Positions 1-64,000 of a stretch of DNA of 64,000 nt are shown here, in pieces. Source of the stretch: a virus. The DNA lies in the IMG/VR virus record IMGVR_UViG_3300029267_002727, positions 33,715 to 97,714 of that record. One strand, 5' to 3'. A model generated the notes under the pieces. That model made no database searches and had not been told where the DNA came from. It worked only from the letters and a program-made list of their open reading frames with translations. The translations under genes and the position numbers were made by a program. How positions within the stretch are numbered: position 1 is the stretch's first letter; every line of letters starts with the position of its first letter.

Positions 1-106
1 CCATAACATCATTGCGATGCAAGACCAGGCACTCCAGAATCGCACTGCCGACCTCTCCCAGGCCCACTACGATGTGCCTTACGGCGCCTGCTACAATGTG
101 TGTCAT
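1..106 (-). CDS. NAD(P)-binding dehydrogenase, N-terminal fragment (partial)
   Basis: Only the first 35 codons lie in the window; the gene runs off the left edge. The ATG at 106 overlaps the stop of the epimerase gene by four bases (ATGA), so it is co-translated with it. Residues 11-27 read HIVVGLGEVGSAILECL, a beta strand followed by the glycine-rich GLGEVG loop of a Rossmann NAD(P)-binding fold. Next to an NDP-sugar epimerase and a few genes from an NDP-sugar dehydrogenase, a sugar-nucleotide or 6-phosphogluconate-type dehydrogenase is the likeliest identity, but the catalytic part is not visible. Confidence 0.55.
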   Translation of the reverse strand, partial: MTHIVAGAVRHIVVGLGEVGSAILECLVLHRNDVM

Positions 107-1134
107 GCCATCTTCTCCTTTACTTTGTCATAGATCCAGGCATACGTGCGCTCCATGCCCTCCTCCAGCGATACCTGCGGCTCATACTTGAGCTCGCGGC
201 GCATCAAAGATAAGTCTGCGTTTCTTCCCCTGACGCCCTGCGGCTTGCTGATGTCGTGCTCCAGGGTCGCCTTGTCCTCAATGCCCGCGCACCTGGCGGC
301 GATCATGGCAAGCTCGTCCACCGACACCGATCGGTCGGTCCCGATATTCATAGGGGCCCCGAAGTCAGACTGCATGAGGGCCCAGACCATCTCCACGCAG
401 TCGTCGATGTAGCAGAACGACCGCCGCTGCTGGCCGTCGCCCCAGATCGGGATGTGGTACTCGCCCGTAATAGCCGCCTTGGCCATCTTGTAGCACATAG
501 CCGCCGGTGCTTTGACCCGGTTGTCGTTATCTGCGTCCCAGGCCCCCTCGGGCCCGAAGACATTGTGGAAGCGCGGGATACGAACCTCCACATGGCTGGC
601 CTTGACGTCGCCGCGCATGTACATGTAGAGACTCTCGGTGAGTAGCTTCTCTCTTCCGTAAGCGTCTTCCGGGTGCCCGTCCCAGGCGTCGCCCTCTTGT
701 AGAGGACGCGAGTCAGCGAACATCTGCCGCCGCACTGGGTAGACACACGCCGACGACGTGAACAGGAGGCGGCCGGGCTTCTCGTAGTCACGCCAGTTTA
801 CGCGCGCAGCCTCAGCCGAGAACAGGCTGATCAACATGTTGTTACGGAAGATGGTATAGTCGTGACTGGAGATAAACCCCATGCCGCCCATATCCGCTGC
901 GAGGCAGTAGGCCTCATGAACACCATCGAACGCCTGGACGACGTTGGGGAACTCCCGGAGGTCGCAGTTCCAGTTGAAGAAATTGGGGCTGCACTCGTAG
1001 CCCTCTGGCTCTTTCCAGTCCACGCCGATCACGTAGCGCCCCTTCTCCTGAAGAAAGCGCACCAGGTGGTGGCCAATGAACCCGGCTGCGCCTGTCACAA
1101 GGGATACGACAGAGTTTTCGTCAAATGTCTTCAT
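103..1134 (-). CDS. GDP-mannose 3,5-epimerase-like extended SDR sugar-nucleotide epimerase
   Basis: A 343-residue extended short-chain dehydrogenase/reductase. The NAD-binding GAAGFIG is at residues 15-21, the SSACVYP segment at 127-133 carries the cysteine used by GDP-mannose 3,5-epimerases, and the YxxxK pair is Y159/K163. Many stretches recall plant GME by memory: DMGGMGFI (81-88), DAWDGHPEDAYG, RFHNVFGPEG, KAPAA, WGDGQQRRSF and GVRGRN. Known GMEs turn GDP-D-mannose into GDP-L-galactose or GDP-L-gulose in the cytosol. The ATG follows GGAGGA, and the upstream Nudix gene ends 14 bases inside it. With the dehydrogenase and glycosyltransferase of the same operon it may build a modified surface sugar. 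Another GDP- or UDP-sugar epimerase specificity remains possible. Confidence 0.85.
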   Translation of the reverse strand: MKTFDENSVVSLVTGAAGFIGHHLVRFLQEKGRYVIGVDWKEPEGYECSPNFFNWNCDLREFPNVVQAFDGVHEAYCLAADMGGMGFISSHDYTIFRNNMLISLFSAEAARVNWRDYEKPGRLLFTSSACVYPVRRQMFADSRPLQEGDAWDGHPEDAYGREKLLTESLYMYMRGDVKASHVEVRIPRFHNVFGPEGAWDADNDNRVKAPAAMCYKMAKAAITGEYHIPIWGDGQQRRSFCYIDDCVEMVWALMQSDFGAPMNIGTDRSVSVDELAMIAARCAGIEDKATLEHDISKPQGVRGRNADLSLMRRELKYEPQVSLEEGMERTYAWIYDKVKEKMA

Positions 1135-1624
1135 TTGTCCTCCATTTATAAAGTAGCTCTGTTTCCAGGAGCAGGATCGCTATACATGAATGCGGGTCTA
1201 ACACCTGCCCGCGGCGCACCATCCAACCGGCGTCACCAATAGGGATACCGCCTACAGAGCTTATAGCCTCTGACGGTACGAACTTTGCTGGCAGGCTGAC
1301 GCGGCAAGTATAGACGCGCACCTTGTCTCTGCGCCAGGATGTGTCGATGTACCAATCCCCAAACTCCTCCCAGTCCTCGCCCCGCAGGCCAACCTCCTCA
1401 TGTAGCTCACGGGCCGCCGCATCAACGTACGGCTCACCGGCATTGATATGGCCAGCAGGAAGCTGCCACACCGCATGATGGGGGCCCTCTTTATACTGGT
1501 GGATCATGATGATCTTGTTATCTGTCGTCATGGCGGCGATCATGACGACATCCCCGCGACTGGCGTGGTAATAGTCTGCGTTAGTGTCATACCACACACG
1601 CACCCAGGGTGTTTTCAGGATCAT
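1121..1624 (-). CDS. Nudix hydrolase
   Basis: A 167-residue protein with a complete Nudix box (GX5EX7REUXEEXGU) at residues 58-80: G58, E64, RE at 72-73, EE at 76-77 and GL at 79-80. The layout (strand-rich first 55 residues, box, strand-rich end) resembles ADP-ribose or nucleotide-sugar pyrophosphatases, which hydrolyse nucleoside diphosphates linked to another moiety using Mg2+. Its place between sugar-nucleotide genes fits a role in nucleotide-sugar turnover, but the substrate cannot be read from sequence. The start overlaps the stop of the upstream gene by one base. Confidence 0.88.
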   Translation of the reverse strand: MILKTPWVRVWYDTNADYYHASRGDVVMIAAMTTDNKIIMIHQYKEGPHHAVWQLPAGHINAGEPYVDAAARELHEEVGLRGEDWEEFGDWYIDTSWRRDKVRVYTCRVSLPAKFVPSEAISSVGGIPIGDAGWMVRRGQVLDPHSCIAILLLETELLYKWRTNEDI

Positions 1625-2097
1625 TATGACACAGCACTAGCAAATGCGGTCGCCATCAGCTTGGCGTCGTCCAGTGTCCGCGCTACAAAGCCCACAGGGA
1701 GACTGAGATCCTCCTCTGGATGTTCGGCCAGGTACTCGTCTGTCCACCCGGAAGTAGCGCAAACGTGGCCGGGACCGGTGACCTCATCGCCGATCCCAAA
1801 CCCGCAGATGGCACGGTGCGACCAACCGTACCACCTTTGCTCGCGCTCACAAAATCCGATAGAGCACGTGCGCCCTCGACCATCGTTAGCGTCCGGGATG
1901 GGCGGGTCTCGTGGCTCTGGCTTGATGCCGCGCTGCACGATCAAGCGATGGGCAGCTACGCTATCCCCAATATAATGGCCCTCGGGGGTATACGCAGACT
2001 TGATGGTCACCTTGTCACCGCCATCAAAGGCAACCTCTTCAGTCCTGACCTCGTAGCCCGCCTTGTACTGGCGCACCCTTAATACCCTTGTGTCCAT
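1624..2097 (-). CDS. Phage protein of unknown function with Trp/His-rich core
   Basis: 157 residues. The ATG at 2097 overlaps the preceding TAA by one base (TAATG). The centre carries IGFCEREQRWYGWSHRAI followed by CGFGIGD, a motif I have seen in hypothetical phage proteins but cannot tie to a function. The C-terminus is helical with several acidic residues. No membrane segment. Confidence 0.6.
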   Translation of the reverse strand: MDTRVLRVRQYKAGYEVRTEEVAFDGGDKVTIKSAYTPEGHYIGDSVAAHRLIVQRGIKPEPRDPPIPDANDGRGRTCSIGFCEREQRWYGWSHRAICGFGIGDEVTGPGHVCATSGWTDEYLAEHPEEDLSLPVGFVARTLDDAKLMATAFASAVS

Positions 2098-2396
2098 TAG
2101 TCCGCCCAATCATGCACCATAACCGGGTTATAGCACGAGCCCGGGAAGATGCCGCGGCCACAACGGACGCGCACCTCTTGGCCGGCAGATACCAGGCCAG
2201 CGCCAACTGTAAAGGCAAACGGCCTCTCGCGATAGCTCGTGGCCACATCGACCTGGTCGTAGCGCCAGCCAGCCGACGACACCTGCGTCACGCGGCCGGC
2301 GATTAAGACCTTACTGGCGGCAGTCATGTCAATCAGCAAAAAGAGGATCACCAAGGCGAGAAATACTACACCAGAGAACATGAGCACCCTTGTCAT
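2097..2396 (-). CDS. Small membrane-anchored protein
   Basis: 99 residues beginning at the ATG at 2396, which has GGAGG seven bases upstream inside the end of the dehydrogenase gene. Residues about 5-25 form one hydrophobic segment (FSGVVFLALVILFLLIDM); the remaining 70 residues are a mixed strand-rich domain with two cysteines near the end. Topology suggests an N-terminal anchor. Function unknown. Confidence 0.65.
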   Translation of the reverse strand: MTRVLMFSGVVFLALVILFLLIDMTAASKVLIAGRVTQVSSAGWRYDQVDVATSYRERPFAFTVGAGLVSAGQEVRVRCGRGIFPGSCYNPVMVHDWAD

Positions 2397-2398
2397 TT

Positions 2399-3652
2399 TT
2401 AGCCTCCAAAACGAATCAGGGCGGGGATCTTGTTGGAATCCAAGAACCCCCACATGTCGATCACCGTTTTCCCAGAGAGGTCCATTTCCTCGAGAGCATG
2501 ATAAGCCTCCCAGGGTGTCATGAGCACCAGTACGTCGCACATATCGACTACTTCATCGAGGGACGGCACACGATCACTGGTGGGGTCATGGTACCACACC
2601 ACGGCCGCTGACGGGAGCATCTCGCCCAGCTTGATGCCGGGCGACTCCTCCATGATATCCACGCCGGGTTTGTACGTCAGGCCCAGGATCCCAATTCTGG
2701 AGCCGTAATGCCACACCTGCGCAGCGAGCCAGTGCGCCATCACATTCGTGAACGCCTCCACGCCGCCGATCAGGACGGCAGGCGTATCTGTGATGCCCGC
2801 ATGCGCAGACAGGGCCCGGCAATCGCGGGGGAAACATGGCCCCCCAGGCCACACACCAGGTGAGAAGTACCTATGCCCGATGCGGGAATCGTCCCCAATC
2901 GCCCCCAGGACATCCCCCGCGTTTGCTCCGGGTGTATTGTGACAGATCATCGCGACCTGGTTGGCAAGCTGAATCTTGGTGACCACTGACACATTGAGCG
3001 CGATCTTGGCCACCTCGGCGCTCGCGACACTCATAAAACGGAACGGCACGAAATTGTCTTCCACATCGACGATACTGCGATAGTACCGCGCCACGACATC
3101 GCTGGCCCGCTCCGTGTCAGCGCCGATCATGACCATGTCCGGGTGCCTGAAATCTCGGACGATCCGGCCCTGCGCCACGAACTCTGGCGAGTAGGTAATG
3201 CCCCACTCTTCACCCAGTACTCCAGCGGCCCAAGCGGACAACGCAGTAGCGATCTCTCCGTTGACGGATCCTGGCATAACAGTGCTTACGATGTTGACGA
3301 CCTGATACTCAGAGTTCTTGCACATGCCTAGCCCGATACGCTCGCACGCGTCAAGGATGAACGCGTTACTGAACGACCCGCCACGCTTGCTGGGCGTCGG
3401 AACAATCACATTGATCAGTTCGCCCCATGAGCAGGCCTCGGCGATGTCCGTAGTGGCTTGCAGTTCTTTGCCGCCGTACTCAGCTACCAGATCAGTCACG
3501 CCTGGCTCCATCGTGTCTACGTCGCCGGCATTGACCCTGTCCACCATCTCTTGATTGATATCTGCACAAAACACCTCGTGCCCGCAGTCCGCAGACACCG
3601 CAGCCAGGGGTAGCCCCAGCCGGCCACAGCCACCCACGTACACTACCTTCAT
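2399..3652 (-). CDS. UDP-glucose/GDP-mannose 6-dehydrogenase family protein
   Basis: 417 residues from an ATG at 3652 preceded by GGAGGGAAG. The N-terminal NAD-binding loop is GGCGRLGLPLA (7-17), the central helix has EVAKIALN (213-220), and the catalytic cysteine is C273 in GGPCFPRD. Family members oxidise the C6 alcohol of an NDP-hexose to the uronic acid with two NAD+. Length matches the family. The first glycine loop GGCGRLG is slightly unlike the usual GxGYVG. With a GDP-mannose 3,5-epimerase-like neighbour, GDP-mannose is a possible substrate, but UDP-sugars are equally compatible. Confidence 0.88.
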   Translation of the reverse strand: MKVVYVGGCGRLGLPLAAVSADCGHEVFCADINQEMVDRVNAGDVDTMEPGVTDLVAEYGGKELQATTDIAEACSWGELINVIVPTPSKRGGSFSNAFILDACERIGLGMCKNSEYQVVNIVSTVMPGSVNGEIATALSAWAAGVLGEEWGITYSPEFVAQGRIVRDFRHPDMVMIGADTERASDVVARYYRSIVDVEDNFVPFRFMSVASAEVAKIALNVSVVTKIQLANQVAMICHNTPGANAGDVLGAIGDDSRIGHRYFSPGVWPGGPCFPRDCRALSAHAGITDTPAVLIGGVEAFTNVMAHWLAAQVWHYGSRIGILGLTYKPGVDIMEESPGIKLGEMLPSAAVVWYHDPTSDRVPSLDEVVDMCDVLVLMTPWEAYHALEEMDLSGKTVIDMWGFLDSNKIPALIRFGG

Positions 3653-3921
3653 CAGTCTTCCCTCCTGGTTTCGACTAGGTCGCTCTCGCGCACGACGCCC
3701 CCCTCGATGAAGAATGCGGCGCGCCACTCGATCTCACACCCCAATAACAGCGCTACTCGGTAGGCATAGTATGCAGGGTTTGCGCCGTGCGGTGCGTCTA
3801 TGATCGCCCTGCCGTCGATGTACATGACGGTAACCCCATCAAAGAATACGAACACATCGGGGCCATCCGTTGTGACCTCCGCTATCTCCTCCCCGTTGAT
3901 TGTATGGATCTCAGTCTTCAT
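3652..3921 (-). CDS. Hypothetical protein
   Basis: 89 residues, start ATG 3921, stop overlapping the dehydrogenase start as TGATG. Mostly beta-strand pattern with FVFFDGVTVMYIDGRA in the middle, then a helix with several alanines and tyrosines. No cysteine pair, no membrane segment. Translationally coupled to the methyltransferase upstream (ATGA). Confidence 0.5.
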   Translation of the reverse strand: MKTEIHTINGEEIAEVTTDGPDVFVFFDGVTVMYIDGRAIIDAPHGANPAYYAYRVALLLGCEIEWRAAFFIEGGVVRESDLVETRRED

Positions 3922-4541
3922 AGCTGATATGCCAAGAAGAACCCATTCCCCACCTTGCTGTCCGGGTCCTCCTCCATGATCAGGTCCCAACCTGCCCAAT
4001 AATCAATGGCCTCTTTCAGAAACTCGGGTGTGAACTTCCACCAGTGACCATACGGGCCCCCGACGCAGGGCTGCGTGTCCGCAGGCGGTACATTGTCGTG
4101 GCCCCATCCGTCCTCGTACGCGCGCTCGATGCGCTCCATGGTGAACCATTCTAGAGGTCGTTTATCGGTCTTGAGTTGATCGTGGTGCGGGACGATCATC
4201 AGGAAGTAGCCGCCAGGCCTCACGACACGTTGCCACTCATACCATGCCCGAACCGGATCTGGTACGTGCTCCATGACATGAGAGGACACTACATAGTCCA
4301 CCGTGTTGTCGAAGAGGGGAATGTAGCCGGCGCGACCATGTAGATGGCAGAACCCTCGATGGCCGCTCTTGTCCGACTCATTATAGTAGTGGTCCTCCGC
4401 CCAGGCCGGCGACACGTTGATGCACGCCTTCAGAAAGAACGAGTTGCCGTCAGGGTGATCGGAATTAGCACCGCCGAGCTCAACGCCCTTCATGCGCGGG
4501 TCACCGACAAGGTCAAGCGTTGGTTGATGTGGCCTGTTCAT
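3918..4541 (-). CDS. Class I SAM-dependent methyltransferase
   Basis: 207 residues, ATG at 4541 overlapping the previous stop as ATGA. The fold signature is that of the methyltransferase type 11 group: KGVELGG near the start stands in for motif I, IPLFDNTVDYVVSSHVMEH is the motif IV region, and VVRPGGYFLMIVPH is motif VI. The motif I glycine loop is atypical. Such enzymes methylate small molecules or sugars in the cytosol; in this operon a sugar or lipid-linked intermediate is plausible. Confidence 0.75.
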   Translation of the reverse strand: MNRPHQPTLDLVGDPRMKGVELGGANSDHPDGNSFFLKACINVSPAWAEDHYYNESDKSGHRGFCHLHGRAGYIPLFDNTVDYVVSSHVMEHVPDPVRAWYEWQRVVRPGGYFLMIVPHHDQLKTDKRPLEWFTMERIERAYEDGWGHDNVPPADTQPCVGGPYGHWWKFTPEFLKEAIDYWAGWDLIMEEDPDSKVGNGFFLAYQL

Positions 4542-4822
4542 CCTGTCGTCGAGTCCTTTCCAGCCATGGAGCCGAATAGGTTCGCGGGTACATAAACCTC
4601 CTCGGCATTCCCGTCGCTCTCTGCCTCTAGGATATCCATCGTCTCGTCCGGGGTAAGCAGGAACCCAACTAGCTCTTTGGCCCGCACTGCGTACCATCGA
4701 AGCTCGCCATTGACCCGGACCCAGATATCGATAGAGGTGCCATTCTTGCGAAACCCGATCTCGCCCCTGGTTCTCGTGCACGTCAGAAACCCACTAAGCC
4801 TCCATGGCCGCAGCTTAAACAC
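4538..4822 (-). CDS. Hypothetical protein (GTG start)
   Basis: 94 residues. The GTG at 4822 has a very strong GGAGGAGG six bases upstream and overlaps the end of the glycosyltransferase gene, so I prefer it over upstream in-frame codons. N-terminal half is basic and strand-rich, C-terminal half acidic. No family recognised. Confidence 0.55.
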   Translation of the reverse strand: MFKLRPWRLSGFLTCTRTRGEIGFRKNGTSIDIWVRVNGELRWYAVRAKELVGFLLTPDETMDILEAESDGNAEEVYVPANLFGSMAGKDSTTG

Positions 4823-5654
4823 TGATCGCCTCCTCCGGATTCTCGTACCCATCAAACTCCTGATGATAGCCGATCTCGCCGGCGTCCAACTGTCTTACGG
4901 CCTCGTCCCTGGACAACTGTGCCACCCCAAGGATCTTCGCCTTGTCCCGTCGGCTAATCGAGCCGTCGCCGAATATCCCTGTCACCCTTACGTCCGGGAG
5001 AATGGCGGAGTAGAAACAGGCAGCCCTCAGCCGCTGTTGCGTCCAGTGGTCCCCATACCCCCACCTACCCCACGGAAGAGACATATCTGCATGCGCAGGC
5101 AGGAACTTTTCGTAGAACGGGTGCCATTCGTACCCGATGGCCGCGAAGGCAATAGGCGTGCGGGCGACACACGCCCCGTGTACGAATGGCACCTCTACAA
5201 TCCCCCCTGGGCCACGGGGGGCATCGTCGGGAGGAGGGTCGGGGTGTCGGGCCACCCGTAAGCCTACCTGGCCCAGGACTTTCCCGTTCCACATCTCCGT
5301 GTTGTTCAACTTTATTGCCGCAAGTAGCTTTTCTAGCCAGCCCGCGGCGGCGATCATATCCGAGTCAAACTTGATCCCCACCGCTTTCTCGTTGAGCATA
5401 TCATCTTCCCAGGGGCGCCACCCGGTGTTTACCCCCCGAGAGATGCTCATCGGCTCCGGGATGCGCAAGGCGTAGAACCCGTTGGTGCACCGTAGCCATT
5501 CCCAGCACCGGGTGTCTGTGGATCCGTTGTCCACCGGGACGATAACATGTGGAGGCCTTACCTGCTTGCGCAATGTCTCGAGGACGCGCTTGACACAATG
5601 GTGGCGTCTATTCTCGGCGGTGTTGAAAAACGGAACGGCGACAACCCCTATCAC
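4815..5654 (-). CDS. Family 2-like glycosyltransferase
   Basis: 279 residues starting at the GTG at 5654 (GTGA overlap with the gene before, GAGGTGG upstream). The GT-A signatures are VIVPVDNGSTD near residue 45 and the metal-binding KFDSDM about 55 residues later, the positions expected for GT2 enzymes. The second half has an aromatic-rich segment (GRWGYGDHWTQQRLR) typical of acceptor or product regions. It probably moves a sugar from an NDP donor to a cell-surface or virion acceptor, and sits with the donor-making genes of the operon. Confidence 0.75.
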   Translation of the reverse strand: MIGVVAVPFFNTAENRRHHCVKRVLETLRKQVRPPHVIVPVDNGSTDTRCWEWLRCTNGFYALRIPEPMSISRGVNTGWRPWEDDMLNEKAVGIKFDSDMIAAAGWLEKLLAAIKLNNTEMWNGKVLGQVGLRVARHPDPPPDDAPRGPGGIVEVPFVHGACVARTPIAFAAIGYEWHPFYEKFLPAHADMSLPWGRWGYGDHWTQQRLRAACFYSAILPDVRVTGIFGDGSISRRDKAKILGVAQLSRDEAVRQLDAGEIGYHQEFDGYENPEEAISV

Positions 5655-5962
5655 GAGTTCGCCACCTCGACCAACCACTTGCCCATAGCGGCCGGAATCT
5701 GAACGACCAGGTCCCTGTGAAGTCGAACAACCGCCTTGATGCGATCCTGTTGCATCTTTGTGAATGGCGGTTTCTTGATCATCTTGCGGGCCTCGTCCAG
5801 GTCTATCACGCCCGCCTGGGCCAGCGCGGCCACTCCCTGATAGAGCAGTCCGAGACCCATGTTGTTGATCGCCGAGGCAGAGATGGCGACCTCTTCCACC
5901 GGGGGGATCGCGCGTTCTGTTACAGAATCTGCAAATTCGGCACCTACGTTACTCTTTTTCAT
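5651..5962 (-). CDS. Hypothetical helical protein
   Basis: 103 residues, ATG 5962, stop overlapping the glycosyltransferase GTG. Mostly helical with MIKKPPFTKMQQDRIKAVVR in the C-terminal half. The codons for SVTE near residue 13 contain one of the dispersed palindromes (5915-5927). Function unknown. Confidence 0.55.
   Translation of the reverse strand: MKKSNVGAEFADSVTERAIPPVEEVAISASAINNMGLGLLYQGVAALAQAGVIDLDEARKMIKKPPFTKMQQDRIKAVVRLHRDLVVQIPAAMGKWLVEVANS
5915..5927. repeat. Dispersed palindrome TTCTGT-W-ACAGAA, site 1
   Basis: TTCTGTTACAGAA, inside the hypothetical gene at 5651-5962. Exact 13-bp form of a site repeated through the window. Confidence 0.7.
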
Positions 5963-6659
5963 TTAATTGCTCCTGTAGGCGTAGCATGGCTGCGCGCTGC
6001 TCGTGGTTCTGGCGTGTCAGCCTCGCAAGTAGCTCCTCGTACTCGTACACCATAGCGCCGGGCATACGCTCGCCTTTCTGTAACAGAACGGCCCAGTGCG
6101 ACACATACGACGCATCGTAATTCGGTGTACGGAACATGCCATATCTGGCAAATTCCCGCATCCAATATGCAGTGGGGCGCGAGTTGACGTGGGTGGGCTC
6201 GGTGTAGTCCTGGGGGTTACTGGAGAAGAGGACGTAATCGGCGCGCTGAGACATTAGGCCAATAGCGTTTTTTGCCGCAGCCGGCAGGAGGTGCTCGACG
6301 ACCTCGATGCACACGACCAGGCTAAAACGGTCGAGCTCGTGCGCATAGGTTTCGGGGTTGCTGGCGTCCCCTCCCCACACAAAATCCTGGTACTCGTCCG
6401 GCACACACTGAATAGCATGATTCGAGACATCAAACCCGAATGCTCGCACCCCCCTCTTTCGGAGGGCTGCCACCAGCATGCCCATCGCACACCCAACGTC
6501 CAACACTGTCTCCGGGCCAACGTCGGTCACGATCCGGTCTGCTATGGCATCAAAGAACGACAACCAGGGCTCCTCGTATTGATAGGGCCGCTCCCCGAGT
6601 CCGTGTTGATAGTAATGGTTCAAGTACAGATTGTCCAGACGCCCTCGAAGATTAGTCAT
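5949..6659 (-). CDS. Class I SAM-dependent methyltransferase
   Basis: 236 residues, ATG 6659 overlapping the upstream stop. Motif I is VLDVGCAMGMLVAAL near residue 55, motif II acidic residue in FGFDVSNHA, and VVCIEVVEHLLP is the motif IV region. This is the pattern of ubiquinone/sugar type methyltransferases (types 11, 12, 23). C-terminal 40 residues are a charged helix. A dispersed palindrome lies in its LLQKGER codons (6076-6088). Likely methylates a sugar or surface molecule with the rest of the operon. Confidence 0.8.
   Translation of the reverse strand: MTNLRGRLDNLYLNHYYQHGLGERPYQYEEPWLSFFDAIADRIVTDVGPETVLDVGCAMGMLVAALRKRGVRAFGFDVSNHAIQCVPDEYQDFVWGGDASNPETYAHELDRFSLVVCIEVVEHLLPAAAKNAIGLMSQRADYVLFSSNPQDYTEPTHVNSRPTAYWMREFARYGMFRTPNYDASYVSHWAVLLQKGERMPGAMVYEYEELLARLTRQNHEQRAAMLRLQEQLNEKE
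6076..6088. repeat. Dispersed palindrome, site 2
   Basis: TTCTGTAACAGAA, inside the methyltransferase gene at 5949-6659, 161 bases from site 1. Confidence 0.7.
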
Positions 6660-6885
6660 GCGCGAAAAACTCCACTATCCCTTTTGATGTAGCATCCAAA
6701 GATACTGTTGGCGCGATCTCCCAGATCAGCGATATGACAAGGAAGAGTAATGCAAGGCCCAGACCCGGCAGAAACAACATGGCAAGAAGCGACTGGGCGT
6801 TGTGCTTTTTGTCGTAGGCTCCGAATGCAACGCCGCTTATAAAGCCCCAGAAGAAGATGTACACACCGACAAGAATCTCAGACAT
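6652..6885 (-). CDS. Small membrane protein, two transmembrane segments
   Basis: 77 residues, ATG 6885. Hydrophobic stretches at about 4-23 (LVGVYIFFWGFISGVAFGAY) and 32-56 separated by a short charged loop KKHNAQ, so both ends probably face the same side. Weak AGGG ribosome site; probably coupled to neighbours. Function unknown. Confidence 0.6.
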   Translation of the reverse strand: MSEILVGVYIFFWGFISGVAFGAYDKKHNAQSLLAMLFLPGLGLALLFLVISLIWEIAPTVSLDATSKGIVEFFAHD

Positions 6886-7389
6886 CTACCCTGATCCAGC
6901 TAGTACCCACTTTAGGGTTGTTACTCTAAACTTCTTCCTTCCCCAATCCAAGTAGATGGGGCCTCCGTCCATCGCCCAATGAAGAATATCAGACGTCAAC
7001 AGCCCCGCAACCAACCCTATCGTCATCTCTGTGGAAAGAGGCCATTGCACACTAAAAATCCTTAGACATGCATGTATGTAAGCCACCCTGCCGGCGGTCC
7101 CCACCACCGGGAAATGGGAAAGTACGTGTCTGTGCCGACAAACCCGGGCATAGGGATCCCAAACCGCCAACCACAGATACCCGACGACGGGGAGCCACTT
7201 GATGAGCTTTCTCTCCCCATGGTGAATAATGATCTGGTCAATCTGGTCAAGGTCCGGCCCAACGAAGATTCCCAGAACGCACCCCGCCGCTGCAAAGAGC
7301 CCGACCCAGGGATCCACCATCGCGGCGACGAGCAATCCGGTAGGGATTGCGGCCAGGAGGGAAGCCGCTGCATGGGCTTTACCATCCAT
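6886..7389 (-). CDS. YdjM/DUF2227-like membrane metal-dependent hydrolase
   Basis: 167 residues with three or four hydrophobic segments and a scattered set of metal-ligand candidates: KAH at 4-6, GPDLDQID near 44-51, HRHVLSH near 86-92 and DILHW near 134-138. That H...PDxD...HR..SH...DxxHW layout is the one I recall for YdjM-type inner-membrane hydrolases and DUF2227 proteins. Substrate unknown. The ATG at 7389 has only a weak ribosome site. Confidence 0.6.
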   Translation of the reverse strand: MDGKAHAAASLLAAIPTGLLVAAMVDPWVGLFAAAGCVLGIFVGPDLDQIDQIIIHHGERKLIKWLPVVGYLWLAVWDPYARVCRHRHVLSHFPVVGTAGRVAYIHACLRIFSVQWPLSTEMTIGLVAGLLTSDILHWAMDGGPIYLDWGRKKFRVTTLKWVLAGSG

Positions 7390-7415
7390 CTACCATCTCG
7401 TACTTCTCCAGAAAC

Positions 7416-7745
7416 TCATTTGAGCTCATCCTCCAGAGCGCCCAGGTATGGCTCTAGCCCATATCCCAAATGCTGGTCATGGGCATAGTTCAATAGGTCC
7501 TCGGCCGCCCTCCGCAGGCTCTTTTTGCGCCGGGGAAGAAAACCCACCAATCGCCCGAGGAAGTAGTCGTCCGCGAGTACCCTTAGCCCGATCAACCCAA
7601 AGGCCAAGATCGCCACCTTCACCGTGAAAACCCCCCACCCTGGGCCGACCATCTCCACCCCGCATACGCGAACTACCGCCCCCTGCAACATCCCCAGCAG
7701 AACCAGGATAACCAGTCTCGTTATAGACTCCCAGACGAAACGCAT
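7416..7745 (-). CDS. Small membrane protein with basic cytoplasmic tail
   Basis: 109 residues from the ATG at 7745, chosen over one at 7757 because GGGGGA sits at the right distance. Two hydrophobic segments (about 7-29 and 37-57) are followed by LPRRKKSLRRAAEDLLNYAHD, giving a cytoplasmic basic C-terminus by the positive-inside rule. First gene after the promoter at 7837-7864. Confidence 0.6.
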   Translation of the reverse strand: MRFVWESITRLVILVLLGMLQGAVVRVCGVEMVGPGWGVFTVKVAILAFGLIGLRVLADDYFLGRLVGFLPRRKKSLRRAAEDLLNYAHDQHLGYGLEPYLGALEDELK

Positions 7746-7836
7746 GTCATCCCCCATGCGAAAACAGGCGCGCCATTGCCGGAAAGCAATGACATGCCTG
7801 CCCCAATAGATGAAACAAGGACGCGCCCATATTTCT

Positions 7837-7864
7837 ATTTTAGCGCAAAAACCATAGCTGTCAA
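7837..7864 (-). promoter_or_regulatory. Sigma70-like promoter of the left minus-strand operon
   Basis: TTGACA (7864-7859), 16 bp, TAAAAT (7842-7837). An AATTG-CCCC element precedes the -35 box as in the other promoters of this window, but the GTTAAG half-site after the -35 box is missing. It overlaps the end of the gene at 7869-8090 and would drive the genes from 7745 down to 1. Confidence 0.75.
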
Positions 7865-7868
7865 GGGG

Positions 7869-8090
7869 TCAATTCAAGGGTACGATCTGCTCCTCCCGCA
7901 ATTCGAGGTCGTGCCGCTGCTCGTTGCAACTGGAACAGCGAATGATCCCCGCCCGCCCCGGAGAGATGTTGTCGTACGACTGGTCCATCAGGTGGCCCGT
8001 CTCATCGAAACGCGTGACAGCCCAGCCGATCACCTGCCGCTTCAGATATACACCACAAAGAGACCCGCAATGAGGACAAGCAGGAAGCAT
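7869..8090 (-). CDS. Zinc-ribbon protein
   Basis: 73 residues from ATG 8090 with GGGAGG upstream. CPHC at residues 5-8 and CSSC near residue 56 form a four-cysteine zinc ribbon. The segment between is polar with a WAVTRFDETG core. First gene after the promoter at 8187-8215. Zinc ribbons of this size bind DNA, RNA or protein; nothing here decides which. Confidence 0.65.
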   Translation of the reverse strand: MLPACPHCGSLCGVYLKRQVIGWAVTRFDETGHLMDQSYDNISPGRAGIIRCSSCNEQRHDLELREEQIVPLN

Positions 8091-8186
8091 ACCAACCTCC
8101 CCACAGACCAAGAGGGCGCCCACGAGCCCGTCCGATGTGTGCGTAACTCCGTGGCGCCCTCACCAGCATGTCTGATAAGCGCTTCA

Positions 8187-8215
8187 ATGATACCACGGGA
8201 GAGGCAGGCAGTCAA
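8187..8215 (-). promoter_or_regulatory. Sigma70-like promoter upstream of the zinc-ribbon gene
   Basis: TTGACT (8215-8210), 17 bp, TATCAT (8192-8187) on the minus strand, with the palindrome CCAATTGG about ten bases upstream of the -35 box. No GTTAAG half-site. Between the last minus-strand gene and the first plus-strand gene, so this region is the divergent switch point of the left part of the window. I could not find an equally good plus-strand promoter here. Confidence 0.65.
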
Positions 8216-8277
8216 GAGGCCAATTGGCATGCCCAACCTTAATGCGCGCGCCAGTCAGAATAGGTAGTAGTAATGAC

Positions 8278-8305
8278 TGTAGATGAAGGTGGGGTCGCAT
8301 CTACA
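8278..8305 (+). other. Hairpin in the leader of the first plus-strand gene
   Basis: Perfect 8-bp inverted repeat TGTAGATG / CATCTACA with a 12-base loop, ending 15 bases before the GGAGG of the gene at 8333. May act on translation or mRNA stability. Confidence 0.5.
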
Positions 8306-8332
8306 ACAAAATCATATAAGGAGGCAGGGGCA

Positions 8333-8551
8333 ATGTCAATCGTAGACCTGGATCAAGACAAGCGCGCAGCATTCGCAATGTACTTTTACGGCCATCGCGC
8401 GAGCCTGAATAAGGCCCTTGCAATGGCGGGGCTCTCTTATCTCGATCAAGAGGCCGCTTTGTTCGTTCGTCCTAATATGCCCATCAATGCCGAGATTCTC
8501 GACAATGGGGATATTATCATTCGTAGGCGCTGGCAACGACCAGTGCGCTAG
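8333..8551 (+). CDS. Hypothetical small protein
   Basis: 72 residues, ATG 8333 with GGAGGC upstream. Ends in ILDNGDIIIRRRW, resembling NDAGDIIIIRSRF in the protein at 8822, so the two may be distant relatives. Soluble. First gene of the plus-strand region. Confidence 0.6.
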   Translation: MSIVDLDQDKRAAFAMYFYGHRASLNKALAMAGLSYLDQEAALFVRPNMPINAEILDNGDIIIRRRWQRPVR

Positions 8552-8566
8552 TATAAGGAGAATAAG

Positions 8567-8704
8567 ATGCACAGCTATGGCGACGATCACAACCCGATGC
8601 TCCGTATCCTGCTCATTGCACCGTTCGCGGCAGCAGTCGTCATGTTGGGGATGTATCTGATCCCCACCATCAGCACCATTATGGCGACACTCACCTCGTT
8701 CTAG
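8567..8704 (+). CDS. Very small membrane protein (45 residues)
   Basis: ATG 8567 after AAGGAG. Residues about 12-42 are hydrophobic with a proline kink (LLIAPFAAAVVMLGMYLIP), preceded by a polar HSYGDDHN head. One transmembrane segment. Too short for a family call. Confidence 0.6.
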   Translation: MHSYGDDHNPMLRILLIAPFAAAVVMLGMYLIPTISTIMATLTSF

Positions 8705-8711
8705 TCTCTAT

Positions 8712-8797
8712 CACCCATCCTTGTGGCAGCCTTCGGGCATTTGACTTGGATGGGTGCAGAGCATAGCACATACAACTGTGTATGTGCTGCGTTCTGC
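8712..8797 (+). ncRNA. Structured intergenic RNA element with UUCG tetraloop
   Basis: Two adjacent structures between the genes at 8567 and 8822. The first pairs CACCCATCC (8712-8720) with GGATGGGTG (8748-8756) and holds an inner GCC-TTCG-GGC tetraloop hairpin (8729-8738). The second pairs AGCACATACA (8765-8774) with TGTATGTGCT (8779-8788), clamped by GCAGA / TCTGC outside. The GGAGG of the next gene follows directly. No known riboswitch class was recognised. Confidence 0.6.
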
Positions 8798-8821
8798 ACA
8801 ATATCATATAGGAGGAAGATC

Positions 8822-9007
8822 ATGAAGACAACAGTATTGGTATTCAAGAACGATGCAGGGGACATCATCATCATTCGTAGCCGCTTCTCCTTGAGCGAGG
8901 CCGATCCCGCCAAGCTCTCGCCGTTCGAGCGCTGTGTGGCAGCAAAGGCCAGGGAGAAGGGGCTGCACGTAGAGATTGGGGAGCTCACAATCCCCAGCCC
9001 CGCATAA
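8822..9007 (+). CDS. Hypothetical small protein
   Basis: 61 residues, ATG 8822, AGGAGG upstream. Begins TTVLVFKNDAGDIIIIRSRF, then a helix-rich, Lys/Glu-rich part. Possibly related to the protein at 8333 through the GDIII-R segment. Preceded and followed by strong RNA hairpins. Confidence 0.6.
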   Translation: MKTTVLVFKNDAGDIIIIRSRFSLSEADPAKLSPFERCVAAKAREKGLHVEIGELTIPSPA

Positions 9008-9019
9008 CAATATACACCT

Positions 9020-9106
9020 GGCCCTATCCAGCATAGGGCCCAGGTCAGAATTGTCTATATGCAAATGTAGACAGTTCTGACCTGGGAGCGCTCCGTTGTG
9101 GAGCGC
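9020..9106 (+). ncRNA. Three-hairpin RNA cassette, copy 1
   Basis: Three consecutive hairpins: GGCCCTAT/ATAGGGCC (9020-9040), a 19-bp stem (9039-9057 with 9068-9086, one wobble) closed by the loop TATGCAAATG, and GCGCTCC/GGAGCGC (9088-9106). The same order of hairpins and the identical loop recur at 9468-9561 with different stem sequences, so the fold rather than the sequence is conserved. It lies in the leader of the gene at 9147. Confidence 0.7.
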
Positions 9107-9146
9107 CTATATATGCTCTCTCTTCAGAGGGCAGGAGGTTATTAGC

Positions 9147-9455
9147 ATGAACGCCATCAAGTTTGACGGGCTGCTCTTTCTCAGTATCGACAAGCTGGCA
9201 GCTTACATCGGCCGTCGATATGGTTATCTGGCAGGCGTGCCAGAGGATCACCCTCAGATCGCTGTTGTGTCTGCTCTGCACGGGCTCAGCGAAGAATACT
9301 TCTTTGATCTCGAGGGCATAGCTGTGCAGAGGCCAAGGCACGACTGGCCAGAAACCCCGCAATGGGCCAAGGATATGGCAGAGAGCTACGGCTACCCACA
9401 ACCCTCTTATGAGGAGGACGACATAGCCGATGGGCAATGCACTATGTGGGACTAA
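9147..9455 (+). CDS. Hypothetical protein
   Basis: 102 residues, ATG 9147 with AGGAGG. Helical N-terminal part with FLSIDKLAAYIGRRYGY, then an acidic, Pro/Tyr/Trp-containing tail. No family recognised. Flanked on both sides by the two copies of the three-hairpin RNA cassette. Confidence 0.6.
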   Translation: MNAIKFDGLLFLSIDKLAAYIGRRYGYLAGVPEDHPQIAVVSALHGLSEEYFFDLEGIAVQRPRHDWPETPQWAKDMAESYGYPQPSYEEDDIADGQCTMWD

Positions 9456-9467
9456 CAACTAAATAGA

Positions 9468-9561
9468 GGGCCCTGTACTAGCAGGGCCCCAAACCAGAAT
9501 TGCCTATATGCAAATGTAGACAATTCTGGTTTGGGATGCGGGGGTAATAGTGCCCCCACAT
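9468..9561 (+). ncRNA. Three-hairpin RNA cassette, copy 2
   Basis: GGGCCCTG/CAGGGCCC (9468-9489), then a 19-bp stem (9488-9506 with 9517-9535, one C-A mismatch) with the same 10-base loop TATGCAAATG as copy 1, then ATGcGGGGG/CCCCCaCAT (9536-9561). AGGTCAG/CTGACCT of copy 1 is replaced by AAACCAG/CTGGTTT here, a compensatory change. Confidence 0.7.
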
Positions 9562-9566
9562 GTTAA

Positions 9567-9708
9567 TGGGCCATTGCTGAGAGCCCCGCGAGAAGCCAAG
9601 TCAGGCTACATACCTTGGGCTTGCCCTCCGTATAAGTAGCTGCCGTGCGACCAACACGGTACTGGCGTAGCAGGAGACGTCCTGCGCGGGCTTCTCAGCA
9701 GTGGCCCA
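9567..9708 (+). ncRNA. Large multibranched RNA structure
   Basis: A long closing stem pairs TGGGCCA (9567-9573) with TGGCCCA (9702-9708), TGCTGAGA (9575-9582) with TCTCAGCA (9693-9700), and GCCC plus GCG (9583-9590) with CGCGGGC (9685-9691). It encloses small hairpins AGCC/GGCT (9594-9607), CCGTG/CACGG with a 7-base loop (9643-9659) and GCAGGA/TCCTGC (9670-9685). It ends in a T-run and then the AGGAGG of the next gene. It could be a leader, a regulatory RNA or a terminator with readthrough; no known class matched. Confidence 0.6.
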
Positions 9709-9733
9709 TTTTTCTATAGGAGGTGTATAGGAA

Positions 9734-9874
9734 GTGCGCAATGGAAAGGCCGCAGTATATATCGTGCTTGCGGCGAGCCTGGTTTGCGCAGGGCTCGCCT
9801 CGCCCCTGATCCTGGAGGCGCTGGAGTTCATCGCCCAAGTCCTATGGTACATGTTCCTGGGGCCTATTCAGTAG
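9734..9874 (+). CDS. Very small membrane protein (46 residues, GTG start)
   Basis: GTG 9734 with AGGAGGT ten bases upstream. Hydrophobic from about residue 7 to 42 with one charged LEALE break, so one long or two short membrane segments. Starts RNGKAAVYIVLAASLVCAG. Could equally be a secreted peptide with a signal sequence. Confidence 0.55.
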   Translation: MRNGKAAVYIVLAASLVCAGLASPLILEALEFIAQVLWYMFLGPIQ

Positions 9875-9886
9875 AGGAGGAATCCG

Positions 9887-10093
9887 ATGATCGAAAACGT
9901 GTACGGCAACCCCTGGATCCACATGATCAATCAGGCCATCCTGGCCAACCCGGCGCCCCTCGTGGCGCCCCCGTCCCACACCAAGGGCGTCTGCCCGCCT
10001 TACTCTGGGCCCTCCAAGAGGACCCGGGCCAAGCGTGCGGCCAAGCGTCACCCGCGCCGCGGCACAGGGAACTGCGGTAGGCAGCGCTCATGA
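9887..10093 (+). CDS. Small protein with basic tail
   Basis: 68 residues, ATG 9887 with AGGAGG. First half hydrophobic-polar, second half very basic (SKRTRAKRAAKRHPRRG), as in nucleic-acid or ribosome-binding tails. Ends in an ATGA overlap with the next gene. Confidence 0.55.
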   Translation: MIENVYGNPWIHMINQAILANPAPLVAPPSHTKGVCPPYSGPSKRTRAKRAAKRHPRRGTGNCGRQRS

Positions 10094-10275
10094 TCACCCT
10101 CGAGTATCAGTTCAAGTCGGATGCCGAGAGAGACTTTCTGGCCAGCTACATCTTCAACCAGGCCCTCGGCATGAAGGAGGTGGCAAAAGAGGCCGTCCTC
10201 CCAGGTGAGCGCGAGAAGCTAGAGAACAAGGCGCAGGCCCTGCGCCGGCTCGCGGTCGCGATCGACAACACATAG
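10090..10275 (+). CDS. Hypothetical helical protein
   Basis: 61 residues, ATGA-coupled to the gene before. Amphipathic helices with many Glu, Lys and Ala (EVAKEAVLPGEREKLENKA). No family recognised. Confidence 0.55.
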   Translation: MITLEYQFKSDAERDFLASYIFNQALGMKEVAKEAVLPGEREKLENKAQALRRLAVAIDNT

Positions 10276-10331
10276 GGGTTCCAGCTTGGGCGTCGTATCA
10301 AAACATCTTACACAGCACAAAAGAATAGCCT

Positions 10332-10433
10332 GCTGGCGGGCATTGTACACCAGCGCCTAACTGGTTGAAATAGACCAGACGAATCTGTAACCCGTCTCGT
10401 GGCGGGTGTGGCCTCCCAGCGGTTTGGGCGGCC
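10332..10433 (+). ncRNA. String of hairpins in a 270-base intergenic region
   Basis: The stretch 10276-10545 has no gene. It holds GCTGG/CCAGC (10332-10354), CTGGT/ACCAG (10361-10378), AGACG/CGTCT (10377-10397) and GGCC-CCCA/TGGG-GGCC (10410-10433), followed directly by the conserved leader at 10439. A tRNA was considered and rejected. Probably a structured RNA or a complex leader. Confidence 0.45.
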
Positions 10434-10438
10434 GAAAC

Positions 10439-10545
10439 GCGTAAGCTCGGCGGGGGCTTACGCAAAAACCTTAAAGCCTCTATAAGGTTTTTGCGTGTGC
10501 CCCGGCTACGGCTCGAGGCGCCAATCTTCCGTGGAGGTAGGTTCG
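10439..10545 (+). promoter_or_regulatory. Conserved structured 5' leader, copy A
   Basis: Hairpin P1 GCGTAAGC/GCTTACGC (10439-10463), hairpin P2 CGCAAAAACCTTA/TAAGGTTTTTGCG (10461-10495), and an almost invariant 53-base tail (10493-10545) ending at the start codon. P1 and P2 share the bases CGC (10461-10463), so they may compete. CCCCG (10500-10504) can pair with the P1 loop CGGGG. CTACGG (10506-10511) can pair with CCGTGG (10529-10534), which contains half of the GGAGG ribosome site. These are the marks of a cis-acting translational regulator. Confidence 0.65.
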
Positions 10546-10860
10546 ATGGGTATGTACTGCGACGTTTATGGGGTCGAGGTCAAGATGGCCGGCCTGCTCG
10601 CCGTTGCCGCTGACGAAGTCGTGGGTGGCGATGACTGCGGGGTCGTTGTCATCTCACGCGAAGACGCCATGGAGATCCTGTCCGTGATGCGTGGCGAACT
10701 GCTGAACGGCTGGGCCAACAAGGCCAACGTTTACAGTGGGGACGCCCCGCTTTCGGGTGTTCAGGATATCCTTCACTTCGCCGGTGATGTGGTCGCATTC
10801 AGGCAGCTCCTGCTATGGGTAGCCTATGAGAAAGGAGAAGAGGAGCTAGTGTTCGCCTGA
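10546..10860 (+). CDS. Hypothetical protein under the structured leader
   Basis: 104 residues, ATG 10546 nine bases after GGAGG. Soluble, mixed fold, begins GMYCDVYGVEVKMAGLLAV. Shares its whole 5' leader with the gene at 10980, so the two are likely co-regulated. No family recognised. Confidence 0.6.
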   Translation: MGMYCDVYGVEVKMAGLLAVAADEVVGGDDCGVVVISREDAMEILSVMRGELLNGWANKANVYSGDAPLSGVQDILHFAGDVVAFRQLLLWVAYEKGEEELVFA

Positions 10861-10870
10861 CAATCAAATA

Positions 10871-10979
10871 GCGCAAGTTCCAGCCGGGGCTTGCGCAGAG
10901 CTCACTCTCACAAGAGGGTGATCTCTGCGTGTGCCCCGGCTACGGCTCGTGGCACCAATCTTCCGTGGAGGTAAGTTCA
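10871..10979 (+). promoter_or_regulatory. Conserved structured 5' leader, copy B
   Basis: Same layout as copy A: P1 GCGCAAG/CTTGCGC (10871-10896), P2 16 bp with one mismatch (10894-10909 with 10914-10929), and the invariant tail (10927-10979). P2 has a different sequence from copy A but keeps its pairing. Here CCCCGGCT (10934-10941) is perfectly complementary to AGCCGGGG in the P1 loop (10882-10889), an 8-bp pseudoknot. Confidence 0.7.
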
Positions 10980-11684
10980 GTGTCTCAGTCCAAGTTTTCT
11001 CTCGCGTTGGTTGCGCTCTTGAGCGTGGCCCTCGGGGCCGTCCTGGCCCTGCTGATCGCTCGCCCCGCAGCCTCCGTGGCTGCCCCCCAGACCTCTGGCC
11101 CCGCGGCCTCCGTGGCTGCCCCCCAGGCCTCTGGCCTGTTGTCCCAGTCCGAGATGGAATCGCTGGCTGCCAATCGCGTGGAGTTCGTGCGTGAAGATGG
11201 CGCCCGCTGCACCATTCTCTCCAACGGCGAGCTCGACTGCGAGTGCTGCCAGTGCCAGCAGGAGGCCGCCCCGTGCATCAATACCACACCTGTGGTTACC
11301 GTGTCCGCACCCGTCACGTTCACGAAGGTCGTCACCGTACAACTCCCGTGCAAGGAAGTTGCTACCGAGGACGAAGAGGCGTTCCTGATCGACGATCCCC
11401 CGGATCGCCCCGATGATCCCGGTGATGAGCCTGACACGCCCGATGGGCCCGATACGCCTGATGACCCCGGCGATCCCGACACGCCCGATGATCCCGGTGA
11501 TGAGCCCGACACGCCTGACAAGCCCGACAGGCCAGCCGATGATGGCGACAAGGAGGGCAACGGGAACAATGGCGTGGGGAACGGCTATGACCCGCAGCCC
11601 AAGGGTGACCCCAAACCCAACGACACCGGGGACGATATGGGCCCCGGTAACCCAGACAACAAGGGCGGCAAGAAGGACAAGTAA
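10980..11684 (+). CDS. Membrane-anchored Asp/Pro-rich repeat protein (GTG start)
   Basis: 234 residues from GTG 10980. Residues about 6-27 are a signal anchor (FSLALVALLSVALGAVLALL). Two copies of AASVAAPQ follow, then a cysteine-rich patch (CECCQCQQ), a Val/Thr-rich strand region, and from about residue 140 a tail of DDPGDEPDTPD-type repeats ending GGKKDK. The tail is acidic, extended and probably outside the membrane. The tail DNA is built of short imperfect tandem repeats and can expand or contract. Such proteins act as spacers on cell or virion surfaces; the exact role is unknown. Confidence 0.7.
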   Translation: MSQSKFSLALVALLSVALGAVLALLIARPAASVAAPQTSGPAASVAAPQASGLLSQSEMESLAANRVEFVREDGARCTILSNGELDCECCQCQQEAAPCINTTPVVTVSAPVTFTKVVTVQLPCKEVATEDEEAFLIDDPPDRPDDPGDEPDTPDGPDTPDDPGDPDTPDDPGDEPDTPDKPDRPADDGDKEGNGNNGVGNGYDPQPKGDPKPNDTGDDMGPGNPDNKGGKKDK

Positions 11685-11695
11685 AGGAAAGGGCA

Positions 11696-11926
11696 ATGAA
11701 ATACAGGACGGCAGCAGGCAGGGCGTTCAAGATCCCGGCCGGCTCCCACGTGCACGTGGAGGTCAGGCCAGATGAAATCATCGTCACCAGGGGGAACGGT
11801 GGCGTCGCAAACGAACTCCTGGAGGCCGCAGTCAAGAACGGCATCCAGTACACACCGCAGGGAGACCTGCGCCTTGTTTCGGACACCCTCAGAAGGACCG
11901 GGGGCGTCTTTCATCTCAAAGGATAG
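11696..11926 (+). CDS. Hypothetical small protein
   Basis: 76 residues, ATG 11696 after AAGGAAAGG. Strand-rich start (YRTAAGRAFKIPAGSHVHVE) followed by a helix; looks like a compact soluble domain. No family recognised. Confidence 0.6.
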   Translation: MKYRTAAGRAFKIPAGSHVHVEVRPDEIIVTRGNGGVANELLEAAVKNGIQYTPQGDLRLVSDTLRRTGGVFHLKG

Positions 11927-11934
11927 GAGGCAAG

Positions 11935-12264
11935 ATGGACATCACGAGCATAACGCAAGAGATCGCCGAGGTCGGCCCCGAGACCACTGATTATCGGAAC
12001 GTCCGCCAGCGCGCGATAGACGCTGGCGCTACCGAGCTCTGCATCATCATCCAGTACAGTAATAACCTCGGTGCTGGTGTGATGCGGTGCCTCGTGGATG
12101 GGATCGAGAAGAACGTGCCCGCCCCCATGTGGAAGGCCGTCGAATGGCTGGACGGGTACGTCGTGCGCGACACCCCCGACGAAGGGGGGATGGTGCGGTA
12201 CGTCGTGGGCCCCGTGGACTTCGAGGACGCGCGGCGCCGCTACAAGGAGGAGTACCGTGCCTAG
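11935..12264 (+). CDS. Hypothetical protein
   Basis: 109 residues, ATG 11935 with AGGAGG. Central LCIIIQYSNN strand, then a W-rich segment and a basic C-terminus (DARRRYKEEYRA). Overlaps the next gene by eight bases. Confidence 0.6.
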   Translation: MDITSITQEIAEVGPETTDYRNVRQRAIDAGATELCIIIQYSNNLGAGVMRCLVDGIEKNVPAPMWKAVEWLDGYVVRDTPDEGGMVRYVVGPVDFEDARRRYKEEYRA

Positions 12265-12463
12265 CTGCTGGTATGACGCGATCCGCGTGGTAGTGCGCTA
12301 CATCTTTGATGGATACGTGACCGAGATTCACGACACCGATCGCATCGGGGCCAACGAACACATCGAAGACGCCATTAACCGATTCGGCCTCGAGAAGATC
12401 GAAGCAGACGTTTACCGGGACGCATCGGGCGGCCTGGTCGTTATCACACAGGAGGCAAGTTAA
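12257..12463 (+). CDS. Hypothetical small protein (GTG start)
   Basis: 68 residues. The GTG at 12257 has AAGGAGGAG at the right distance and overlaps the end of the previous gene, so I prefer it. Reads PSCWYDAIRVVVRYIFDGYV then an acidic helix. No family recognised. Confidence 0.55.
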   Translation: MPSCWYDAIRVVVRYIFDGYVTEIHDTDRIGANEHIEDAINRFGLEKIEADVYRDASGGLVVITQEAS

Positions 12464-12464
12464 G

Positions 12465-13802
12465 ATGGCTATCAGCAGGAAAAAGATGATCGAGACGGCC
12501 GTGCAAGCGGCCAAGGACATGGGGTGGGAATCGGTCAAATTCGAGGATGACGGCAAGGACGTCATGATCGTTCTCAATGCCCCGGGCGCGGCCGAGCAGA
12601 TGACCGAGCCATGCCGGCTACCCACGCTGGTCCGGGCCGTGCGCAACGTTGGGCCCGCAGCGGACTACCCGGCCATCGAAGAGTACCCGGTGCGCTACGA
12701 CGAGAGCATGCCCTACGAAGGCCACGAGGACCCGCGCGAGCAGTACGTCCAGCCAGTAACCAAGTGGGACGAGGTTTACTCGCCCCCAGAGGATCGGCCG
12801 GGCGATTACGTAGAAGAGGAGGCATTTCCTCCCGAACACTACGGGCCCGAGAAGGACCCCTTCACCGTGGACGCGGCCGTAGAGATCTCCGAGGCCGAGA
12901 GCCACGCAGATGAACCGACCGAGCTCGAGAAACCCGAGCCGGATGATGATCCGTTCGCCGGCCTGGAAGTGCCGGCCGAGATCGTGGAGGTGGCGACCGA
13001 GCCGCTCCCCGAGAAGGAGGAGGCAAAAGTGGCGAAGAAACGTGCGCGTCGTGCGAGTGAGTCCCGTGACGATCTGATCGCTCGCTGCAAGGCCCTGGGG
13101 ATCACGGGCTACTCTCGCCTGAACGTCAAGTCTCTGAGGGCCCTGATCCGCAACGTGGAGCGAAACCGCGAAGAGATCGGCCGGCTCGCCGCGGCGCTAG
13201 ATGCCGCCGAGCAGCTACCGGGCCCAATCGAGGACGTCAGTGGTCACGGCATCGAGCCGCCCACCATCAAGGTGAGCCCCAAGATGGCGGCGACCGAGGG
13301 TGACGTGTTTGTGCAGGACCGCGGTGGGATCGCCCACCCAGAACAGATCTTCCCCCAGGAGGAAACCACAGTGAACCTCTCTGCTGAAACCGTCGAGAAG
13401 CTGGGCCTGCGCGACGAGATGATCGACCTGGGTGAGGGCCGCTGCGCCATTGCCCGCCACGGCAACGATACCAAGGTGTTCAGCCGCAAGATCAGCGCCA
13501 GCCTGAAGACTCAGATGGAGGGGAACGGCTGGAAGTTCTTCAACGTGACCGGCGAGCGAGCGCGGGAACTGTTGCGCAACAAGCGCAAGGCCGCAGGCAT
13601 GGGCACCGCGCCCGTCGCCATCTCCCACAAGCGCGGTGAGGACTGCGTGGAGCGTCTGAACGGCCGGGTGTACGCAAAGCCTGGCTACATGTTCCGCCTC
13701 AGCCTCAAATCCGACCCGTCCGTAACCAACGAGTTCGCCACCATCAACGAGGCCGTATGGCGCAAGCTCTGGAATATCGCGGTGGTGTACGTGGGCGTGT
13801 AG
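12465..13802 (+). CDS. Acidic multidomain protein with a Rho-N/SAP-like helical motif
   Basis: 445 residues, ATG 12465 with AGGAGG. An N-terminal helical domain (1-40), a long acidic, proline-rich disordered linker (80-190), a basic patch KKRARRAS, then DDLIARCKALGITGYSRLN and KSLRALI (202-228), which has the spacing of Rho N-terminal/SAP helix-extended-helix motifs that bind nucleic acid. The C-terminal 200 residues are a separate mixed domain. It may bind DNA or RNA; no closer call is possible. A hairpin follows its stop. Confidence 0.5.
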   Translation: MAISRKKMIETAVQAAKDMGWESVKFEDDGKDVMIVLNAPGAAEQMTEPCRLPTLVRAVRNVGPAADYPAIEEYPVRYDESMPYEGHEDPREQYVQPVTKWDEVYSPPEDRPGDYVEEEAFPPEHYGPEKDPFTVDAAVEISEAESHADEPTELEKPEPDDDPFAGLEVPAEIVEVATEPLPEKEEAKVAKKRARRASESRDDLIARCKALGITGYSRLNVKSLRALIRNVERNREEIGRLAAALDAAEQLPGPIEDVSGHGIEPPTIKVSPKMAATEGDVFVQDRGGIAHPEQIFPQEETTVNLSAETVEKLGLRDEMIDLGEGRCAIARHGNDTKVFSRKISASLKTQMEGNGWKFFNVTGERARELLRNKRKAAGMGTAPVAISHKRGEDCVERLNGRVYAKPGYMFRLSLKSDPSVTNEFATINEAVWRKLWNIAVVYVGV

Positions 13803-13812
13803 ACCGTTCTCT

Positions 13813-13836
13813 GGGGGAGCCCCTGGTGGCTCCCCC
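13813..13836 (+). terminator. Terminator-like hairpin
   Basis: Perfect 9-bp GGGGGAGCC/GGCTCCCCC with a 6-base loop, eleven bases after the stop of the 445-residue gene and just before the next promoter. It lacks a clear T-run, so it may be a weak or factor-assisted terminator or an mRNA end. Confidence 0.6.
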
Positions 13837-13869
13837 CACCTACTCAGGGGGCGAATGTGAATTGGCCCC

Positions 13870-13898
13870 TTGACAGGTGTTTAGTTGCATGGTAGAAT
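13870..13898 (+). promoter_or_regulatory. Promoter with CTTGAC-N4-GTTTAG operator, RMF-array unit
   Basis: TTGACA (13870-13875), 17 bp, TAGAAT (13893-13898). GTTTAG follows the -35 box after three bases, and GAATTGG lies just upstream, as in several other promoters here. Drives the genes from 13921 on. Confidence 0.8.
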
Positions 13899-13920
13899 GA
13901 GAACCAGATAAGGAGGCCCT

Positions 13921-14469
13921 ATGAACGATCAAGACCTAGCACGGCTAGTACTGGCAGGATACCCGATCTGGGTCGAGGTGACGGACGCACGGCTAGAAGT
14001 CTGCCCCCCGGACGGCCCTTCCCCCTCCCCATTTCCGTACGCCGAGTGGCTCGAGTACGCGGACGAGAACACCACCGAGGCCCTGGACATCTACGTAGAG
14101 TACAACGGCGAAATGTACTGGGCCGGCGAGCTCCTGAGCGGCATAGGGATCGGGCCCCTCCTCCGTAGTGAGGACGCCATGCGGGAGTATGCGTATCAGG
14201 GCGCGCGCGACCCGTTCCGACAGTGGGACGGGTTCTGTACAGAATGCTACAAGTTTTGTAGGAGGCGGCGCGTGATGCGGTCGATCGGTGGCGGGGAGTG
14301 GCAGTGCCCTTACTGTGACGCTATCGAGTATCACCCAGGGGACCTAGAGAGCCCGACCCTGACCACGAACAAGCAGAGAGCTCGGCGAATGGCCGAGCTC
14401 CTATGGGGTCTAGGGTTGCAGGAGCAAGCCCTGGAGTACGATCCAAGATATTCCCCGGAGGTAAACTGA
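13921..14469 (+). CDS. Protein with C-terminal zinc ribbon
   Basis: 182 residues, ATG 13921 with AAGGAGG. The N-terminal part is acidic and Trp/Tyr-rich; the zinc ribbon is CTEC near residue 106 and CPYC near 127. The FCTEC codons contain the palindrome TTCTGTACAGAA (14233-14244), shared with the zinc protein at 20077. First gene of its transcription unit. Confidence 0.6.
   Translation: MNDQDLARLVLAGYPIWVEVTDARLEVCPPDGPSPSPFPYAEWLEYADENTTEALDIYVEYNGEMYWAGELLSGIGIGPLLRSEDAMREYAYQGARDPFRQWDGFCTECYKFCRRRRVMRSIGGGEWQCPYCDAIEYHPGDLESPTLTTNKQRARRMAELLWGLGLQEQALEYDPRYSPEVN
14233..14244. repeat. Dispersed palindrome, site 3 (12-bp form)
   Basis: TTCTGTACAGAA in the FCTE codons of the gene at 13921; the flanking GC is shared with site 4. 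Confidence 0.7.
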
Positions 14470-14690
14470 TGGACCCAGAACAGGCACGCACGATTTCGAT
14501 AGTACGCGAACTGGTGTGCGGCAAGCAACTGACGCTACCCAATGGTTACACCCTGGCCATGAGCAAAGATATGACCATCGGGTTCATCATGGGGTGTCAG
14601 GACTACATTGTGGGATCTATGACACTGGCGCAACTGCACGCACTACTCACCAAGTTCGATATCGGACCAGTCATCCCGGAGGTGAACTGA
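14469..14690 (+). CDS. Hypothetical small protein
   Basis: 73 residues, TGATG-coupled to the gene before, with GGAGGTAAAC upstream. Two helices and a strand pair (LPNGYTLAMSKDMTIGFIMG). No family recognised. Confidence 0.55.
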   Translation: MDPEQARTISIVRELVCGKQLTLPNGYTLAMSKDMTIGFIMGCQDYIVGSMTLAQLHALLTKFDIGPVIPEVN

Positions 14691-14944
14691 TGCAGAACCA
14701 CAAGGACGAACTGACCAGCAAGCAGATCGCGGAACGTGAAAGGCTCTTGGCGCACGGTCTCCCCGAAGGCTATGGGGAGGAAGTCCCGGAGATGGATGGG
14801 GAAGAAGACCCCCGCAGCCGGCACGAGCGACGCGCGGACGCAGCCAGGGCCCGGAAGAAGAAGGCCCGCGAGGCCAAGATCCGAGCCAGGCGTAATCGGG
14901 CCCGCAAGAACAAGCGAGGAAAGAAGCGAGGGAAGAAGCAATGA
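14690..14944 (+). CDS. Highly basic small protein
   Basis: 84 residues, TGATG-coupled. The first half is acidic and helical; the last 35 residues are almost only Arg, Lys and Ala (ARKKKAREAKIRARRNRARK), ending KKRGKKQ. It probably binds nucleic acid or the ribosome. The RMF-like array starts immediately after it. Confidence 0.6.
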   Translation: MQNHKDELTSKQIAERERLLAHGLPEGYGEEVPEMDGEEDPRSRHERRADAARARKKKAREAKIRARRNRARKNKRGKKRGKKQ

Positions 14945-15312
14945 GCGTGCTTAGTAACCCCACAGAGTGGGCAGAGGGATACCGGGCGTTCTGGCGAGGG
15001 CTGTCGTGGCAGGATACCCCGTACGAAAGCGGCCCAAAGTGGTCGGCATGGGATAGGGGCTGGACGTACGCGGCCAACCAAGAAGCGGAAGAACAGCGGC
15101 GGCGCAACGAGAGCGAACCAATCGACACACCCGCCAGCAGTGAACTATCCGTTGCCTGGTCCCGCGGCTATCTCCACTACTGGCACGACAACCGTCCCAA
15201 CGAGTATGAAAAAGGCTCCATCGAGTACGCCGACTGGCAGGTAGGGTTTGAAGATGCCGCCGAGGAGGACTACCTCGACACCATAGAAACTGAGGAGGAG
15301 CTTGATGATTGA
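14941..15312 (+). CDS. RMF-like protein, two domains
   Basis: 123 residues, ATGA-coupled. Two repeats of the pattern GYxAYxxG-x(5)-NPY-x(9)-WxxGWxxA: AEGYRAFWRG...TPYE...AWDRGW at about 11-45 and SRGYLHYWHD...NEYE...DWQVGF at about 72-105. The same spacing is found in E. coli ribosome modulation factor (GYQAGIAG...CPYQ...WLGGWREA), a 55-residue protein that drives ribosomes into inactive 100S dimers. Whether the phage copies bind ribosomes is inference. Confidence 0.6.
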   Translation: MSVLSNPTEWAEGYRAFWRGLSWQDTPYESGPKWSAWDRGWTYAANQEAEEQRRRNESEPIDTPASSELSVAWSRGYLHYWHDNRPNEYEKGSIEYADWQVGFEDAAEEDYLDTIETEEELDD

Positions 15313-15610
15313 GATCTACGAGGTGACGCACCACCTCCCCTACGTGTGCCCCAACTGTGAGGGCCGCCTGACTGTAGTGGGAACCGCAACGAACGAACGC
15401 AACAACCCGGTGATCGGCCTATACTGCCCGCGCTGTGACAGGGCAATGGAGATCGAGATCGTCCTCGACGGCCGGCGCAATCCGCACGCCGAGGGATATG
15501 CCCAGTACGAGCTCTACCTCGATGTTACCAACCCCTATCGCGATGAGTGGCACGCCCAGCGCTTTCATCAGGGAGTGGAAGACGCCAAGAAAGACGAGAT
15601 CCCCTTCTAG
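15305..15610 (+). CDS. Zinc ribbon fused to an RMF-like domain, SSB-tail-like C-terminus
   Basis: 101 residues, ATG 15305 with GAGGAGGAG, overlapping the previous gene. CPNC (15-18) and CPRC (41-44) form a zinc ribbon. An RMF-like domain follows (AEGYAQYELYLDVTNPYRDE, about 61-80, then a helix). The protein ends DEIPF, resembling the GEEIPF end of the SSB at 21512 and the DDDIPF tip of bacterial SSBs. Confidence 0.6.
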   Translation: MIEIYEVTHHLPYVCPNCEGRLTVVGTATNERNNPVIGLYCPRCDRAMEIEIVLDGRRNPHAEGYAQYELYLDVTNPYRDEWHAQRFHQGVEDAKKDEIPF

Positions 15611-15620
15611 GAGGACCAAG

Positions 15621-15911
15621 ATGAGTAGCGAGAGCTACCACGAGGGATACCTTGACTTCCAGCGCGGCCACGGGTGCCAATGCAACCCCTACACCCCCAT
15701 GACCTGCGAGTGGCGTGGTTGGAGAAATGGTTGGTTCCAGGCCAAGCAAGATAAGGGCTGGCCCTGGCACGAAGGCTACGATGCCTACCAGAATGGCATT
15801 TCCTGGACCGACAACCCGCATCCAGTGAACGCCGAAGACAATGCGTGGCTGGAGTGGGACGCCGGCTGGGAGCAGGCCCGGCGAGAAGAGGAAGCTATCC
15901 AGGATGAGTGA
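15621..15911 (+). CDS. RMF-like protein, two domains
   Basis: 96 residues, ATG 15621 with AGGAGG. Domains at about 7-41 (HEGYLDFQRG...CNPYT...WRGWRNGW) and 48-83 (HEGYDAYQNGISWTDNPHP...WLEWDAGWEQA). The second is among the closest to the RMF consensus in the window. Overlaps the next RMF-like gene by eight bases. Confidence 0.65.
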   Translation: MSSESYHEGYLDFQRGHGCQCNPYTPMTCEWRGWRNGWFQAKQDKGWPWHEGYDAYQNGISWTDNPHPVNAEDNAWLEWDAGWEQARREEEAIQDE

Positions 15912-16179
15912 ATCAACCGCCTACGTCGAAGGATACTGCGCTTGGGCAGATGGGAGCCTGTGCCCGTACGTTTCTCTGTCTCAGGAGTGGTGGGACTGGC
16001 ATCGCGGCTACTGGCAGGCTAAACAGGAGGACTTTGAGGCCCAAACCCCGTACCAGGAAGGCCATGAAGCCTACTTTCGAGACGTGGACCTGGACGATAA
16101 CCCCTACCCGCCCTCTGAGTCCGCGCACGCTGACTGGAACGCCGGCTGGACGCAGGGTGAGCTAGAGGTTATAGATTGA
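15904..16179 (+). CDS. RMF-like protein, two domains
   Basis: 91 residues, ATG 15904. Domains at about 7-40 (VEGYCAWADG...CPYVS...WWDWHRGYWQA) and 48-84 (QEGHEAYFRDVDLDDNPYP...DWNAGW). Same two-domain length and order as the gene just upstream, so the pair probably arose by duplication. Confidence 0.65.
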   Translation: MSESTAYVEGYCAWADGSLCPYVSLSQEWWDWHRGYWQAKQEDFEAQTPYQEGHEAYFRDVDLDDNPYPPSESAHADWNAGWTQGELEVID

Positions 16180-16197
16180 TAACCATATCTGGTTATC
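16178..16197 (+). other. Inverted repeat at the stop of an RMF-like gene
   Basis: GATAACC / GGTTATC with a 6-base spacer, overlapping the stop codon at 16177-16179. An operator or a small hairpin in the mRNA. The rest of the 113-base gap holds the repeats listed next. Confidence 0.5.
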
Positions 16198-16248
16198 GAC
16201 CAGGGCACGCACGTAGGGGCCCAAAAGAGTGAAGACGTCAGACACCTG

Positions 16249-16281
16249 TGTAGCGCTACAGTAGCGTTACACCGCGTTACA
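16249..16281 (+). repeat. Operator-like repeats upstream of an RMF-like gene
   Basis: A perfect 12-bp palindrome TGTAGCGCTACA (16249-16260) followed by two more copies of its right half, GCGTTACA at 16264-16271 and 16274-16281. The three GCGYTACA units are spaced 11 and 10 bases, one helical turn, and the last one runs into the ribosome site of the gene at 16293. Confidence 0.6.
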
Positions 16282-16292
16282 GGAGATATAGC

Positions 16293-16610
16293 ATGAGCCC
16301 ATTTGATGAAGGCTACCAAGCATACTGGAACGGCGAGGGCCCCGAGGCCAATGCGTACGAAGACGGCGAGAACAGGTTCTTCTGGAACACAGGCTGGGTA
16401 TGGGCAGAGTATGATGACGCCAGCCGCACGAATGAGCCAGCGCGCAAACTGCTCAGTGGCGAGGCCGTAGAGATCAACACGGTGGGAGGCCTGCGCGGAG
16501 CGATCGCGGCGCTGCCGGATGTACTCGATGTTCGGGCGTGCTCGGATCAGGGCTTCCACTTCATTACCCTCATGGTCGATGGGAACACGCTGCTTATGGA
16601 GGCTGAGTAA
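16293..16610 (+). CDS. RMF-like domain plus unknown C-terminal domain
   Basis: 105 residues, ATG 16293 with AGGAGAT. The RMF-like domain is at about 5-39 (DEGYQAYWNG...NAYE...FFWNTGWVWA). The remaining 60 residues form an alpha/beta domain (GGLRGAIAALPDVLDVRA) without a known family. Preceded by operator-like repeats, so it may start its own transcription. Confidence 0.6.
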   Translation: MSPFDEGYQAYWNGEGPEANAYEDGENRFFWNTGWVWAEYDDASRTNEPARKLLSGEAVEINTVGGLRGAIAALPDVLDVRACSDQGFHFITLMVDGNTLLMEAE

Positions 16611-16611
16611 T

Positions 16612-16812
16612 ATGTGGGGCTTTGAGATAGCAAGTGATGGTACTCCGGTGGCCGTTGAGGTGCCAACCCCGTACGAGCAGGGCCACCTGGCCTTCTTCGA
16701 GGACAAGGATCTGTCTGAGAACCCGCACATCCGTGACGACTACCGGGCAGAATGGGAGGATGGCTGGCACGCAGCCCGAGCCGAGCAGCGATGGCGGCGG
16801 AAGAGGAAATAA
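16612..16812 (+). CDS. RMF-like protein, one domain
   Basis: 66 residues, ATG 16612. After a 20-residue lead the domain is at about 22-55 (EQGHLAFFEDKDLSENPHI...EWEDGWHAA), closing with a basic RWRRKRK tail. Close to the second domain of the protein at 15904 (EGHEAYFRDVDLDDNPYP). Confidence 0.65.
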   Translation: MWGFEIASDGTPVAVEVPTPYEQGHLAFFEDKDLSENPHIRDDYRAEWEDGWHAARAEQRWRRKRK

Positions 16813-16814
16813 CT

Positions 16815-16853
16815 ATGAGCGAACTGAGCATACCCGAGATGGAGGCTGAGTAA
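16815..16853 (+). other. Possible 12-codon mini-ORF in a short duplication
   Basis: ATG...TAA encoding SELSIPEMEAE between two RMF-like genes, overlapping the next ATG. ATGGAGGCTGAGTAAT occurs here (16839-16854) and at the end of the gene at 16293 (16597-16612), so the mini-ORF looks like a remnant of a duplication whose GGAGG now serves the gene at 16853. Confidence 0.4.
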
Positions 16854-17092
16854 TGAGACCATGCGAGGAGCAAGAGTACAGGTGTGGACGCAATGCGTTC
16901 CTCGACTCGTTTCCATACGACAAAAGCAGATCGGGCGCCTGGCGCAGCGGCTGGATGCACGAGTATCACGTGGCCAGGCGCCAAGACCGGGCCGACCTCA
17001 CTGACGAGATCGAGGCAGCGCTGAGAAAGTACGGGCTATCCTTCCATGACGCGCACAATGCCGTCACAGAGGCCCTGGATCGTGTATTCTAG
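16853..17092 (+). CDS. RMF-like domain with helical C-terminal extension
   Basis: 79 residues, TAATG overlap. The domain at about 8-38 is shortened (CGRNAFLDSFPYDKSRS...AWRSGWMHEY), lacking the residues usually before PY. A 40-residue helical tail follows (LTDEIEAALRKYGLSFHDAH). Confidence 0.55.
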   Translation: MRPCEEQEYRCGRNAFLDSFPYDKSRSGAWRSGWMHEYHVARRQDRADLTDEIEAALRKYGLSFHDAHNAVTEALDRVF

Positions 17093-17100
17093 GAGGTGAC

Positions 17101-17445
17101 ATGACCGACAAATGCTACAACGAAGGCGTATTGGCCCGCAAGCGCAACGAGTCCAGGGATAGTTGCCCCTATTATACGTCCAATCGTGTAGACTGGCTCC
17201 GTGGCTGGGATGACCAGGACTGGCGTATCTCCCGTACTACCCCTATAGGCTACGACGACATCGTGGTACGGATACCTATGTACCCGGAGGACATGGCAGA
17301 CTGGCCGTACGCAGAGATACGGGAAGCCGTGATGGAAGCCCTGATAGAGGGGCTGGAAGATGTCTTCATCGCTACCCCCGCCTGTATGAGCAGGGAAGAC
17401 GCGGAGGAGTGCGTTGCCGAGGCGGTGGGCAGGGTGTGGCAATGA
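17101..17445 (+). CDS. RMF-like domain plus unknown C-terminal domain
   Basis: 114 residues, ATG 17101 with AGGAGG. Divergent RMF-like domain at about 6-40 (NEGVLARKRN...CPYYT...WLRGWDDQ), then a 75-residue domain with an acidic helix and two cysteines. The CPY is the same tripeptide as in E. coli RMF. Confidence 0.55.
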   Translation: MTDKCYNEGVLARKRNESRDSCPYYTSNRVDWLRGWDDQDWRISRTTPIGYDDIVVRIPMYPEDMADWPYAEIREAVMEALIEGLEDVFIATPACMSREDAEECVAEAVGRVWQ

Positions 17446-17463
17446 GCGCCGAGACATGGCAAG

Positions 17464-17694
17464 ATGGCACTATATAGTATAGCGGCCCTCGCAATAAGTG
17501 ACACCGGCTCCGAAATATGGGTCGGCAGTGTTCTGGCAGACACTCAGGAGGAGGCCGAGAGGTACGGCCTCGGGGTGGCGCTAGATTGGCTCCCCTGTTC
17601 GTGTGGGTACAGATCCCACAGATGCTGGGCAACACAGGTTCCTGACGGGTATGTACACAAAGCATACCACGAGATTCACGCTCTAGGGAGGTGA
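17464..17694 (+). CDS. Hypothetical protein, paralogue of the gene at 18283
   Basis: 76 residues, ATG 17464 with a poor ribosome site; a short overlapping ORF at 17442-17477 may couple it to the gene before. MALYSIA...GSEIWVGSVLADTQEEA aligns with MRLYAVA...YIETLAGSVWARSQDEA at 18283. Four cysteines in the middle. Function unknown. Confidence 0.55.
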   Translation: MALYSIAALAISDTGSEIWVGSVLADTQEEAERYGLGVALDWLPCSCGYRSHRCWATQVPDGYVHKAYHEIHALGR

Positions 17695-17698
17695 ATGT

Positions 17699-17857
17699 AT
17701 GTCTCGAACTTGTATGAGCAACGCCTGGAAAGAAGGGTTTAAGGCATACCAGTGCGGTGTTCCGTTCGGCGCTAACCCCTATCCCATTTGCTACGATGAT
17801 GACAGGTGGATAGAATGGGAAAATGGCTGGGTCCAAGCGTGTAAATGGTCGCAGTAA
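17699..17857 (+). CDS. RMF-like protein of canonical length (52 residues)
   Basis: ATG 17699 with GGGAGGTGA. The whole protein is one RMF-like domain: KEGFKAYQCGVPFGANPYP at about 11-29 and WIEWENGWVQA at 37-47. At 52 residues it has nearly the length of E. coli RMF (55), which makes it the clearest single-domain member of the array. Confidence 0.65.
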   Translation: MSRTCMSNAWKEGFKAYQCGVPFGANPYPICYDDDRWIEWENGWVQACKWSQ

Positions 17858-17877
17858 TGAGTGAGTAAGGAGGTAAC

Positions 17878-18279
17878 ATGAAAGACAATACAGTCAGTAA
17901 CCTGGCCCTCTGGCTGGGCGATGTTCTGGCCGAACGCGCTGACGAAGTGAGTGCCCCTGAGTGCCGCGCTGCCCTGGAGCAGGCAATGGAGAGCGTCGGG
18001 ATCCCAGACCACATGGAGGGATACGACGAGATCGTCGGTTTCGACGAGAAGAGCGACACCGAGCAGTGGCTGATCTGCTGGATCGGCACGCTTACCCCGG
18101 ACAAGCAGTTCGGGGACAGCCCCAGTCAGGGGTGGTCGCTCGTCGCCAACTTCTGGAGCGTGGAGTTCAACCTGTTCATCCGTGAGTTGGCCCAGAAGAT
18201 GGAAGAGCACGTTGACTACTGCGTAGACGAGAAGCTGAAAGAGATCCGCGACTACTATGAGTGCGGGGATGGGTGGTAA
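17878..18279 (+). CDS. Hypothetical protein
   Basis: 133 residues, ATG 17878 with AAGGAGG. Helix-rich acidic protein with a central LICWIGTLTPDKQFG segment and aromatic FWSVEFNLFIREL. No RMF motif although it sits inside the array. No family recognised. Confidence 0.6.
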   Translation: MKDNTVSNLALWLGDVLAERADEVSAPECRAALEQAMESVGIPDHMEGYDEIVGFDEKSDTEQWLICWIGTLTPDKQFGDSPSQGWSLVANFWSVEFNLFIRELAQKMEEHVDYCVDEKLKEIRDYYECGDGW

Positions 18280-18282
18280 GCC

Positions 18283-18567
18283 ATGAGACTGTACGCAGTG
18301 GCAATGAGCGCCAGCTACGTAGAGGGCAATGAGGTGTATATCGAGACCCTAGCAGGTTCGGTGTGGGCCCGCTCTCAAGATGAAGCCGTAGGAGCAGGGT
18401 ATCGCCGCGTTGCACAAGACTACCCCCTCAGCGACGGATGGGAAAACTACTCTGTCGCGGCCTCTGAGATCCCAGAAGAGGCGCGATTGATGCCCGAAAT
18501 CAAGCTGGAAGAAGACTACGAAGACTACGCACAAGGGTACGCCATGGGTTTGGGATACGACCCATAA
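18283..18567 (+). CDS. Hypothetical protein with partial RMF-like end
   Basis: 94 residues, ATG 18283 with a weak ribosome site. Paralogue of the protein at 17464 over the first 45 residues. The end reads YEDYAQGYAMGLGYDP, which looks like the beginning of an RMF-like domain cut off after the first glycine, possibly a domain lost by deletion. Confidence 0.55.
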   Translation: MRLYAVAMSASYVEGNEVYIETLAGSVWARSQDEAVGAGYRRVAQDYPLSDGWENYSVAASEIPEEARLMPEIKLEEDYEDYAQGYAMGLGYDP

Positions 18568-18587
18568 GACATGGTAAAGGAGCTAAC

Positions 18588-18950
18588 ATGAGCGCAACAG
18601 GCCCCGACCAAACTTGGGAAGAAGGATACAACGCCGGGTTCTACGAGGGGAAACACGCCGACAACCCATACAGTGGGCACGACGAGAGGTTTCACCCGTG
18701 GAACCAGGGCGTACAGGCAGGGTACGATGACGGCTTCTGGCCATTCTATGACGAGGGTATCGAAGCGCGCAGTGATCGCGAGCGCCTCGAAGATAACCCA
18801 TACGAGCCTCGCACTCTCGAGTCAGAGATGTGGAAACGCGGCTGGATAGCCGAGTTTGAGAGAGTGCACGAAGACCGTGGGTGGCACTGGCTGTTCAAAG
18901 CGTCTGATCGCATTGTCTTTCAGCCGGAGGGGGAGATATGCTCTACCTAG
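18588..18950 (+). CDS. RMF-like protein, two domains
   Basis: 120 residues, ATG 18588 with AAGGAGC. Domains at about 11-45 (EEGYNAGFYEGKHADNPYS...PWNQGVQAG) and 55-89 (DEGIEARSDRERLEDNPYE...MWKRGWIAE). A 30-residue extension follows. Last member of the array. Confidence 0.65.
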   Translation: MSATGPDQTWEEGYNAGFYEGKHADNPYSGHDERFHPWNQGVQAGYDDGFWPFYDEGIEARSDRERLEDNPYEPRTLESEMWKRGWIAEFERVHEDRGWHWLFKASDRIVFQPEGEICST

Positions 18951-19141
18951 AGATGACCGACGAACAAGAGGCCCGCTATGATGAGCTCTGCGCACGCGAA
19001 GCGGTGCTCCAGGATGAGGTGAGTCATCTCCCCGTCCTTGGCGCAGTCTACCGCCTTGCCAAGATCGACGAGGAGCTCACAGACATTCACTATGAAGTGG
19101 CCGAGATGCTCGATGCCATGATCGCGGAGGCAAGACGATGA
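18938..19141 (+). CDS. Small coiled-coil-like protein
   Basis: 67 residues, overlapping the previous gene by 13 bases. Almost entirely helical with heptad-like spacing (EEARYDELCAREAVLQDEV-type, second half KIDEELTDIHYEVAEML). No family recognised. Confidence 0.55.
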   Translation: MLYLEMTDEQEARYDELCAREAVLQDEVSHLPVLGAVYRLAKIDEELTDIHYEVAEMLDAMIAEARR

Positions 19142-19521
19142 GGGAAAGATACGGTATCTGGAGTGAAGACCTGGGATGGTACGTTGGCACGTTCCTGGGA
19201 CTGGGGTTCTTCGAGCAGCACGTCAAGGATGATGACTGCTCCATTGCGGAGCGCCCAGTCGAGTTCGAGTCGTTCACGGAAGCGGACGAGTTCTTGGAGT
19301 CTTGGTGTGGCGGCCGCGCAGGTTGCCAGGTGAGATCCTATACACGCAGTAGTTGCAATGCGTTCCTTGAACGCATCGGCTACTGGGAGTATCTGCAACA
19401 GGCCACCGATCACGAACTCGAAGAGACTGTGGATACTTGGAAACGCAGAGAGGCAACCCACATCATCGAGGGTGGCCGCGCGGAGATGATAGCCTATATT
19501 GCCAGAAAGGAACTGGAATGA
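19138..19521 (+). CDS. Hypothetical protein
   Basis: 127 residues, ATGA-coupled. Aromatic-rich start (YGIWSEDLGWYVGTFLGLGF), three cysteines in the middle, helical acidic end. No family recognised. Confidence 0.6.
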   Translation: MRERYGIWSEDLGWYVGTFLGLGFFEQHVKDDDCSIAERPVEFESFTEADEFLESWCGGRAGCQVRSYTRSSCNAFLERIGYWEYLQQATDHELEETVDTWKRREATHIIEGGRAEMIAYIARKELE

Positions 19522-19742
19522 ACGACTATGATCTCGCCCTTGAGGCAGTGGCCGAGGGATGGGCCATACTGCAAATGCTGGCCGAAACCGACAATGACGA
19601 ACGGTGGTTTGCCAGCACGTTTGCCAGTAACCTGGACGGTATCGCAGCGAAACTGGGCTGGCCCAACGCGCTGGCTATCTGCCGTTACCAGGCAGAAGAA
19701 GAAAACAAGTACCGGGATAGGTACTACTATATGTACTACTAG
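19518..19742 (+). CDS. Hypothetical small protein
   Basis: 74 residues, ATGA-coupled. Helical, ending in a tyrosine-rich tail (YRDRYYYMYY). No family recognised. Confidence 0.55.
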   Translation: MNDYDLALEAVAEGWAILQMLAETDNDERWFASTFASNLDGIAAKLGWPNALAICRYQAEEENKYRDRYYYMYY

Positions 19743-19751
19743 GAGGCAGTC

Positions 19752-20066
19752 ATGGATCTGGTTTTAGTCAAAACTGTGAGGATAATCGACGGCCAGCAGG
19801 TGATGGACTGGGTACAGGCCGAGTTCGGCCGCTTTGTTGGTATGGCCTGCGAGGGGGCCGTCGATATGCAGGGCGAGTCCTGCTGGTGCGTGTGGAGTGT
19901 CCAGCTTGACCAGTACACGTGTACCCACGACGTCGCCGATGTGCTCGACACGCTACAATTCCAGGTAAGCCGCCATGGAGAAGTGGAGCTCATGGATGTC
20001 CTGGAGTACCTGTACCATATTGGGGAAATAGACCCCGGAATGTACACGTTCTACGCTGAGTGGTAA
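19752..20066 (+). CDS. Hypothetical protein
   Basis: 104 residues, ATG 19752 with AGGAGG. Strand-rich with four cysteines not in ribbon spacing (SCWCVWSVQLDQYTC). No family recognised. Confidence 0.6.
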   Translation: MDLVLVKTVRIIDGQQVMDWVQAEFGRFVGMACEGAVDMQGESCWCVWSVQLDQYTCTHDVADVLDTLQFQVSRHGEVELMDVLEYLYHIGEIDPGMYTFYAEW

Positions 20067-20076
20067 GGAGGCCAGT

Positions 20077-20307
20077 ATGAACATTGTCTGTGCAAACTGC
20101 GGAAAGTGGCGCAAACACTACGCCAAAGGGCTATGCTTGCGCTGTTATCAGAGCAAGTGGGAGCGCGAGCACGGCCACTCCCGTTCTGTGGGATTCTGTA
20201 CAGAATGCAACAAGATGAGGCAATTGGTGGCCCGTGGTATGTGTTCCGCTTGCTACCAGCGCGACAGGCGCAAGAGACAGAAGGAGGCCGGGGATGCATG
20301 CACTTAA
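20077..20307 (+). CDS. Tandem zinc-finger protein
   Basis: 76 residues, ATG 20077 with AAGGAGG. Two near-identical fingers: CANC...GLCLRCYQ (5-25) and CTEC...GMCSACYQ (43-63), each CxxC-x(13-14)-CxxC followed by basic residues (ESKW / DRRKRQK type). It probably binds nucleic acid. Its GFCTEC codons carry TTCTGTACAGAATGC, shared with the gene at 13921. Confidence 0.7.
   Translation: MNIVCANCGKWRKHYAKGLCLRCYQSKWEREHGHSRSVGFCTECNKMRQLVARGMCSACYQRDRRKRQKEAGDACT
20194..20205. repeat. Dispersed palindrome, site 4 (12-bp form)
   Basis: TTCTGTACAGAA in the tandem zinc-finger gene; same frame and same following bases as site 3. Confidence 0.7.
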
Positions 20308-20512
20308 GAAACACGACGATTCCGCCAATGACTATGACCTGAACGAGATGCACACGTGCGTCTGGATCCACATCGGAAACCTGTCCGTTTGCATCCATGA
20401 AACAGACGAGGGCGTGGCAGCTAATATCTGGCCACGCCCCGCCGCTGACGCGCAGGGGCCCCTCACCAGTACGTACGCGTTCTTTACGGAGGCCGAAGAT
20501 GGCGAAAGTTAG
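20294..20512 (+). CDS. Hypothetical small protein
   Basis: 72 residues, ATG 20294 with AAGGAGG inside the previous gene. Strand-rich centre (TCVWIHIGNLSVCIHET) and acidic end. No family recognised. Confidence 0.55.
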   Translation: MHALKKHDDSANDYDLNEMHTCVWIHIGNLSVCIHETDEGVAANIWPRPAADAQGPLTSTYAFFTEAEDGES

Positions 20513-20711
20513 ATATAAACGCACGGTCACGATCACGATCCAGTTCGGCGAGAAAGACGATCTCGAGACGCTGTGCAGTATATTCGAGGAAGTGATCGGA
20601 TGCGTCCCCGCAGACATCACCCTGGATGAGATCGAGGACGCATTCATGAACGTGCTCGCGGCAGAGCGGGAGTGGGAACTGGGAGGAGACGAAGATGCAA
20701 ACAGTGAATGA
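20499..20711 (+). CDS. Hypothetical small protein
   Basis: 70 residues, ATG 20499 with GGAGG. A basic beta strand start (AKVRYKRTVTITIQF) followed by an acidic helix pair. Overlaps both neighbours by 14-17 bases. Confidence 0.55.
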   Translation: MAKVRYKRTVTITIQFGEKDDLETLCSIFEEVIGCVPADITLDEIEDAFMNVLAAEREWELGGDEDANSE

Positions 20712-21039
20712 AGTCAGGCTCGCCATCCTCGAGAACTTTATGAAGGATGTGTCTATCGCCCTTCAGGACGAGAGTGACCCAGAAAACTTGCGGTGGCGAC
20801 TGTCCGAGATCGAGGCGACATACGTCTCCGCGCTGGAGGTTGCCACGCCCAAGGTTGGTGACAAGGTGAAGATCGTCCGTGCGTGCATCGACGCCGACAT
20901 GCTGAACATTGCAGATGCTATGATCGAGAAGCTGCACGAGCGCGGCACAGTAAACGCGGTCTACCCAAGGACGCAGGCAGTCGAACTCGACTCTACCGTG
21001 TTCGCGTTCACGTTCGACGAGGTGGCCCTGTGCAGGTAG
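20695..21039 (+). CDS. Protein with SH3-like C-terminal half
   Basis: 114 residues, ATG 20695 with GGAGGAG. Helical first 50 residues; from PKVGDKVKIVRA on, the pattern fits a small SH3-type barrel (VGDKV...GTVNAV...VELDS). No specific family. Confidence 0.5.
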   Translation: MQTVNEVRLAILENFMKDVSIALQDESDPENLRWRLSEIEATYVSALEVATPKVGDKVKIVRACIDADMLNIADAMIEKLHERGTVNAVYPRTQAVELDSTVFAFTFDEVALCR

Positions 21040-21227
21040 GCGACCGCGCCGTAGTCCGCGCCAACCCCCGCTCCAAGACAGTCAAGGGCGGGGAAGAGAT
21101 AACCATCCTTGAAATCAGGTATACCGAGGTCACGGCGCAGGTACACAACCTGCCCGCGGGCAAAATAGGACAACGTCGTATCCTCCGGGAGGATGTTGTC
21201 ATACCCGAGCAGCTTCAACTGCTCTAA
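21030..21227 (+). CDS. Small SH3/KOW-like protein (GTG start)
   Basis: 65 residues from GTG 21030 with GAGGTGG. Begins QVGDRAVVRANP, then EITILEIRYTEVTAQVHNL: short strands with a G-D turn as in KOW or SH3-like barrels. Overlaps the previous gene by ten bases. Resembles in layout the C-terminal half of that gene. Confidence 0.5.
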   Translation: MQVGDRAVVRANPRSKTVKGGEEITILEIRYTEVTAQVHNLPAGKIGQRRILREDVVIPEQLQLL

Positions 21228-21237
21228 GGAGGTCATC

Positions 21238-21501
21238 ATGGCCAGGCGCAAACAGTGCCCGCGTTGCGGGAAGAGACCGCGCCTGTATGGCGATGGCCAC
21301 TGGTGCCGTAAGTGTACCTCAGACCACAGTGCGTTGATCGCCGAGCTCGTGGGTTACGTAGTGATGGGGCGAGCCGTGGGTCATCGTGGCACCGCGCAAT
21401 GGGAACAAGAACTGCTTCAAGAATTGGCTATTGCACCAAGCGACATGTGGAGTATCGTATCCGCGGCCCAAGAAGCAACGGGCCTATACCCTACCTATTA
21501 A
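21238..21501 (+). CDS. Small zinc-ribbon protein
   Basis: 87 residues, ATG 21238 with AAGGAGG. CPRC (7-10) and CRKC (22-25) form a compact ribbon in a basic context; the rest is helical. Just upstream of SSB. Confidence 0.65.
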   Translation: MARRKQCPRCGKRPRLYGDGHWCRKCTSDHSALIAELVGYVVMGRAVGHRGTAQWEQELLQELAIAPSDMWSIVSAAQEATGLYPTY

Positions 21502-21511
21502 GGAGAAACAA

Positions 21512-22126
21512 ATGTCTTACCAGAATCTCACGGCCAGTGTCCAGATGTTGAGTGTGACGCAAGGATTCGCAGCTTTCTCGCAGAGCGGAGACAAGCAGAT
21601 CCCCATGATGTTGCAGGCCGGCACCGACAAGATGGCGTCGTTCTTCAAGAGCCTGGAGAAGGGCGACGTGGTCCTGATCTCCGGCAGCCGCATCGAAGGC
21701 GTGAGCCAGGGGACGTCCACAGAGTTTTATAAGGTCACGGTCTTTCAGGCCGTGAAGATGGGACGAAATAGCGACGTCAGTGTCGCGCAGGTTGTGCTGG
21801 AAGGCAACCTGGGATCCGATCCCCGGCTGAACACGACGGGCAAAGGAACGCCCGTCTGCAATTTCAGCATGAACGCCGACGATGCGTGGTTCTCAGTCAC
21901 GGCGTGGGGGAACACCGCCAACGCTGCGGGCAAGTTCCTGAGCAAGGGCTCCCGTGTGCTCGTTGCGGGGCCACTTCAGCCCGTTGAGAAATACAAGTCA
22001 AACGGCGAGACCCGCATCAACGCCAAGGTTACCGGGTTCCGCGTGATCTTCCTGGATCCTCGCAAGAGCAGTCCGCAGACCGCGCCGCAGGCCCCGCAGG
22101 ATGACGGTGAGGAGATCCCCTTCTAA
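21512..22126 (+). CDS. ssb: Single-stranded DNA-binding protein
   Basis: 204 residues, ATG 21512 with AAGGAG. Residues about 90-182 form the SSB-type OB fold (VVLEGNLGSDPRLNTTGKG, DAWFSVTAWG, LSKGSRVLVAGPL). The C-terminus DDGEEIPF is a typical SSB acidic tip, which recruits replication and repair proteins. An unusual feature is an extra N-terminal domain (1-88) whose strand pattern (MASFFKSLEKGDVVLISGSR) suggests a second OB fold. It coats single-stranded DNA during phage replication. Confidence 0.85.
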   Translation: MSYQNLTASVQMLSVTQGFAAFSQSGDKQIPMMLQAGTDKMASFFKSLEKGDVVLISGSRIEGVSQGTSTEFYKVTVFQAVKMGRNSDVSVAQVVLEGNLGSDPRLNTTGKGTPVCNFSMNADDAWFSVTAWGNTANAAGKFLSKGSRVLVAGPLQPVEKYKSNGETRINAKVTGFRVIFLDPRKSSPQTAPQAPQDDGEEIPF

Positions 22127-22476
22127 TGGCTATCGGAGACATAGGCTATTACCTGCACATTGGGGACTTCATAGAGTCGTCCAAGTACGTTTTCCTGGGC
22201 GAGGTAGTCGAGGAAGGGCTCGTCGTGGATCTAGGACACATTGACACCGGCGAACAGTGCGAACTCGGACATGATGAATATGTCGTTGAAACCGAGGATC
22301 ACGAATTGTGGTATCACCGCCCGCACGTTCTTGGCCCCTACACGGTTGAACAAGCGCGTAACCTACAGGATATCGCCGACAAGATAAACGGCCTGGTGGC
22401 CCACATCGAGGCCGCAAACATGGACTTGAAGCACTTCGGTGAGCAGCTTGACTCGAAAGCTGAGGAGTGGCTATAA
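22126..22476 (+). CDS. Hypothetical protein
   Basis: 116 residues, TAATG-coupled to SSB. Strand-rich acidic first half, then a long helix with heptad-like pattern (NLQDIADKINGLVAHIEAAN). Coupling to SSB suggests a DNA-metabolism role but nothing in the sequence proves it. Confidence 0.55.
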   Translation: MAIGDIGYYLHIGDFIESSKYVFLGEVVEEGLVVDLGHIDTGEQCELGHDEYVVETEDHELWYHRPHVLGPYTVEQARNLQDIADKINGLVAHIEAANMDLKHFGEQLDSKAEEWL

Positions 22477-22697
22477 TGCGTGTCAGCGACAGCAGGATCC
22501 ACGTAGCAGTCGGCGACCTGATGCTGCGCCCGGACGGATGGTGGCGCGTGACGGCGCTGATCCCCACGTACGCCCTGGAGATCGGCGGTGACGACTTTGA
22601 CGGCGGAGTAGCGTGCGAACGCGAGTTCCGGCCGCCGCCCGTCGGCACCAAGTACATCGAGCGCCTCGGCGAGACGCAAGTCAAGACCTGGAGGTAG
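22476..22697 (+). CDS. Hypothetical small protein
   Basis: 73 residues, TAATG-coupled. SH3-like strand pattern (HVAVGDLMLRPDGWWRVTAL). No family recognised. Confidence 0.5.
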   Translation: MRVSDSRIHVAVGDLMLRPDGWWRVTALIPTYALEIGGDDFDGGVACEREFRPPPVGTKYIERLGETQVKTWR

Positions 22698-22699
22698 TG

Positions 22700-23146
22700 A
22701 TGAAACACCTGCTGTATCAAGAGGAATATCCAACTGGCAAGGCATGCGAGTACTGCGCAGCCGGCGAGATCGGCGAGGATGGCTTCTGCGATCGCTGCGG
22801 GCGATATGTATCGCCAGGGGTAATCCATCTCTGCCCAATTTGTGGCCATGACATCGACACATATCACTGCTGCTACATGGATTGTGGCGAGGAACAGATC
22901 GTCTACCTGGGCCTTGACTCGAACTCGTCCAGGAACTACATCGCGTGGGACCAGGATGGGGACCTGTGGTACTTTGCGTACCGCGCCGACTATGACGTAG
23001 ACAAATTGCTCAGATCATGCCCGCGCCCGATCAGCAGGAGCGAGGCGCAGGAGATTGTCGATGAGTACGAGCAGGAATGCCACCGCGAGATCGCTGCCCT
23101 CGAGGCCGAGATCGAGCGCCTCAATCGGGAGACGGCTCGTCTATAA
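22700..23146 (+). CDS. Protein with two zinc knuckle pairs
   Basis: 148 residues, ATG 22700 after GGAGGTAG. CEYC (16-19) with CDRC (31-34), and CPIC with HCC shortly after, form one or two zinc sites; the C-terminus is a charged helix (EAEIERLNRE). Its end overlaps the end of the convergent regulator gene by 26 bases. Confidence 0.6.
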   Translation: MKHLLYQEEYPTGKACEYCAAGEIGEDGFCDRCGRYVSPGVIHLCPICGHDIDTYHCCYMDCGEEQIVYLGLDSNSSRNYIAWDQDGDLWYFAYRADYDVDKLLRSCPRPISRSEAQEIVDEYEQECHREIAALEAEIERLNRETARL

Positions 23147-23723
23147 TCTCCCCATCGAAAGTGTCGCCCTTCTTGAAGGTGACGGTGTCCCCGGACGGAG
23201 TGGTTGCCGTCACCTTCGAGAAGGCGAGTCCGGGGAATTGGGGAGGCGGCTTGCTTGCCTCCTCTTCCTGTAACAGAATTGCGCTCTCCTCCGGAAGAAC
23301 GCCGAAGGTGGCAACCTGAAGAAGAAGTTCCATTGCCCTGGCGATATCCCTGGGGTAAGGGATAACGTTCTTGTCGCCAACCTGCCGTACTTCGCCCCGG
23401 GCAATGGCGGCCAGCATGGGCACCCCCTCGAAGACCGCATCGCGAGCCTGGCGCTGAACCTCCACGGACGCGCCGACCTGCGACAGCAGGAACTCGGAAT
23501 GTCTTCGGCGCATGATCGCAGCAGCACGATCCGCTGCGACTCCCTGCACCTCCTCCACTTCGTCCTCGAATGCATCGCGCCATCGGTAATAAGTGGAGGT
23601 GGGGACGCCCGCGTTGGACATCGCCTTGGTAATCGGCGTCTGGTTCAGGTAGTAGTCGATGAACCCGGCCTCGAGACGGTCCCTTTCTTGGGACTCCAAA
23701 CTTTTTTTTGCAGAGATTCCCAC
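23121..23723 (-). CDS. Helix-turn-helix protein, candidate master regulator
   Basis: 200 residues from the GTG at 23723 (GGAGG six bases upstream). HTH at about 30-49 (PITKAMSNAGVPTSTYYRWR), followed by a helical region and a strand-rich end. It is the only minus-strand gene between 8 and 60 kb and is transcribed from a promoter back-to-back with one of the shared-operator promoters, the arrangement of an autoregulated repressor or activator. The HTH plus helical layout also resembles phBC6A51-type small terminase subunits, but no terminase is nearby. An A8 run in codons 5-8 could cause slippage. Confidence 0.55.
   Translation of the reverse strand: MGISAKKSLESQERDRLEAGFIDYYLNQTPITKAMSNAGVPTSTYYRWRDAFEDEVEEVQGVAADRAAAIMRRRHSEFLLSQVGASVEVQRQARDAVFEGVPMLAAIARGEVRQVGDKNVIPYPRDIARAMELLLQVATFGVLPEESAILLQEEEASKPPPQFPGLAFSKVTATTPSGDTVTFKKGDTFDGEIIDEPSPD
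23266..23278. repeat. Dispersed palindrome, site 5 (one mismatch)
   Basis: TCCTGTAACAGAA inside the candidate regulator gene (ILLQEE codons, minus strand). Confidence 0.5.
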
Positions 23724-23742
23724 GTGTACGCCTCCCACGACA

Positions 23743-23771
23743 ATTATAGCGCACTTAACACCGTGCGTCAA
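23743..23771 (-). promoter_or_regulatory. Promoter of the lone minus-strand regulator
   Basis: TTGACG (23771-23766), 17 bp, TATAAT (23748-23743), the best -10 box in the window. A GTTAAG half-site lies six bases after the -35 box instead of three. Shares the AATTGG element (23779-23784) with the divergent promoter. Confidence 0.8.
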
Positions 23772-23787
23772 GGTGTGAATTGGGGGG

Positions 23788-23816
23788 TTGACAGGCGTCA
23801 AGCGATATGCTAAAAT
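23788..23816 (+). promoter_or_regulatory. Promoter with perfect CTTGAC-like dyad, unit 23837-38644
   Basis: TTGACA (23788-23793), 17 bp, TAAAAT (23811-23816), with GTCAAG three bases after the -35 box, so TTGAC-N4-GTCAA is a perfect dyad. The two -35 boxes of this divergent pair are 16 bases apart, ideal for joint regulation. Confidence 0.85.
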
Positions 23817-23836
23817 AAGACACAGGAGGACAAAGC

Positions 23837-24097
23837 ATGAAAGTCTACACAGTCATCAAGTCGTGCGCCCACTACGTCGAGCTCGTCCAAGTGTTTAGAG
23901 ACCATGCGGACGCAGCGAACGCCTACCGCCAGCAACAGCGCCTCATCCTCGAAGCCGCCGGGGTTCGCACCATGGGGCAGCTTCGCGAACTGACGGCAGA
24001 TGAGTTAGAAGACTTGATCTGGGAAGAGTACTACGACCTGGACTGGGACGACGGCAGCCCCAGCATCGTCTCCTGGTACACAGCGGAGTTGGAGTGA
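23837..24097 (+). CDS. Hypothetical protein
   Basis: 86 residues, ATG 23837 with AGGAGG. Helical, acidic C-terminus rich in Trp and Asp (YYDLDWDDGSPS). First gene of the second long plus-strand unit. Confidence 0.6.
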   Translation: MKVYTVIKSCAHYVELVQVFRDHADAANAYRQQQRLILEAAGVRTMGQLRELTADELEDLIWEEYYDLDWDDGSPSIVSWYTAELE

Positions 24098-24387
24098 TGG
24101 GCTTTGTCTACCTCCTCCACTTCGATAAGCGCATCGGCGACCTCAACAACCCACGGGGACAAGCGCAGCATTACATCGGGTACGCCGAGAATGTCCCCGC
24201 ACGAATGAAACGACATAGGGAAGGTAACGGGGCCAAGATTATGGCCTTCTTAGCCCGAGAGGGCATCGGGTTTACCCTGGTGAGGGTGTGGATCGGAGAC
24301 AAGGATCTCGAGAAGAGGCTAAAGCGCCAGCACAACGCAAGGCGCTTTTGCCCTATCTGTAGGAGGGAACATGGCACGCAGGCTTAG
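24097..24387 (+). CDS. GIY-YIG nuclease-like protein
   Basis: 96 residues, TGATG-coupled. FVYLLHF stands for the GIY strand, HYIGYAEN for YIG, then R38 in RMKRH, and the late DLEKRLKRQHNA helix provides the catalytic glutamate; FCPIC closes the domain. This is the order of the small URI/SLX1-type GIY-YIG nucleases, which cut DNA with a divalent metal. The length equals a bare catalytic domain. The first tyrosine motif is degenerate, so activity is not certain. Confidence 0.65.
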   Translation: MGFVYLLHFDKRIGDLNNPRGQAQHYIGYAENVPARMKRHREGNGAKIMAFLAREGIGFTLVRVWIGDKDLEKRLKRQHNARRFCPICRREHGTQA

Positions 24388-24673
24388 AGAAGATGGGCTA
24401 GAAGTACTCATCGACACGATCCGTGACCTAGAGCGGTTCATTCCCTACGGCGTAGAGGCCGTTTCCACATTCACGGGCATGGAGCCCATCGTGTGGCTAG
24501 AGAATACCACATTCTGGGAGTTGTTCCCGGACGCCGGGTGGGACTGCTCTGAGAAGCAAGAGGATGGGACTATCGTGTGGAGTTGGGAGTATAGCGGGGT
24601 TACGTTCATGACAATGCTGGGGACAGAACGGGAGCCCGAGTACGAGCCGCATGAAAGTGTGAGGTGGCATTGA
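24371..24673 (+). CDS. Hypothetical protein
   Basis: 100 residues, ATG 24371 with GGAGGG inside the nuclease-like gene. Trp-rich acidic protein (IVWLENTTFWELF, IVWSWEYS). No family recognised. Confidence 0.55.
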   Translation: MARRLREDGLEVLIDTIRDLERFIPYGVEAVSTFTGMEPIVWLENTTFWELFPDAGWDCSEKQEDGTIVWSWEYSGVTFMTMLGTEREPEYEPHESVRWH

Positions 24674-24825
24674 TGGGTAAACGTAAGAGCAGGCGCAAGA
24701 AAAAGCGACAGAAAGAGCGCGCCAAGAAGAAAGAGCCACTGGGCGTGGCGCTCAAGAGGCGCAAGAGAGAGTTAGCCGAAAGAGACCCGGTCTCTCATAG
24801 CACTACGGTGTATCGGAGGGCCTAA
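24673..24825 (+). CDS. Extremely basic small protein (50 residues)
   Basis: ATG 24673, TGATG-coupled, ends in TAATG. First 35 residues are over half Lys/Arg (GKRKSRRKKKRQKERAKKKE). Like the basic proteins at 14690 and 9887 it probably binds nucleic acid or ribosomes. Confidence 0.55.
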   Translation: MGKRKSRRKKKRQKERAKKKEPLGVALKRRKRELAERDPVSHSTTVYRRA

Positions 24826-25082
24826 TGAAGAGCAAAATGGGAAAGTTTGAGCCGGTCGAGCTCCTGGTGGATGGGCAAACGTACCTGCGGCTCGGAAATG
24901 AGCCGGACCACGTGTACATTGGCCCATTTGATGAAGGGGATGTGCACATTCGCCATGGGATACTGTACATGGGGCCCCAACAGGTCGGGTGGATCGACTA
25001 TGATGAGCCATACATGGTGTTCCGGGTGAGCGGCGAAAGGTTCTATGCCGATACCCTGGACGTCGTTACGGCCCATTTCTAG
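24825..25082 (+). CDS. Tandem paralogue family, member 1
   Basis: 85 residues. FEPVELLVDGQTYLRL, IGPFDEGDVHIRHGILYMG and a WID strand define a small all-beta domain repeated in the next two genes. The three genes are adjacent, in the same order, and clearly arose by tandem duplication. Function unknown. Confidence 0.6.
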   Translation: MKSKMGKFEPVELLVDGQTYLRLGNEPDHVYIGPFDEGDVHIRHGILYMGPQQVGWIDYDEPYMVFRVSGERFYADTLDVVTAHF

Positions 25083-25091
25083 GAGGAGAGC

Positions 25092-25364
25092 ATGAACAAG
25101 TTCGAGTCGGTCGAGTTCTTGGAGCCTGGGCACACATACCTGCGGCTGGTGCGCCGGACGTGGCGCGCAGATGATACAGAAGAATTTATCGGCCCATTCG
25201 ATCCACGCCTCACTCTCAATGGGTCCTTGCTGTATATGGGCGATGTATATGTGGGGGGAATGCGTGAGGACGCAGGGGGCTGGATGATCGAAGTAGGCGG
25301 GAAGCTCTGGGAATACGATATTGTAGAGGTCGTCACCATTCCGCATGGCGGCTGGGATGACTAG
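25092..25364 (+). CDS. Tandem paralogue family, member 2
   Basis: 90 residues, ATG 25092 with AGGAGGAG. FESVEFLEPGHTYLRL and IGPFDPRLTLNGSLLYMG align with its neighbours. Closest to member 1. Confidence 0.6.
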   Translation: MNKFESVEFLEPGHTYLRLVRRTWRADDTEEFIGPFDPRLTLNGSLLYMGDVYVGGMREDAGGWMIEVGGKLWEYDIVEVVTIPHGGWDD

Positions 25365-25373
25365 GAGGAGGAC

Positions 25374-25712
25374 ATGAGAGAGTTTGTGTCAGCCAAGTTC
25401 TTGGAGCCCGGACGCCCGTACATTCGCGCAGAGCGCGCGGGCTTTGTGGGAAGCAGAGAAGACCGCGCTGTCGTCATCGGGCCATTCGATCACTGCATGG
25501 TCACAATCGACCGCGAGCTCCTGCTAGTTGGGTTTGTTGCCGTGGCCCGCATGACCGACGAGCGCACCTGGCTCATCGACGTGGACGGCGAGGTGGACGA
25601 GTTCGATTTCATAGAGACCTTCCTGGCCCCCATCAGCCGGGGCGCTCGTATTGGCGACTGGGAAGGCTATTTGCAATCGTGCGCAGACCACGATCACGCA
25701 CTAGGGAGGTAA
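25374..25712 (+). CDS. Tandem paralogue family, member 3
   Basis: 112 residues, ATG 25374 with AGGAGGAG. FVSAKFLEPGRPYIRAE and IGPFDHCMVTIDRELLLVG align with members 1 and 2; it carries an extra 25-residue C-terminal piece. Confidence 0.6.
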   Translation: MREFVSAKFLEPGRPYIRAERAGFVGSREDRAVVIGPFDHCMVTIDRELLLVGFVAVARMTDERTWLIDVDGEVDEFDFIETFLAPISRGARIGDWEGYLQSCADHDHALGR

Positions 25713-25718
25713 AGACTG

Positions 25719-26318
25719 ATGATTACGATCGAAGACCTAACGAGAGAACTGGACCGACTCGAGAGCGAGGCGTACGGACTGAGCCTGGACGCAACGCCGG
25801 ATGAGTGCGATGTCATCTTCATCAAGGCCGACAACCTCTTCAGCGCCGTGGAGGAATACTTTGGAGTGAGCTATTGGAACCCAGGCGAGCCCTGGTGTAC
25901 CAATAGCCAGTTCAAGATCCCGGTGACTTCCACGGATGCGGGGAATAACGGCGGCCTGCGCACCTACGAAGAGGACAGGGCAGAGCGAGAAGCCTACGAT
26001 GCCGGCATCACCGAGCCGCTGCTTGACCACAACTTGTATTGGGCTCGCTTGCGCCTGGCCCAGGCCCACGACCTGATCGAGGACGGGTGGCAAAGTGCCG
26101 GCGAGGACTACGACGAGGTGAAGTTCGCGTGGGCTGGCGGCGAGTTTGCCCGGAACGACCTGCCGGAGTACTGCACATTCGCGACGGACGAGCAGATGGA
26201 GGAGATTGCGCGGCTGGCGGACGAGATCATGGAGAACGCCGGGCACCACTCTAGCGCAGTCCTGGAGTGCGCCGCCTACAACGTGATTGGCCACGAACTG
26301 GAAGATTTGGAGGTCTAA
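25719..26318 (+). CDS. Hypothetical acidic protein
   Basis: 199 residues, ATG 25719. Helical acidic protein with a central Trp/Pro segment (YWNPGEPWCTNSQF). No family recognised. Confidence 0.6.
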   Translation: MITIEDLTRELDRLESEAYGLSLDATPDECDVIFIKADNLFSAVEEYFGVSYWNPGEPWCTNSQFKIPVTSTDAGNNGGLRTYEEDRAEREAYDAGITEPLLDHNLYWARLRLAQAHDLIEDGWQSAGEDYDEVKFAWAGGEFARNDLPEYCTFATDEQMEEIARLADEIMENAGHHSSAVLECAAYNVIGHELEDLEV

Positions 26319-26542
26319 TGGCATACGAGGATTCCGTAACTCACACAAACGTCTTCACTCACTATGAGCCTGGCGACCTGGTCGTGGCGTCATCGACACG
26401 CAGCCCGCTAGAGCGTGGTACCGTGTACGAGGTTCGGTGCTTTGTACCACCGTCACCCGGCGAGGATCACGGAGGCACGGTCTTTCTCGAAGGTGTTCGG
26501 TGGGGACAGAATGCCGAGTATGTGCGCCTACAGGAGGCCTAA
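26318..26542 (+). CDS. Small SH3-like protein
   Basis: 74 residues, TAATG overlaps on both sides. EPGDLVVASS, GTVYEVRCF and TVFLEGV fit a small beta barrel. No specific family. Confidence 0.5.
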   Translation: MAYEDSVTHTNVFTHYEPGDLVVASSTRSPLERGTVYEVRCFVPPSPGEDHGGTVFLEGVRWGQNAEYVRLQEA

Positions 26543-27339
26543 TGAACAACATTACGCTGCGCACCAAACTGAGCGATCGCAGTGAGCAGGCCCCGCTCTT
26601 TGAGTGGGATGCCTACAAGGTGTGGAAGGCAGAAGTTGACTACCTGATGAACGAGAAGGGGATGTCGGAGGAGGACGCGCAAGATCAGGCATCTCATCAC
26701 GACTGGGACCTGGAGGAGAGGGAGTGGCGCTGGCTGTGCGAGTGCGTCGAGGAGTGGATGGCAGACAACGACTTCTACCACTTCTACATGGAAGTGGGTA
26801 ACGTCGGGTGGCGCAAGCTCCATGGCAATACCACGTTTGCCGTAGACACCGGCGCACAGTTCCTTCGCAAGGTTGCGGCCATGGATCAATATGACCGCAT
26901 CACCCTGTACGAGAGCGGCAAGCCGGGCGACGATAACTACTACCTGTATGGCACTGTCAGTGAACACGACGGCACTGGCAGCCGGCAGGTCTACCCTGTT
27001 CCCGGGTGCTGGATCTGCGGCGAGCCCATTGCGCCTGGCGACGAAGGCTCGTTCGATGGCGGAGTGTGCCACAAGGACTGCGCGTACGCCGAGTTCGATG
27101 CCCTGATACAAAAGGAGCAGTACTACGAGTTCGACGAACTGCTCGCTGCGGCCATCGAGGCGTGCCCGGATCACACATACTCTAGCTATCAGGATCTGAC
27201 GCGCGCGCTGTTCGAGTACGGGTACGACTGGACGGACGACCTGTATGAATTTGCTGAGGAGCACAGGTTGTTCCCGCAGGCCGTGATCGACGCGGCCCGC
27301 GCAGCCATGAAAGAATTGGAGGCGAAATGGCGAGCCTGA
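26542..27339 (+). CDS. Hypothetical protein with a zinc knuckle
   Basis: 265 residues, TAATG-coupled. Helical acidic ends flank CWICGEPI...GGVCHKDC (about 159-182), a CxxC-x(18)-CxxxC metal site like those in FCS or LIM-type fingers. One of the larger proteins of this block; function unknown. Confidence 0.6.
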   Translation: MNNITLRTKLSDRSEQAPLFEWDAYKVWKAEVDYLMNEKGMSEEDAQDQASHHDWDLEEREWRWLCECVEEWMADNDFYHFYMEVGNVGWRKLHGNTTFAVDTGAQFLRKVAAMDQYDRITLYESGKPGDDNYYLYGTVSEHDGTGSRQVYPVPGCWICGEPIAPGDEGSFDGGVCHKDCAYAEFDALIQKEQYYEFDELLAAAIEACPDHTYSSYQDLTRALFEYGYDWTDDLYEFAEEHRLFPQAVIDAARAAMKELEAKWRA

Positions 27340-27632
27340 GAGATTCTGTAACAGAAAAGATCCTTGCGGTGAAAGTCAGCCCAATGTTTATGGCGATTCT
27401 GGATTGCCTGCTGGACGTGGAGCCCCGGCGCACCGACCCCGGCCTTGTATCCCTGGTGATCACGAGCGACGGAGGATTGCTCGGACAGCAAGCCGACCAC
27501 GTGGGCTACAACGACTTCCTCGGCAGCAAGTCCGATCTGTACTACAATATCGACGGCATATCCGAGGTCGCGGAACTCACGAACGAAGAGTACGACTGGC
27601 TCCAAGAACGCGTGGAGGCGCTGTGCCGATGA
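27327..27632 (+). CDS. Hypothetical protein
   Basis: 101 residues, overlapping the previous gene. The DSVTEK codons at the start contain the palindrome TTCTGTAACAGAA (27344-27356). Mixed fold, acidic. No family recognised. Confidence 0.55.
   Translation: MASLRDSVTEKILAVKVSPMFMAILDCLLDVEPRRTDPGLVSLVITSDGGLLGQQADHVGYNDFLGSKSDLYYNIDGISEVAELTNEEYDWLQERVEALCR
27344..27356. repeat. Dispersed palindrome, site 6
   Basis: TTCTGTAACAGAA at the start of the gene at 27327 (DSVTEK codons). Confidence 0.7.
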
Positions 27633-28114
27633 AATATTTTGTCAGCCGACAGAGCTACTGGGGAGAGGAAGAACCCCTGGTCGTGGAGATCGCCCAGGGT
27701 GGCTGCGACTTCGCGGGCTCCGATATGCTCGCAGACGGACCCGAGTTCCGCAAGCTCGGAAGCTGTGAGGAGTACACCGACCCGCGCGAGGCATTGGCGG
27801 CAGCGTTTCGCATCAAAGAGGCATGGGAGCACATGCTCTACCTGGACGGGGATCACGATCCCGTACGCATCGAGACCGGATTCACCGCCGGATTCACCAT
27901 GCCGTTCACCAGCTACCCCTCCGACGACGATCTCAGGAAGTGGGCACAAGAAGAGTGGGACAAGCTGCCCAAGTGCGACTGGTGTGGCGAAGCAATCACC
28001 GGTGACGCGTGGATGCTCTGGGAGTATGTAGACTCCAAGTTCTGCTCTCAGTACTGCGCCGACGAGTTCTGGGCAGATCAACAAGAGGAGGAAGAGGCCG
28101 ATGACGAATTTTAA
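27629..28114 (+). CDS. Hypothetical protein with zinc knuckle
   Basis: 161 residues, ATGA-coupled. The C-terminal part has CDWCGEAI (about 118-125) and CSQYC (about 144-148), a CxxC...CxxxC metal site much like the one in the protein at 26542, then an acidic tail. The two may share a domain. Confidence 0.55.
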   Translation: MKYFVSRQSYWGEEEPLVVEIAQGGCDFAGSDMLADGPEFRKLGSCEEYTDPREALAAAFRIKEAWEHMLYLDGDHDPVRIETGFTAGFTMPFTSYPSDDDLRKWAQEEWDKLPKCDWCGEAITGDAWMLWEYVDSKFCSQYCADEFWADQQEEEEADDEF

Positions 28115-28427
28115 GCAGGACGAAACCCATTTGTACGGACGAAAGTGGGTCGAGCTTTGCGATATCGTGCACGACCTGAAGAGCCAGGAGGCGAGCGCGA
28201 TCAATAACGCCGGCAAAGAAGCCCAGATCGCGTACATTACCGGGCTGACCACAGACGATGTCGAGTACGTGATCCACCGGCTCCGGCTGATGGTGTATGA
28301 GCTAGGCGGCCCCGCCGAGCGGCGCCGGTCTGACGATCTCCTGGACAGCTTTGGACTGCTTAGCGACACGGTCACAAAGGCGCAAGCCGAGGCCCTGCGC
28401 GATCACCTGGAGATGATGGGCCGATGA
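28101..28427 (+). CDS. Hypothetical helical protein
   Basis: 108 residues, overlapping the previous gene by 14 bases. Three or four helices, moderately charged (EAQIAYITGLTTDDVEYVIH). No family recognised. Confidence 0.55.
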   Translation: MTNFKQDETHLYGRKWVELCDIVHDLKSQEASAINNAGKEAQIAYITGLTTDDVEYVIHRLRLMVYELGGPAERRRSDDLLDSFGLLSDTVTKAQAEALRDHLEMMGR

Positions 28428-28594
28428 TCGTCGTGATGCACGCGACATACTGGACGATGAGCGCGGGCAGTGTAAAATGGCGACTGACGCCGAAGCAGTT
28501 CCAGGACTGGCAGCGCCTCTTTATTGAGTCGCGCTGCGAGATGGGATGGTTTCAGGGCGGCATAGCATTCAGAGTGGGGGTGCAGAATGTATAA
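28424..28594 (+). CDS. Hypothetical small protein (56 residues)
   Basis: ATGA-coupled ATG at 28424. Trp- and Gln-rich (TPKQFQDWQRLF), ends in a strand (GGIAFRVGV). Overlaps the next gene by eight bases, so it fits the coupled gene chain. Confidence 0.55.
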   Translation: MIVVMHATYWTMSAGSVKWRLTPKQFQDWQRLFIESRCEMGWFQGGIAFRVGVQNV

Positions 28595-28862
28595 CATCAA
28601 AACCGAGATCGACGCGCTCGATGAAAGGACTGGAGAGAACGGGGACCAGTACACCGACTCTGGCCAGGCGTGGGATCTCCTGAACTGGATTCGCGGCCAG
28701 TTCGTAGGCCTGCGACCGGCCACCGGGAAAGAGCTACACACAGCCCTGGAACAGTACGGCACAGACGACGTCCAGTTCGACAACGACGCGATGGCATCGG
28801 ACAACGATGAAGGCGGCGTGTGGGTGCAGGCGTGGGTGTACTTGCGCCCGGAGGAGGACTGA
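28587..28862 (+). CDS. Hypothetical acidic protein
   Basis: 91 residues, ATG 28587. Acidic with WDLLNWIRGQFVGLRPATG and a WVQAWVYLRPEED end. No family recognised. Confidence 0.55.
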   Translation: MYNIKTEIDALDERTGENGDQYTDSGQAWDLLNWIRGQFVGLRPATGKELHTALEQYGTDDVQFDNDAMASDNDEGGVWVQAWVYLRPEED

Positions 28863-28863
28863 C

Positions 28864-29169
28864 ATGCACGAATGGCTAGTTGAAACAATAGACGCGGACG
28901 ACCGCCCGGCAGGGCTGTGGCTAGTGGTGACGTATAATTACATCAGCGATCGATCAGCACTTGCCGACGCCATTCAGGCTGTCGCATGCTTGCTCGGTGA
29001 ATCTGACGCATGGAAAGAACGCTACGGCTACCCCGTCGAGTTTTCTGATCTTGCGGAACGCGCCACCCCTAGCACCCTGAATACATGCGGCATCTTGCGA
29101 ATCGAACGTACTTACCCGGCGCTCATCTACAATCACTATGAGCCCCTATCGGAACAGGAGGAACTCTAA
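28864..29169 (+). CDS. Hypothetical protein
   Basis: 101 residues, ATG 28864 after GGAGGACTGAC. Alpha/beta mix (WLVVTYNYISDRSALADAI). Ends in a TAATG overlap. Confidence 0.55.
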   Translation: MHEWLVETIDADDRPAGLWLVVTYNYISDRSALADAIQAVACLLGESDAWKERYGYPVEFSDLAERATPSTLNTCGILRIERTYPALIYNHYEPLSEQEEL

Positions 29170-29429
29170 TGGCCACCGTTGTCAATCCGTTTGGTGAAGA
29201 GTACGAAGCAAGCCGCGTCCTGGTTCAGCGCACAGTGACCATGCTCATCGAGGCTGTCGTAGACCTGGACGATGACAGCCCGGAGCCCTGGACTGAAGAC
29301 GAGGACATCTCAGAAGAAGTAAATGATCAGGTCTCCCGCGCCCTGAGATACGCACGAGCCGCCGTGCCGCACTTCCAGATCGAGGTGTACAGCACCGACG
29401 ATCAGACCGTGGAGGCGGTCGATGGCTAA
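29169..29429 (+). CDS. Hypothetical acidic protein
   Basis: 86 residues, TAATG-coupled, AGGAGG upstream. Acidic loop DLDDDSPEPWTEDEDISEE between two helices. No family recognised. Confidence 0.55.
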   Translation: MATVVNPFGEEYEASRVLVQRTVTMLIEAVVDLDDDSPEPWTEDEDISEEVNDQVSRALRYARAAVPHFQIEVYSTDDQTVEAVDG

Positions 29430-29835
29430 CAACTATCTTCAGTTCTCAGTCCAGATCCTGCACCTTACACCGCAGGAGGAAGCGTACTGGCGAGGCGTGA
29501 TGCTCCGCCAGGAAAACGAGTACGACGAGGGCTACACCCTCAACTACAGCTTTAGGTTCTATGGCGACTACGTGATGCTTTACGCCGAAGAGTTTGGGGA
29601 CCTGGAGATCCTCGCGGACGACATCCAGATGTTCCTGAAGAAGTTCCGGCCCACCAAACGGATCGAGGTGGAGTGGGCCGAAACCTGCTCCAGCATGAGG
29701 CCGGGCGAGTTCGGCGGCGGAGCGCTGCTGATAACCTCATATCAGCAGTATTGGATGAGCACACAGAGCGCATTCGAGATCCTGAGCCGAGACGCCGACG
29801 CAACCGAGGTCGGCCTGGTGATACACACGGAGTAG
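29422..29835 (+). CDS. Hypothetical protein
   Basis: 137 residues, overlapping the previous gene by eight bases. Strand-rich with aromatic residues (YTLNYSFRFYGDYVMLYAEE). No family recognised. Confidence 0.55.
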   Translation: MANNYLQFSVQILHLTPQEEAYWRGVMLRQENEYDEGYTLNYSFRFYGDYVMLYAEEFGDLEILADDIQMFLKKFRPTKRIEVEWAETCSSMRPGEFGGGALLITSYQQYWMSTQSAFEILSRDADATEVGLVIHTE

Positions 29836-29845
29836 GAGGCTTTTG

Positions 29846-30292
29846 ATGCTTAACCCCAGAATCTGGTGCCTACTGGCTGACGAGACCGAGTACTGGCGCG
29901 ACGACTACCAGGCCGCCGCCGGTCGCCTGATCGGGATCTACCTGTACGACGAAAGGGAGATCACGCACCTGTGCGAGTTCATCGGCAGCTATTGCTGCTG
30001 GCACGTGGAGACGACCACACACAGGCACGTCACCGACGAGATGTGGGAGAACATCCGAGATGCCGACGCGGACGGCCCGGGTGTGGAATATCGCCACACC
30101 TACCAGGTCGATGCATGCCTGGAGATCAAGCAGGGGGACAAGTTCCCGGACGGCATGAAGATGGCCCGGTTCTTCCTCTGGGAGCTCACGGATGAAGAGT
30201 GGGCGGAATGCAAGGAAGAAAACCCGGAAGAGCCGCGCAGGGTGGCGATGGATGAGGCCCTGGAGTATGCCCGGGGCAATAGCCTGTATTAG
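29846..30292 (+). CDS. Hypothetical protein
   Basis: 148 residues, ATG 29846 with AGGAGG. Contains FIGSYCCWHVETTTHRH and an acidic Glu-rich C-terminal helix. No metal-site spacing that I can defend. Confidence 0.55.
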   Translation: MLNPRIWCLLADETEYWRDDYQAAAGRLIGIYLYDEREITHLCEFIGSYCCWHVETTTHRHVTDEMWENIRDADADGPGVEYRHTYQVDACLEIKQGDKFPDGMKMARFFLWELTDEEWAECKEENPEEPRRVAMDEALEYARGNSLY

Positions 30293-30302
30293 GAGGCCTA
30301 AC

Positions 30303-30737
30303 ATGCAAGAGTTCAGGATCGCAAACGTAGAGTTTCTGATGCAAGACAATTCCGTGGAAGCCTACAGTGAGCACGTCGAGAACTATGGCACAGTGACGCT
30401 ATACCGGGTACCCGTCGCCATTTCCATCGGCGGTGACTACTGGCTCAGCGCGTATACCGGCAGCACCCAGGAGTACCAGGATGGCGACGAGCCCAAGCTG
30501 AAAGACGCGGTCTTCTGCCTCGTGGACGAACTGGCGAGCGCCCTATTCGACCCGGACGAGTTCTATGAGACAGTCACGCAGGGCAAGCCGGACAGAGGCG
30601 CATTGCGCAACTCGCTCGACTTCCTCGACTTTGTAGAAGCGCACGATTTCGAGGTCGAGAGGATGATCGAGGAGATCTCTGGCGTTCCCGGCTGGCTCAA
30701 TAGGGGCAAGCTGGAAGAATACCTGAAGGACCTGTAA
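30303..30737 (+). CDS. Hypothetical protein
   Basis: 144 residues, ATG 30303 with AGGAGG. Strand-rich first half (GTVTLYRVPVAISIGG), helical acidic second half. Followed by a strong hairpin. Confidence 0.55.
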   Translation: MQEFRIANVEFLMQDNSVEAYSEHVENYGTVTLYRVPVAISIGGDYWLSAYTGSTQEYQDGDEPKLKDAVFCLVDELASALFDPDEFYETVTQGKPDRGALRNSLDFLDFVEAHDFEVERMIEEISGVPGWLNRGKLEEYLKDL

Positions 30738-30742
30738 CCGAT

Positions 30743-30790
30743 TTTGCATGGGGAAGTGTATCAGATTTTTCGGTGCGCTTCCCCTGCAAA
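30743..30790 (+). other. Intergenic hairpin
   Basis: TTTGCA-t-GGGGAAG (30743-30756) pairs with CTTCCCC-TGCAAA (30778-30790): 13 bp with one bulge and a 21-base loop. It sits in a rare gap of the otherwise coupled gene chain, before a GGAGG site, so it may be an mRNA-processing or attenuation element. Confidence 0.6.
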
Positions 30791-30810
30791 TTTCACCTGG
30801 AGGTAACGAG

Positions 30811-30999
30811 ATGGAATGGGAGTGCCCCCACGATTGGCTGTACGACAAGATGAGGGAAAAGTTCGCTGAGGAGGACCGGCAGTGGATCAGGGTATTCTTC
30901 TGGAGCATGGCGTGCCAGCTTGGCGACGATCAGATCCGGGGCATCTTTGAGCGTGCGATGGACGCAGACGGATATTTCGAGGAGGTGGACGATGCCTGA
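30811..30999 (+). CDS. Hypothetical small protein
   Basis: 62 residues, ATG 30811 with GGAGGTAAC. Helical, Trp-rich (EWECPHDWLYDKM, WIRVFFWSMACQ). No family recognised. Confidence 0.55.
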   Translation: MEWECPHDWLYDKMREKFAEEDRQWIRVFFWSMACQLGDDQIRGIFERAMDADGYFEEVDDA

Positions 31000-31288
31000 G
31001 CTTCGACTCGAAGTTGCGGAGACGTTTCACGACTTCCAGTTGTACCTGGAAGACGACAGCGGCAACGTGCTGGACGCCGCGTGCATGGGTGACGGTGTAG
31101 ACGTTGAGTACGACGGCCGGACGGTCGGCAATGAAGGGTTCGTCGAGGCGTGGCAAAGAGACGTTGACGTTTATTTCAACGAGTACATGGAAGCGTACTT
31201 CCCCGACTGGATCGACTACGTAGGCGCCATGCGCCTGCCCGCAGACGTAGAAGAAATCTTCCGGGAGGCTGAATATGCCACGGACTAG
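30992..31288 (+). CDS. Hypothetical acidic protein
   Basis: 98 residues, ATG 30992 with GGAGG inside the previous gene. Strand-rich first half, helical end. No family recognised. Confidence 0.55.
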   Translation: MPELRLEVAETFHDFQLYLEDDSGNVLDAACMGDGVDVEYDGRTVGNEGFVEAWQRDVDVYFNEYMEAYFPDWIDYVGAMRLPADVEEIFREAEYATD

Positions 31289-31523
31289 ATACAACGGCGC
31301 CGATGCAGACTATGTAACCGACGACCCGACCGGGCCGTGCGTCTTGTTCCACGCCCAGGAAGGCGACGCAATTCAAGACATCGACATAAGCCGCCACGGG
31401 GTGTACATCACGGGCCAGATCATGGACCGCGACAACTGGCACCCTATTGACACGCTGCCTGTGTATATCTCGATGGAGCAACTGCAACAGGCGCTGGCCT
31501 GGCTGGAGGACCAAGATGCGTAA
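31275..31523 (+). CDS. Hypothetical small protein
   Basis: 82 residues, overlapping the previous gene by 14 bases. Beta-rich (GVYITGQIMDRDNWHPI) with a short final helix. No family recognised. Confidence 0.55.
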   Translation: MPRTRYNGADADYVTDDPTGPCVLFHAQEGDAIQDIDISRHGVYITGQIMDRDNWHPIDTLPVYISMEQLQQALAWLEDQDA

Positions 31524-32013
31524 GTTCACAGTATATCTGGGTAAAATTGACGGATACGGCAACGGCGTAAGGAATTGCCCCGTGGAGATCGAGGTCGAGT
31601 TACGCAAGCAGTCCGGTGTACATACCACCATCGACCTGAAAGAAATCGTCTGTCCTATCGAGCTCAGTATCGTCGGTGCCGCGTGGAATCACATCCACAC
31701 CAACTGGCTCTTTGGCGGACAGTGCTACGACACCATCATGGAATACTTCCCGGGCGATCCGCTCGTGGCAGAAATCGTCGAGGTGTGGCGGTATTGGCAC
31801 TTGAACGCCATGGTGGCCGGGACCAGGAAGCAAGAGCATTACCTGGCTACCTACGAAGGCGAACGCACGGGCGACTACACTGACGACTGTGAGATCTTGC
31901 GGCGCGCCGGCCTTCTCAAAGATCAATGGTACACCTATGGCACTGCGTGGCTGGTGGAGCCACTGCCGGACGACGTGATCGAACAGGTACTTTCTTGGGA
32001 GGAACAGACATGA
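31516..32013 (+). CDS. Hypothetical protein
   Basis: 165 residues, ATG 31516 with GGAGGACC. Beta-rich N-terminus (KFTVYLGKIDGYGNG), then helices with several His and Trp. No family recognised. Confidence 0.55.
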   Translation: MRKFTVYLGKIDGYGNGVRNCPVEIEVELRKQSGVHTTIDLKEIVCPIELSIVGAAWNHIHTNWLFGGQCYDTIMEYFPGDPLVAEIVEVWRYWHLNAMVAGTRKQEHYLATYEGERTGDYTDDCEILRRAGLLKDQWYTYGTAWLVEPLPDDVIEQVLSWEEQT

Positions 32014-32234
32014 GATGCCCCGAGTGCGGCGACACGAATATCAAGCGGGCTATCTTGCAAGAGACAGGCTTTGTCGAGTGGTGGAACGATGACGATCTCC
32101 TGGACTACGAGATGGGAGACGTGGGCGACATCGTGCGTATTTACTCTTACGAGTGCCTCTCTTGTGGACACAGGGATGAGGCCAGCGCCGGAGTCGAGGA
32201 AGAAGCTATGATCAAGGAATGGGAGGACGACTAA
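32010..32234 (+). CDS. Zinc-ribbon protein, tandem pair member 1
   Basis: 74 residues, ATGA-coupled. CPEC (3-6) and CLSC (about 52-55) ribbon with an acidic insert between. The next gene has the same plan (MRCPxCG-x2-IKxAI), so they are a tandem duplication. Confidence 0.65.
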   Translation: MRCPECGDTNIKRAILQETGFVEWWNDDDLLDYEMGDVGDIVRIYSYECLSCGHRDEASAGVEEEAMIKEWEDD

Positions 32235-32235
32235 G

Positions 32236-32451
32236 ATGAGATGCCCTAACTGTGGAAGCGAAGACATCAAGAAGGCCATCGTCCAGGAGGTGTACATCAA
32301 GGAGTTCTGGAGCGAGGGAGAGCGCGTCGGGTGGGACGCCGCCGACTTCGGGGACGAGCTCCGAGTGGTCGGCTACAAGTGCATCGACTGCGAGACGCAG
32401 GAATGGGTCGAGGACAACGAAGACGAAGTCGTAGAGAGATGGGAGGGCTAA
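32236..32451 (+). CDS. Zinc-ribbon protein, tandem pair member 2
   Basis: 71 residues, ATG 32236. CPNC (3-6) and CIDC (about 51-54). RCPNCGSEDIKKAIVQE aligns with RCPECGDTNIKRAILQE of the gene before. Confidence 0.65.
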   Translation: MRCPNCGSEDIKKAIVQEVYIKEFWSEGERVGWDAADFGDELRVVGYKCIDCETQEWVEDNEDEVVERWEG

Positions 32452-32452
32452 G

Positions 32453-32677
32453 ATGTCTGAGTTCTACACTGCGACGGTCAAGATCCTGGTACGCGCAGGC
32501 AGTGTGGCGGAGGCCTGCGACGGAATGAGCGAGTTGCTGAGTGGCGCCATTGAGTCGGGGTACGACTTTGTGCAGGACTGGGGGTATCCCGAGCCCTACG
32601 ACCACCCAGCACCAATAGAGTGCAACCCCGATAGCCCGGACTACCAAGAGGGCGACTTTCTCTATATGGAGGGCTGA
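32453..32677 (+). CDS. Hypothetical small protein
   Basis: 74 residues, ATG 32453 with GGAGGG. A short alpha/beta start (FYTATVKILVRAGSVAEA) then a Pro/Tyr-rich acidic end. No family recognised. Confidence 0.55.
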   Translation: MSEFYTATVKILVRAGSVAEACDGMSELLSGAIESGYDFVQDWGYPEPYDHPAPIECNPDSPDYQEGDFLYMEG

Positions 32678-32678
32678 G

Positions 32679-33218
32679 ATGAACAAACTGGTCAAGCTGA
32701 TCGAAAAAGCGCAACAGGGTGAGATCGACCTACGGATAGACTGCGATGCGGGCTGCCATATGATCGAGGACGAGACCTACAACGCGCTCGAGGCCATTCT
32801 CTGTGTCGCAGAAGATGGATTGCCCCTCGAGGCGTACTATGCCGAGCCAGAGGCTGACGTGTACATGTCGGACCTGCACAGGTGGCTCCAGAACGACCGG
32901 TTCGCGCCCATGTGGTGCGAGAACGCTGTCAGCGAACTGGGCTGGGAAGGCGTGGGCAAGACGGTCGCCGGCATGCTCAATTGGGGACAGTACATGCAGA
33001 AGCGTCAGATCCACTACTGCGTCGTGGAAGCGCTCAAGAGGGAGCTCGAGGATCTCCCGGACGAGTACGTGATGTGGTGCAACGACTGCGACTGGATCGC
33101 GCACATCGAAGGAGAGCGAGAGGATGTGTGCCAGGTCTGCGGCAGCGAGAACCTCGAGTGGGATCTGTGGGAGCCTGAGTGGCAGGACGCCATCGACGAA
33201 TATGAGGAGGGCAAGTGA
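32679..33218 (+). CDS. Protein with C-terminal zinc ribbon
   Basis: 179 residues, ATG 32679 with GGAGGG. Helical body (ADVYMSDLHRWLQNDRF) and a ribbon CNDC (about 133-136) with CQVC (about 150-153), then an acidic tail. Function unknown. Confidence 0.6.
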   Translation: MNKLVKLIEKAQQGEIDLRIDCDAGCHMIEDETYNALEAILCVAEDGLPLEAYYAEPEADVYMSDLHRWLQNDRFAPMWCENAVSELGWEGVGKTVAGMLNWGQYMQKRQIHYCVVEALKRELEDLPDEYVMWCNDCDWIAHIEGEREDVCQVCGSENLEWDLWEPEWQDAIDEYEEGK

Positions 33219-33219
33219 G

Positions 33220-33654
33220 ATGAACGTGATCGTTGAACTCTCATACTCAGCATACGAGACAGGGGATGCGCCGAGCGCGGCACTGATAGACATCTCCAAA
33301 GACGCGGCCAGGCTATTCCTGGGCACCCTGGCCGACGCGCGCAAGTTGCGGCGGGACAATCCATCGGTCTATAATATCACCCTGTGGGCGTGGCCGCCCA
33401 TGCAACTCTTCTATAGCTGGGAAGATTGTGACACTCCGCTCGAGGGGGCCGTGTGGGATGAAGAGATCCCAGAAGGATCCATCGAGAGCGATTGGACAAT
33501 TCACTATATGGTGACAGACTGCGTGCTGTTCGACACGGACAACATCGGGGAAGACTATGTCCGCTTCCGTGGCGGGTTCTCGCACGGCCACCTCGAGTTT
33601 TGCAGCGCACGTATCTATCGCGATGTCCTCGAAGACATCGCAAGGAGTGAATGA
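33220..33654 (+). CDS. Hypothetical protein, paralogue of the gene at 34682
   Basis: 144 residues, ATG 33220. ISKDAARLFLGTLADARKL, YNITLWAWP, LEGAVWDEEIPEGS and a late HLEFCSARI align with the protein at 34682 along the whole length, with four genes between them. Alpha/beta. Function unknown. Confidence 0.6.
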   Translation: MNVIVELSYSAYETGDAPSAALIDISKDAARLFLGTLADARKLRRDNPSVYNITLWAWPPMQLFYSWEDCDTPLEGAVWDEEIPEGSIESDWTIHYMVTDCVLFDTDNIGEDYVRFRGGFSHGHLEFCSARIYRDVLEDIARSE

Positions 33655-33655
33655 G

Positions 33656-33994
33656 ATGCCATACGTGTATCAAGAACCAACGATATTCATGACACTCGGA
33701 CAGGCACTGCCAGGGCTGGAAGGCCCCGTGGACGTACACTACGCCTACAAGGATGGGTACGGGACCGACCCGATGCGCTATCACTACCAGGTCCTGGATG
33801 ACGACGGGGTGGATTTCGTCGCCTTTGATGTCCGGGAGGTGTGGCGCCACGTCCCGGCCGAGGATCTTGGCCTGGACATGGAAGATCGAGATGCGCACCG
33901 GACGATCCTGTGCATGGCGTACTTTGCCGCGCAGGGCCAAACCTTCGTGGAGTGGCTCGACTCGAACGCGCTCGCGTACGCGGGGGAGGGCTAA
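33656..33994 (+). CDS. Hypothetical protein
   Basis: 112 residues, ATG 33656 with AAGGAG. Strand-rich first part (YHYQVLDDDGVDFVAFDV), helical end. No family recognised. Confidence 0.55.
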   Translation: MPYVYQEPTIFMTLGQALPGLEGPVDVHYAYKDGYGTDPMRYHYQVLDDDGVDFVAFDVREVWRHVPAEDLGLDMEDRDAHRTILCMAYFAAQGQTFVEWLDSNALAYAGEG

Positions 33995-33995
33995 G

Positions 33996-34277
33996 ATGAA
34001 CCACGAACTAACCAATATCGGGCCGTTCCGCTACGAACCGGTAAGCATAGAGAGCCACACTGGCGAACACAACACCTCGATGGAGATACGAGTCGATCTC
34101 GGTGGCAACAGTCGCGTTCTGCTTGCCGACGTATATCTCGAGTACAGCGAGGACGGCGAGGTTGTCCTGTACGTCTGGGACGAGCACCAGGTATTCGTTG
34201 GGGATCCCACCAGGATCGTTCTGATTAGGCATGTAGGTGACGCGATCGAGAAAGCATTGGAGGACACCGATGTATGA
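33996..34277 (+). CDS. Hypothetical small protein
   Basis: 93 residues, ATG 33996 with GGAGGG. Beta-rich (VLLADVYLEYSEDGEVVLYV), short acidic helix at the end. No family recognised. Confidence 0.55.
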   Translation: MNHELTNIGPFRYEPVSIESHTGEHNTSMEIRVDLGGNSRVLLADVYLEYSEDGEVVLYVWDEHQVFVGDPTRIVLIRHVGDAIEKALEDTDV

Positions 34278-34680
34278 CCCACGTGACGACCAGGAACTGC
34301 GCGATATGATCGAGGCCTCGCTCCGGGTACTGGATCCCGATGTTGTGTGCGACGAGGACGAGGACGTGAAATGGCTTATCGTCGCTGGCGATATCCCGGC
34401 AGGCATGGATCCAGCGGCAGCGGACGACGCTGGCTACGATGTGGTGTTCATCGACTACGAGATCGTCAGTGCGGACACCTACGGTGACGATGGCAAAGGC
34501 TACAACGTAGGGTGGACCATGACACGCTGGGGCGGCGAGATCCTCGCACAGTGTATGCCCTACAACTACACATCGCGAGTGTGGACGCGCAGCAAGGACG
34601 AGATCTACGCACGCGCTATCGACACGCTCGATACCCTCCGTTGGTGGGTGAACGGGCGCGAGTGGAATAACAGGGGGTGA
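34270..34680 (+). CDS. Hypothetical protein
   Basis: 136 residues, overlapping the previous gene by eight bases, GGAGGACA upstream. Acidic alpha/beta protein with a WTMTRWGGEI segment. No family recognised. Confidence 0.55.
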   Translation: MYDPRDDQELRDMIEASLRVLDPDVVCDEDEDVKWLIVAGDIPAGMDPAAADDAGYDVVFIDYEIVSADTYGDDGKGYNVGWTMTRWGGEILAQCMPYNYTSRVWTRSKDEIYARAIDTLDTLRWWVNGREWNNRG

Positions 34681-34681
34681 A

Positions 34682-35134
34682 ATGTACGCGATCCTTGAAC
34701 TACAGACACAGAACGAGTTCGACGGCGTCCCCACTATCGGGGTTGTCAAGATCGGCCCCGGAGAAGCCAAGAGCCTCCTCAGCCACCTGGACAATGCACG
34801 GATGATAATGGGGCTTGTGCCAGATCTGTACCATATCACCGTGTGGGTCAACAGGGACTGGATGGGCCTGTGGGATGACGTAGACGAGCCGGAGTTTGAC
34901 TACCACGGAACCACCCTTACGCCCAACATCCCCACGGGAGACCCCGCGCTGGACTACTTTGGTAAAGAGGAAACTCTGAACTATCTCATCGTTGACTTCA
35001 TCGTCGGCAAACAGAAACCAGAATACGACGAGATTAGGTTCCGTGGCTGCACACACAGCAGTTGCTCGGAGTTCACTTCGTCCGCGATCGACAGGGAGGC
35101 CCTTGAATGGGCACTGGAGGAACAAGATGTCTAG
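34682..35134 (+). CDS. Hypothetical protein, paralogue of the gene at 33220
   Basis: 150 residues, ATG 34682 with GGGGGTG. IGPGEAKSLLSHLDNARMI, YHITVWVNR and FRGCTHSSCSEFTSSAI match ISKDAARLF..., YNITLWAWP and FRGGFSHGHLEFCSARI of its paralogue. Confidence 0.6.
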   Translation: MYAILELQTQNEFDGVPTIGVVKIGPGEAKSLLSHLDNARMIMGLVPDLYHITVWVNRDWMGLWDDVDEPEFDYHGTTLTPNIPTGDPALDYFGKEETLNYLIVDFIVGKQKPEYDEIRFRGCTHSSCSEFTSSAIDREALEWALEEQDV

Positions 35135-35420
35135 GCTTTACGTTTCTGCAATGGGCGACAACTCGGCCGAGGTTACCCGGCAAGGCCACCGGCGCGTCAG
35201 CGCGCACCCACGCGGCTACACGGGCGGCATTCGAGTGGATGGGTACGTAGACGGCGACTGGGACGTGTTCAGCGTGTGGATCACGGGCGGCAGCGGTGGA
35301 GCCGTTGGGGACGTGCTCGCCTTCCGTGTGCAATTCGACGCGCAACGTGCAGAGATCACCGACGTGGGCAGCGTCGTGATGGATGCGGTGATGGACATTC
35401 TCGACGAGGAGGAAGCATGA
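35127..35420 (+). CDS. Hypothetical protein
   Basis: 97 residues, ATG 35127 with GGAGGAAC. Gly-rich beta pattern (GGIRVDGYVDGDWDVFSVW) and a final acidic helix. No family recognised. Confidence 0.55.
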   Translation: MSRLYVSAMGDNSAEVTRQGHRRVSAHPRGYTGGIRVDGYVDGDWDVFSVWITGGSGGAVGDVLAFRVQFDAQRAEITDVGSVVMDAVMDILDEEEA

Positions 35421-36373
35421 TACACAAACTGGCAGTCGATCAAAGAGTGGCCCTGAAGGAGTACGCCGATAAGATCTCCGATGGCTTACCAGATGGATGG
35501 GTGAACTACGAGCGCGAACAGTATGGCACAGTCGCGTTCTCCATCGAGCTCCCGGGCCAGCCGGCGACAGCAGACACCTGCGAGTACATGGACACGGAGT
35601 ACCTGGCACTATTCCCGTATGCCGTGCCTGGAATTGTACACGTTGAAGGATACGATGCAGCCGTGGATTTCCTGAACACGCTGAGAGAGGGCCCAACGGT
35701 AGACTGGAAGAAGTGCATGGCCGTCTACCACACCGCCCACATCCAGGCATGGTGGGACGCGGTATCCACATTCCTGGGCGACGTGGACGTGGACGAGAAC
35801 GGCGTGCCCGTCATCCCCACCGAGGGAGACGGCGTGCCGTGGTGGCCTGATGAGTTGCGCGATTTCCAGCACGCCGACGCCGTGACCACGGTGGGGTACA
35901 CAGACGCACATGGCACGTACAGCAGTATCGAGCCGCCAGAGGATGAAGGGTGCCTGCCTTTCTGGTACTACTTCGACCACAACGAAGGAAAAGAAGTTGA
36001 CATTAACTATGTCCTCGAAGCCCAGAAACTCAATCCCCTGGAAGAGCTCCTGGCACTCGGAATGCTATACACCAGCGACAGCTTCGGCACCACTTATGCC
36101 TACGTGCAGACCGAGGTCGTTGGAGCCTGCTGGCTTAGGCCTGTCCCGGAGAACCTGGAGTATCTCGAAGCGACGGTGCAGTCAGAGGCGTTCGATCGCT
36201 ATTACACCACCTATAACGAGGACGGGGAAGACGACCACCCCATAGCAATCGCTGCGTTCCTGGACCGCGTAGAGCGGGCGCTGGGCGAGTGGCACTACCA
36301 CGAAGATGAATTGGCGGAGTATCAGGAAGAGATCGAGCAAGCCCGCAGAGATTACCTGGGAGGCGAACAATGA
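35417..36373 (+). CDS. Large hypothetical acidic protein
   Basis: 318 residues, ATGA-coupled with GAGGAGG upstream. Acidic, rich in Tyr and Trp; C-terminal 40 residues are a charged helix (EYQEEIEQARRDYLGG). Second largest protein of the 24-38 kb block after the one at 37640. No domain recognised. Confidence 0.6.
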   Translation: MIHKLAVDQRVALKEYADKISDGLPDGWVNYEREQYGTVAFSIELPGQPATADTCEYMDTEYLALFPYAVPGIVHVEGYDAAVDFLNTLREGPTVDWKKCMAVYHTAHIQAWWDAVSTFLGDVDVDENGVPVIPTEGDGVPWWPDELRDFQHADAVTTVGYTDAHGTYSSIEPPEDEGCLPFWYYFDHNEGKEVDINYVLEAQKLNPLEELLALGMLYTSDSFGTTYAYVQTEVVGACWLRPVPENLEYLEATVQSEAFDRYYTTYNEDGEDDHPIAIAAFLDRVERALGEWHYHEDELAEYQEEIEQARRDYLGGEQ

Positions 36374-36681
36374 GGATTGCGGAATATAAATTGAAAGTGC
36401 GTGGCGAGCCGTGGGAAGAAACCCCGGTATTCGTCGAGGTGGACATCGACAGCGTAGAGGACATCATCCAGCAAGAAGCGCTCGAAGATGACTTTCAGAT
36501 GCCGGGGATCCCGTTCGCAGACCTGGCAGACGGGATCGCGAACGGCCTGGCCCGGGTGTACCAGTGCGAGGTGCGCTGGAACACGAAGGGGTCGTTCCAG
36601 GGCCATTACGTGGGTCGGGGCACGCGCGAGCCCGCCATCGAGGAAGAGGTCGAGTATAACGAGAGTGACTGGTGGAACTAG
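36370..36681 (+). CDS. Hypothetical protein
   Basis: 103 residues, ATGA-coupled. Begins RIAEYKLKVRGEPWEETPVF, a beta hairpin, then an acidic helix and a Trp-rich end. No family recognised. Confidence 0.55.
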   Translation: MRIAEYKLKVRGEPWEETPVFVEVDIDSVEDIIQQEALEDDFQMPGIPFADLADGIANGLARVYQCEVRWNTKGSFQGHYVGRGTREPAIEEEVEYNESDWWN

Positions 36682-36691
36682 GAGGCACACG

Positions 36692-36940
36692 ATGATCATG
36701 TACTACGCGCGCATTGACCCGATTGACGACGACACAGTTTTCTACATCTGCGACTCCCCCGAGGCCGCGGAAGAGGTGATCGCACGCTACGTGCAGGAAG
36801 AGTGGTACAAAGAGCTTGGCCCCATCCCAGAGGACAGATGGGAAGCTGTCGAAGCCTACTTCGAGAGCCACGGATGGTACGAGACGAGCCACATGGAGGT
36901 CACGACGATGCAGAATATCGGAAAGGAGTTTCCGCGATGA
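36692..36940 (+). CDS. Hypothetical small protein
   Basis: 82 residues, ATG 36692 with AGGAGG. Ferredoxin-like strand-helix start (IMYYARIDPIDDDTVFYICD) followed by a helix. No family recognised. Confidence 0.55.
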   Translation: MIMYYARIDPIDDDTVFYICDSPEAAEEVIARYVQEEWYKELGPIPEDRWEAVEAYFESHGWYETSHMEVTTMQNIGKEFPR

Positions 36941-37284
36941 AAGTGATATGTGTCCACGCATTTGCGTGCCCGCGTAGCGGAGAATGCAAACACGCGGCCC
37001 CGCATGACGAGATCAGTACTTGCAGTAACGGATGCACGGAATATGATGACGCCTACTGTGCCCCACCCCTCTTCTATCTCACCGAGAAAGACCTATGCGA
37101 CAGGATCGAGGAGGTGCTCGGGCGCGAGCGCGGGCTGCATCTCCCCAACATCCTCACAGTAGACGAGTTCCAAAGCGTCGCCGAGGATGTGTACCAGCAA
37201 CTCATGAACGTGTGGAGGGAGGAGATGGACGAGGTGATCACCGAGGCGCTGGAGTTTGTCCAGTGCGCCCGAGGGGGCCTGTAG
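36937..37284 (+). CDS. Cysteine-rich N-terminal domain protein
   Basis: 115 residues, ATGA-coupled. The first 41 residues have seven Cys and three His (CVHAFACPRSGECKHAAPH), probably one or two zinc sites; the rest is helical. No family recognised. Confidence 0.55.
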   Translation: MKVICVHAFACPRSGECKHAAPHDEISTCSNGCTEYDDAYCAPPLFYLTEKDLCDRIEEVLGRERGLHLPNILTVDEFQSVAEDVYQQLMNVWREEMDEVITEALEFVQCARGGL

Positions 37285-37640
37285 TGGACGAGAGATTTGA
37301 GGATCGCTACGAGCGAATGGAGATGAACGCCGCGCGGCTTGCCGAGGAGCAGGCCGCGCGCGGCGCCCTCCCCTGCCCCGACTGTGGGAGCGCGGACGGG
37401 ATGCAGTGGTACAGCAGAGAGGGAGTCCTGTTCGTGTACCAGAAGTGGCCCGAGGGCCTAATCCCCCTTGTGTGGTATCAGGTCAAGGGAGACGACCACT
37501 GCATGTACGCGCCGTGCCGGACGTGTAACCCGTTCGGTGTGATACCAGAGGGGTACGAGCCGGTGGAGTTGGCAAGCCTAGACGAGTGGCTGGAGAGTGA
37601 GTGCATGTGCCCGGACTGTGTCCGGGAAAGGAGTAACTGA
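37284..37640 (+). CDS. Zinc-ribbon protein (GTG start)
   Basis: 118 residues from GTG 37284, which overlaps the previous TAG (TAGTG) and has GAGGGGG upstream. CPDC (about 31-34), CRTC (about 77-80) and CMCPDC near the end give two possible zinc sites. Function unknown. Confidence 0.55.
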   Translation: MDERFEDRYERMEMNAARLAEEQAARGALPCPDCGSADGMQWYSREGVLFVYQKWPEGLIPLVWYQVKGDDHCMYAPCRTCNPFGVIPEGYEPVELASLDEWLESECMCPDCVRERSN

Positions 37641-38644
37641 TGTACAGCAACGGAAAAGACCGCGGAACGTTCAACTTCTGGGTCCACAGCTTCCTCGACA
37701 GTGGCGGAGTCTGTGGCTACCACCACGACAGGGTCACCCCGCAGGAAGACGACGATCCCATGCAGGTCCATTTCGTAGGCAGCAAGATCGAGTACGCCAC
37801 CATTTCCCTGCCCCACTTCCTGAACCAGATCCTGGACGCCACCGACCCTGTCGCCATCGCCCTGGAAACCCTGCTGTATGCAGCGCCAGGCGACTCCTGG
37901 AACGATGCGGTGGAGTGGCTCCAAGAAAACCTATGGGAGGCGCTCGACCTGACGCTTGAGCACCAAGACAACTTCCGCGGGCTCGAAGTGGACGATGACA
38001 TCATGAAGGCCCTGGATGCCATCGACGCATGGCTAGAGGACGAGCCTGTCTTCGGCGCCGGGTTCTACACCTACAACAGTAAGAACAGCCTCGACCAGGA
38101 CTTTGCAGTATCCCTGCTCATCGGCAATGAGGAGTTCTACGGCGAGCAGTACGCGATCGTTCGCACACACAACGGATGCGATGCGCGCGGCGGGTTCTCA
38201 GAACCCGTCGTGGCACTGGTGAGAGACATCGAGTACTTCTACAGTTGGGAGGCCAACCTCTACTGCCCGGAGTGTCACGCGAGTTGGGAGTCCGAACACC
38301 AGTACATCCAAGACATGGAGCAGATCGGGTGGCCCACCCTGGACGACGTGGATCAGTGGGCAGCCCTGCTTGAGACGACTCAGCAATACGCGGCCGGCCA
38401 ACTGTCGTTCATGAAAGAGGAGCCGAAGTGGATACACACGATCTCCATGGACACTGCCGCAGACGTGATCGCCGCTCTGGACGAAGGCGCCGAGCTCGCG
38501 GACGCGTTTCCCCAGGCCCTGGTGAATGGCGTAGCGCCGACCGGCCGGTTCAGTGAGGCGGACGCCGGCGACACGCTGCTGCTGTGCCCAAACTGCCTCC
38601 GATTCTCTGCCTACGTCAGCAGCACGGTAGCCTACGGGTTCTGA
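37640..38644 (+). CDS. Large hypothetical protein with cysteine pairs
   Basis: 334 residues, ATG 37640 coupled to the gene before, with AAGGAG. Contains CPEC (about 213-216) and CPNC near the end; acidic and aromatic-rich. Last gene of the second plus-strand unit; a new promoter follows ten bases after its stop. Confidence 0.6.
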   Translation: MYSNGKDRGTFNFWVHSFLDSGGVCGYHHDRVTPQEDDDPMQVHFVGSKIEYATISLPHFLNQILDATDPVAIALETLLYAAPGDSWNDAVEWLQENLWEALDLTLEHQDNFRGLEVDDDIMKALDAIDAWLEDEPVFGAGFYTYNSKNSLDQDFAVSLLIGNEEFYGEQYAIVRTHNGCDARGGFSEPVVALVRDIEYFYSWEANLYCPECHASWESEHQYIQDMEQIGWPTLDDVDQWAALLETTQQYAAGQLSFMKEEPKWIHTISMDTAADVIAALDEGAELADAFPQALVNGVAPTGRFSEADAGDTLLLCPNCLRFSAYVSSTVAYGF

Positions 38645-38653
38645 ACTGGGGCC

Positions 38654-38682
38654 TTGACATCCGTTAAGTCTTGTGGTACACT
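38654..38682 (+). promoter_or_regulatory. Promoter with CTTGAC-N4-GTTAAG operator, unit 38718-47071
   Basis: TTGACA (38654-38659), 17 bp, TACACT (38677-38682); GTTAAG at 38663-38668, three bases after the -35 box. Drives the wHTH, nuclease and replication genes. Confidence 0.85.
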
Positions 38683-38717
38683 TGGAAAGTAAGTAAAAAA
38701 CCATCAAGGAGTGTACC

Positions 38718-38960
38718 ATGACACAAGTGAAGCTATCAGAGAAGGCTCGGCGAGTCTACCAGGCGATGTGCGACCTCCAGGAGGAGCATGTACGACTTGG
38801 CGCCACCTTGCAGGCTATCGCAAAGCGCGCCGGGCTCAACAACCGGGGGTCGGTCGCCTATCACCTGCCGGCGCTTATCGAGGCAGGGCTGGTGAGGGAT
38901 GCTGGCACAAAGAGCCACAAGTACGTGGCTGTCGTGCCGGTGGAGGACAAGGATGAATGA
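38718..38960 (+). CDS. LexA-N-like winged helix-turn-helix protein
   Basis: 80 residues, ATG 38718 with AAGGAG. Residues about 8-60 have the layout of the LexA DNA-binding domain: helix RRVYQAMCDLQEE, then LQAIAKRAGLNNRGSVAYHL (recognition helix) and PALIEAGLV, closing with a wing (GTKSHKYVAV). No protease or sensor domain is attached, so it is a free DNA-binding domain. First gene after an operator promoter. It is one of the candidates to bind the dispersed TTCTGT-ACAGAA sites, which look like LexA-type dyads; that is inference. Confidence 0.65.
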   Translation: MTQVKLSEKARRVYQAMCDLQEEHVRLGATLQAIAKRAGLNNRGSVAYHLPALIEAGLVRDAGTKSHKYVAVVPVEDKDE

Positions 38961-39561
38961 GGCCCAGACGACGAGCAGACTCACAGATCTCTTGGGTCGT
39001 CTGGGCCTCTGGCCCTACAAAATACCCGACACCAGCGCGAATCACCCCCAGGGGGGCGAGCCGGACATCATCTGCATGGACATCGACGTAGCGATCGAGG
39101 TAAAGATGTTCGACGACCCCACCGGCGAGTGGGAGAGCGCCAACTTCCCATTCCGGCACCTGCGCGCGGATCAGCGCGCGTACCTGGAGATGTTCCAGCG
39201 GGACGGACATCATTCATACCTGGCCCTGGGAACACGGCACGGCACGGCGGGATCGAAAACAAGGCCGCGCCTGTTGTGGCTGATCCCGTATCGGGAGTGG
39301 ATAGATATCGAGACACGGGTAAAGAAGTATCGCAAGTCACTGCCGCTGGACTACCGCCCGCGCCTAGAACGGCCTGTTCGGGACCGGGGCCTGGTGGCAA
39401 CTCATCTTCTGCATGACTATGAACTCGTTTGGGACGATGGGTGCTGGCACCTACCGCCCCACAGCCCATTCTATGAGTTTACCACAGTCAAAGAGCCGGA
39501 CCAGGAACGCGACTTGTACCAAATGAGGGAGATATGGCGTCAACTGAAGCAACAGAACTGA
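38953..39561 (+). CDS. PD-(D/E)xK nuclease-like protein
   Basis: 202 residues, ATG 38953, GGAGG inside the previous gene. GGEPDIICMDIDVAIEVKMF (about 35-54) is the PD...ExK core with D39 and E51/K53, and HLRADQRAYLEMFQRDGHHS is the next helix, as in phage recombination nucleases and VRR/RecU-type resolvases. Probably cleaves recombination or replication intermediates. The C-terminus of about 80 residues is unassigned. Confidence 0.7.
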   Translation: MNEAQTTSRLTDLLGRLGLWPYKIPDTSANHPQGGEPDIICMDIDVAIEVKMFDDPTGEWESANFPFRHLRADQRAYLEMFQRDGHHSYLALGTRHGTAGSKTRPRLLWLIPYREWIDIETRVKKYRKSLPLDYRPRLERPVRDRGLVATHLLHDYELVWDDGCWHLPPHSPFYEFTTVKEPDQERDLYQMREIWRQLKQQN

Positions 39562-40385
39562 TCATCCCCCAGAAAGTTGAACTCGTGACAGGTGACGTAG
39601 TCAAGGCATACGTCACGCGCCTGGAAGAGATGGCAGAGCGGGAGCTCACGCGCCGCACAGAAGAAGGATACGTGATGAGCCCGGGCGAGCGCGAGCTTGA
39701 GAAACACAAGCTGATGTTGGACTACTGTGCGGTGATGGACAACATCAATCAGCGAGCCCGGCAATTGGTCCTGGAAGCAATACATCGGCGACGACTAAAC
39801 GAGCATTCGCCGGAGGGGTGGTCCGACCTCCGGGAGACGATCGAGGACGCCGTCCCGTCTTACAGCGGCGGCACCAGGCATCAGCTACAGCGCGTGGCGG
39901 AGGTCATTGCCCCCTGGTGCGAGGCGCACAACATCGACATCTACGACAGCCCGGAGGCCCTGTGGCGGGTGAACGAGGCAGCTTCGTTCATTGCCAAGAT
40001 CATCGAGGGGGACGCCCCGGAGCAACAGAAGGTCGCGGACGTCCGCAGAACCCTCGACTATGTCACGACCCACAACCAGCAGGAAGTAAGGGCGTACGTC
40101 CGGCAATACAAAGGCACACCCATCCGGGCGGGTCAGGCCGAACTCCCGGACGGTAATTCTGTACTCGTGTTGGTTGGCAAGCCTGCCGAGATTCGGGCGG
40201 CCCGGATGCTGATCGGGAACCGAGCGACGTGGACCCATCACGCACAAGCTATCGACAGCAAGGGCGACCTTCGACCAAGCAAGGCCGGGAAGGGACAACT
40301 CGTGAGAGACACGAGCACAGGCGCCACCCTCGTCGGGATGCAGGTCTTCAATGAGGATGGAGAACTGATTCAAGAGGTGGAATAA
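39534..40385 (+). CDS. Hypothetical protein next to the nuclease
   Basis: 283 residues, starting 28 bases inside the nuclease gene. Helical, charged first 200 residues (KAYVTRLEEMAERELTRRTE), then a strand-rich part (GNSVLVLVGKPAEIRAARML). Tight overlap suggests a joint function with the nuclease. No family recognised. Confidence 0.55.
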   Translation: MASTEATELIIPQKVELVTGDVVKAYVTRLEEMAERELTRRTEEGYVMSPGERELEKHKLMLDYCAVMDNINQRARQLVLEAIHRRRLNEHSPEGWSDLRETIEDAVPSYSGGTRHQLQRVAEVIAPWCEAHNIDIYDSPEALWRVNEAASFIAKIIEGDAPEQQKVADVRRTLDYVTTHNQQEVRAYVRQYKGTPIRAGQAELPDGNSVLVLVGKPAEIRAARMLIGNRATWTHHAQAIDSKGDLRPSKAGKGQLVRDTSTGATLVGMQVFNEDGELIQEVE

Positions 40386-40395
40386 GGAGGTTAGG

Positions 40396-40710
40396 ATGGA
40401 CACGGCAACTGTAGCAGTCTTGGTAACGTGGGCGATGGCCATGATGTACACGGGGGTAGCCTTCACGATGGCAGCAGGGTTTGGCCTGATGTGCTGGCGC
40501 CTGACACAGAGGCAGCCACAGCCGGCCACGTTGAACGGCGGGTTCTTCGACCTGATCAAGTTCGGAGTGGTCCCGATCGATCGCGTGGGGCGCGTGACAG
40601 TCCAGGCTGAGCATGAAGGCTACGAGAGGGCATGGCAGTACATCGGGGACAAGTTTGCGTACTTTGTCTACACCAGCCCGCAACTCACGGGCGACACGAT
40701 GACAGTATAA
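40396..40710 (+). CDS. Membrane-anchored protein
   Basis: 104 residues, ATG 40396 with AAGGAGG. Residues about 5-33 are hydrophobic (VAVLVTWAMAMMYTGVAFTM); a soluble 70-residue domain follows. Function unknown. Confidence 0.6.
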   Translation: MDTATVAVLVTWAMAMMYTGVAFTMAAGFGLMCWRLTQRQPQPATLNGGFFDLIKFGVVPIDRVGRVTVQAEHEGYERAWQYIGDKFAYFVYTSPQLTGDTMTV

Positions 40711-40719
40711 AGGAGTGAC

Positions 40720-41247
40720 ATGAACAGCAGAGTGTACCGATACATCAAAGACGAACACGAGCCCCGGGAACCCCGTTTGTATATGCGGGGAGTAGGGTTC
40801 ATTTGCGAAGGCTGCGAAAACTACATGACAGAAAAACATCGTATGGCCTCGGTGATGGACGCAGTCCCGGACGAGCGTGGCGGCCTAGTCCATCTCGATT
40901 GCGTCGTCGGATTTGCGCGCATCACGACGACCGCCGTGTGCAGCACCAAAGATGTCTTTCGCTACAAAGATGGTGACTCCCTCTCAGGACGCACGTTGTG
41001 CCTGGCCCGGATGCAAGCTACCACAGATCGGCTCGGTATCACGAAAGCGGCGGAGTGGCCAGACGGGTGGCCCGTAGACAACGAGTATCTTGAGTTCCTG
41101 CTCGACTGGCGCGAGTACGAAGATGCAATGCGCGAGCTCAAACAGGCAGGCGCAGAAGAGCGACGGCGCCGGGACAATGCCAAGTACGGCGCCGCGCGGG
41201 CCGCCGCCGAGCAGAGAAAGATCGAGTGCGAGAAGTACCAGGCATGA
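40720..41247 (+). CDS. Hypothetical protein with Cys/His site
   Basis: 175 residues, ATG 40720 with AAGGAG. CEGC (about 29-32) and later HLDC suggest a metal site; the C-terminal 40 residues are a basic/alanine-rich helix (EERRRRDNAKYGAARAAAEQ). No family recognised. Confidence 0.55.
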   Translation: MNSRVYRYIKDEHEPREPRLYMRGVGFICEGCENYMTEKHRMASVMDAVPDERGGLVHLDCVVGFARITTTAVCSTKDVFRYKDGDSLSGRTLCLARMQATTDRLGITKAAEWPDGWPVDNEYLEFLLDWREYEDAMRELKQAGAEERRRRDNAKYGAARAAAEQRKIECEKYQA

Positions 41248-42044
41248 GGCACCGCGAGATCGCCATCCTTATCCTTGCCATTGTCGTGTGCGTTGAACTG
41301 TTCTCGTTCATGCCCACACTACTCGGAGTGAGGATGGGCGGGGACTGGTTCGGGTTCTTCCGGCCTCGCGTACTGCACATAGAGCGCCTGTACGAGCAGG
41401 GCCCCACGTCATACGCTCCATGGACCTTCGTTCCGCTCATACCCGTTGCGCTACTGCCTCCACAGTTGGGGTACGGAGTACTGCTGACATGCTCTGTGGC
41501 TGTGCTGGTGGCCTGCACGGGGAAGTGGTGGCGCGCCCTTCTCCTGGTGGCGTGTTGGCCGGTGATGGACGGGTTACAACTGGGGCATCTGGATGCCCTA
41601 TTGTCTATCGTGTTTCTGCTGCCGCTGGATTGGGCCCTCGTACTCGTGTCCATGAAGCCAATCGTGCTGTGGCCCTGGGCGCTGCTTTCTGTACAGAAAG
41701 CAACAAATAATGACTGGCGAATGCTGGCATCCATAATGAGCAAGCTGGTCATAATCGCTATCGTGTCGCTATTGATACGGGGGTGGTGGCCCGCCAAAAT
41801 CGAGCTCGACCAGGTAGGCATGCCGTACCCGCAGATCTGCACGTGGCCCCACCTGATTCCCATCGGGGTCTACTTCATGACGCGCAAAAAGGAGCGCGCC
41901 TGGCTGATCGCCGGACTGTTCTTGACGCCCTACCTGAACCCATATCACCTGACCCCGATCCTTGCGTACGTATACAGGAACGAGGACAGATGGTGGGTAC
42001 TGGCACTGATCACGGCAGCGACGTGGTTGCCAGTCATATTATAG
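41244..42044 (+). CDS. Polytopic membrane protein, GT87/DUF2029-like
   Basis: 266 residues with seven or eight hydrophobic segments. GGDWFGFFRP in the first loop, a YAPWTFVPLIPVALLPP stretch and QLGHLDALLSIVF followed by VLVSMKPIVLWPW recall the GT87 membrane glycosyltransferases (Dx.. in loop 1, GQxDAL, KP). Those use polyprenyl-phosphate sugars. It is shorter than usual (about 350-450), so it may be a reduced form. The codons for LSVQKA contain an 18-bp palindrome around TTCTGTACAGAA (41687-41698). Confidence 0.55.
   Translation: MRHREIAILILAIVVCVELFSFMPTLLGVRMGGDWFGFFRPRVLHIERLYEQGPTSYAPWTFVPLIPVALLPPQLGYGVLLTCSVAVLVACTGKWWRALLLVACWPVMDGLQLGHLDALLSIVFLLPLDWALVLVSMKPIVLWPWALLSVQKATNNDWRMLASIMSKLVIIAIVSLLIRGWWPAKIELDQVGMPYPQICTWPHLIPIGVYFMTRKKERAWLIAGLFLTPYLNPYHLTPILAYVYRNEDRWWVLALITAATWLPVIL
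41687..41698. repeat. Dispersed palindrome, site 7 (12-bp form)
   Basis: TTCTGTACAGAA, extended to the 18-bp palindrome GCTTTCTGTACAGAAAGC, in the membrane protein at 41244. Confidence 0.75.
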
Positions 42045-42054
42045 GAGAACCAAT

Positions 42055-42267
42055 ATGGACTCGCGTGCACAAGATTTTGCCATATACCTATCGACGCTTA
42101 GTACGAGGAGGGCCCGGTCCGCGCTCCTTGACTTTGAGATCGTGCTGAGAGAGGAGTTTTCCGCACGGGACCGCCGAGACCTGCCCGATGTAGTCTCTGG
42201 GATGCTACGCTTACTGGCCAGCCGGCTCGGTATGGAGCTCGTAGAACCGGAGGATGAATATGAGTGA
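42055..42267 (+). CDS. Hypothetical helical protein
   Basis: 70 residues, ATG 42055 with AGGAGAACC. Helical, basic middle and acidic end (LVEPEDEYE). No family recognised. Confidence 0.55.
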   Translation: MDSRAQDFAIYLSTLSTRRARSALLDFEIVLREEFSARDRRDLPDVVSGMLRLLASRLGMELVEPEDEYE

Positions 42268-42607
42268 TCTGAGGACCCCAAACCTGGATAAGATGTCGGA
42301 AGTAAGAAAGCTCAGTCAGACCATTGGCGAGTTCATCGTGTGGCTGCGCGACGAGAAGGAGATCGACACGTGCAGACGGCTGGAGGTAGAGCCATTCGAG
42401 GACGATACAGGGCCGGGCTACTATGGTGAGTGCCCGGTGTGCGGGCGCGAACTGAACCTGTGCGGCGACCCGTACGTATTCTGGTGGCCCGCGTACGCCA
42501 ACATCCAGGAGTGGCTCGCCGAGTTCTTTGGCATCGACTACGACGAGATAGAGCGCGAGAAAATGGAGCTCCTGATACACCTGCGAGATCAACAGGGAGG
42601 CGACTGA
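42260..42607 (+). CDS. Hypothetical protein with cysteine pair
   Basis: 115 residues. ATG 42260 chosen over the in-frame ATG at 42254 because GGAGG abuts the latter but stands six bases before the former. CPVC (about 57-60) and a later C may bind metal. No family recognised. Confidence 0.55.
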   Translation: MSDLRTPNLDKMSEVRKLSQTIGEFIVWLRDEKEIDTCRRLEVEPFEDDTGPGYYGECPVCGRELNLCGDPYVFWWPAYANIQEWLAEFFGIDYDEIEREKMELLIHLRDQQGGD

Positions 42608-42735
42608 TGTTTGAGTCACTGCCGATCTGGGTCCAATTCATCATTGCAGGGGCCGTGCTCGCGCTGGTAAGCTGGTTCGCAATCCCCCTCCTGGTAGACC
42701 TCATCGAGGGGCTATTTCACAGGAGTCGCAAATGA
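42607..42735 (+). CDS. Very small membrane protein (42 residues)
   Basis: TGATG-coupled ATG 42607. One hydrophobic segment (about 8-32, VQFIIAGAVLALVSWFAIPL) and a short basic end HRSRK. Overlaps the initiator gene as ATGA. Confidence 0.6.
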   Translation: MFESLPIWVQFIIAGAVLALVSWFAIPLLVDLIEGLFHRSRK

Positions 42736-43802
42736 CCAATAAGATCAAGAACGAGTCTCACGACACAAGGTACTTCACAATCACGCCCAGACTGGTGTGG
42801 GCCCTATCCCGCACCCCGCACGACTACACGTTCTGGTGCGTGGTCAAGATGATCGCCGGCGACAACGAGGAGTGCATCCTTGGCACCGACGACCTGGCCA
42901 CGATGGCCATGATATCGAAGGGCGGCGCCCACAACTCACGCGACTGGCTCATAAAGATGGGGCTGCTCGAAGGCGAGGTCCGGCAAGACCCTGGCTATCA
43001 GGCAGTGTGGCACCTACGAGTGCCTGACATCTGGAAGCGCAGCATCGAGTGGGCGGAGGCGTACATCAAGCTACGTGACCGGGTCGCGTGGAAGGCCATG
43101 CAGAAGAAGGCACACAAGGAAGGGCAGGATCTGGAACTCATCGAAGCGATGCTCGCAGGGCTCCCCGGCGTTCACCCCTTGAACGCTGAGGAGGAGCGTT
43201 CACCCCATGAACACCCTCGTTCACCCCATGAACGAGAGCGTTCACCCCATGAAACAAAGAATATCCCTAAGAATAACCATAAGAAGAACCCAATACCCGC
43301 GCGGCAGCCCGCGCAGGCCACCGAACTGGAATACGACTACGACGACCTGGATGGGTCCGGGGGCGACCCCGACAAGACCGAGCAGGGCTGGATGCAGCCC
43401 GAGCTCCCGATCCACCATCAGGTCCTAGACGTGGCCCACGCCAAGCGGTTCCAGAAGACCCGGTGGAAGAAGCGGCTGACCGGCCTCGCACAGGCTATCG
43501 CGTCCGGGGACATTCTTGGAGGTGGCGTGTACCAGGCGTGCCTAGACGGTCTGGACAAATGTGAGAATGGCGTGGTGCAGGAGCCGCTGCCGCCGATCCC
43601 GGCCTCCTGGCTGGACTGGCGGCTGGAGCAAGCCCGGAGGAACCGCTGGTCCATAGGGGGAACGGTTGACGCGCTGTTCTCTCGGGAGGCGCTGGTCAAG
43701 CACTGCCAGTACCACCTGCGTGAGATGGGGGCAGCGGTCCCGGCGAAAGAAGTTCAGTATGAGGACGCCGACCTGGGCGCAGTGGAGGTAATCAACCTAT
43801 GA
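42732..43802 (+). CDS. Replication initiator (lambda O-like), origin inside the gene
   Basis: 356 residues, ATGA-coupled. The N-terminal 100 residues look like the winged helix domain of phage initiators (ITPRLVWALSRTPHDYTFWC, then LGTDDLATMAMISKGGAHNS). The middle (147-175) is a linker of repeated SPHE units encoded by four iterons (43170-43254), followed by an A-rich stretch. The C-terminal part is helical and could contact the loader. Initiator with iterons inside its own gene, followed by a helicase loader, is exactly the O-P plan of lambdoid phages. Confidence 0.7.
   Translation: MTNKIKNESHDTRYFTITPRLVWALSRTPHDYTFWCVVKMIAGDNEECILGTDDLATMAMISKGGAHNSRDWLIKMGLLEGEVRQDPGYQAVWHLRVPDIWKRSIEWAEAYIKLRDRVAWKAMQKKAHKEGQDLELIEAMLAGLPGVHPLNAEEERSPHEHPRSPHERERSPHETKNIPKNNHKKNPIPARQPAQATELEYDYDDLDGSGGDPDKTEQGWMQPELPIHHQVLDVAHAKRFQKTRWKKRLTGLAQAIASGDILGGGVYQACLDGLDKCENGVVQEPLPPIPASWLDWRLEQARRNRWSIGGTVDALFSREALVKHCQYHLREMGAAVPAKEVQYEDADLGAVEVINL
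43170..43300 (+). repeat. Four iterons plus A/T-rich tract: probable replication origin
   Basis: GTTCACCCC(A/T)TGAAC at 43170-43184, 43198-43212, 43219-43233 and 43240-43254 (last base A). Each is an inverted repeat GTTCA/TGAAC. Spacing is 28, 21 and 21 bases, the last two being exactly two helical turns. The following 45 bases (43255-43300) are A-rich in an otherwise GC-rich genome, a likely unwinding element. Compare the four iterons plus A/T tract within lambda O. Confidence 0.75.
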
Positions 43803-44182
43803 AGCGCGAGGACCTCGTGAGCCTACTTGAAGTGTTGCAGCAAGACGAGATGGAGATCAACCTCTCCAAGGGGCGCGAGTATGCCCAGGGGGACGAGGAT
43901 GCGTTGCAGAATTTCAAGGTAATCTCCAAACTGGTGAAGTTGATGTTCGGCGCAGATGTCTCCCCCGAGATTGTGTCCTTCGTGTACATGGCCAAGCACC
44001 TGCTCGCGATTGGGGACTACGTGAAACACGGCGATTCTCGCTCGAACGAGCCGATCACCGGCCGCGTGGAGGATGCGCGGTTGTACCTGGCGCTGCTTCT
44101 GGGGCTGCTGGAGGATGCTGCGGACCACAAGACGGCGGTATTGTTGAGACTGGAGGATACAGATGGCGACTCCGCTGAGTGA
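43799..44182 (+). CDS. Hypothetical phage protein between initiator and loader
   Basis: 127 residues, ATGA-coupled. EYAQGDEDALQNFKVISKL, VYMAKHLLAIGDYV and EPITGRVEDARLYLALLLG resemble a family of small helical phage proteins (DUF6378-like spacing K...D..DA..Y), possibly nucleotide-related. I cannot name it with confidence. Confidence 0.5.
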   Translation: MKREDLVSLLEVLQQDEMEINLSKGREYAQGDEDALQNFKVISKLVKLMFGADVSPEIVSFVYMAKHLLAIGDYVKHGDSRSNEPITGRVEDARLYLALLLGLLEDAADHKTAVLLRLEDTDGDSAE

Positions 44183-45203
44183 TCTCACGGGGCAAGCCTT
44201 GGTAGATGCGGGCTATGCCATGCAGAAGAGGCTAGAGGAGACGGAGAAGAAGAAGCGGGAGTACATGCTTGATGATCCGTCTGTGTGTTCCCGGTGCGGC
44301 CAGAAGAAGCGCGCGATCAGCAAGACGCTGACCGAGCTAGGGCTCGACTCTCACCCCAAGGCAGATGAACTCGGGGTCGTCACCTGGTACGCTCCATGTG
44401 ACAACCCGGAGTGCCAAGCGATCGCGGCACAGGCAATGAGCGGGTTCTCAACTGACGGTACAGATATGAAGCTGGAGCAGGCGATCTATCGGGGTAGCCT
44501 GGGGTACGCCGGCATAGGCGGGCTGAACATGCAGGGCCTGACCCTGGAAGGGTTCAATACAGAGTGGCCGCCGCTCGAGGAGCATAGAGTGGCCCTGCGC
44601 TCCGCACTGGACAAAATGACCGCGTGGTCGCAGGATCCCCAGGGCACGCTGATCCTGTCCGGGCCCTATGGTATTGGCAAGACGCGCCTGGCAGTGGGGT
44701 GCCTGCGCAATTACTTGAAGGGCCGCGAGTCAAGGAACCTACCGGCAGGCATCGAGGACAAGCGTGTAACGGATCGCAGGGTGGGGTTTCACCTTGCCTG
44801 TGTAGAGGCGTGGAACATGATGAAGGGCCTGTGGGGTACGAATGAGTCGGCCGGCCGGTACAGGGACATTGACATCACCGAGGCCGGCCTTCTCCGAAGG
44901 GCGCAGCAGGCAGGCCTTCTGGTTCTGGATGATCTGGACAAGGTTCGGCCGGGCGAGACGTATTTGCGGTGGATTCTGAGTATCATGAACTACCGCTCAG
45001 ACGACGATCGCCCGACCATCATCACCATCAACCGCCCGGTCAAGCAACTGGGCGGACACCTCAAATCTCAGCAGGGCCCGAAAGAGCCGGGTGCGGCAGA
45101 CGCGGCCGAGGCGCTGATGTCTCGCATCCTCTATAGGGCTATCCCGCTCCAGTTCTCGAAGGAGCAGCCCGACTTCAGGAAGGGGGCTGTCGTCGATGGC
45201 TAA
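44163..45203 (+). CDS. DnaC-like AAA+ helicase loader
   Basis: 346 residues. An N-terminal zinc site (CSRC at 42-45 and CDNPEC at 79-84) precedes an AAA+ domain with Walker A GPYGIGKT (167-174), Walker B LLVLDDLDK (252-260) and a sensor-1-like TIITINRP, as in DnaC, DnaI and IstB loaders. It would load the host replicative helicase at the origin marked by the initiator just upstream. It begins 20 bases inside the gene before. Confidence 0.8.
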   Translation: MATPLSDLTGQALVDAGYAMQKRLEETEKKKREYMLDDPSVCSRCGQKKRAISKTLTELGLDSHPKADELGVVTWYAPCDNPECQAIAAQAMSGFSTDGTDMKLEQAIYRGSLGYAGIGGLNMQGLTLEGFNTEWPPLEEHRVALRSALDKMTAWSQDPQGTLILSGPYGIGKTRLAVGCLRNYLKGRESRNLPAGIEDKRVTDRRVGFHLACVEAWNMMKGLWGTNESAGRYRDIDITEAGLLRRAQQAGLLVLDDLDKVRPGETYLRWILSIMNYRSDDDRPTIITINRPVKQLGGHLKSQQGPKEPGAADAAEALMSRILYRAIPLQFSKEQPDFRKGAVVDG

Positions 45204-45513
45204 ACGCAAGAGCAAGAAGAGGCCGGCAGAGTACGTGACATTCTATGGTCGCGAGAAAACGGACGAGTTCCGCAATGTGACAAGCGCGTTCGTCCTGGGG
45301 GAGACCCCGGAGCAACTCAACGAGTGGCACGAGAGCGACCGGTATGGACTCAGGGAGCGGGGGTTTCATCGGTGCACGACGTTCAAGCTGACAGTGTGGA
45401 CCAGGCACAACGGGGAGGATCTCCCCATTTGTGGGTGCTACGAGTCAGCACAATGGCTGTATATGGAGGTGCAGAATGGTCAGCCAACAGACCCTGAAAG
45501 CAATAGCCAATAG
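45196..45513 (+). CDS. Hypothetical protein
   Basis: 105 residues, overlapping the loader by eight bases. Basic start (AKRKSKKRPAEYVTFYG) and a His/Cys-containing end. No family recognised. Overlaps the next gene by 38 bases. Confidence 0.55.
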   Translation: MAKRKSKKRPAEYVTFYGREKTDEFRNVTSAFVLGETPEQLNEWHESDRYGLRERGFHRCTTFKLTVWTRHNGEDLPICGCYESAQWLYMEVQNGQPTDPESNSQ

Positions 45514-45715
45514 ACTTGAAGGAACAGGCGGGACCTTGCTCTCGGCCATGCGCGAGTGCGACGTGCCCTATGTGACGGGCGCAATCTATGAGACAGAAAT
45601 ACAACTGGAAGTAGAGCTTGGCTTCGGCTACTGCAAGGGCTGCGAGATGTGGGGCTACGAGGTGGAGGATGGCCTGTGCCCGGAGTGCCAGGACGAAGCA
45701 AATATGGCCCTGTGA
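45476..45715 (+). CDS. Zinc-ribbon protein
   Basis: 79 residues, ATG 45476 with GGAGG. HTH-like helical first half (TLKAIANRLEGTGG), then CKGC (about 54-57) and CPEC (about 69-72). Could be a small regulator. Confidence 0.6.
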   Translation: MVSQQTLKAIANRLEGTGGTLLSAMRECDVPYVTGAIYETEIQLEVELGFGYCKGCEMWGYEVEDGLCPECQDEANMAL

Positions 45716-45725
45716 GGAGGTCCAA

Positions 45726-45812
45726 GTGAACTGGAACATGATTGACGGGATCGCCATAATCGTGTGCGCCATTGGAATTGGTGTGTGTATAGCAGTTTGG
45801 AGGAGAGGGTGA
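45726..45812 (+). CDS. Tiny membrane peptide (28 residues, GTG start)
   Basis: GTG 45726 with AGGAGG. One hydrophobic helix (IAIIVCAIGIGVCIAVW) and RRG end. First of three tiny membrane ORFs in tandem, coupled by overlaps. Confidence 0.5.
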   Translation: MNWNMIDGIAIIVCAIGIGVCIAVWRRG

Positions 45813-45889
45813 TGCGCGACTTTATCCTGATAGTGATCGCGGTGACTGCGGCGCGTTTTCTGTACAGAATTTGGAGAATAACACCATGA
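45812..45889 (+). CDS. Tiny membrane peptide (25 residues)
   Basis: TGATG-coupled ATG 45812. One hydrophobic helix (FILIVIAVTAARFLYRIW). The FLYRI codons hold TTCTGTACAGAA (45858-45869). Similar in plan to the 26-residue peptide at 52053 (TTLYRM). Confidence 0.5.
   Translation: MRDFILIVIAVTAARFLYRIWRITP
45858..45869. repeat. Dispersed palindrome, site 8 (12-bp form)
   Basis: TTCTGTACAGAA in the FLYRI codons of the 25-residue membrane peptide. Confidence 0.7.
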
Positions 45890-45996
45890 TAGTGATACTG
45901 GTCTGTGCCGGCATGCTTTGCTTAGGACTGCTCGTGGCGCTCGCGGTCGCAATCGCGTTGTACGCAATATCTCCACGCGAAAGGGGAGGAGAATGA
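45886..45996 (+). CDS. Tiny membrane peptide (36 residues)
   Basis: ATGA-coupled ATG 45886. One long hydrophobic helix (IVILVCAGMLCLGLLVALAV) and a charged end RERGGE. Its stop overlaps the methyltransferase ATG and its last codons give that gene its GGGGAGGAG ribosome site. Confidence 0.5.
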   Translation: MIVILVCAGMLCLGLLVALAVAIALYAISPRERGGE

Positions 45997-46775
45997 ACGA
46001 CTGGAAAAGTCTTCTGGAGGACGGCTACCTGTCCTCCCTGTGGCTCCTGGAGAACGAGGGCCCCGTAGACTTTCACGGGGCCTTCATTCCTGCGGTCGCA
46101 GAGGGCATCATAAGAAGGTGGTGCCCCGAGGGAGGCACGATCTGGGATCCGATGGCGGGCAGCGGGACAACCGGGCGAGAGGCTGTCCGGCTAGGGCGCC
46201 GCCACTTTCAGTCTGACCTGAACCCGACACGTAAAGTGATCGTGCAGGGAGATGCCAGAGACATAGCGGTCTACGAGAGCGCACACGACTCAACGGTAAC
46301 GACTATCCAGGGGCCTCACCACGGCAAGCGGTTCAAGTTCGACACCGTCGTGCTTCACCCACCTTACCACAACATCATCCAGTTCTCTGACAGGGCGGAG
46401 GACCTGAGCAACTGCGACAGCGTGGCCGAGTTCTTGATGGAGTGGCGCCAGGTCGTCCACAACACAGCCGCCCACTTGAAGGATGGCGGGTATCTGGTTG
46501 TCGTGTGCGGCGACATCTGGATCACCCGCGAGGAAGCCAAGAGAACCAATACCCAATACGGACACTATCCGCTGGCCTACTCATGTATGTGCGAGGCGTA
46601 CGAGGTGATGGAGATCGAGGGGATGGGCCCAGCGCTCAAGGCAATCGTAACCAAGGATATCAAGAACAACCAGGCCCGTGCCAAGCAGCGGAACCTGTGG
46701 GCCTCCCGGTACACAGACTGGGGAGCCGTGTTCTTCGAGACAGAGACGATCTTTGCGATCCAGATAGGGGGATGA
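45993..46775 (+). CDS. DNA (N4-cytosine or N6-adenine) methyltransferase
   Basis: 260 residues, ATGA-coupled. Motif I DPMAGSGTT (52-60) precedes motif IV HPPY (122-125, LHPPYHNI), the order of beta-type or similar amino-methyltransferases. HPPY is a rarer form of the (D/S)PPY motif. It probably methylates the amino group of adenine or cytosine in a specific DNA sequence, protecting phage DNA from restriction. No cognate nuclease is adjacent, so it is likely solitary. Confidence 0.8.
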   Translation: MNDWKSLLEDGYLSSLWLLENEGPVDFHGAFIPAVAEGIIRRWCPEGGTIWDPMAGSGTTGREAVRLGRRHFQSDLNPTRKVIVQGDARDIAVYESAHDSTVTTIQGPHHGKRFKFDTVVLHPPYHNIIQFSDRAEDLSNCDSVAEFLMEWRQVVHNTAAHLKDGGYLVVVCGDIWITREEAKRTNTQYGHYPLAYSCMCEAYEVMEIEGMGPALKAIVTKDIKNNQARAKQRNLWASRYTDWGAVFFETETIFAIQIGG

Positions 46776-47071
46776 TGAGCAGCCCATGTCCTTTCGAGGC
46801 AGTTGTGACCTATGGCAACCTAACATTTCTGGCGAGCAGGGGGCTTATTTGCAATTACGTTACCGTGGTCCGGGTCAGCGATGGCAAGATAGGGAGCCCG
46901 TCAAAACAAGACTGCCAGCGTATTGCTAATGCCCTCACGCGTGGCATCAGTGACATTAACCTAAGAGAGTGTAATGGGCCAATATGCCAAGGCTGGTGCG
47001 CAGTCACAGCAGATGATGTAGAGAGAGCGATTCAGGAGGCGCGGACCCTCTTGGAAAAAGAGGGGGCTTGA
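46772..47071 (+). CDS. Hypothetical protein
   Basis: 99 residues, ATG 46772 (or 46775) overlapping the methyltransferase stop. Begins SSPCPFEAVVTYGNLTFLAS with several cysteines; helical end. The next promoter lies in its last codons. Confidence 0.55.
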   Translation: MMSSPCPFEAVVTYGNLTFLASRGLICNYVTVVRVSDGKIGSPSKQDCQRIANALTRGISDINLRECNGPICQGWCAVTADDVERAIQEARTLLEKEGA

Positions 47072-47096
47072 CAGCCGTTAAGTAACCTGCTATACT
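47068..47096 (+). promoter_or_regulatory. Promoter with CTTGAC-N4-GTTAAG operator, unit 47124-52320
   Basis: TTGACA (47068-47073) overlapping the stop of the previous gene, 17 bp, TATACT (47091-47096); GTTAAG (47077-47082) three bases after the -35 box. Confidence 0.85.
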
Positions 47097-47123
47097 GTAC
47101 ACATATCACTAAGGAGGACCAGC

Positions 47124-47591
47124 ATGTTCGATAAAGAGATTCGCGACGTTGTGATCTTGAGGAAGCGCTCGAAGGCCGTGAAGGGCGCGAGGCTGGAGGC
47201 CGAGGCCGCGATGTACGCCACCCCCGAGGGCAAGAAGTATAAGCGCCTGGCGCTCATCGTCAAGGAGGTGTCGGCCGCACTGAAAGCTGCGGAGCTCCTG
47301 CTTCGGGCCCAGATCGTGGCCAATTTTGACGGCGAGAACAAAAAGCCGGCTCCTGGCCTGGGCGTGCGGGTGGGTAAGCCCAAGCACGAGGTGGTCACCC
47401 ACGTCAGCCCGTACGAGTTGGTGCAGTGGGCCCGCGAACACGCGCCCAGTGCCCTGGCCGTGGACACGGAGTACTTTGAGAATATGGCCATCGAAGGCAA
47501 GGTTCCCCCCGAGATCGCCACGGTCCTCGAGACCCCTGGCAAGGTCACGGGCACGATCGCCAGCAAGCTGGAAGAGATGTACGATGTTTAG
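47124..47591 (+). CDS. Phage protein of unknown function, helical plus alpha/beta
   Basis: 155 residues, ATG 47124 with AAGGAGG. Helical first 60 residues; then FDGENKKPAPGLGVRVG, YELVQWAREHAPSALAVD and ATVLETPGKVTGTIAS. I recall this layout in phage recombination or early regions but know no assigned function. First gene of its unit. Confidence 0.55.
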   Translation: MFDKEIRDVVILRKRSKAVKGARLEAEAAMYATPEGKKYKRLALIVKEVSAALKAAELLLRAQIVANFDGENKKPAPGLGVRVGKPKHEVVTHVSPYELVQWAREHAPSALAVDTEYFENMAIEGKVPPEIATVLETPGKVTGTIASKLEEMYDV

Positions 47592-47925
47592 AATGCCATT
47601 CATGGATCCCAACGGACGCCAGGCTGTGTGTGGCGTCGAAATCTCGAACAGGATCGTGGTGATCACAGAGCTCCCGGAGAACCGGGGCATGTCAGTAACA
47701 AATTGCTGCGAGTTCCTGGCAGCTTACGTGGCCAACTCCTTCAATGTGGATCCCAACAAGGTTGTGTGGGTTGAGCACTACCCCGAGCGGGACGGCCTGG
47801 ACGAGACGTTTGACCTGGTGGAGCTTCGGTGGCGGCACACTGCACATGGATGGACGGTGATTGGTAGGCCGCGCTGGGCGCCGTCGAGTGCCAAGTTCGT
47901 TAGAGCTTATCTGGAGGCCGAATGA
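47584..47925 (+). CDS. Hypothetical protein
   Basis: 113 residues, overlapping the previous gene by eight bases. Beta-rich start (AVCGVEISNRIVVITELP), ends with basic residues. No family recognised. Confidence 0.55.
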   Translation: MFRMPFMDPNGRQAVCGVEISNRIVVITELPENRGMSVTNCCEFLAAYVANSFNVDPNKVVWVEHYPERDGLDETFDLVELRWRHTAHGWTVIGRPRWAPSSAKFVRAYLEAE

Positions 47926-48218
47926 GCCAACTCGATATTCCTGAAATGAATATGGACGACGAGGAGTTCGCGGCGTTGCAGGCTCGCGCCTGCGTACATG
48001 ACGTGGTAGTGAGCAAGTTGGTTGCCGGTGTGAATCCAGTGTGGGTGACATGTGAGTGCACGTGCTATGAGCATTCTGTGATCATTCGCGACAGCGGCAC
48101 AGAGGTGGCAGTGTGCCCAAACTGCGGGACTTACCTGCGGCTGTTCCCGATTGAAACGCTAGAGGATCTCGCGCTGTACGAAAGTGGCGCCTTCGATGCC
48201 AGGGGGATGCTGTGCTAG
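47922..48218 (+). CDS. Protein with zinc site
   Basis: 98 residues, ATGA-coupled. CECTC around residue 44 and CPNC around 65 form a probable zinc ribbon. No family recognised. Confidence 0.55.
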   Translation: MSQLDIPEMNMDDEEFAALQARACVHDVVVSKLVAGVNPVWVTCECTCYEHSVIIRDSGTEVAVCPNCGTYLRLFPIETLEDLALYESGAFDARGMLC

Positions 48219-48580
48219 AGCCAGGGAAAGTTTGGGATGCAATACGAATCAACGCTTCTCGCGGTGGAGATTGGCCGGCGTCTGCGGAGAATGAGCGGCT
48301 ACCGGGAACGGTGGCCGGGTTCTACACCGATGTCTTCCGGGACATCCTGAACAAGTGGATGGGGCACAACCTGCGCTCCTCCAAGGCAGACCTAGAGTTT
48401 GTTCGCGGGATTCGTATCCGGTTCCTGGACTTCCTGTACGGGCATGTGAAGTCGTGCAACGATCTCACGTGTGGGGAGGCCGTCTCTGCGATGCGGTTCC
48501 TGGACGAGACGTATGCGAAGGACTTGCTGTTCGAGTGGTTGCTGGCGGAAGGAGTCGAGTATGGATCCGATGAGTCGTAA
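48212..48580 (+). CDS. Hypothetical protein (GTG start)
   Basis: 122 residues from GTG 48212 (AGGGGG upstream, overlapping the previous gene). Helical, with RGIRIRFLDFLYGHVKSC. No family recognised. Confidence 0.55.
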   Translation: MLEPGKVWDAIRINASRGGDWPASAENERLPGTVAGFYTDVFRDILNKWMGHNLRSSKADLEFVRGIRIRFLDFLYGHVKSCNDLTCGEAVSAMRFLDETYAKDLLFEWLLAEGVEYGSDES

Positions 48581-48950
48581 CGAGCTCAAAGCCCGCCTTC
48601 TTATGGAGTTCCCGTTTTGTGACGTTTGTGGTGCCCGCCTGGGCCCGCAGAATGTCCCGGATATGCACGAGTCTATCGTCCCCAAGCGAGCGGCAATGGG
48701 CTGGCAGCCCAAGGAAAGGCGGCTACTGATCAATCACGAGTACAACTGCCATCTGCTGTGCCATGGGCCGTGTCACGAGTGGGCTCACGCCCATCCCCGG
48801 GAGATGGTGGCACGTAAGATCGCTCGCTATGGGATGGATGCGATCCACGAGTGGATCGAGACACTTGGGTTCAAGGTGCCGTATGCCTGGCACCGGGGGC
48901 TGGATGAAGCAGAGGCCAGGAGACTGGCCGAGATAAGGAGAATGCCATGA
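48561..48950 (+). CDS. HNH-like zinc-binding protein
   Basis: 129 residues, ATG 48561 (or 48570). CDVCGARL (about 20-27), DMHESIVPKR, then INHEYNCHLLCHGPCHEWAH: the C-C, H, N-H-C-C-H succession fits an HNH-type fold with structural zinc. Phage HNH proteins nick or cut DNA. The catalytic histidine would be in MHE. Confidence in activity is limited. Confidence 0.55.
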   Translation: MDPMSRNELKARLLMEFPFCDVCGARLGPQNVPDMHESIVPKRAAMGWQPKERRLLINHEYNCHLLCHGPCHEWAHAHPREMVARKIARYGMDAIHEWIETLGFKVPYAWHRGLDEAEARRLAEIRRMP

Positions 48951-49351
48951 GTGCGCATTGCTGTCTGTGCGGCGTCTCGCTAGGCGCGCATAACAGGCAT
49001 AGTTCTAGCCTGTGCGAGTCTTGTGCTGCCGCCGAGCACGAGGGGCAACAGACTTTTGAGGAGTATCAGGCCCAGCAGGGCAACCCGAACTTTCTGCCCG
49101 AGTACTTTGGGCGGGGCGTGAACATCGACGCGATCCGCGACTTTTGCGGCATCGATCCGTTTCACCCGATCGCCATTGCGTGGACGGAGATGTTACTGGA
49201 TGCAGACATGTCGGGCGACCCGGGCATGTACTACTCCCTGGCCGAGTATCAAGATGCGGCCGAGGGTAAGGTGCAGGCGCGATGCAACGATGACGACTTG
49301 GCTATCTATGAAAGCTGGCTGGAGAGCACAGGAGGCTGGCCGGATGCCTAG
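48947..49351 (+). CDS. Zinc-ribbon protein
   Basis: 134 residues, ATGA-coupled. CCLCGV (5-10) and CESC (about 23-26) form an N-terminal ribbon; the rest is helical and acidic. Could follow the HNH-like protein in function. Confidence 0.55.
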   Translation: MSAHCCLCGVSLGAHNRHSSSLCESCAAAEHEGQQTFEEYQAQQGNPNFLPEYFGRGVNIDAIRDFCGIDPFHPIAIAWTEMLLDADMSGDPGMYYSLAEYQDAAEGKVQARCNDDDLAIYESWLESTGGWPDA

Positions 49352-49604
49352 AATAGACAACTCGCAAGCGAATATCGATGCCGTGAACGTTCTGATCGAG
49401 GAGATGTGGGGCCGCGCGCCACTCCTGGAGGACTTTTGCGAGGAAGACCCGGGGCAGACGCCCCCGATCGACCTGTGCCGATGGTGCTTCGAGGACTTGG
49501 AAGGGTTTGGCCCGCAGGACGAGATAGAGCATCCAGGCTACGATCTGGACTTCTATCAGTGTGCGGTTTGCGGAGACGAACTACTAGAGGAGGGAGACAA
49601 ATGA
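49344..49604 (+). CDS. Zinc-ribbon protein
   Basis: 86 residues, overlapping the previous gene. CRWC (about 43-46) and CAVC (about 74-77) ribbon, acidic overall. No family recognised. Confidence 0.55.
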   Translation: MPRIDNSQANIDAVNVLIEEMWGRAPLLEDFCEEDPGQTPPIDLCRWCFEDLEGFGPQDEIEHPGYDLDFYQCAVCGDELLEEGDK

Positions 49605-49825
49605 CCACACAGATATGCAATGACCCGCGCGAGATCAGGATGATATGTGTTGACGATCACGACGGAGGCCTGTGGTATACCGCCGGCGAGGGAGGATTGA
49701 TCTCCATTACGCCCTATCTGGAAGGCGGCATGTACAACAGCAGTGTTTGGTTCTTGTTGTCATACGAGGACGGGCATGTCGATCGCATTAACGGCAGGTT
49801 CGTCTGGAGAGCGTCTCACGCGTAG
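49601..49825 (+). CDS. Hypothetical small protein
   Basis: 74 residues, ATGA-coupled, AGGAGG upstream. All-beta pattern (GGLWYTAGEGGLISITPY, SSVWFLLSYEDGHVD). No family recognised. Confidence 0.55.
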   Translation: MTTQICNDPREIRMICVDDHDGGLWYTAGEGGLISITPYLEGGMYNSSVWFLLSYEDGHVDRINGRFVWRASHA

Positions 49826-49835
49826 GAGGTTTCCC

Positions 49836-50069
49836 ATGGCCCACATTTCTAGTGTGGTTGAAACTGGCTTACCTATTCGACGTCTGTACTATTCTGACAA
49901 TACTGTTGCGGCCCAGCTACACAAGGATAGTGTAGAGGAGATCGTCGCGTACCTCGATCAGGACGGTGAGATCTACTACGCCCTGCTCGATGCCGCCGGC
50001 CTCGCGTTCAAGCGTATCAGGGGTGACTTTGTCATGGTGGTCGAGCACGGCGATCCGGCACCATTCTAG
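49836..50069 (+). CDS. Hypothetical small protein
   Basis: 77 residues, ATG 49836 with AGGAGG. Beta-rich (IRRLYYSDNTVAAQL, GEIYYALLDAAGLAF). No family recognised. Confidence 0.55.
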   Translation: MAHISSVVETGLPIRRLYYSDNTVAAQLHKDSVEEIVAYLDQDGEIYYALLDAAGLAFKRIRGDFVMVVEHGDPAPF

Positions 50070-50078
50070 GAGGCGCGT

Positions 50079-51830
50079 ATGGGAATCCCTTGCAGGCCCT
50101 ATCAACAAGAGGCTGTTGACGCACTGTGGGAAGCACTGAAGAAGGACGACGTGTGGGCGGTTGGGTGTGCGATGGCTACCGGCCTGGGTAAGACCCGAGT
50201 AGGCCTCGTGTTTATCGACCAGCACCTGGATGGCGGCCGCGCTCTGTGGCTGGCCCACCGCAACAAGCTGGTGGAGCAGCCCCTGGAGCGGCTCCGAGAA
50301 CTATGGCCAGATGCCAACATCGGTGTAGTCAGGGCGCGCAAGAACGACGTCGATGCAGACATCATTTTGGGTAGCGTGGCCACGCTCACCCGCGAGAACC
50401 GGATGCAGGAGCTCTTGGCCGCGGGCAAGATCGACATCATCGTGACGGATGAATGCCATCACGGCCCCAGCGAGTCATACGAGCGCATCTACAAGTGGGT
50501 CAGGGAGCACAACCCAAACGTGGTGCACGTGGGCCTCACTGCGACCCCGTGGAGGCGCGACGGTAAGTGGGCAAAGGGCGAGTGGACGTTTCAGGAGCTC
50601 CCCCGAGGAGCCCAGAAAAATATCCGCTGGGGAATCCGGGAGGGGTGGCTAGTTCCCCCTGTGGGAACTGAGGTCGAAACGGAGGTCTATAAGCAAGGTA
50701 AGTTTGCCGCCGACCTGTCAAGGGTAAGGGTCACCGCAGGCGACTTCAACACCGGCGAGCTCGCAGACGTTCTCGATGCTGCTCAGTGGCATCTGCTTGT
50801 CGCTAAGTATTACCTCGAGCACTTTGTCACGCCGTACGATGAAGAGAAAGAGGTTGTAGGCAGCGGCGAGGGCAAGCAGGCCATCGCCTTCACCGTCGAT
50901 GTTGCGTCCTCGAAGAAGCTGTGCGAGGAGCTCAAGTCCAGGGGCGTGAAGGCTGCCCATATCGACGGCACGATGTCGGACAAAGATCGTAAGCCTATCG
51001 AGCGCGGGTTCACATCGGGCAAGATACAGGTACTGTGCAACTGCGCGGTCTACACGGAGGGGGCAGACTTCCCCTCCGCTGAGGTTGTACTGATGGCCAG
51101 GCCCACCAGGTCGCCCGGCTTGTTCACACAGATCGTAGGTCGCGGCTTGCGCCCCTATCCCGGTAAGGACCACTGTGATGTAGTCCTGTTCGCCGGTCAC
51201 GGCGCAGACCTGATGACCCTCTTCGACCTTGGCAAGAGCAAGAAGGTCAAGAAGGCGGAGAAGGCAGCCAAGGAACTTGGGATCCCAGGCGTGAGCGCCG
51301 GCATCAATGTGTTCGATGAGCATACGGTCACCGGCGCTGGCACGAAGGCTACACTGGTGTCCCTGTTCAACGGGAGCAAGCACGCCTGGTTCCGCGATGG
51401 CGCCGTGTTCTCCCTGGGCCTGGGCGAAACTAAGGATGAAAAGAGCGGAAACCTGTACCAGAGGACACTCGTCATCTTGCCGCCTAATGGGGATGACTGT
51501 TGGCACCTGATGGCCTTGGGCCGGAGGGTGTGGTACGGCCAGGACCAGAAGCGACACGGCGGCCAGTGGCGCGTGTACGAGCTCGATGCAGGAATGGATA
51601 TCGAGGAGATGATGGATATGGCGGCTGGCGTCATCGAACGACGGGCCTGCAATACCCTCTCCAAGAAGCGCAAGCGGTGGAGGAAGGATCCTGCATCCAA
51701 GGGCCAGCTAGGAACACTTCATAGGATGGGCGTTACGCCGCCCAAGGGCCTCGGAAAGGGTGATGCGTCCAGGCTGATATCTCACTACATTGCGATGAAT
51801 GTGCTGAGGAAGGAGGGGTACGTATCATGA
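50079..51830 (+). CDS. Superfamily 2 DNA/RNA helicase
   Basis: 583 residues, ATG 50079 with AGGAGGCG. Walker A ATGLGKT (33-39), motif II DECH (124-127), motif III TATPW (154-158), a helicase C domain with IDGTMSDKDR, and motif VI QIVGRGLRP (351-359). This is the set of SF2 DEAD/DEAH-like helicases close to UvrB/Rad25-type phage enzymes. An extra C-terminal 200 residues are unassigned. It probably unwinds DNA in replication, recombination or repair. Confidence 0.88.
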   Translation: MGIPCRPYQQEAVDALWEALKKDDVWAVGCAMATGLGKTRVGLVFIDQHLDGGRALWLAHRNKLVEQPLERLRELWPDANIGVVRARKNDVDADIILGSVATLTRENRMQELLAAGKIDIIVTDECHHGPSESYERIYKWVREHNPNVVHVGLTATPWRRDGKWAKGEWTFQELPRGAQKNIRWGIREGWLVPPVGTEVETEVYKQGKFAADLSRVRVTAGDFNTGELADVLDAAQWHLLVAKYYLEHFVTPYDEEKEVVGSGEGKQAIAFTVDVASSKKLCEELKSRGVKAAHIDGTMSDKDRKPIERGFTSGKIQVLCNCAVYTEGADFPSAEVVLMARPTRSPGLFTQIVGRGLRPYPGKDHCDVVLFAGHGADLMTLFDLGKSKKVKKAEKAAKELGIPGVSAGINVFDEHTVTGAGTKATLVSLFNGSKHAWFRDGAVFSLGLGETKDEKSGNLYQRTLVILPPNGDDCWHLMALGRRVWYGQDQKRHGGQWRVYELDAGMDIEEMMDMAAGVIERRACNTLSKKRKRWRKDPASKGQLGTLHRMGVTPPKGLGKGDASRLISHYIAMNVLRKEGYVS

Positions 51831-52063
51831 GTCTCACAGATCGTGAGATGGATATCTTGGAGATGGCGGCGCGGGGATGGACGAACTGCGGCATAGCCGC
51901 CTACTATGACATCAGCAGGCAAACAGTAAAGAACCACATGTCATCAGTGATGGCGAAGCTGTGCGTCACATCCAGAACAGGGGCGGTGGTTGTGGCCTTC
52001 CAGCTTGGCTTGATAGATCTGTTTCACGTGCGCGTAGAACGGACATACGACCATGAAGATTAA
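51827..52063 (+). CDS. LuxR-type helix-turn-helix protein
   Basis: 78 residues, ATGA-coupled to the helicase. LTDREMDILEMAARGWTNCG, then IAAYYDISRQTVKNHMSSVM and AKL form a complete LuxR/GerE-type HTH (3-46): REMDIL, the conserved G, and the recognition helix TVKNHMSSVMAKL. No sensor domain. It could regulate phage transcription. Confidence 0.75.
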   Translation: MSLTDREMDILEMAARGWTNCGIAAYYDISRQTVKNHMSSVMAKLCVTSRTGAVVVAFQLGLIDLFHVRVERTYDHED

Positions 52064-52133
52064 GTGGTCTGTTGTTCTGCTCCTGCTGCTCGCAACGACA
52101 CTGTACAGAATGGGGCAGGATGTACCACGATGA
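52053..52133 (+). CDS. Tiny membrane peptide (26 residues)
   Basis: ATG 52053 inside the end of the LuxR-type gene. KIKWSVVLLLLLATTLYRM is one hydrophobic helix with a polar end. The TLYRM codons contain half of the dispersed palindrome (52099-52110). Similar in plan to the 25-residue peptide at 45812. Confidence 0.45.
   Translation: MKIKWSVVLLLLLATTLYRMGQDVPR
52099..52110. repeat. Dispersed palindrome, site 9 (degenerate)
   Basis: CACTGTACAGAA: core CTGTACAG and right arm intact, two bases of the left arm changed. In the TLYRM codons of the 26-residue membrane peptide. Confidence 0.45.
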
Positions 52134-52146
52134 ATAGGAGGTCCTT

Positions 52147-52320
52147 ATGAGACTAAGGTTCCCGTTCCGCAAGATGGCGCCACGCGCGCCCACAAAAGAA
52201 GACGACGAAGAGCAGCGGCGCAGGGAGGCCGCTGCTCTTCGCAAGAAGCTACAGAAGGATCGTCCATGGTACCTGAAGGTAAAGGGTAATACCGACGAGC
52301 TAGGGAAATTGGGTACTTGA
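52147..52320 (+). CDS. Small basic helical protein (57 residues)
   Basis: ATG 52147 with AGGAGGT. Basic helical protein with EDDEEQRRREAAALRKKLQ. Its last codons overlap the -35 box of the next promoter. Confidence 0.5.
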   Translation: MRLRFPFRKMAPRAPTKEDDEEQRRREAAALRKKLQKDRPWYLKVKGNTDELGKLGT

Positions 52321-52345
52321 CAGATGTCGAGCCCCATGGTATATT
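52317..52345 (+). promoter_or_regulatory. Promoter with CTTGAC-N4-GTCGAG operator, unit 52381-60594
   Basis: TTGACA (52317-52322), 17 bp, TATATT (52340-52345); GTCGAG three bases after the -35 box and AAATTGG just upstream. Drives the annealing protein and the ParM-like operon. Confidence 0.8.
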
Positions 52346-52380
52346 ATGACAGAGTAGGACAACCACCGAGGAGGTAACTG

Positions 52381-53439
52381 ATGGACTACAACTCACTTCT
52401 GAGACAGGATGGGCCCAAGGCAGACGCGGCATTCAAAACCCTGTTGGGGCCAGTGCCTCCGCAGATGACCTTTGAGCGCCAGGGGCCAAGCGGAACGAAG
52501 CTGACCTATGTGAAACACCAGGACGTGACGCTCTTGATGCAGAAGGCCTTTGGCCCGTTCTGGAACTTTGACGTGCTGGAGACCGGCACCTGCAAGGAGA
52601 TGATTCCCCGCCGGAACGGAGAGGACGTCGAGAAGTGGACGGCCTGGGCGCGCGGCAAGCTGACCCTGTTTATGCAGCTTGACAACGGAGACGTGCTGCC
52701 GCTTACCTGGACCGCGGTCGGGAACTTTGACAACGTGCGCAAGATGCCTGACGCCTCGGGGCGATCTAGTGCGGCTAGCCGGTCGATCTGTAAGGCTGTC
52801 GCCCTAGCGCTGGGCTTTGGGCACGAGTTCTACGAGCCGACCGACGTGATCATACTGAACCCCAGGGCCATCTGGAACATGCTCCTGGAGCACGCGGCCG
52901 AGAACGGCGTGGGCCACGACACCGTAGAGGCCGCAATCAAGTCGTGCGGGATCCCTCAGTCAGAGTGGGTCGATCGGTACGACGAGCTCTGCGCGATCGT
53001 GGACAAGCTGGAGGGCAACGTGTTCGACGAGGATTCCATCGTTAAGGAGGATCCAACGCCACAGGCGATCAACCCAGCGAAGACGGAGACAACGGCCGCA
53101 GGCCCGTTCTCGGAAATCACAACCGCAGCCCCATCGGGCGCTGACGCCACCGAGACCGTCGAGGATCCCGTCGTGCAGGCCGCCATCGAGGAGCTCGGCG
53201 CCACCGTGGTCGGAGAGCCGGACTGGGGCTGGGGCGAGTTCTTCCTGCACTGCAAGGACGAGCTCGGGATCGCGTCCCCCACTGAGGCTAACAAGGAACT
53301 CGACAAGATGTACGGGAAAGGCCAGCGGCCGAAGTCGAAGCGCGAGATGTTCCAGGAATTGAAGGTCAAACTAGGCAAGGCCGACGATACAACCTCACAG
53401 GATACGAGCTCGAAAGGCGAAGAACAGTCTTTCTTCTAG
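52381..53439 (+). CDS. Rad52-like single-strand annealing protein
   Basis: 352 residues, ATG 52381 with GAGGAGG. Residues about 25-160 have the Rad52/Rad22 pattern: YVKHQDVTLLMQKAFGPFWN, a strand-rich core, then ASRSICKAVALALGFGHEFY. Such proteins anneal complementary strands during phage recombination-driven replication. The C-terminal half is acidic and low complexity, ending EEQSFF, an aromatic end vaguely like an SSB tip. First gene of its unit; a GC-rich hairpin follows. Confidence 0.75.
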   Translation: MDYNSLLRQDGPKADAAFKTLLGPVPPQMTFERQGPSGTKLTYVKHQDVTLLMQKAFGPFWNFDVLETGTCKEMIPRRNGEDVEKWTAWARGKLTLFMQLDNGDVLPLTWTAVGNFDNVRKMPDASGRSSAASRSICKAVALALGFGHEFYEPTDVIILNPRAIWNMLLEHAAENGVGHDTVEAAIKSCGIPQSEWVDRYDELCAIVDKLEGNVFDEDSIVKEDPTPQAINPAKTETTAAGPFSEITTAAPSGADATETVEDPVVQAAIEELGATVVGEPDWGWGEFFLHCKDELGIASPTEANKELDKMYGKGQRPKSKREMFQELKVKLGKADDTTSQDTSSKGEEQSFF

Positions 53440-53454
53440 GCGCGAATCGAGCCG

Positions 53455-53488
53455 GGGCGAGGGAGGGCCGAGAGGCTCTCCCCCGCCC
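53455..53488 (+). terminator. GC-rich hairpin after the annealing protein gene
   Basis: GGGCGAGGGAGGGCC pairs with GGCTCTCCCCCGCCC (one mismatch, one wobble) around a GAGA tetraloop. No T-run follows, so it is a partial terminator, an mRNA 3' protector or a processing site between this gene and the next. Confidence 0.55.
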
Positions 53489-53503
53489 TGTAGGGAGGCG
53501 CAG

Positions 53504-54256
53504 ATGCCAACGAGATACTCATCCAGAGAACAAGAGAAGAACTACCAAACAACGCGTGTCTTTGTGGCCAAAGAGGTTGTGTATAACCAGTGGAACTCTC
53601 CGGCCTACAATCGGTGGAGAGTCATCAGGATGGACATGGCGACGCACGAGTTCGAGGAATCCGATAGGATGTATACCAAGGCCGGGGCCCTCGATTGTGC
53701 CAAGTCTACCGCGCAGATGAAGAACCTTCCGTTCGATCTCCAGAAGGACATCGTTGACTATGCCTGGGTCAGGCGTGGCCCGACGCTGCGCTGCATCGCG
53801 TGCGGCGAGAAGTGGAACGACACCTTCTATAGAGAGTGGAAGCGTGGGTGGGAGCCCGAACTGTGTCCCAGGTGCAAGGCCGCTTTTGACATCGGTAATC
53901 AGGTCCGTGAGGAGCGTACGGACTGTGTGTGGTCCGACTACAACGGCCTGGGTGAGATCTCCGAGATATTCCGAGACATCGCGTTGGCCATGATGCAAGC
54001 CAACACGGGCAAGCATGAGCAGATGCGTGGCGCAGAGGTAATCGGTGAGTACCACCCAACCTCTTACGGACATCACATTTCTGTAACAGAAAAACAGCGC
54101 GATGCAGCACGAGCCCTGATTGTCTTGATCAAGCAGGCTATGAAGAGTTCGTATAAGAAGGGCTACTTCGATGGGTCATCCCTATTGCACCGGTTGGCCA
54201 AGTGCGAGGTGAGCCCGAACGAGTTTGCGGACACAAGGGAGGCAAAGAGTGAGTAA
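53504..54256 (+). CDS. Protein with zinc ribbon
   Basis: 250 residues, ATG 53504 with GGGAGG. Mixed N-terminal part, then CIAC (about 98-101) and CPRC (about 122-125) ribbon, then a helical part with HHISVTEKQRDAARALI, whose SVTEK codons contain TTCTGTAACAGAA (54079-54091). No family recognised. Confidence 0.55.
   Translation: MPTRYSSREQEKNYQTTRVFVAKEVVYNQWNSPAYNRWRVIRMDMATHEFEESDRMYTKAGALDCAKSTAQMKNLPFDLQKDIVDYAWVRRGPTLRCIACGEKWNDTFYREWKRGWEPELCPRCKAAFDIGNQVREERTDCVWSDYNGLGEISEIFRDIALAMMQANTGKHEQMRGAEVIGEYHPTSYGHHISVTEKQRDAARALIVLIKQAMKSSYKKGYFDGSSLLHRLAKCEVSPNEFADTREAKSE
54079..54091. repeat. Dispersed palindrome, site 10
   Basis: TTCTGTAACAGAA inside the gene at 53504 (ISVTEK codons). 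Confidence 0.7.
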
Positions 54257-54398
54257 GAAGGCAAATGTCTTCATAGGTGCGGCTGCCGGGATGTTCGGGG
54301 CGGGCCTCGCCGGGAACAGGTGGCAGACCGTCGCCATATCGGCCGTTCTTATGATCATCGGCCTGAGACTGTGGCGGGGAAACAGGGGAGGGAAGTAA
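54249..54398 (+). CDS. Very small membrane protein (49 residues, GTG start)
   Basis: GTG 54249 with GGAGGC. Alanine/glycine-rich hydrophobic segment (FIGAAAGMFGAGLAG) and a second one (TVAISAVLMIIGLRL) with a basic end. Two short membrane helices. Ends in TAATG. Confidence 0.55.
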   Translation: MSKKANVFIGAAAGMFGAGLAGNRWQTVAISAVLMIIGLRLWRGNRGGK

Positions 54399-54646
54399 TG
54401 ACCGGGCTACAGGGGCTCTCGCGGCATGCCGATATGCTAGAAAACGTGCGTGCGCAGATCATTACCACTAACAGCGAGGACTGGGGTGTCATTGCGCCCG
54501 CATTAGTCGAGTGGGCATCGTCATTTGCGGCGCTCTGTGGGGCGCAGGAAGCAACACCCGAGATGTCAGTATACCTAAGAGCGATCAGGTTCATAGCAGA
54601 AGTCATTTATGTGATGGGATATAAGCGCGGTAAGAGCCAGAGGTGA
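54398..54646 (+). CDS. Hypothetical helical protein
   Basis: 82 residues, TAATG-coupled. Helical, mostly neutral (VIAPALVEWASSFAALCGAQ). No family recognised. Confidence 0.55.
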   Translation: MTGLQGLSRHADMLENVRAQIITTNSEDWGVIAPALVEWASSFAALCGAQEATPEMSVYLRAIRFIAEVIYVMGYKRGKSQR

Positions 54647-54649
54647 GAG

Positions 54650-54850
54650 ATGCTATTCACAGTGTGGTTTTGGTACATCGGCAAGAAGGGCGAGGGCAGG
54701 TTTAGCGCCAGGGGGCACATGGCAAGCTGTGTGTTCGCCGGCGTCTTGACTGACCTGATTGTACTTGGGATCGTCACCAACCACTTCATTGCCTGCAACA
54801 TCGCGGGCGTATCGCCCCGGAGTTGGTCGTGGGAATTTCTAGGAGGTTAG
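54650..54850 (+). CDS. Small membrane protein
   Basis: 66 residues, ATG 54650. Hydrophobic N-terminus and a central segment (ASCVFAGVLTDLIVLGIVTN); probably two membrane helices. Function unknown. Confidence 0.55.
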   Translation: MLFTVWFWYIGKKGEGRFSARGHMASCVFAGVLTDLIVLGIVTNHFIACNIAGVSPRSWSWEFLGG

Positions 54851-54851
54851 C

Positions 54852-55571
54852 ATGGGATACGTCAGTTTTGACATCGAGATCGCTAAGGACAACCTGAAGA
54901 AGGGTGAGCCCTGGGAGCCCTACTTCAGCGAGATGGGGATCACTTGCGCGGCCACCTTGGCCATTCCGGGCAACCGCCTGATGGACTGGCACCCGCTGGA
55001 GCAGGACAAGGCCAAGGCGTTCCGGCCCAAGATGGACCAGGACGAGGTTTGTGTGATGGTACAGTACCTGATCTCGCAGGTCGAGCGCGGCAACCCTCCC
55101 CTGGCGTGGAACGGAGCGCGTTTCGATTTCTGGGTCCTGATGGAGGAGGCCCCCGAGTCGATGAAGCACGACATCATCGCCCTGGCGTGGGGTCAGATTG
55201 ATCCCGGGTTCCAGATGATGAACGACCTCGGTTACATGTGCAGCCTGAAGGCGGCGGCCGAGGGGATGGGCGTCGAAGGCAAGTTAGATGGAATGACCGG
55301 TGCTCAGGCGCCGGCAGCCTGGAAAGAGGGGCGGGAACGTCAGGACTTGGTCATCGAGTATGTGAGACAGGACGTTGTGGCCGCCCACAACGTGTATCAG
55401 GCGATCCTGGAGAAAGGGCGCCTCGAGTGGGTGTCTGGTCGTGGGAATCAGATGCAGTGGACGCCAGAGATCAAGGACGGGCGACTCTTGACGGTCTTGG
55501 AGTGCATGCAGAGACCGCAGAAGAGAAATCCACTGATGAGCAGAGAGGAGGCGGTTGCATGGATGAAGTAG
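54852..55571 (+). CDS. DnaQ-like 3'-5' exonuclease
   Basis: 239 residues, ATG 54852 with AGGAGG. ExoI FDIE (6-9), ExoII WNGARFDF (86-93) and ExoIII YVRQD (170-174) are the three DEDD motifs, in the form typical of polymerase-B-type proofreading domains (ExoIII with Y: DEDDy). Cuts single-stranded DNA from the 3' end using two metals. No polymerase is attached, so it is a free exonuclease for recombination or repair. Confidence 0.8.
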   Translation: MGYVSFDIEIAKDNLKKGEPWEPYFSEMGITCAATLAIPGNRLMDWHPLEQDKAKAFRPKMDQDEVCVMVQYLISQVERGNPPLAWNGARFDFWVLMEEAPESMKHDIIALAWGQIDPGFQMMNDLGYMCSLKAAAEGMGVEGKLDGMTGAQAPAAWKEGRERQDLVIEYVRQDVVAAHNVYQAILEKGRLEWVSGRGNQMQWTPEIKDGRLLTVLECMQRPQKRNPLMSREEAVAWMK

Positions 55572-55774
55572 AGTATCACGCAAGTCCGCCGCAGTGGGCG
55601 CGGGACTATATCGAGGAAGTAGGCGACGAGACAGTTGAACCTTCCGTCTGGAGTGCTGCGAAGCCTGGGGTCGATATGCCGGCATTCCTACACACTCCAC
55701 TCATGCGGTTCGCGGCTCTGTGGGCAATTTTCTCGTGCCTTGTAACCTGTGCCATAATGGCGGTGATTCAGTGA
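55559..55774 (+). CDS. Small membrane protein
   Basis: 71 residues, ATG 55559 with GAGGAGG inside the exonuclease gene. Acidic N-terminal 45 residues, then one hydrophobic helix (FAALWAIFSCLVTCAIMAV). Ends in a GTGA overlap. Confidence 0.6.
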   Translation: MDEVEYHASPPQWARDYIEEVGDETVEPSVWSAAKPGVDMPAFLHTPLMRFAALWAIFSCLVTCAIMAVIQ

Positions 55775-55938
55775 GCGAGGATATTGTGATTTACAGTGCC
55801 GAGTATCCCAAGGACGAGCCCTTGTGGGTGGTCATATTCCTGGGGCCGCTGGTCCGCTTTTCGGTCGTAGCTGTTGCCACCGTGTCGATTTTCGCGGTGC
55901 TGACGCTGTGGTTAGTGATACAGATATCAGGAGGATAA
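55771..55938 (+). CDS. Small membrane protein (GTG start)
   Basis: 55 residues, GTG 55771. One long hydrophobic region (about 17-50). Paired with the gene before; together they may form a two-component membrane unit. Confidence 0.55.
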   Translation: MSEDIVIYSAEYPKDEPLWVVIFLGPLVRFSVVAVATVSIFAVLTLWLVIQISGG

Positions 55939-55940
55939 AC

Positions 55941-56336
55941 ATGGAAGACCCTATCAACAACATCATCAAGACATTCCCGGTGAACGAGACTATCGCCGTC
56001 GAGGATTTGGCGGAGTGGACGCAGGCCGGCTGGGCGTACGTAGGCACGTTTGTCTTTACAGAGGACGTGCAGACGATACAGATCGCGCGCCCGGGCCAGC
56101 CAGATGTGCCGGTGATGCCACGTCACGTTTTCGTCCGGCCGCCCGGACTAGTCTCTACAACGGTGGTCATGTCCACGATCATGGGTGTGGCAGAGGCGTT
56201 CGGAGACAACGAGGAGGTCGAAAAGGCCCTGGACGCGGTGCTGCACAACCTCACCGGTCAAACCATCGAGGGGTTCAGGAAGCGGGCCGCGCAGTATCGG
56301 GCCATGCAGAAAGAACAAGGAGGCATGCTACAATGA
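55941..56336 (+). CDS. Hypothetical protein upstream of the actin-like gene
   Basis: 131 residues, ATG 55941 with AGGAGG. Acidic N-terminal part (NETIAVEDLAEWTQAGWAYV), strand-rich middle, helical end. ATGA-coupled to the ParM-like gene, so may be part of that module. No family recognised. Confidence 0.55.
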   Translation: MEDPINNIIKTFPVNETIAVEDLAEWTQAGWAYVGTFVFTEDVQTIQIARPGQPDVPVMPRHVFVRPPGLVSTTVVMSTIMGVAEAFGDNEEVEKALDAVLHNLTGQTIEGFRKRAAQYRAMQKEQGGMLQ

Positions 56337-57313
56337 GCCAGGTACGAGTCGCGGTAGACGTCGGGTATTGGGGCACGAAGGTACTCTGGGCTAACGGCGA
56401 GCATGGGAGTTCGATCTTTCCCTCAGCGGTAGGGACCCCCGACGAGGCACGGTTCTCCCTGGGGTTCGAGGGGAAATCAATTATCCTGCGTGAGCCCCGG
56501 AATGTGGTTATCGGCCGGCGGGCACTGATGACAAGTCGCCACGTCGTGCAGTCCCGGTCACCTGACTGGGTGCGGTCGCCTGAATGGTACGACCTGTTCT
56601 TGGCCTCGTTGACCGAGGTCACGCAGGCCCTGAACTACAACCTGGACCTCTGTGTCGGGCTGCCGATGGCACACTACAAGCCCAACAAAGAGATCGTGAG
56701 GGCGCGCCTTCAGGATACACACGTTGTGGTACGCGAGGGCCGGCAACCCCAGCGGTTCCACGTGCACGAGGTCCGGGTAGTGCCCCAGGCCTGGGGTGTC
56801 GTTATTGACCAGGCGATCGACGGTAATGGGGAATACGACGTTTCATGGCTGAACTACACAGTCGGAGTGATCGACATCGGTGGAAATACCACCAACATCC
56901 TGGCCCTGGATGGCCTGGCCGAGGTCCCGTCAGGGAGCACATCTATCGCCAAGGGTGCGATGGATATCACAAGCGCGCTACAGGCATGGCTGAACGATAA
57001 CTGCCCCGGCCTCTCGCTGCGGACGCATAAGCTGATGCGGGCTGTCACTGACCGCAAAGTGATGTATGACGGGGAATGGATAGACCTTAGCGAAGTCATT
57101 GAAGGGATCGCAGAGCCAATGGTTGCCGAGGTTGTGGCCCAGACGAGCCAGCGTTGGCCGAACCTGGTTGGCATCGACAAGTTGCTGATCGGTGGCGGCG
57201 GCGGGGCCCTGCTGGGTGCATATATCCAGGAGAGGATCCCCCGGGCTATCTTGGTGGATGACCCGGTCATGGCAAACGTCAGGGGCTACTTCAAGCTGCT
57301 AGGGGTCAAATGA
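56333..57313 (+). CDS. ParM/StbA-like actin ATPase
   Basis: 326 residues, ATGA-coupled. Phosphate 1 VAVDVGYWGTKVL (6-18), phosphate 2 VIDIGGNTTN (179-188) and adenosine loop KLLIGGGGGALLG (283-295) are the actin-fold ATPase motifs in the ParM/Alp order. Such proteins polymerise and push DNA apart, segregating low-copy plasmids or phage genomes; some phage forms organise DNA in the cell. The small gene directly downstream could be its DNA-binding adaptor. Confidence 0.8.
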   Translation: MSQVRVAVDVGYWGTKVLWANGEHGSSIFPSAVGTPDEARFSLGFEGKSIILREPRNVVIGRRALMTSRHVVQSRSPDWVRSPEWYDLFLASLTEVTQALNYNLDLCVGLPMAHYKPNKEIVRARLQDTHVVVREGRQPQRFHVHEVRVVPQAWGVVIDQAIDGNGEYDVSWLNYTVGVIDIGGNTTNILALDGLAEVPSGSTSIAKGAMDITSALQAWLNDNCPGLSLRTHKLMRAVTDRKVMYDGEWIDLSEVIEGIAEPMVAEVVAQTSQRWPNLVGIDKLLIGGGGGALLGAYIQERIPRAILVDDPVMANVRGYFKLLGVK

Positions 57314-57624
57314 TGAGGGACGAGAGAGACAGAAAGACCATTAGCTTCCCGCCCGAGGATCACGATTTGGTCGTTTATCTCGATTCTTGTGATAACGCGT
57401 CATGGGAGGTGAGGCAGGCCCTTCGCCAGTACATAGAAGGCAAGGACCGCGTAGAGGCCTTGTGCGAGCTCATGATCCAGCAACATCAACGCATGGCTGA
57501 GACGCTGGAGCGCCTGGAGCATAACGGAGTCGCAGTCCCGAGGTCTAACCCTCACCATAGTGAGGGGATCTCTGCGGAGCACGAGGAGATGGCGGCTAAG
57601 CTCAGGGACCTGGGCAAGGTGTGA
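57310..57624 (+). CDS. ParR/StbB-like small partner of the actin
   Basis: 104 residues, ATG 57310 (or 57313), overlapping the actin gene. KTISFPPEDHDLVVYLDSC then SWEVRQALRQYIEGK is the ribbon-helix-helix style start common to plasmid StbB/ParR adaptors; the C-terminal half is a charged helix and loop. Position directly after the actin gene is the strongest evidence. No clear iteron centromere was found next to it. Confidence 0.6.
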   Translation: MMRDERDRKTISFPPEDHDLVVYLDSCDNASWEVRQALRQYIEGKDRVEALCELMIQQHQRMAETLERLEHNGVAVPRSNPHHSEGISAEHEEMAAKLRDLGKV

Positions 57625-57649
57625 CAGAGTAAGACAACGGAGTATGACA

Positions 57650-58303
57650 ATGTCGTATTCTTACGATGATAACGGTTTGAGGCCCGGAAGCGACGTGCAC
57701 GTACACACCAGTGGGGGAGGGGGAGGGCGCCTGGCTATCATTATGGGCGCCGTGCTTATCTTTGCCCTGATCGCGATGGGCGCAGCGGGAATCCGTAGCT
57801 TTGGCCCGGAGGCCAAAGCCCGCGCAGAGGTAATCGTCAGGACTCCTGTACCAACTCCGACGCCAATGCCCGAGGTGGTGCAGTCACAGACCAGGGCCAC
57901 CGTCTCTTTCTACGACGTGGTGCGTTGGCTCGTGTACGTGGGCGGCGCATCCCTCGCCGTTCTGGTTGTTGCGCTTGTACTGTCGTGGTCATGGCGGCGG
58001 CGGGAGTATGCTGCCCAGAGAGCGGTACAGCAACTGCATCGGACGAACCCATCCCTGATCAGTGGGTGGGATGAAGTGTATGACCCACTTGGTTCCGGGA
58101 CTCTGTATCTGGGTGAGCCATCGCAGCCAGCAAATATCGAGCACGCGCAGCTTGTGGCGCAGAACTTTAGTGCGGCGGCTGCCTGGAAGCAGGTAGTTAG
58201 CGCTCTAATACAGGCGCAAAAACAACGACAGCTAAGTGGCCCTGAATGCACCACGCTCGAGCGCGGCCTGACGCGACTAGAACAACTGGAGAGCGGTCAA
58301 TGA
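57650..58303 (+). CDS. Two-transmembrane protein with Pro/Thr linker
   Basis: 217 residues from ATG 57650, chosen over 57644 by its GGAG spacing. Gly-rich hydrophobic segment at about 26-50, a PTPTPMPEV linker, a second hydrophobic segment (LVYVGGASLAVLVVALVLSW) and a soluble helical C-terminus. The linker is probably outside the membrane. Function unknown. Confidence 0.6.
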   Translation: MSYSYDDNGLRPGSDVHVHTSGGGGGRLAIIMGAVLIFALIAMGAAGIRSFGPEAKARAEVIVRTPVPTPTPMPEVVQSQTRATVSFYDVVRWLVYVGGASLAVLVVALVLSWSWRRREYAAQRAVQQLHRTNPSLISGWDEVYDPLGSGTLYLGEPSQPANIEHAQLVAQNFSAAAAWKQVVSALIQAQKQRQLSGPECTTLERGLTRLEQLESGQ

Positions 58304-59001
58304 AAGATGCGCTGAAAAGAGGAGCCCTTCTAGGTGTCCTCCTGGGGGCAGTGGCGCTCGCCACAGTGCTAGGACTTACGTTCCTGGGCACAAATGAGCC
58401 GGATATCGGGTATGGCAAGCTAGTCCTGGGGCTAACAGTGTTGTGCCTGGGGGCAGGGGCGCCAGCAGGGGCCCTCGTGGGGGGCCTACAGTACCACCGC
58501 GCTATGATGGAGCCGGAAGCGGCGCCGCCCATCATGGACGAGGATCCGTACGAATACCAGATATACGAGGATGACGGGTGGGACGCAGACATCGAGGACG
58601 CGGAGGGCCCGGACGAGCCCCCGCAGGACCCAACGCTGGCCGAAAAGATCGTGGAGTGTGCCAGGTTGCAGGCAATGTGGCACTATGAACGGGGCCGAGA
58701 GCCCACCAGAGGCGCATTCAAAGAGGCCGGCGTAAGCCAGCCGATATGGAACAGTGCGCGACATCTCTTGAAGATCATGAAGCTGGTGGGCGGGTCGGGC
58801 AGGAGTGTGTCTTGGGAGAGCGCTCATGCCAGCAAGGTGAAGAAATACCTCAACAGAATAGCAGCAGACGGAGACAAGATCTGGGTGCCCACGTTCGGGA
58901 ATGGGCATGACTACCACCAGATCGGGGTGTCAGAGACGCTGGAGAAGAACCGGCACACGCGATACCGGCCGGCGTACACCGCCCCACTCCACAGTGGCTA
59001 G
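58300..59001 (+). CDS. Membrane protein with cytoplasmic winged-helix-like domain
   Basis: 233 residues, ATGA-coupled. Two hydrophobic segments (10-31, 40-63), an acidic linker of about 40 residues, then TLAEKIVECARLQAMWHYER, PTRGAFKEAGVSQPIWNSAR and KLVG, which has the helix-turn-helix rhythm of a small winged helix. It may tether DNA to the membrane or sense a membrane signal. That reading is inference. Confidence 0.5.
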   Translation: MKDALKRGALLGVLLGAVALATVLGLTFLGTNEPDIGYGKLVLGLTVLCLGAGAPAGALVGGLQYHRAMMEPEAAPPIMDEDPYEYQIYEDDGWDADIEDAEGPDEPPQDPTLAEKIVECARLQAMWHYERGREPTRGAFKEAGVSQPIWNSARHLLKIMKLVGGSGRSVSWESAHASKVKKYLNRIAADGDKIWVPTFGNGHDYHQIGVSETLEKNRHTRYRPAYTAPLHSG

Positions 59002-59012
59002 CGATTCGTTTG

Positions 59013-59051
59013 GATCGGTTATAACCAGGAAACCAACAAACCGAACCGATC
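59013..59051 (+). other. Intergenic inverted repeat
   Basis: GATCGGTT / AACCGATC with a 23-base A/C-rich loop containing several AAACC units, in the 77-base gap before the gene at 59079. Operator or mRNA hairpin. Confidence 0.5.
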
Positions 59052-59078
59052 TGTAAACCAAAAACGGAGGTAGAAACC

Positions 59079-59774
59079 GTGACACGGAGAAGTGGTGAAG
59101 ACAAAGACCTGCAATCTGCATCGAAGAGGCGCATCACAGCCATTTGGAAGATTGGGTGGATGGGGGCCGGGATAATCGCCGCGCTCGTGCTCCTGTACTT
59201 CGACATTCTATATAGCGCCGATGGCATGATCCCCATTTTTGGGAAGAGCGAGAGCGCTTTCTATCTTTGTTGGGCCCTGAGCATCATCATGAGCCCAATC
59301 GAGATGGCAACGTCGTCCATTATGACAGACCCAGATCAGCGCGCAGAACTCGGCCCGGACGCGCGCGCCATCGGCATGACCATCGGATCCCTGGTGTTTG
59401 TTGCCGATATCGTGACGAACTGGCTGGGGCTATACCTGAGCGCGGCAGCGGACGGTATCGTGACAACCCTCAACTATCTTGTCATCTTCGTGGTCGGCGG
59501 CATACTGGCATTCGTCGAGTACGTGATTGAGTTTCTGGTATCGCTACTGTCCAAGGAGATCGCAAACTTCAAGGTGGCCAACCAAGAGTTCCAAGAGTGG
59601 CATGAACAACACGGCCAGTCCTCGCGCAGCCACTCTCGCGGTAACTCGCCACGCAGTCACAGCCGCCCGCCTGGCGGGTCGCCACGCAGGCCCGGCGGAA
59701 CGCCCAATATGGGCCGCCCGTCCCGCGATGATGGGTTCCGGGATCGGCCTGCGCCGAGAGGGAGGACGATGTGA
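59079..59774 (+). CDS. Polytopic membrane protein with Arg/Ser/Gly/Pro-rich tail (GTG start)
   Basis: 231 residues, GTG 59079 with GGAGG. Four hydrophobic segments between about 23 and 160, then a long low-complexity tail of SRSHSRGNSPRSHSR-type repeats, basic and flexible. The tail is probably cytoplasmic and may bind nucleic acid. Function unknown. Confidence 0.65.
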   Translation: MTRRSGEDKDLQSASKRRITAIWKIGWMGAGIIAALVLLYFDILYSADGMIPIFGKSESAFYLCWALSIIMSPIEMATSSIMTDPDQRAELGPDARAIGMTIGSLVFVADIVTNWLGLYLSAAADGIVTTLNYLVIFVVGGILAFVEYVIEFLVSLLSKEIANFKVANQEFQEWHEQHGQSSRSHSRGNSPRSHSRPPGGSPRRPGGTPNMGRPSRDDGFRDRPAPRGRTM

Positions 59775-60124
59775 GAAGAGTAATCTGGCTGGCTTTGGTG
59801 CTCTTGTGTGTTGCGGCCGGGCCCACTGATCATTGTGGGCCTGGCCAGGTCGCCGTCACCTACCCGAACGGAGAGGTAGTGTGCGCGCAGAATGCCTGGG
59901 CATCAAACGGGTTTGCGGTGACGTATTCAGAGTACGCCGGGGAATACTGGCACACAGAGGTGTGGGTCGCAGGGCCCGGGAGCGCTACCATGAGCTATAA
60001 CGGGATGCCGTTTGCGCCGCAAGGGAACGCCGGAGAGGTGCCATGGGATCGAATGGGGTGGCGCGACGAGTACGGCGTGCATGTGAAGCTCACGCAAGTG
60101 ACAACGTCAGAGGGTGCGCAATGA
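59771..60124 (+). CDS. Secreted protein (GTG start)
   Basis: 117 residues, GTGA-coupled. Classical signal peptide RRVIWLALVLLCVAAG with likely cleavage near residue 17, then a beta-rich domain with two cysteines (CGPGQ, VVCAQ) that could form a disulphide outside the cytoplasm. Function unknown. Confidence 0.65.
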   Translation: MRRVIWLALVLLCVAAGPTDHCGPGQVAVTYPNGEVVCAQNAWASNGFAVTYSEYAGEYWHTEVWVAGPGSATMSYNGMPFAPQGNAGEVPWDRMGWRDEYGVHVKLTQVTTSEGAQ

Positions 60125-60330
60125 CACTGCCGGCGCACTTTGGAGAGTTTAGTGGGTTCTTTGAGTTTCCCACGATGGAGATTATAGACAGGATGCTGGT
60201 CGCGGGGATACAGCTAGACATGGCCGCGGCCGCCCAGCGACTGCGCGATCTCCAGACAGAAAAGGAGAAGTACCATGAGTCGTCGTTACTACCGCCAGCC
60301 GAGTCGCAGTGGTCAGTACAGGAAACGTAG
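60121..60330 (+). CDS. Hypothetical small protein
   Basis: 69 residues, ATGA-coupled. Phe-rich start (GEFSGFFEFPTMEIID), helical charged end. The next gene starts inside its last third. Confidence 0.5.
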   Translation: MTLPAHFGEFSGFFEFPTMEIIDRMLVAGIQLDMAAAAQRLRDLQTEKEKYHESSLLPPAESQWSVQET

Positions 60331-60442
60331 TACACCGCGCAGAAGGCGGGGGAGTGCCCCAAGGTGGCTGATAGTACCGATCTTGATGGTGCTGGTGCCG
60401 CTGTGCGCATGGATCATCGGCCGGCTACCTGGAGGCTGGTAA
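60275..60442 (+). CDS. Small basic membrane protein (55 residues)
   Basis: ATG 60275 with AAGGAG, 56 bases inside the previous gene. The N-terminal 30 residues are very basic (SRRYYRQPSRSGQYRKRSTP), followed by one hydrophobic helix (WLIVPILMVLVPLCAWIIG). Cytoplasmic basic head, single membrane pass. Confidence 0.55.
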   Translation: MSRRYYRQPSRSGQYRKRSTPRRRRGSAPRWLIVPILMVLVPLCAWIIGRLPGGW

Positions 60443-60594
60443 TGGATGATAATCGGGAATCGGCGCAAGGAGACTGGAACATGAATGGTGGCCCGGGTGA
60501 TCCAACGTACACAGGGCCTGGTCTCTCGTTCTATTGCCTTGTCGGGGTGCTCGCCGTACTGTTCTTGTGTGCGGTTATAGTCTATGTCACGTAA
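60442..60594 (+). CDS. Very small membrane protein (50 residues)
   Basis: TAATG-coupled ATG 60442. Polar, acidic head (DDNRESAQGDWNMNGG) and a C-terminal hydrophobic helix (FYCLVGVLAVLFLCAVIVYV). Last gene of the plus-strand half. Confidence 0.55.
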   Translation: MDDNRESAQGDWNMNGGPGDPTYTGPGLSFYCLVGVLAVLFLCAVIVYVT

Positions 60595-60629
60595 ATACCC
60601 CCAGAGGTAATTTTCGCAGCATAAAGTAT

Positions 60630-60656
60630 AAGCCCCCGCTCTCCAGGCGGGGGCTT
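60630..60656. terminator. Bidirectional terminator
   Basis: Perfect 10-bp AAGCCCCCGC/GCGGGGGCTT with a 7-base loop, between converging genes ending at 60594 (plus) and 60691 (minus). A/T-rich sequence on both sides serves as the U-run in each direction. Separates the early plus-strand units from the lysis genes. Confidence 0.85.
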
Positions 60657-60690
60657 GTTCATCTCTCCGAAGCAGTTGGCGGCCTGCCTG

Positions 60691-61038
60691 CTACAGGAGA
60701 AGGATGACAACCACTCCCAGGGCCACCGCGAGTGTGACAAGGGCAGTATCCGTAGCCGACGCCGCTTTCAGCCGCTGTTTGAGCGCTTCTGGCCAGTATC
60801 CTCTGTATGTCAAGAACGCGACGATGGCGGCCAGGGTGATCGGCCCATAGGCGGCCAGCCACGGAAGCAGGGCCACCAGGTCCTCCAAAAGCATCACCAC
60901 GACCACGAGGCCGGCAAAGATGGCGCCACAGATATTCTCCAGGGCGTTACCGCTGAGGCCGCATCCTTGCAGGAACGCCTTGAGCGCCGACACAAGCACC
61001 AGGATCGGCACTCCCCACAAAAGTAGTTCCAAGTCCAT
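60691..61038 (-). CDS. Holin-like membrane protein
   Basis: 115 residues, ATG 61038 with AGGAG. Four hydrophobic segments (about 3-22, 38-55, 60-82, 97-115) with short loops and a small basic loop RYRGYWPEALKQRLK. Small, all-membrane and near the endolysin, which is the usual holin setting. Two-gene lysis cassettes are common, but holins have no reliable sequence motif. Confidence 0.55.
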   Translation of the reverse strand: MDLELLLWGVPILVLVSALKAFLQGCGLSGNALENICGAIFAGLVVVVMLLEDLVALLPWLAAYGPITLAAIVAFLTYRGYWPEALKQRLKAASATDTALVTLAVALGVVVILLL

Positions 61039-61039
61039 C

Positions 61040-62275
61040 TCAGTCACTCCTTTCATTCTCTTGATGAAGCACGAATAACGGTTCCGAGATCTCCACATCC
61101 ATGAGATCGGTGTGCTTCACGGGCTTGTAATCGTCCTCGGCAACCCGGTAATGGAGCCAGCGCAGTTGTGTTTGTGACGACCACCCGCCGCCAGATAGCT
61201 GCGTGTGGCTGATCACCCCGCCGATTTCTGGCGTGAGCGCCTTCTCGGCCAAGTAGATGTTCTGGCTCTCAAAGCAGCCGGGGTTGAGGACGGTCATGGG
61301 GCCATGAAAGAACAGGTCCTTGTAATGGACGTGGCCCCATTGTAGGATAACAATCAATCGTGTTTCGGCCTCTGTGACGGCCTCGTTCAGCCAGTCTTTT
61401 GTGGCGTCCTCCGCGCCCTTCTGGCCTCTATATGACTTGGCGTAAGGTGCCCCTCCGGTTGGGTGCCACATACGCACGTTCAGTGCCCCGGTGTCTCCCT
61501 GCATAAGTGGGATGTCTGACTTTCCAAACCCGGCGTATACACAGTCACTGCGATGCTCACAGATGGTGCGAACCACGTTGACGCCGTCTGCTTTGAAGTG
61601 TGACTCGTCGTGGTTCCCGCCCATCAGGAGCCAGGTAAAGCCCTCGTACTGGGGCAGGCCTTCGCAGGCTGCGTCGATCTGCTCGTCACCTCCATAAGCG
61701 TACAGGTCAAAGTTGATACCCCGGTACATATTGATGCCGTGGGTGATATCGCCGCTCACGAGTCCATATTTGCATCCCTCCTCTTCTACGGCCACCTTGG
61801 TGATATGCCGCAGGGCACTATTTTGGTGATGGATCGACCCAAAATGCAGGTCCGACAGGTGAAGCAATGAGATCATTTGGCCCTGTGGCCAGATGTAGTC
61901 CAACTTGGGCCGGTGCGCCGGCCGCTTGGGCATCACGATCTTGTTCGCTCGCTCGGAGAGCTCGTAGCGCCCGCTCTCGCGCATGCCAGCGAGGATCTTG
62001 TCGATAGTGCCGGGCCCTACATCCAGGATGTCCGCGAGATGGATCCTGGTCTGGGGCCCGTGCTTGAGAGCCTTGACGACCTGCTCTGTGCGGGCATCCA
62101 CCACTTCTTCCAGGCTCTCCCCTTCGGGCCACGTGTTTTCCATGGTGTCCTTGAGGGAGGATGGCGGTATACCCAGAGCCCTCGACGCCGCTGCCCAGGT
62201 TTGTTTTCCTCCATTTTTAAGGTACTCGATGACCGCTTGCCTCACCTGTTCTGGGTCGTACTTTCTTTTGGGCAT
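61040..62275 (-). CDS. Calcineurin-like metallophosphoesterase with N-terminal HTH
   Basis: 411 residues, ATG 62275. The first 115 residues hold two helix-turn-helix-like segments (QTWAAASRALGIPPSSLKDT and IHLADILDVGPGTIDKILAG). The phosphoesterase core follows: SDLHFG (141-146), GDITHG (175-180), GGNHDES (219-225) and GHVH (314-317), the full dimetal set. Such fusions can be DNA-binding nucleases or phosphatases. It sits between endolysin and holin genes but under an operator-type promoter. Confidence 0.8.
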   Translation of the reverse strand: MPKRKYDPEQVRQAVIEYLKNGGKQTWAAASRALGIPPSSLKDTMENTWPEGESLEEVVDARTEQVVKALKHGPQTRIHLADILDVGPGTIDKILAGMRESGRYELSERANKIVMPKRPAHRPKLDYIWPQGQMISLLHLSDLHFGSIHHQNSALRHITKVAVEEEGCKYGLVSGDITHGINMYRGINFDLYAYGGDEQIDAACEGLPQYEGFTWLLMGGNHDESHFKADGVNVVRTICEHRSDCVYAGFGKSDIPLMQGDTGALNVRMWHPTGGAPYAKSYRGQKGAEDATKDWLNEAVTEAETRLIVILQWGHVHYKDLFFHGPMTVLNPGCFESQNIYLAEKALTPEIGGVISHTQLSGGGWSSQTQLRWLHYRVAEDDYKPVKHTDLMDVEISEPLFVLHQENERSD

Positions 62276-62295
62276 TGTTTTCCACCTCCTCTATT

Positions 62296-62324
62296 AGTGT
62301 AGCAAAGAACTTAACACTTGTCAA
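62296..62324 (-). promoter_or_regulatory. Promoter with CTTGAC-N4-GTTAAG operator, lysis region
   Basis: TTGACA (62324-62319), 17 bp, TACACT (62301-62296); GTTAAG three bases after the -35 box. Drives the phosphoesterase and holin-like genes. Two ATCCCAAAT copies (62412-62420, 62434-62442), 22 bases apart, lie about 90 bases upstream. Confidence 0.85.
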
Positions 62325-62441
62325 GGGGTGGATTTCGCCCCGGCAAAATATCCATGCAGGCCTCCTTTGTCCCCAGTATACACCTTGTTGGGCGTCTCGT
62401 CCAGTACCGATATCCCAAATATATCGCAGATTTATCCCAAA

Positions 62442-63038
62442 TCAGGCGCCGTCCCACTCGCAGACTCTTTTGACTAAGGCTGGGTCTACGCCGTGCTCGA
62501 TGTAGAAGATAGATGGCTGCACCCACTTGTACCTGGTATCGCCCACGTAGGTGTTTGGCGTCGGGATACTCCACATGTTCGTAATGCATATCTGGTTGTG
62601 CAGGTGGGCGCTGTACTGGCCACCTGCGTTGCCAATGGATCCCAGGCTGTCGCCGATCCGCACGACCTGGCCATCGCTGACTGCCATATCTTTCAGGTGC
62701 CAGCCAGCCCACACGACCAACTCGCCGGTGCGTGCGACACCCAGAAGCTGTACGATATTTCCAATGCGGTTACCCCAGTCGCGCGCGTTGAGAACGATGC
62801 CCGAAAACGGCGCAACGAGCGGTTCCCCCAAGTCAGTATCGCCCCCAGATTCGAGGTTAAAATCCTCACATCGGTCGGGGTGATAGTCATACGCCCCAAA
62901 GCGCCGGGTTGCCTCGTACCAAGGTTGGCCCAGGTTTGCCATAGGCAGCCTGAAGTCCTCAGCGTAGGGGATGCCCTCGATTGTGCCATGGCAATCTTGG
63001 CACTTAATTGTCACACTCTGACCGGGTTTTAGTTCCAC
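62442..63038 (-). CDS. M23 (LytM-type) peptidase, endolysin
   Basis: 198 residues from the GTG at 63038 (GAGGTGG upstream). Zinc ligands fit an M23 peptidase: H53 and D59 in DYHPDRCEDFNL, H114 in AGWHLKD, and the HLH motif at 145-147. Such enzymes cut peptide crosslinks of peptidoglycan. No signal peptide, so it needs the holin or tail for export. Two cysteine pairs near the N-terminus (CQDC) suggest an extra zinc site. Confidence 0.8.
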   Translation of the reverse strand: MELKPGQSVTIKCQDCHGTIEGIPYAEDFRLPMANLGQPWYEATRRFGAYDYHPDRCEDFNLESGGDTDLGEPLVAPFSGIVLNARDWGNRIGNIVQLLGVARTGELVVWAGWHLKDMAVSDGQVVRIGDSLGSIGNAGGQYSAHLHNQICITNMWSIPTPNTYVGDTRYKWVQPSIFYIEHGVDPALVKRVCEWDGA

Positions 63039-63136
63039 TTTGCCACCTCTCTCGACTCAAACACAAGGCAACGGTGGCTACGCTCGTCGCCCCAGTCTTG
63101 CTCAAAGTTACCATTCTTGAGTAGATTTTCGCTCAT
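63029..63136 (-). CDS. Small protein resembling a carbohydrate-binding N-terminus (35 residues)
   Basis: ATG 63136 with AGGAGG. SENLLKNGNFEQDWGDERSH has the pattern of the first strands of carbohydrate-binding modules found at the start of some cell-wall or tail proteins. Its stop lies ten bases inside the M23 gene, in another frame. Either a real tiny gene or the broken-off front of a longer endolysin. Confidence 0.45.
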   Translation of the reverse strand: MSENLLKNGNFEQDWGDERSHRCLVFESREVAKWN

Positions 63137-63166
63137 ACTTGCCTCCTGTGACAGGTTTATCGCAGT

Positions 63167-64000
63167 CTACCAGGCTCGCTGGTGCTGCGTAGAATCTGTG
63201 TGATTCGATAGCCAACCGTTGGCCTTCTGCTGGGTGGTAGACGTGGCCGCCTGTGTGTTCAAGGAACTCCCAGTGTCCTGGAACACCAGGAACTCGACGT
63301 ACGTGCCAGCTGCCATGTAGAACATGCCTGTCACGACCGAGACACTGGTCGACGCATTCAGACCAGCATAAACGTCGTTAAGCCCCAGCTTGGTAGTGCC
63401 ATCCTTCTGGATCATGATGGCCTGCTTGCGGTCGACAGCGCCAGGGGATGCAAAGGTAACGCCTCCGCCAGCGATGTAATATCCGGCAGTCTTAGCATAC
63501 AGCTTGGTATCAGGGCTCAAGGCGGTGCCGCCGAATCCACTGTCTGTATCGTGCACCTGGCTGTTGAAGTCCAGTGCTGTCCACGAACCGTGGGGGATGC
63601 TCTGCGTCGTGGTACGGATGGCGCGACAGCCGCGGGCCGTGCAGGCTGCGATCTCGCCATCCTTCAGTTGCACGCTGTCGATGGTCACACCCGAACCGGA
63701 GGACCGCTCGGCCACCGTGTTCGTCTTAATGCCATTGGTGAAAGTCTGCGCCTGACTGCTGCCCCCAGTGCGTGCGCCGGTGGCCAGGAGATACTGTGTG
63801 TGGTCGTCATCAGTCAGCCCATTCAGCGCCGCGCCATGGTCGAGCTTGCCGCCTTCGGCGTCGCTCTGGTGATTGTGCACAGCGTCGGCCCATACCACGT
63901 CCCAGTCCAACTGCCCGCCCGAGTCCGCAGCATGAGTGTGGGCCTCGTCGTGATGATCGTCTGTGCCCACGCCAGAGAGGTCGCTGTGAGCAACCTGCCC
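63167..64000 (-). CDS. Tail or fibre protein, C1q-like C-terminal domain (partial)
   Basis: The reading frame is open to the right edge, so the N-terminus is missing (278 codons visible). HTHAADSGG and KLDHGAALNGLTDDDHTQYL are the His/Asp-rich trimer-shaft motifs typical of phage tail fibres. The last 140 residues follow the C1q/TNF-like jelly-roll pattern (TQSIPHGSWTALDF, KTAGYYIAGG, AAGTYVEFLVFQDTG), used for receptor binding or trimerisation in many tail proteins. It probably contacts the host surface. Confidence 0.75.
   Translation of the reverse strand, partial: GQVAHSDLSGVGTDDHHDEAHTHAADSGGQLDWDVVWADAVHNHQSDAEGGKLDHGAALNGLTDDDHTQYLLATGARTGGSSQAQTFTNGIKTNTVAERSSGSGVTIDSVQLKDGEIAACTARGCRAIRTTTQSIPHGSWTALDFNSQVHDTDSGFGGTALSPDTKLYAKTAGYYIAGGGVTFASPGAVDRKQAIMIQKDGTTKLGLNDVYAGLNASTSVSVVTGMFYMAAGTYVEFLVFQDTGSSLNTQAATSTTQQKANGWLSNHTDSTQHQRAW

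Follow-up and report, generated by a model that had tools for sequence, protein, structure and literature searches.

The genome analyzed here contains, at the head of its rightward gene block, at least five double-hairpin elements, two of which are the leaders—A and B—that a preliminary description of this DNA had reported before two genes, the other three (E1, E2, and E3) having been missed there. All five share one architecture, in which a P1 hairpin of 8–11 bp overlaps by 2–4 nt a strong P2 hairpin of ca. 35–48 nt, and they are placed one to a gap in five gaps preceding early genes, all within 2.3 kb (8712–10930). That the hairpins overlap, that their pairing is kept, that the transcribed strand folds better, and that the elements cluster we established by sequence and statistics; as to function, we tentatively put first, among the explanations considered, a structure-conserved intercistronic RNA made up of RNase III-type processing or stabilizing sites as in the T7 early mRNA, possibly with a co-transcriptional refolding in A and B. 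The source genome is unclassified and tailed-phage-like; and the window—the whole stretch of DNA analyzed, of 64,000 nucleotides—corresponds to bases 33,715–97,714 of the 97,714-base IMG/VR record IMGVR_UViG_3300029267_002727.

The five double-hairpin elements

With a strict tandem descriptor (P2 score ≥34, P1 score ≥20, overlap of −1 to +4), the whole record yielded exactly five matches on the + strand, namely E1, E2, E3, A, and B (Table 1), and on the − strand E2 and E3 again, with nothing more. The thresholds of the descriptor were fixed after the elements had been seen, and neither the clustering nor the shuffle result—no tandem pair when the five gaps were dinucleotide-shuffled 200 times—depended strongly on them. 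The descriptor found no match in T7 (8.5 kb), lambda, N4, or D3, and gave 1, 1, and 4 isolated matches in the higher-GC phages phiC31, NHagos, and phiAsp2, respectively. At each of the five elements the strength of P1 beside P2 lay in the top 0.3–2.3% of random positions; and in a scan for strong hairpins the two strongest folds of the + strand were located at 9037 and 10879, with the one at 9487 being high as well. E1–E3 lack the tail and the loop sequences of A and B, no loop or tail is common to all five, and the distance to the start codon is 22 nt in E1, 60 nt in E2, 198 nt in E3, and 50 nt in both A and B.

Table 1. Coordinates in the window of the double-hairpin elements, of the parts of leaders A and B, and of the genes behind those two leaders (the z-scores of E1–E3 were computed on whole gaps or elements).
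Feature	Start	End	Strand	Description
Element E1	8712	8799	+	P1 8712–8756; P2 8754–8799 (21 positions, tetraloop); 3-nt overlap; before gene at 8822; gap z −5.7
Element E2	9020	9086	+	P1 9020–9040; P2 9039–9086 (22 bp, tetraloop), then P3; before gene at 9147; z −8.5
Element E3	9468	9535	+	P1 9468–9489; P2 9488–9535 (22 positions), then P3; upstream of gene at 9734; z −8.7
Copy A, hairpin P1	10439	10463	+	GCGTAAGCTC ggcgg GGGCTTACGC, 10 bp
Copy A, hairpin P2	10461	10495	+	CGCAAAAACCTTA...TAAGGTTTTTGCG; first 3–4 nt overlap the P1 3' arm
Copy A, long hairpin	10449	10507	+	GGC.GGGG pairs with CCCC.GCT around P2 (the loop–tail strands previously read as a pseudoknot)
Copy A, conserved tail	10492	10544	+	53 nt; holds ATCTTC-CGT-GGAGGT (10524–10538), a small hairpin over the Shine–Dalgarno sequence
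Gene A	10546	10860	+	ATG start, 104 aa, no known family
Copy B, hairpin P1	10871	10896	+	GCGCAAGTTCC/GGGGCTTGCGC, 11 bp, tetraloop AGCC
Copy B, hairpin P2	10894	10929	+	CGCAGAGCTCACTCTC acaa GAGGGTGATCTCTGCG
Copy B, long imperfect hairpin	10871	10952	+	Minimum-energy fold, −56.2 kcal/mol; outer stem AGCCGGGG/CCCCGGCT
Copy B, conserved tail	10926	10978	+	53 nt; GGAGGT at 10967–10972
Gene B	10980	11684	+	GTG start, 234 aa, hydrophobic N-terminus, Pro/Asp-rich

Certain other structures were left out of the set: the region 13812–13882, where the tandem hairpins do not overlap and a promoter (13870–13898) lies inside; those at 30738–30795 and 53440–53500, which are single long hairpins; and 16180–16292, whose fold is weaker. 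In the first of these regions (13812–13898, + strand), a P1 (GGGGGAGCC/GGCTCCCCC) is followed by a P2 and adjoins a near-consensus promoter, TTGACA-17-TAGAAT with an extended TG, and the P1 loop CCTGGT is able to pair with ACCAG just ahead of an AGGAGG site. The two single hairpins, for their part, are situated on the + strand just before the ribosome sites of rightward genes, the fold of the + strand exceeding that of the − strand by 12.9 and 5.2 kcal/mol, respectively. Downstream of E3 and ahead of the ORF of 46 aa at 9734, furthermore, the + strand contains a 149-nt element (9563–9714) in which a closing stem of ca. 19 bp (AATGGGCCATTGCTGAGAG...CTTCTCAGCAGTGGCCCATT) encloses internal hairpins and is followed by TTTTTC. 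That element, with a fold z of −7.5 and no Rfam match, may possibly represent a small RNA that carries a terminator of its own.

The duplicated leaders and the genes behind them

The position originally assigned to the two leaders (10439–10979) proved correct, copy A being located at 10439–10548 and copy B at 10871–10982, as did the nearly invariant tail of 53 nt running up to the start codon, whose two copies are 94% identical. The likeness between A and B ends where the genes start (ATG 10546 and GTG 10980); the 20- and 19-mers of the tail occur at only these two sites in the window, with approximately 0 expected by chance; and the 109-nt leader has no place in the 97,714-base record beyond those of A and B. 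That a leader had been duplicated before unrelated genes was likewise upheld, the genes A and B being open reading frames, each behind a GGAGGT site, for which no shared family or connecting homologue was found. In the gene-B protein, a short run rich in Cys (CECCQCQQ) and a long tail rich in Asp and Pro were noted; the only domain match was a sub-threshold one to LapA_dom. Directly before copy A, a non-coding stretch of 163 nt on the + strand (10276–10438) carries more hairpins, GGCCtCCCAG cggt TTGGGcGGCC and others.

If, as one possibility, the conserved tail were protein-coding, translation would start at the in-frame GTG 10495 in A and GTG 10929 in B, from which codons both frames are open into the downstream gene, and the 53 nt would specify a shared N-terminus of 17 residues. 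This possibility we rejected as most improbable: three of the four codon differences before the start change the residue (R/W, R/H, and G/S), the fourth being silent; the upstream GTGs have no Shine–Dalgarno sequence, the GGAGGT being located 7 nt ahead of ATG 10546 and GTG 10980; and the end of the A/B similarity at the start codon speaks against coding as well.

Conservation of pairing

The upstream hairpins had been said to keep pairing with quite different bases, which statement the A/B alignment bears out, with 33 pairs kept and 0 broken. The pair changes comprise 3 that are two-sided and 5 that are one-sided through G-U exchange, plus an additional two-sided change at columns 4/23 of the alignment (T-A to C-G); as this one fits P1 only, the long hairpin having no need of it, each of two competing folds has some support. 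E2 and E3 have the upper part of P2 in common (AGAATTGYCTATATGCAAATGTAGACARTTCT); at its base, three adjacent pairs are changed on both sides (GGT/ACC to AAC/GTT), and there is also a U-G to U-A change in P2. The covariation evidence consists of these two pairs of sequences, A/B and E2/E3, and that from A/B—two sequences of the same genome—is suggestive only. Both the tail of A/B and the upper stem of E2/E3 have the look of modules that were duplicated recently and set before unrelated genes.

Competing folds in leaders A and B

Leaders A and B fold far better than their shuffles (z of −4.8 and −5.2, respectively), and the minimum-energy fold of both is one long hairpin without P1 (−53 kcal/mol in A and −59 kcal/mol in B). 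The sharing of CGC by P1 and P2 was confirmed in both leaders (or of 4 nt, if one further pair is counted); P2 alone comprises ca. 13–16 bp, to which the outer stem adds 7–8 bp. The P1 loop is indeed able to pair with CCCCGG(CT) in the tail, by 5 bp in A and by 8 bp in B, but the pseudoknot that had been read into this pairing was not borne out, the loop–tail pairing being nested around P2 and used without P1 in both minimum-energy folds. Since the GGGG and the CCCC both lie outside P2, that pairing constitutes, when P1 is not formed, the outer part of the long hairpin; and because the 10–11-bp helix of P1 runs through the same GGGG, a pseudoknot costs P1 pairs, so that P1, the long hairpin, and the pseudoknot compete. 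With P1 forced and the pseudoknot absent, the energy was 6.2 (A) and 8.8 (B) kcal/mol worse than that of the long nested hairpin. The tail strand being invariant, no two-sided change backs the loop–tail pairing; and the arrangement expected of an H-type pseudoknot, a loop–tail pairing alongside P1 with two-sided changes, was not found in A or B. Among the three competing folds we judge the pseudoknot to be the least supported, and—its energy having been estimated from the isolated duplex only—to be unsupported rather than excluded.

When folding was followed on the growing transcript, the predicted sequence of events was the same in A and B: P1 forms, then P1 together with P2, whereupon P2 gains pairs from P1, and the long hairpin results once CCCCGG appears. 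In most of the predicted folds the GGAGGT of the tail is paired within the small ATCTTC-CGT-GGAGGT hairpin. Mutually exclusive folds of this kind would suit a translational operator or riboswitch, in which a phage protein or a ligand would bind the A/B leader and gate the ribosome site, with one regulator serving two genes. Such a regulator would also be consistent with the conservation of the tail while both stems vary and with the placement of GGAGGT in a conserved small hairpin; and the leader of T4 gene 32, in which gp32 binds a true H-type pseudoknot located 67 nt before the start, provides a precedent for phage autoregulation (PMC3014915). That leader resembles A and B as a structured phage leader before a start codon and differs from them in that the pseudoknot is poorly supported in A/B, where its strands compete with P1. 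Recent duplication, however, may equally explain the conservation of the tail, and the supposed binding core is carried by no homologue found; E1–E3, moreover, with their differing tails, loops, and start-codon distances, are not like one fixed binding core joined to one expression platform. The riboswitch or autoregulatory reading of the preliminary description is therefore retained in so far as structure is kept while sequence changes, and is given up as the favored class; we place it second among the explanations, and hold it to be unlikely.

Strand preference, gene direction, and transcription signals

All nine of the elements examined have a more stable fold on the + strand than on the − strand (by 2.9–8.2 kcal/mol in the five core ones), owing to the G-U pairs of the + strand; this advantage favors a transcribed RNA over DNA palindromes, with a mild bias in that some of the nine had been picked from + strand folds. 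The leftward genes stop at ca. 7.8 kb and the rightward block begins at ca. 8.3 kb; and the minimum of the cumulative GC skew, at ca. 8–12 kb, coincides with the start of that block and with the double-hairpin cluster. This location near the switch in gene direction would be in keeping with sites acting at the level of DNA, be they palindromes for a phage protein, cruciforms of a replication origin, or recombination joints by which small early genes are swapped; and the recurrence of one leader before unrelated genes is what would be expected of a recombination joint. In the cluster K mycobacteriophages, likewise, 17-bp inverted repeats before gene starts have been ascribed to DNA binding (PMC3203893). 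In the present elements, by contrast, the arms vary with pairing kept, so that no common protein site is left; the better-folding + strand tolerates G-U pairs; and the Shine–Dalgarno sequence belongs to the conserved tail. A DNA-level function thus seems to us decidedly unlikely.

The comparison with cluster K can be carried further. There, the SAS motif of 13 bp (GGGATAGGAGCCC) occurs in 11–19 copies per genome, and the ESAS arms have a consensus with changes that do not support RNA pairing, for which reason the authors favor DNA binding (PMC3203893). The likeness lies in a repeated tail over the Shine–Dalgarno sequence, before unrelated non-structural genes, in gaps of >50 bp, with some inverted repeats just upstream; whereas here the sequence varies and the pairing is kept, the A/B tail has 53 nt and 2 copies, the SAS motif is absent from the A/B tails, and the arms have no consensus across the set.

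Three sigma-70-like promoters on the − strand (7864–7837, 8215–8187, and 8339–8311, matching at 11, 10, and 11 of 12) stand ahead of the leftward genes; no rightward promoter as good as these was seen in 7700–11000. No sequence matching a sigma-70-like promoter at 8/12 or better was found between E2, E3, A, or B and its gene; the end of E1 has a single candidate of 8/12, starting at 8795. On the + strand, no U-run follows the hairpins of any of the five elements and no terminator-like site is present there, in which circumstance we rejected them as intrinsic terminators.

If, alternatively, the elements controlled transcription in cis, they might act as attenuators devoid of a U-run, in the manner of the "V-shaped" double hairpins, or as antiterminators like the HK022 put RNA on the passing polymerase, with the refolding from P1 to the long hairpin—a predicted order that would fit—as the switch. 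V-shaped tandem hairpins, a proposed class of intrinsic terminators, are quoted, for 1060 genomes, at 0.1% of the gene ends that bear hairpins (PMC8355165) and resemble our elements in that two hairpins adjoin between genes with no spacer; yet those were sought at operon ends, whereas the present ones are found within a gene block and immediately ahead of ribosome sites, with hairpins that overlap. The put RNA, for its part, has ca. 70 nt and two stem-loops, and is present twice per genome downstream of early promoters (PMC9378689), to which E2 and E3, with P1–P2 of 67–68 nt, are similar in size, in the two adjacent stem-loops, in duplication, and in early-operon location. However, each early operon has a single put element (putL or putR), close to the promoter and with stems and bulges conserved in sequence, in contrast to five elements in one block with differing sequences, no Rfam match, and a much longer second stem. 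Five successive terminators, lacking U-runs as they do, would moreover shut one operon off, while an antiterminator would be needed once and not per gene. Control of transcription is in our opinion unlikely too, although less so than the DNA-level sites.

Searches for relatives and for known classes

In agreement with the earlier statement that no known RNA class was recognized, Rfam gave no match in the window at the gathering score, and relaxed scans returned only sub-threshold chance matches to miRNAs and snoRNAs. No third copy of the A/B leader was detected by 19–20-mers with 3 mismatches, by BLAST, or by the covariance model R1, the covariance-model matches on the − strand being the same two palindromes, A and B. 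An 18-mer match to the tail in another phage, situated inside a coding region, was rejected as a chance match; other tail patterns and those of E2/E3 gave nothing in the viral contigs or the genome contigs; and searches with gene A, gene E2, and the leader region against phages found nothing. On the further covarying homologues that had been called for, the outcome is accordingly divided: none was found elsewhere, and relatives of the architecture do exist in the same genome. As for a sequence-conserved core with covarying stems, what we observed is two copies in one genome with consistent covariation.

With respect to the phage as a whole, no PHROG match at E ≤ 0.001 was obtained for the terminase, the portal, or other large proteins of the structural block. 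Relatives of the terminase and portal were absent among the phages searched, as were those of the terminase among the bacterial genomes; and both proteins were found in one contig only, IMGVR_UViG_3300017987_002670 (35,149 bases), at 100% identity, which contig does not cover the leader region. A helicase shows distant similarity to those of actinobacterial and other phages, the identity being at most 29% among the listed matches that cover 80% or more of the query.

Discussion

The differing loops and tails, the varying distance to the start codon, and the lack of both U-runs and a good promoter are best fitted by generic double-stranded intercistronic elements; and the set looks more like mRNA structures for generic cutting, stabilizing, or timing than like a ligand-sensing riboswitch. 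What is generally expected of an RNase III site is a largely paired stem of near 20 bp, or about two turns of the helix, in a transcribed gap. Assuming transcription, that size is attained by the 20–22 paired positions of P2 in E1–E3, and by P2 together with the outer stem in A and B. The RNase III sites of the T7 early mRNA (R0.3–R1.3) are similar in being strong hairpins that lie in the gaps separating early genes, immediately ahead of the following ribosome site, and that recur along one early transcript. The T7 gaps as folded here, however, gave single hairpins with stems of 10–13 bp, whereas the present elements are tandem, with a 2–4-nt overlap and stems of at least 20 bp; the likeness to T7 is therefore one of function and not of membership.

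We propose that one early polycistronic mRNA would carry all five elements as long double-stranded intercistronic structures, whose P2 stems—extended in A and B by the outer stem—would be of a size for cutting by the host RNase III. From this mRNA the cuts would yield pieces of gene size whose ends are defined, and they would set, for the gene that follows, both stability and translation; of this proposal, the co-transcription, the cutting, and the effect on the next gene are the steps that we infer. In A and B, the ordered refolding, in which the shared bases would serve as the starting point of branch migration, might determine when the cut is made or when the ribosome site, which lies within the small hairpin, is exposed.

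Certain features weigh against RNase III-type processing. The hairpins seen in T7 are single and shorter, and the tandem descriptor found none there; neither P1 nor the overlap between P1 and P2 is required by RNase III cutting, and the invariance of the whole tail in A and B asks for a sequence-specific factor or a recent duplication. If, alternatively, the five elements represented a new class of cis-acting RNA, the 2–4 shared bases would constitute a built-in toehold, and a fixed series of folds would time cutting, the behavior of the polymerase, or ribosome access gene by gene, the cassettes being duplicated and re-used before unrelated genes; such a class we consider rather unlikely. RNase III-type processing or stabilization remains the explanation that we favor, in the tentative terms stated at the outset.

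Should the set work as proposed, it would offer a compact group, found in nature, of five leaders with tandem hairpins that retain their structure and are free in sequence, so that the rules of phage mRNA processing might be read by comparison within one genome; and the T7 type of intercistronic processing would extend to an unrelated phage lineage, one for which we found no close relative. If the shared bases do act as a toehold, the leaders would provide a natural case of ordered RNA refolding during transcription; and if RNase III simply cuts all five elements, an ordinary strategy will have been met with in a new phage.

Follow-up and report, generated by a model that had tools for sequence, protein, structure and literature searches.

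Ribosome modulation factor (RMF; PF04957) is a two-helix protein with the core motif GYxA...PY...W..GW..A, represented by the structures of E. coli Rmf (PDB 6H4N and 4V8G) and of the Vibrio protein (2JRM). E. coli RMF binds the ribosome with the help of R3, K5 and R11, of which R3 and K5 touch helix 28 of 16S rRNA, and dimerisation needs G23 and R45 (PMC8778775). A switch of partners is known for this fold, since BatR, a Pseudomonas homologue of RMF, is reported to have no part in ribosome hibernation and to bind the kinase SrkA instead (PMC13411936).

Related domains are also encoded by phages. Agrobacterium phage Milano is reported with two RMF-domain genes (PMC6588377), and genes annotated as ribosome modulation factor are found in this phage, in Klebsiella phage K9PH25C2 and in Caulobacter phage CcrBL9. 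Many phage RMF-fold proteins are present in BFVD. The phage Rmf/CrpP fold proteins (NF041886, NF041887; phrog_10492), which have an NPY-type domain and are mostly acidic, are the nearest kin of the proteins described below by sequence and fold. Gp32 of Pectobacterium phage MA11 (MN518139) holds three tandem RMF-like domains in one protein. In the open-licence papers searched, neither an array of RMF domains nor a function for the phage proteins was found described.

The stretch analysed here, referred to as the window, comprises 64 kb (bases 33715-97714) of a 97,714-bp IMG/VR viral record, which is classed as linear and is therefore possibly a fragment. The left arm, beyond the window, carries minus-strand structural genes, including a tail tube protein (PF18906) and a match to an SU10-type adaptor below the cut-off. 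The rightward arm encodes SSB (21386), a replication initiator-like protein (42732), a DnaC-like helicase loader (44163) and a helicase (50079). The structural left arm together with the SSB and replication genes identifies the source as a tailed phage. No DNA similarity to cultured phages was detected, and no near relative was found among them. Searches for related loci, with the protein of gene 17101, a 586-aa left-arm protein, the helicase and SSB as queries, returned just one identical IMG/VR contig fragment, which ends before the array, and one distant helicase; no second phage with the array was found. Position and size alone suggest that the 586-aa protein, which has no family match, may be a terminase. 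A tblastn search of the array proteins against cultured phages gave weak or chance matches only, for example to RNA polymerase beta subunits (E-value 9).

An RMF-like domain is found in ten of thirteen consecutive plus-strand genes at 14941-18950. The array sits near the start of the rightward early/replication arm and precedes both SSB and the replication genes. A putative sigma-70-like promoter, TTGACA-17-TAGAAT with an extended -10 TG, occurs on the plus strand at 13870..13898, upstream of both the leader genes and the array, and matches 11 of 12 positions, by consensus match only. A strongly basic 84-aa protein (+13), which is not an RMF domain, is encoded on the plus strand at 14690..14944, overlapping the first gene of the array by 4 bp. 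All thirteen genes of the region are open with start and stop intact, and most have Shine-Dalgarno sites.

The ten genes hold fourteen domains (2, 1, 2, 2, 1, 1, 1, 1, 1 and 2 per gene), which are numbered here by gene; the i-E values given with them are those of the outside profile described below. Gene 1 (14941..15312) is a doublet of a firm domain 1a (14968-15084; i-E 2.4e-8) and a weak domain 1b (about 15154-15270; 0.43). Gene 2 (15305..15610) combines a CxxC...CxxC zinc-ribbon-like N-terminus, for which the zinc-ribbon family matches stay below cut-off, with the weak domain 2 (about 15485-15595; i-E 0.13). Two further doublets follow: gene 3 (15621..15911), with 3a (15636-15755; i-E 1.7e-13) and 3b (15765-15893; 1.7e-12), and gene 4 (15904..16179; PF04957 E 3e-5), with the degenerate 4a (15919-16032; i-E 1.6e-3) and 4b (16051-16161; 6.7e-13). 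Gene 5 (16293..16610) joins domain 5 (16302-16418; PF04957 E 0.01, i-E 1.6e-4) to an unassigned C-terminal domain, and gene 6 (16612..16812) carries domain 6 (16672-16788; PF04957 E 1.1e-4, PRK14563 E 4.6e-5, i-E 2.2e-11) with the basic tail RWRRKRK. In gene 7 (16853..17092), the weak domain 7 (about 16865-16980; PF04957 E 0.075, i-E 0.05) precedes a further C-terminal stretch, while gene 8 (17101..17445) links domain 8 (17116-17230; phrog_10492 E 4.5e-8) to an unassigned C-terminal domain of ~70 aa. Gene 10 (17699..17857) is a single RMF-like domain of 52 aa (i-E 2e-11), and gene 13 (18588..18950) is a doublet of 13a (18615-18731; i-E 3.7e-5) and 13b (18747-18860; 9.1e-8). The gene 6 protein has 66 aa and the other array proteins, apart from that of gene 10, have 79-123 aa. 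The three genes without an RMF domain are gene 11 (17878..18279), which encodes an acidic 133-aa protein with no match in family searches, and the paralogues gene 9 (17464..17694) and gene 12 (18283..18567), related at E 4e-7; gene 12 closes with what may be half an RMF motif, DYAQGYAMGLGYDP.

The domain count rests on a profile built from 51 domains of other viral contigs, with the window sequences left out to prevent circularity. Ten copies are matched by this profile at i-E <= 1.6e-3 (1a, 3a, 3b, 4a, 4b, 5, 6, 10, 13a and 13b), and four weaker copies likewise all lie within the array. Elsewhere in the six frames of the 64 kb the highest score stays below 4 bits, and the best score in 20 sets of shuffled proteins is 9.2 bits. 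Domain 8 is firm through PF04957 (E 5.6e-8). Domains 1b, 2 and 7 are individually weak and were accepted because of their motif and position, and in the case of domain 7 also because of a match to phrog_20222 (E 4e-4). Eleven of the predicted domains are thus graded firm and three (1b, 2 and 7) probable. Motif, outside profile and Pfam together bear out the fourteen domains in ten of thirteen genes that a sequence-only reading of this DNA had proposed, as well as the layouts it had listed: the RMF-length single domain, the doublets, the zinc-ribbon protein and the fusions of genes 5 and 8, with domains 1b and 2 being weak. The motif which that reading had formulated holds as a general pattern and in a looser form, as some copies have TPY, NEY, CPY, NAY or FPY in place of NPY, and others have F-GV, W-GF, W-GY or W-GV in place of the W-GW element.

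Membership of the RMF domain family is supported by sequence comparison. The curated cut-off of PF04957, 27.9 bits, is passed by two genes only, gene 8 (33.2 bits) and gene 13 (29.0 bits); six further array genes score 13.5-24.4 bits, and no match is found in genes 1 and 2. The genes under the cut-off are tied to the RMF domain family through the outside phage profile. The cut-off of NF041887 (Rmf_like_phage), 40 bits, is reached by no array gene, the best score being 15.1 bits, and the models of CrpP, a fluoroquinolone-related ICE protein (NF033696 and NF041856), give sub-threshold NF041856 scores only, in two genes. When a profile of the array domains only was compared with the whole PDB, RMF was the best match (2jrm, E 1.8e-5; 6h4n, 1.6e-3; 4v8g, 2.1e-3), and RMF is also best with a mixed phage profile.

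The AlphaFold model of the 52-aa gene 10 protein consists of two helices (pLDDT 92.5, pTM 0.76). Among 350,542 PDB chains its top two matches are Vibrio RMF (probability 0.80) and E. coli RMF (probability 0.90), with weak E-values near 1.5, as expected for such a short chain. The model of the gene 3 doublet (pLDDT 91.4) likewise finds RMF as its best PDB match (probability 0.98, rmsd 1.3 over 42 columns). The predicted structure of both modelled proteins is the RMF fold, two helices and a linker. The similarity to RMF that had been recognised in the letters is therefore upheld by PF04957, by the PDB profiles and by the AlphaFold models.

What is known is the domain in phages; what is new is the scale and arrangement. 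The surveys covered records with a canonical copy and a few cultured phages. PF04957 gives 0-4 matches in each of 64 further viral records that were located via the motif; an alignment of phage domains, which is more sensitive, gives 0-4 domains, mostly one, in 58 further records (49 from IMG/VR and 9 cultured phages). The array record has 9 and 12, respectively, all within 3.9 kb, where the alignment includes some window domains and the independent count is that of the 51-domain outside profile. The array is exceptional by this comparison, as the most in any of the 58 records is four against about twelve. Where other records have several copies, these are usually far apart, though close pairs also occur. 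As judged from such matches, RMF-like domains are common in phages, normally at one to three per genome; other phages have one to four copies, mostly scattered, against about fourteen in 3.9 kb here. A search of viral contigs with a tandem-doublet pattern gave ten matches, all by chance and none a true doublet, a weak negative since the pattern also misses the window doublets. MA11 gp32 shows that several such domains are used together elsewhere too, but differs from the array in being one gene rather than ten and in its domain spacing and context. The earlier statement that no phage with such an array had been described is consistent with the literature and database searches, but needs the qualification that phage genes with single or paired RMF domains are known (PMC6588377; NF041887).

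The copies are strongly diverged. Array copies share 32.5% identity with one another on average, compared with 33.9% with outside domains. In a tree the array requires 13 label changes against 12.9 with shuffled labels, so no array clustering is seen, though the tree has little power (39 columns, no starred branch), as a 42-residue domain saturates fast. Recent tandem duplication for dosage was considered and rejected, because the copies are no closer to one another than to outside domains and the DNA repeats inside the array are short. The copies retain the fold core and little else.

The explanation we regard as having about an even chance of being correct is that the array supplies diversified binders with the RMF fold, expressed early and directed mostly against host proteins. 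About fourteen divergent domains, used singly, as doublets and in fusions, have arisen here from the RMF fold, whose two helices enclose a core of G-Y / N-P-Y / W-x-x-G-W. The genes would be transcribed jointly from the 13870 promoter at an early stage of infection; early expression is suggested by this promoter-like site and by the position ahead of the SSB and replication genes. The fixed core would maintain the fold while the free surfaces bind differing partners, for instance enzymes, regulators or defence proteins, which would be blocked or redirected. The doublets, the zinc-ribbon fusion and the fusions to unassigned domains point to a modular binding unit, and doublets and fusions may act as two-faced adaptors. 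This reading is favoured by the homology and fold, the missing ribosome-contact residues of RMF, the divergence, the modular layout, the early position, the Shine-Dalgarno sites of most genes and the precedent of BatR (PA3049). Like the proposal made here, BatR is an RMF homologue retargeted to a protein kinase; unlike the array, it is one gene on a chromosome, its product extended by a C-terminal helix, and belongs to neither a phage nor an array (PMC13411936). One or two copies may have ribosome-associated targets. More tentatively, we propose a paralogous, surface-diversified repertoire in which each copy or doublet addresses a different host component, forming an early takeover kit and the first such array of the RMF fold. 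Fourteen natural variants in one genome, devoid of the ribosome-contact residues, offer a direct test of whether the phage branch acts on ribosomes or is a general scaffold. Genes with the RMF fold are found widely among phages, some of them under the annotation ribosome modulation factor; if the scaffold reading is true, many such annotations would be misleading.

That the array proteins are true RMF-like translation modulators seems unlikely to us, in spite of the significant matches to the RMF family and RMF structures, the RMF length and layout of gene 10 and the retention of G23 in some copies. The control consisted of 31 chromosomal RMF-type sequences, taken from among the matches listed in a profile search of genome contigs. 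Among these listed matches, the R45 position is occupied by arginine or lysine in 27 of 31, the 14 residues preceding the domain have a mean charge of +4.3, and the arm KRQKRDRLERA is nearly constant. By comparison, R45 is R/K in 2 of 49 viral domains and in none of the 14 array domains, the segment that precedes viral domains has a mean charge of about -1, and the array lacks the arm. The equivalents of R3 and K5 lie before the N-terminus or are non-basic in 13 of the 14 copies, with a lysine at the R3 position of 4b as the exception, and in several genes these positions would precede the start codon; the R11 position is basic in domain 8 only. The rRNA-gripping residues R3, K5 and R11 of RMF are hence almost entirely gone from the array, while G23 is retained in six of the fourteen copies. 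The array also departs from RMF in being mostly acidic and in its singles, doublets and fusions across ten clustered genes, unlike the single small protein described at the RMF site (PMC8778775); the stand-alone layout of ~55 aa is found in gene 10 only, one gene of the ten. Moreover, the phage genes have Shine-Dalgarno sequences, and blocking that contact would presumably harm the phage itself. With the tested residue and layout features failing, the claim of a hibernation factor is lowered. The ribosome shut-off proposed from the sequence is not supported once the residues for rRNA binding and 100S dimerisation are compared, and the alternative raised with it, reuse of the fold for another target, fits the evidence better. 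The proteins may contact the ribosome by some other mode. Acidity as the sole argument against ribosome binding was rejected, as neighbouring non-RMF early genes are as acidic.

It is improbable that the acidic proteins are nucleic-acid mimics or decoys, acting in anti-restriction style on enzymes of the host or its defences that bind DNA or RNA. Six of the ten have net charges of -11 to -19 and pI values of 4.0-4.6, and the position is early, but the remaining four carry just -1 to -7 and neighbouring unrelated genes are equally acidic; PADLOC matches nothing in nine of the ten proteins and gives two weak zinc-ribbon matches only in that of gene 2. Least probable is that the array is a by-product, an easily duplicated small ORF accumulated by recombination and drifting with little function per copy, which would account for the high divergence, the degenerate copies (1b, 2, 4a and 7) and the possible half copy at 18283, but not for ten open genes, mostly with Shine-Dalgarno sites, or for fold core residues retained over fourteen divergent copies.

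Rfam yields no structured RNA match within the window. A 113-bp gap within the array, at 16180..16292, contains an inverted repeat, GATAACCA-TATC-TGGTTATC, at 16178-16197, and a palindrome, TGTAGCGCTACA, with an adjoining repeat, GTAGCGTTACA, at 16249-16271; these repeats possibly mark a candidate regulatory site.

Among the chromosomal matches listed, the proteins at four loci (L110, L179, L208 and L221), whose sources include Geothrix oryzisoli and a Holophagaceae MAG, contain the motif GYQAFKDGK..TNPY...GW in a domain that has KAKADKDAADKA-like sequence after it. On the basis of sequence, these proteins are probably bacterial relatives of the phage domain, of the NPY type. Three tandem RMF-like domains are also present in gp32 (bases 2512-3357 of locus L256), a protein of the cultured Pectobacterium phage MA11 (MN518139) that is annotated as hypothetical.

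The two non-RMF genes situated inside the array, at window 17464-17694 and 18283-18567, are paralogues, with 35% identity across an aligned stretch of 66 residues (E 4e-7). Besides the RMF-like genes, the cluster contains in this pair another small family of duplicated genes. The array is interrupted by a gap at window 16178-16292, in which a 20-bp inverted repeat, GATAACCATATCTGGTTATC, and a perfect palindrome, TGTAGCGCTACA, with adjoining 11-bp repeats are located. No other such sites were found across the window; those in the gap possibly represent an operator or a second promoter.

Immediately upstream of the acidic array genes lies a gene (window 14690-14944) whose 84-aa product has a net charge of +13 and ends in a long lysine/arginine tail; the stop codon of this gene overlaps the start codon of the next, array gene. 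A 76-aa protein with CxxC pairs (window 20077-20307) matches an HNH-endonuclease phrog (E 2.4e-7) and, at a sub-threshold score, NMD3.

To the left of the window, the structural arm includes a 2651-aa protein (record bases 7348-15303) that matches phrog_192, named DNA polymerase exonuclease subunit (E 1.9e-32), an unexpected match in the midst of tail genes.
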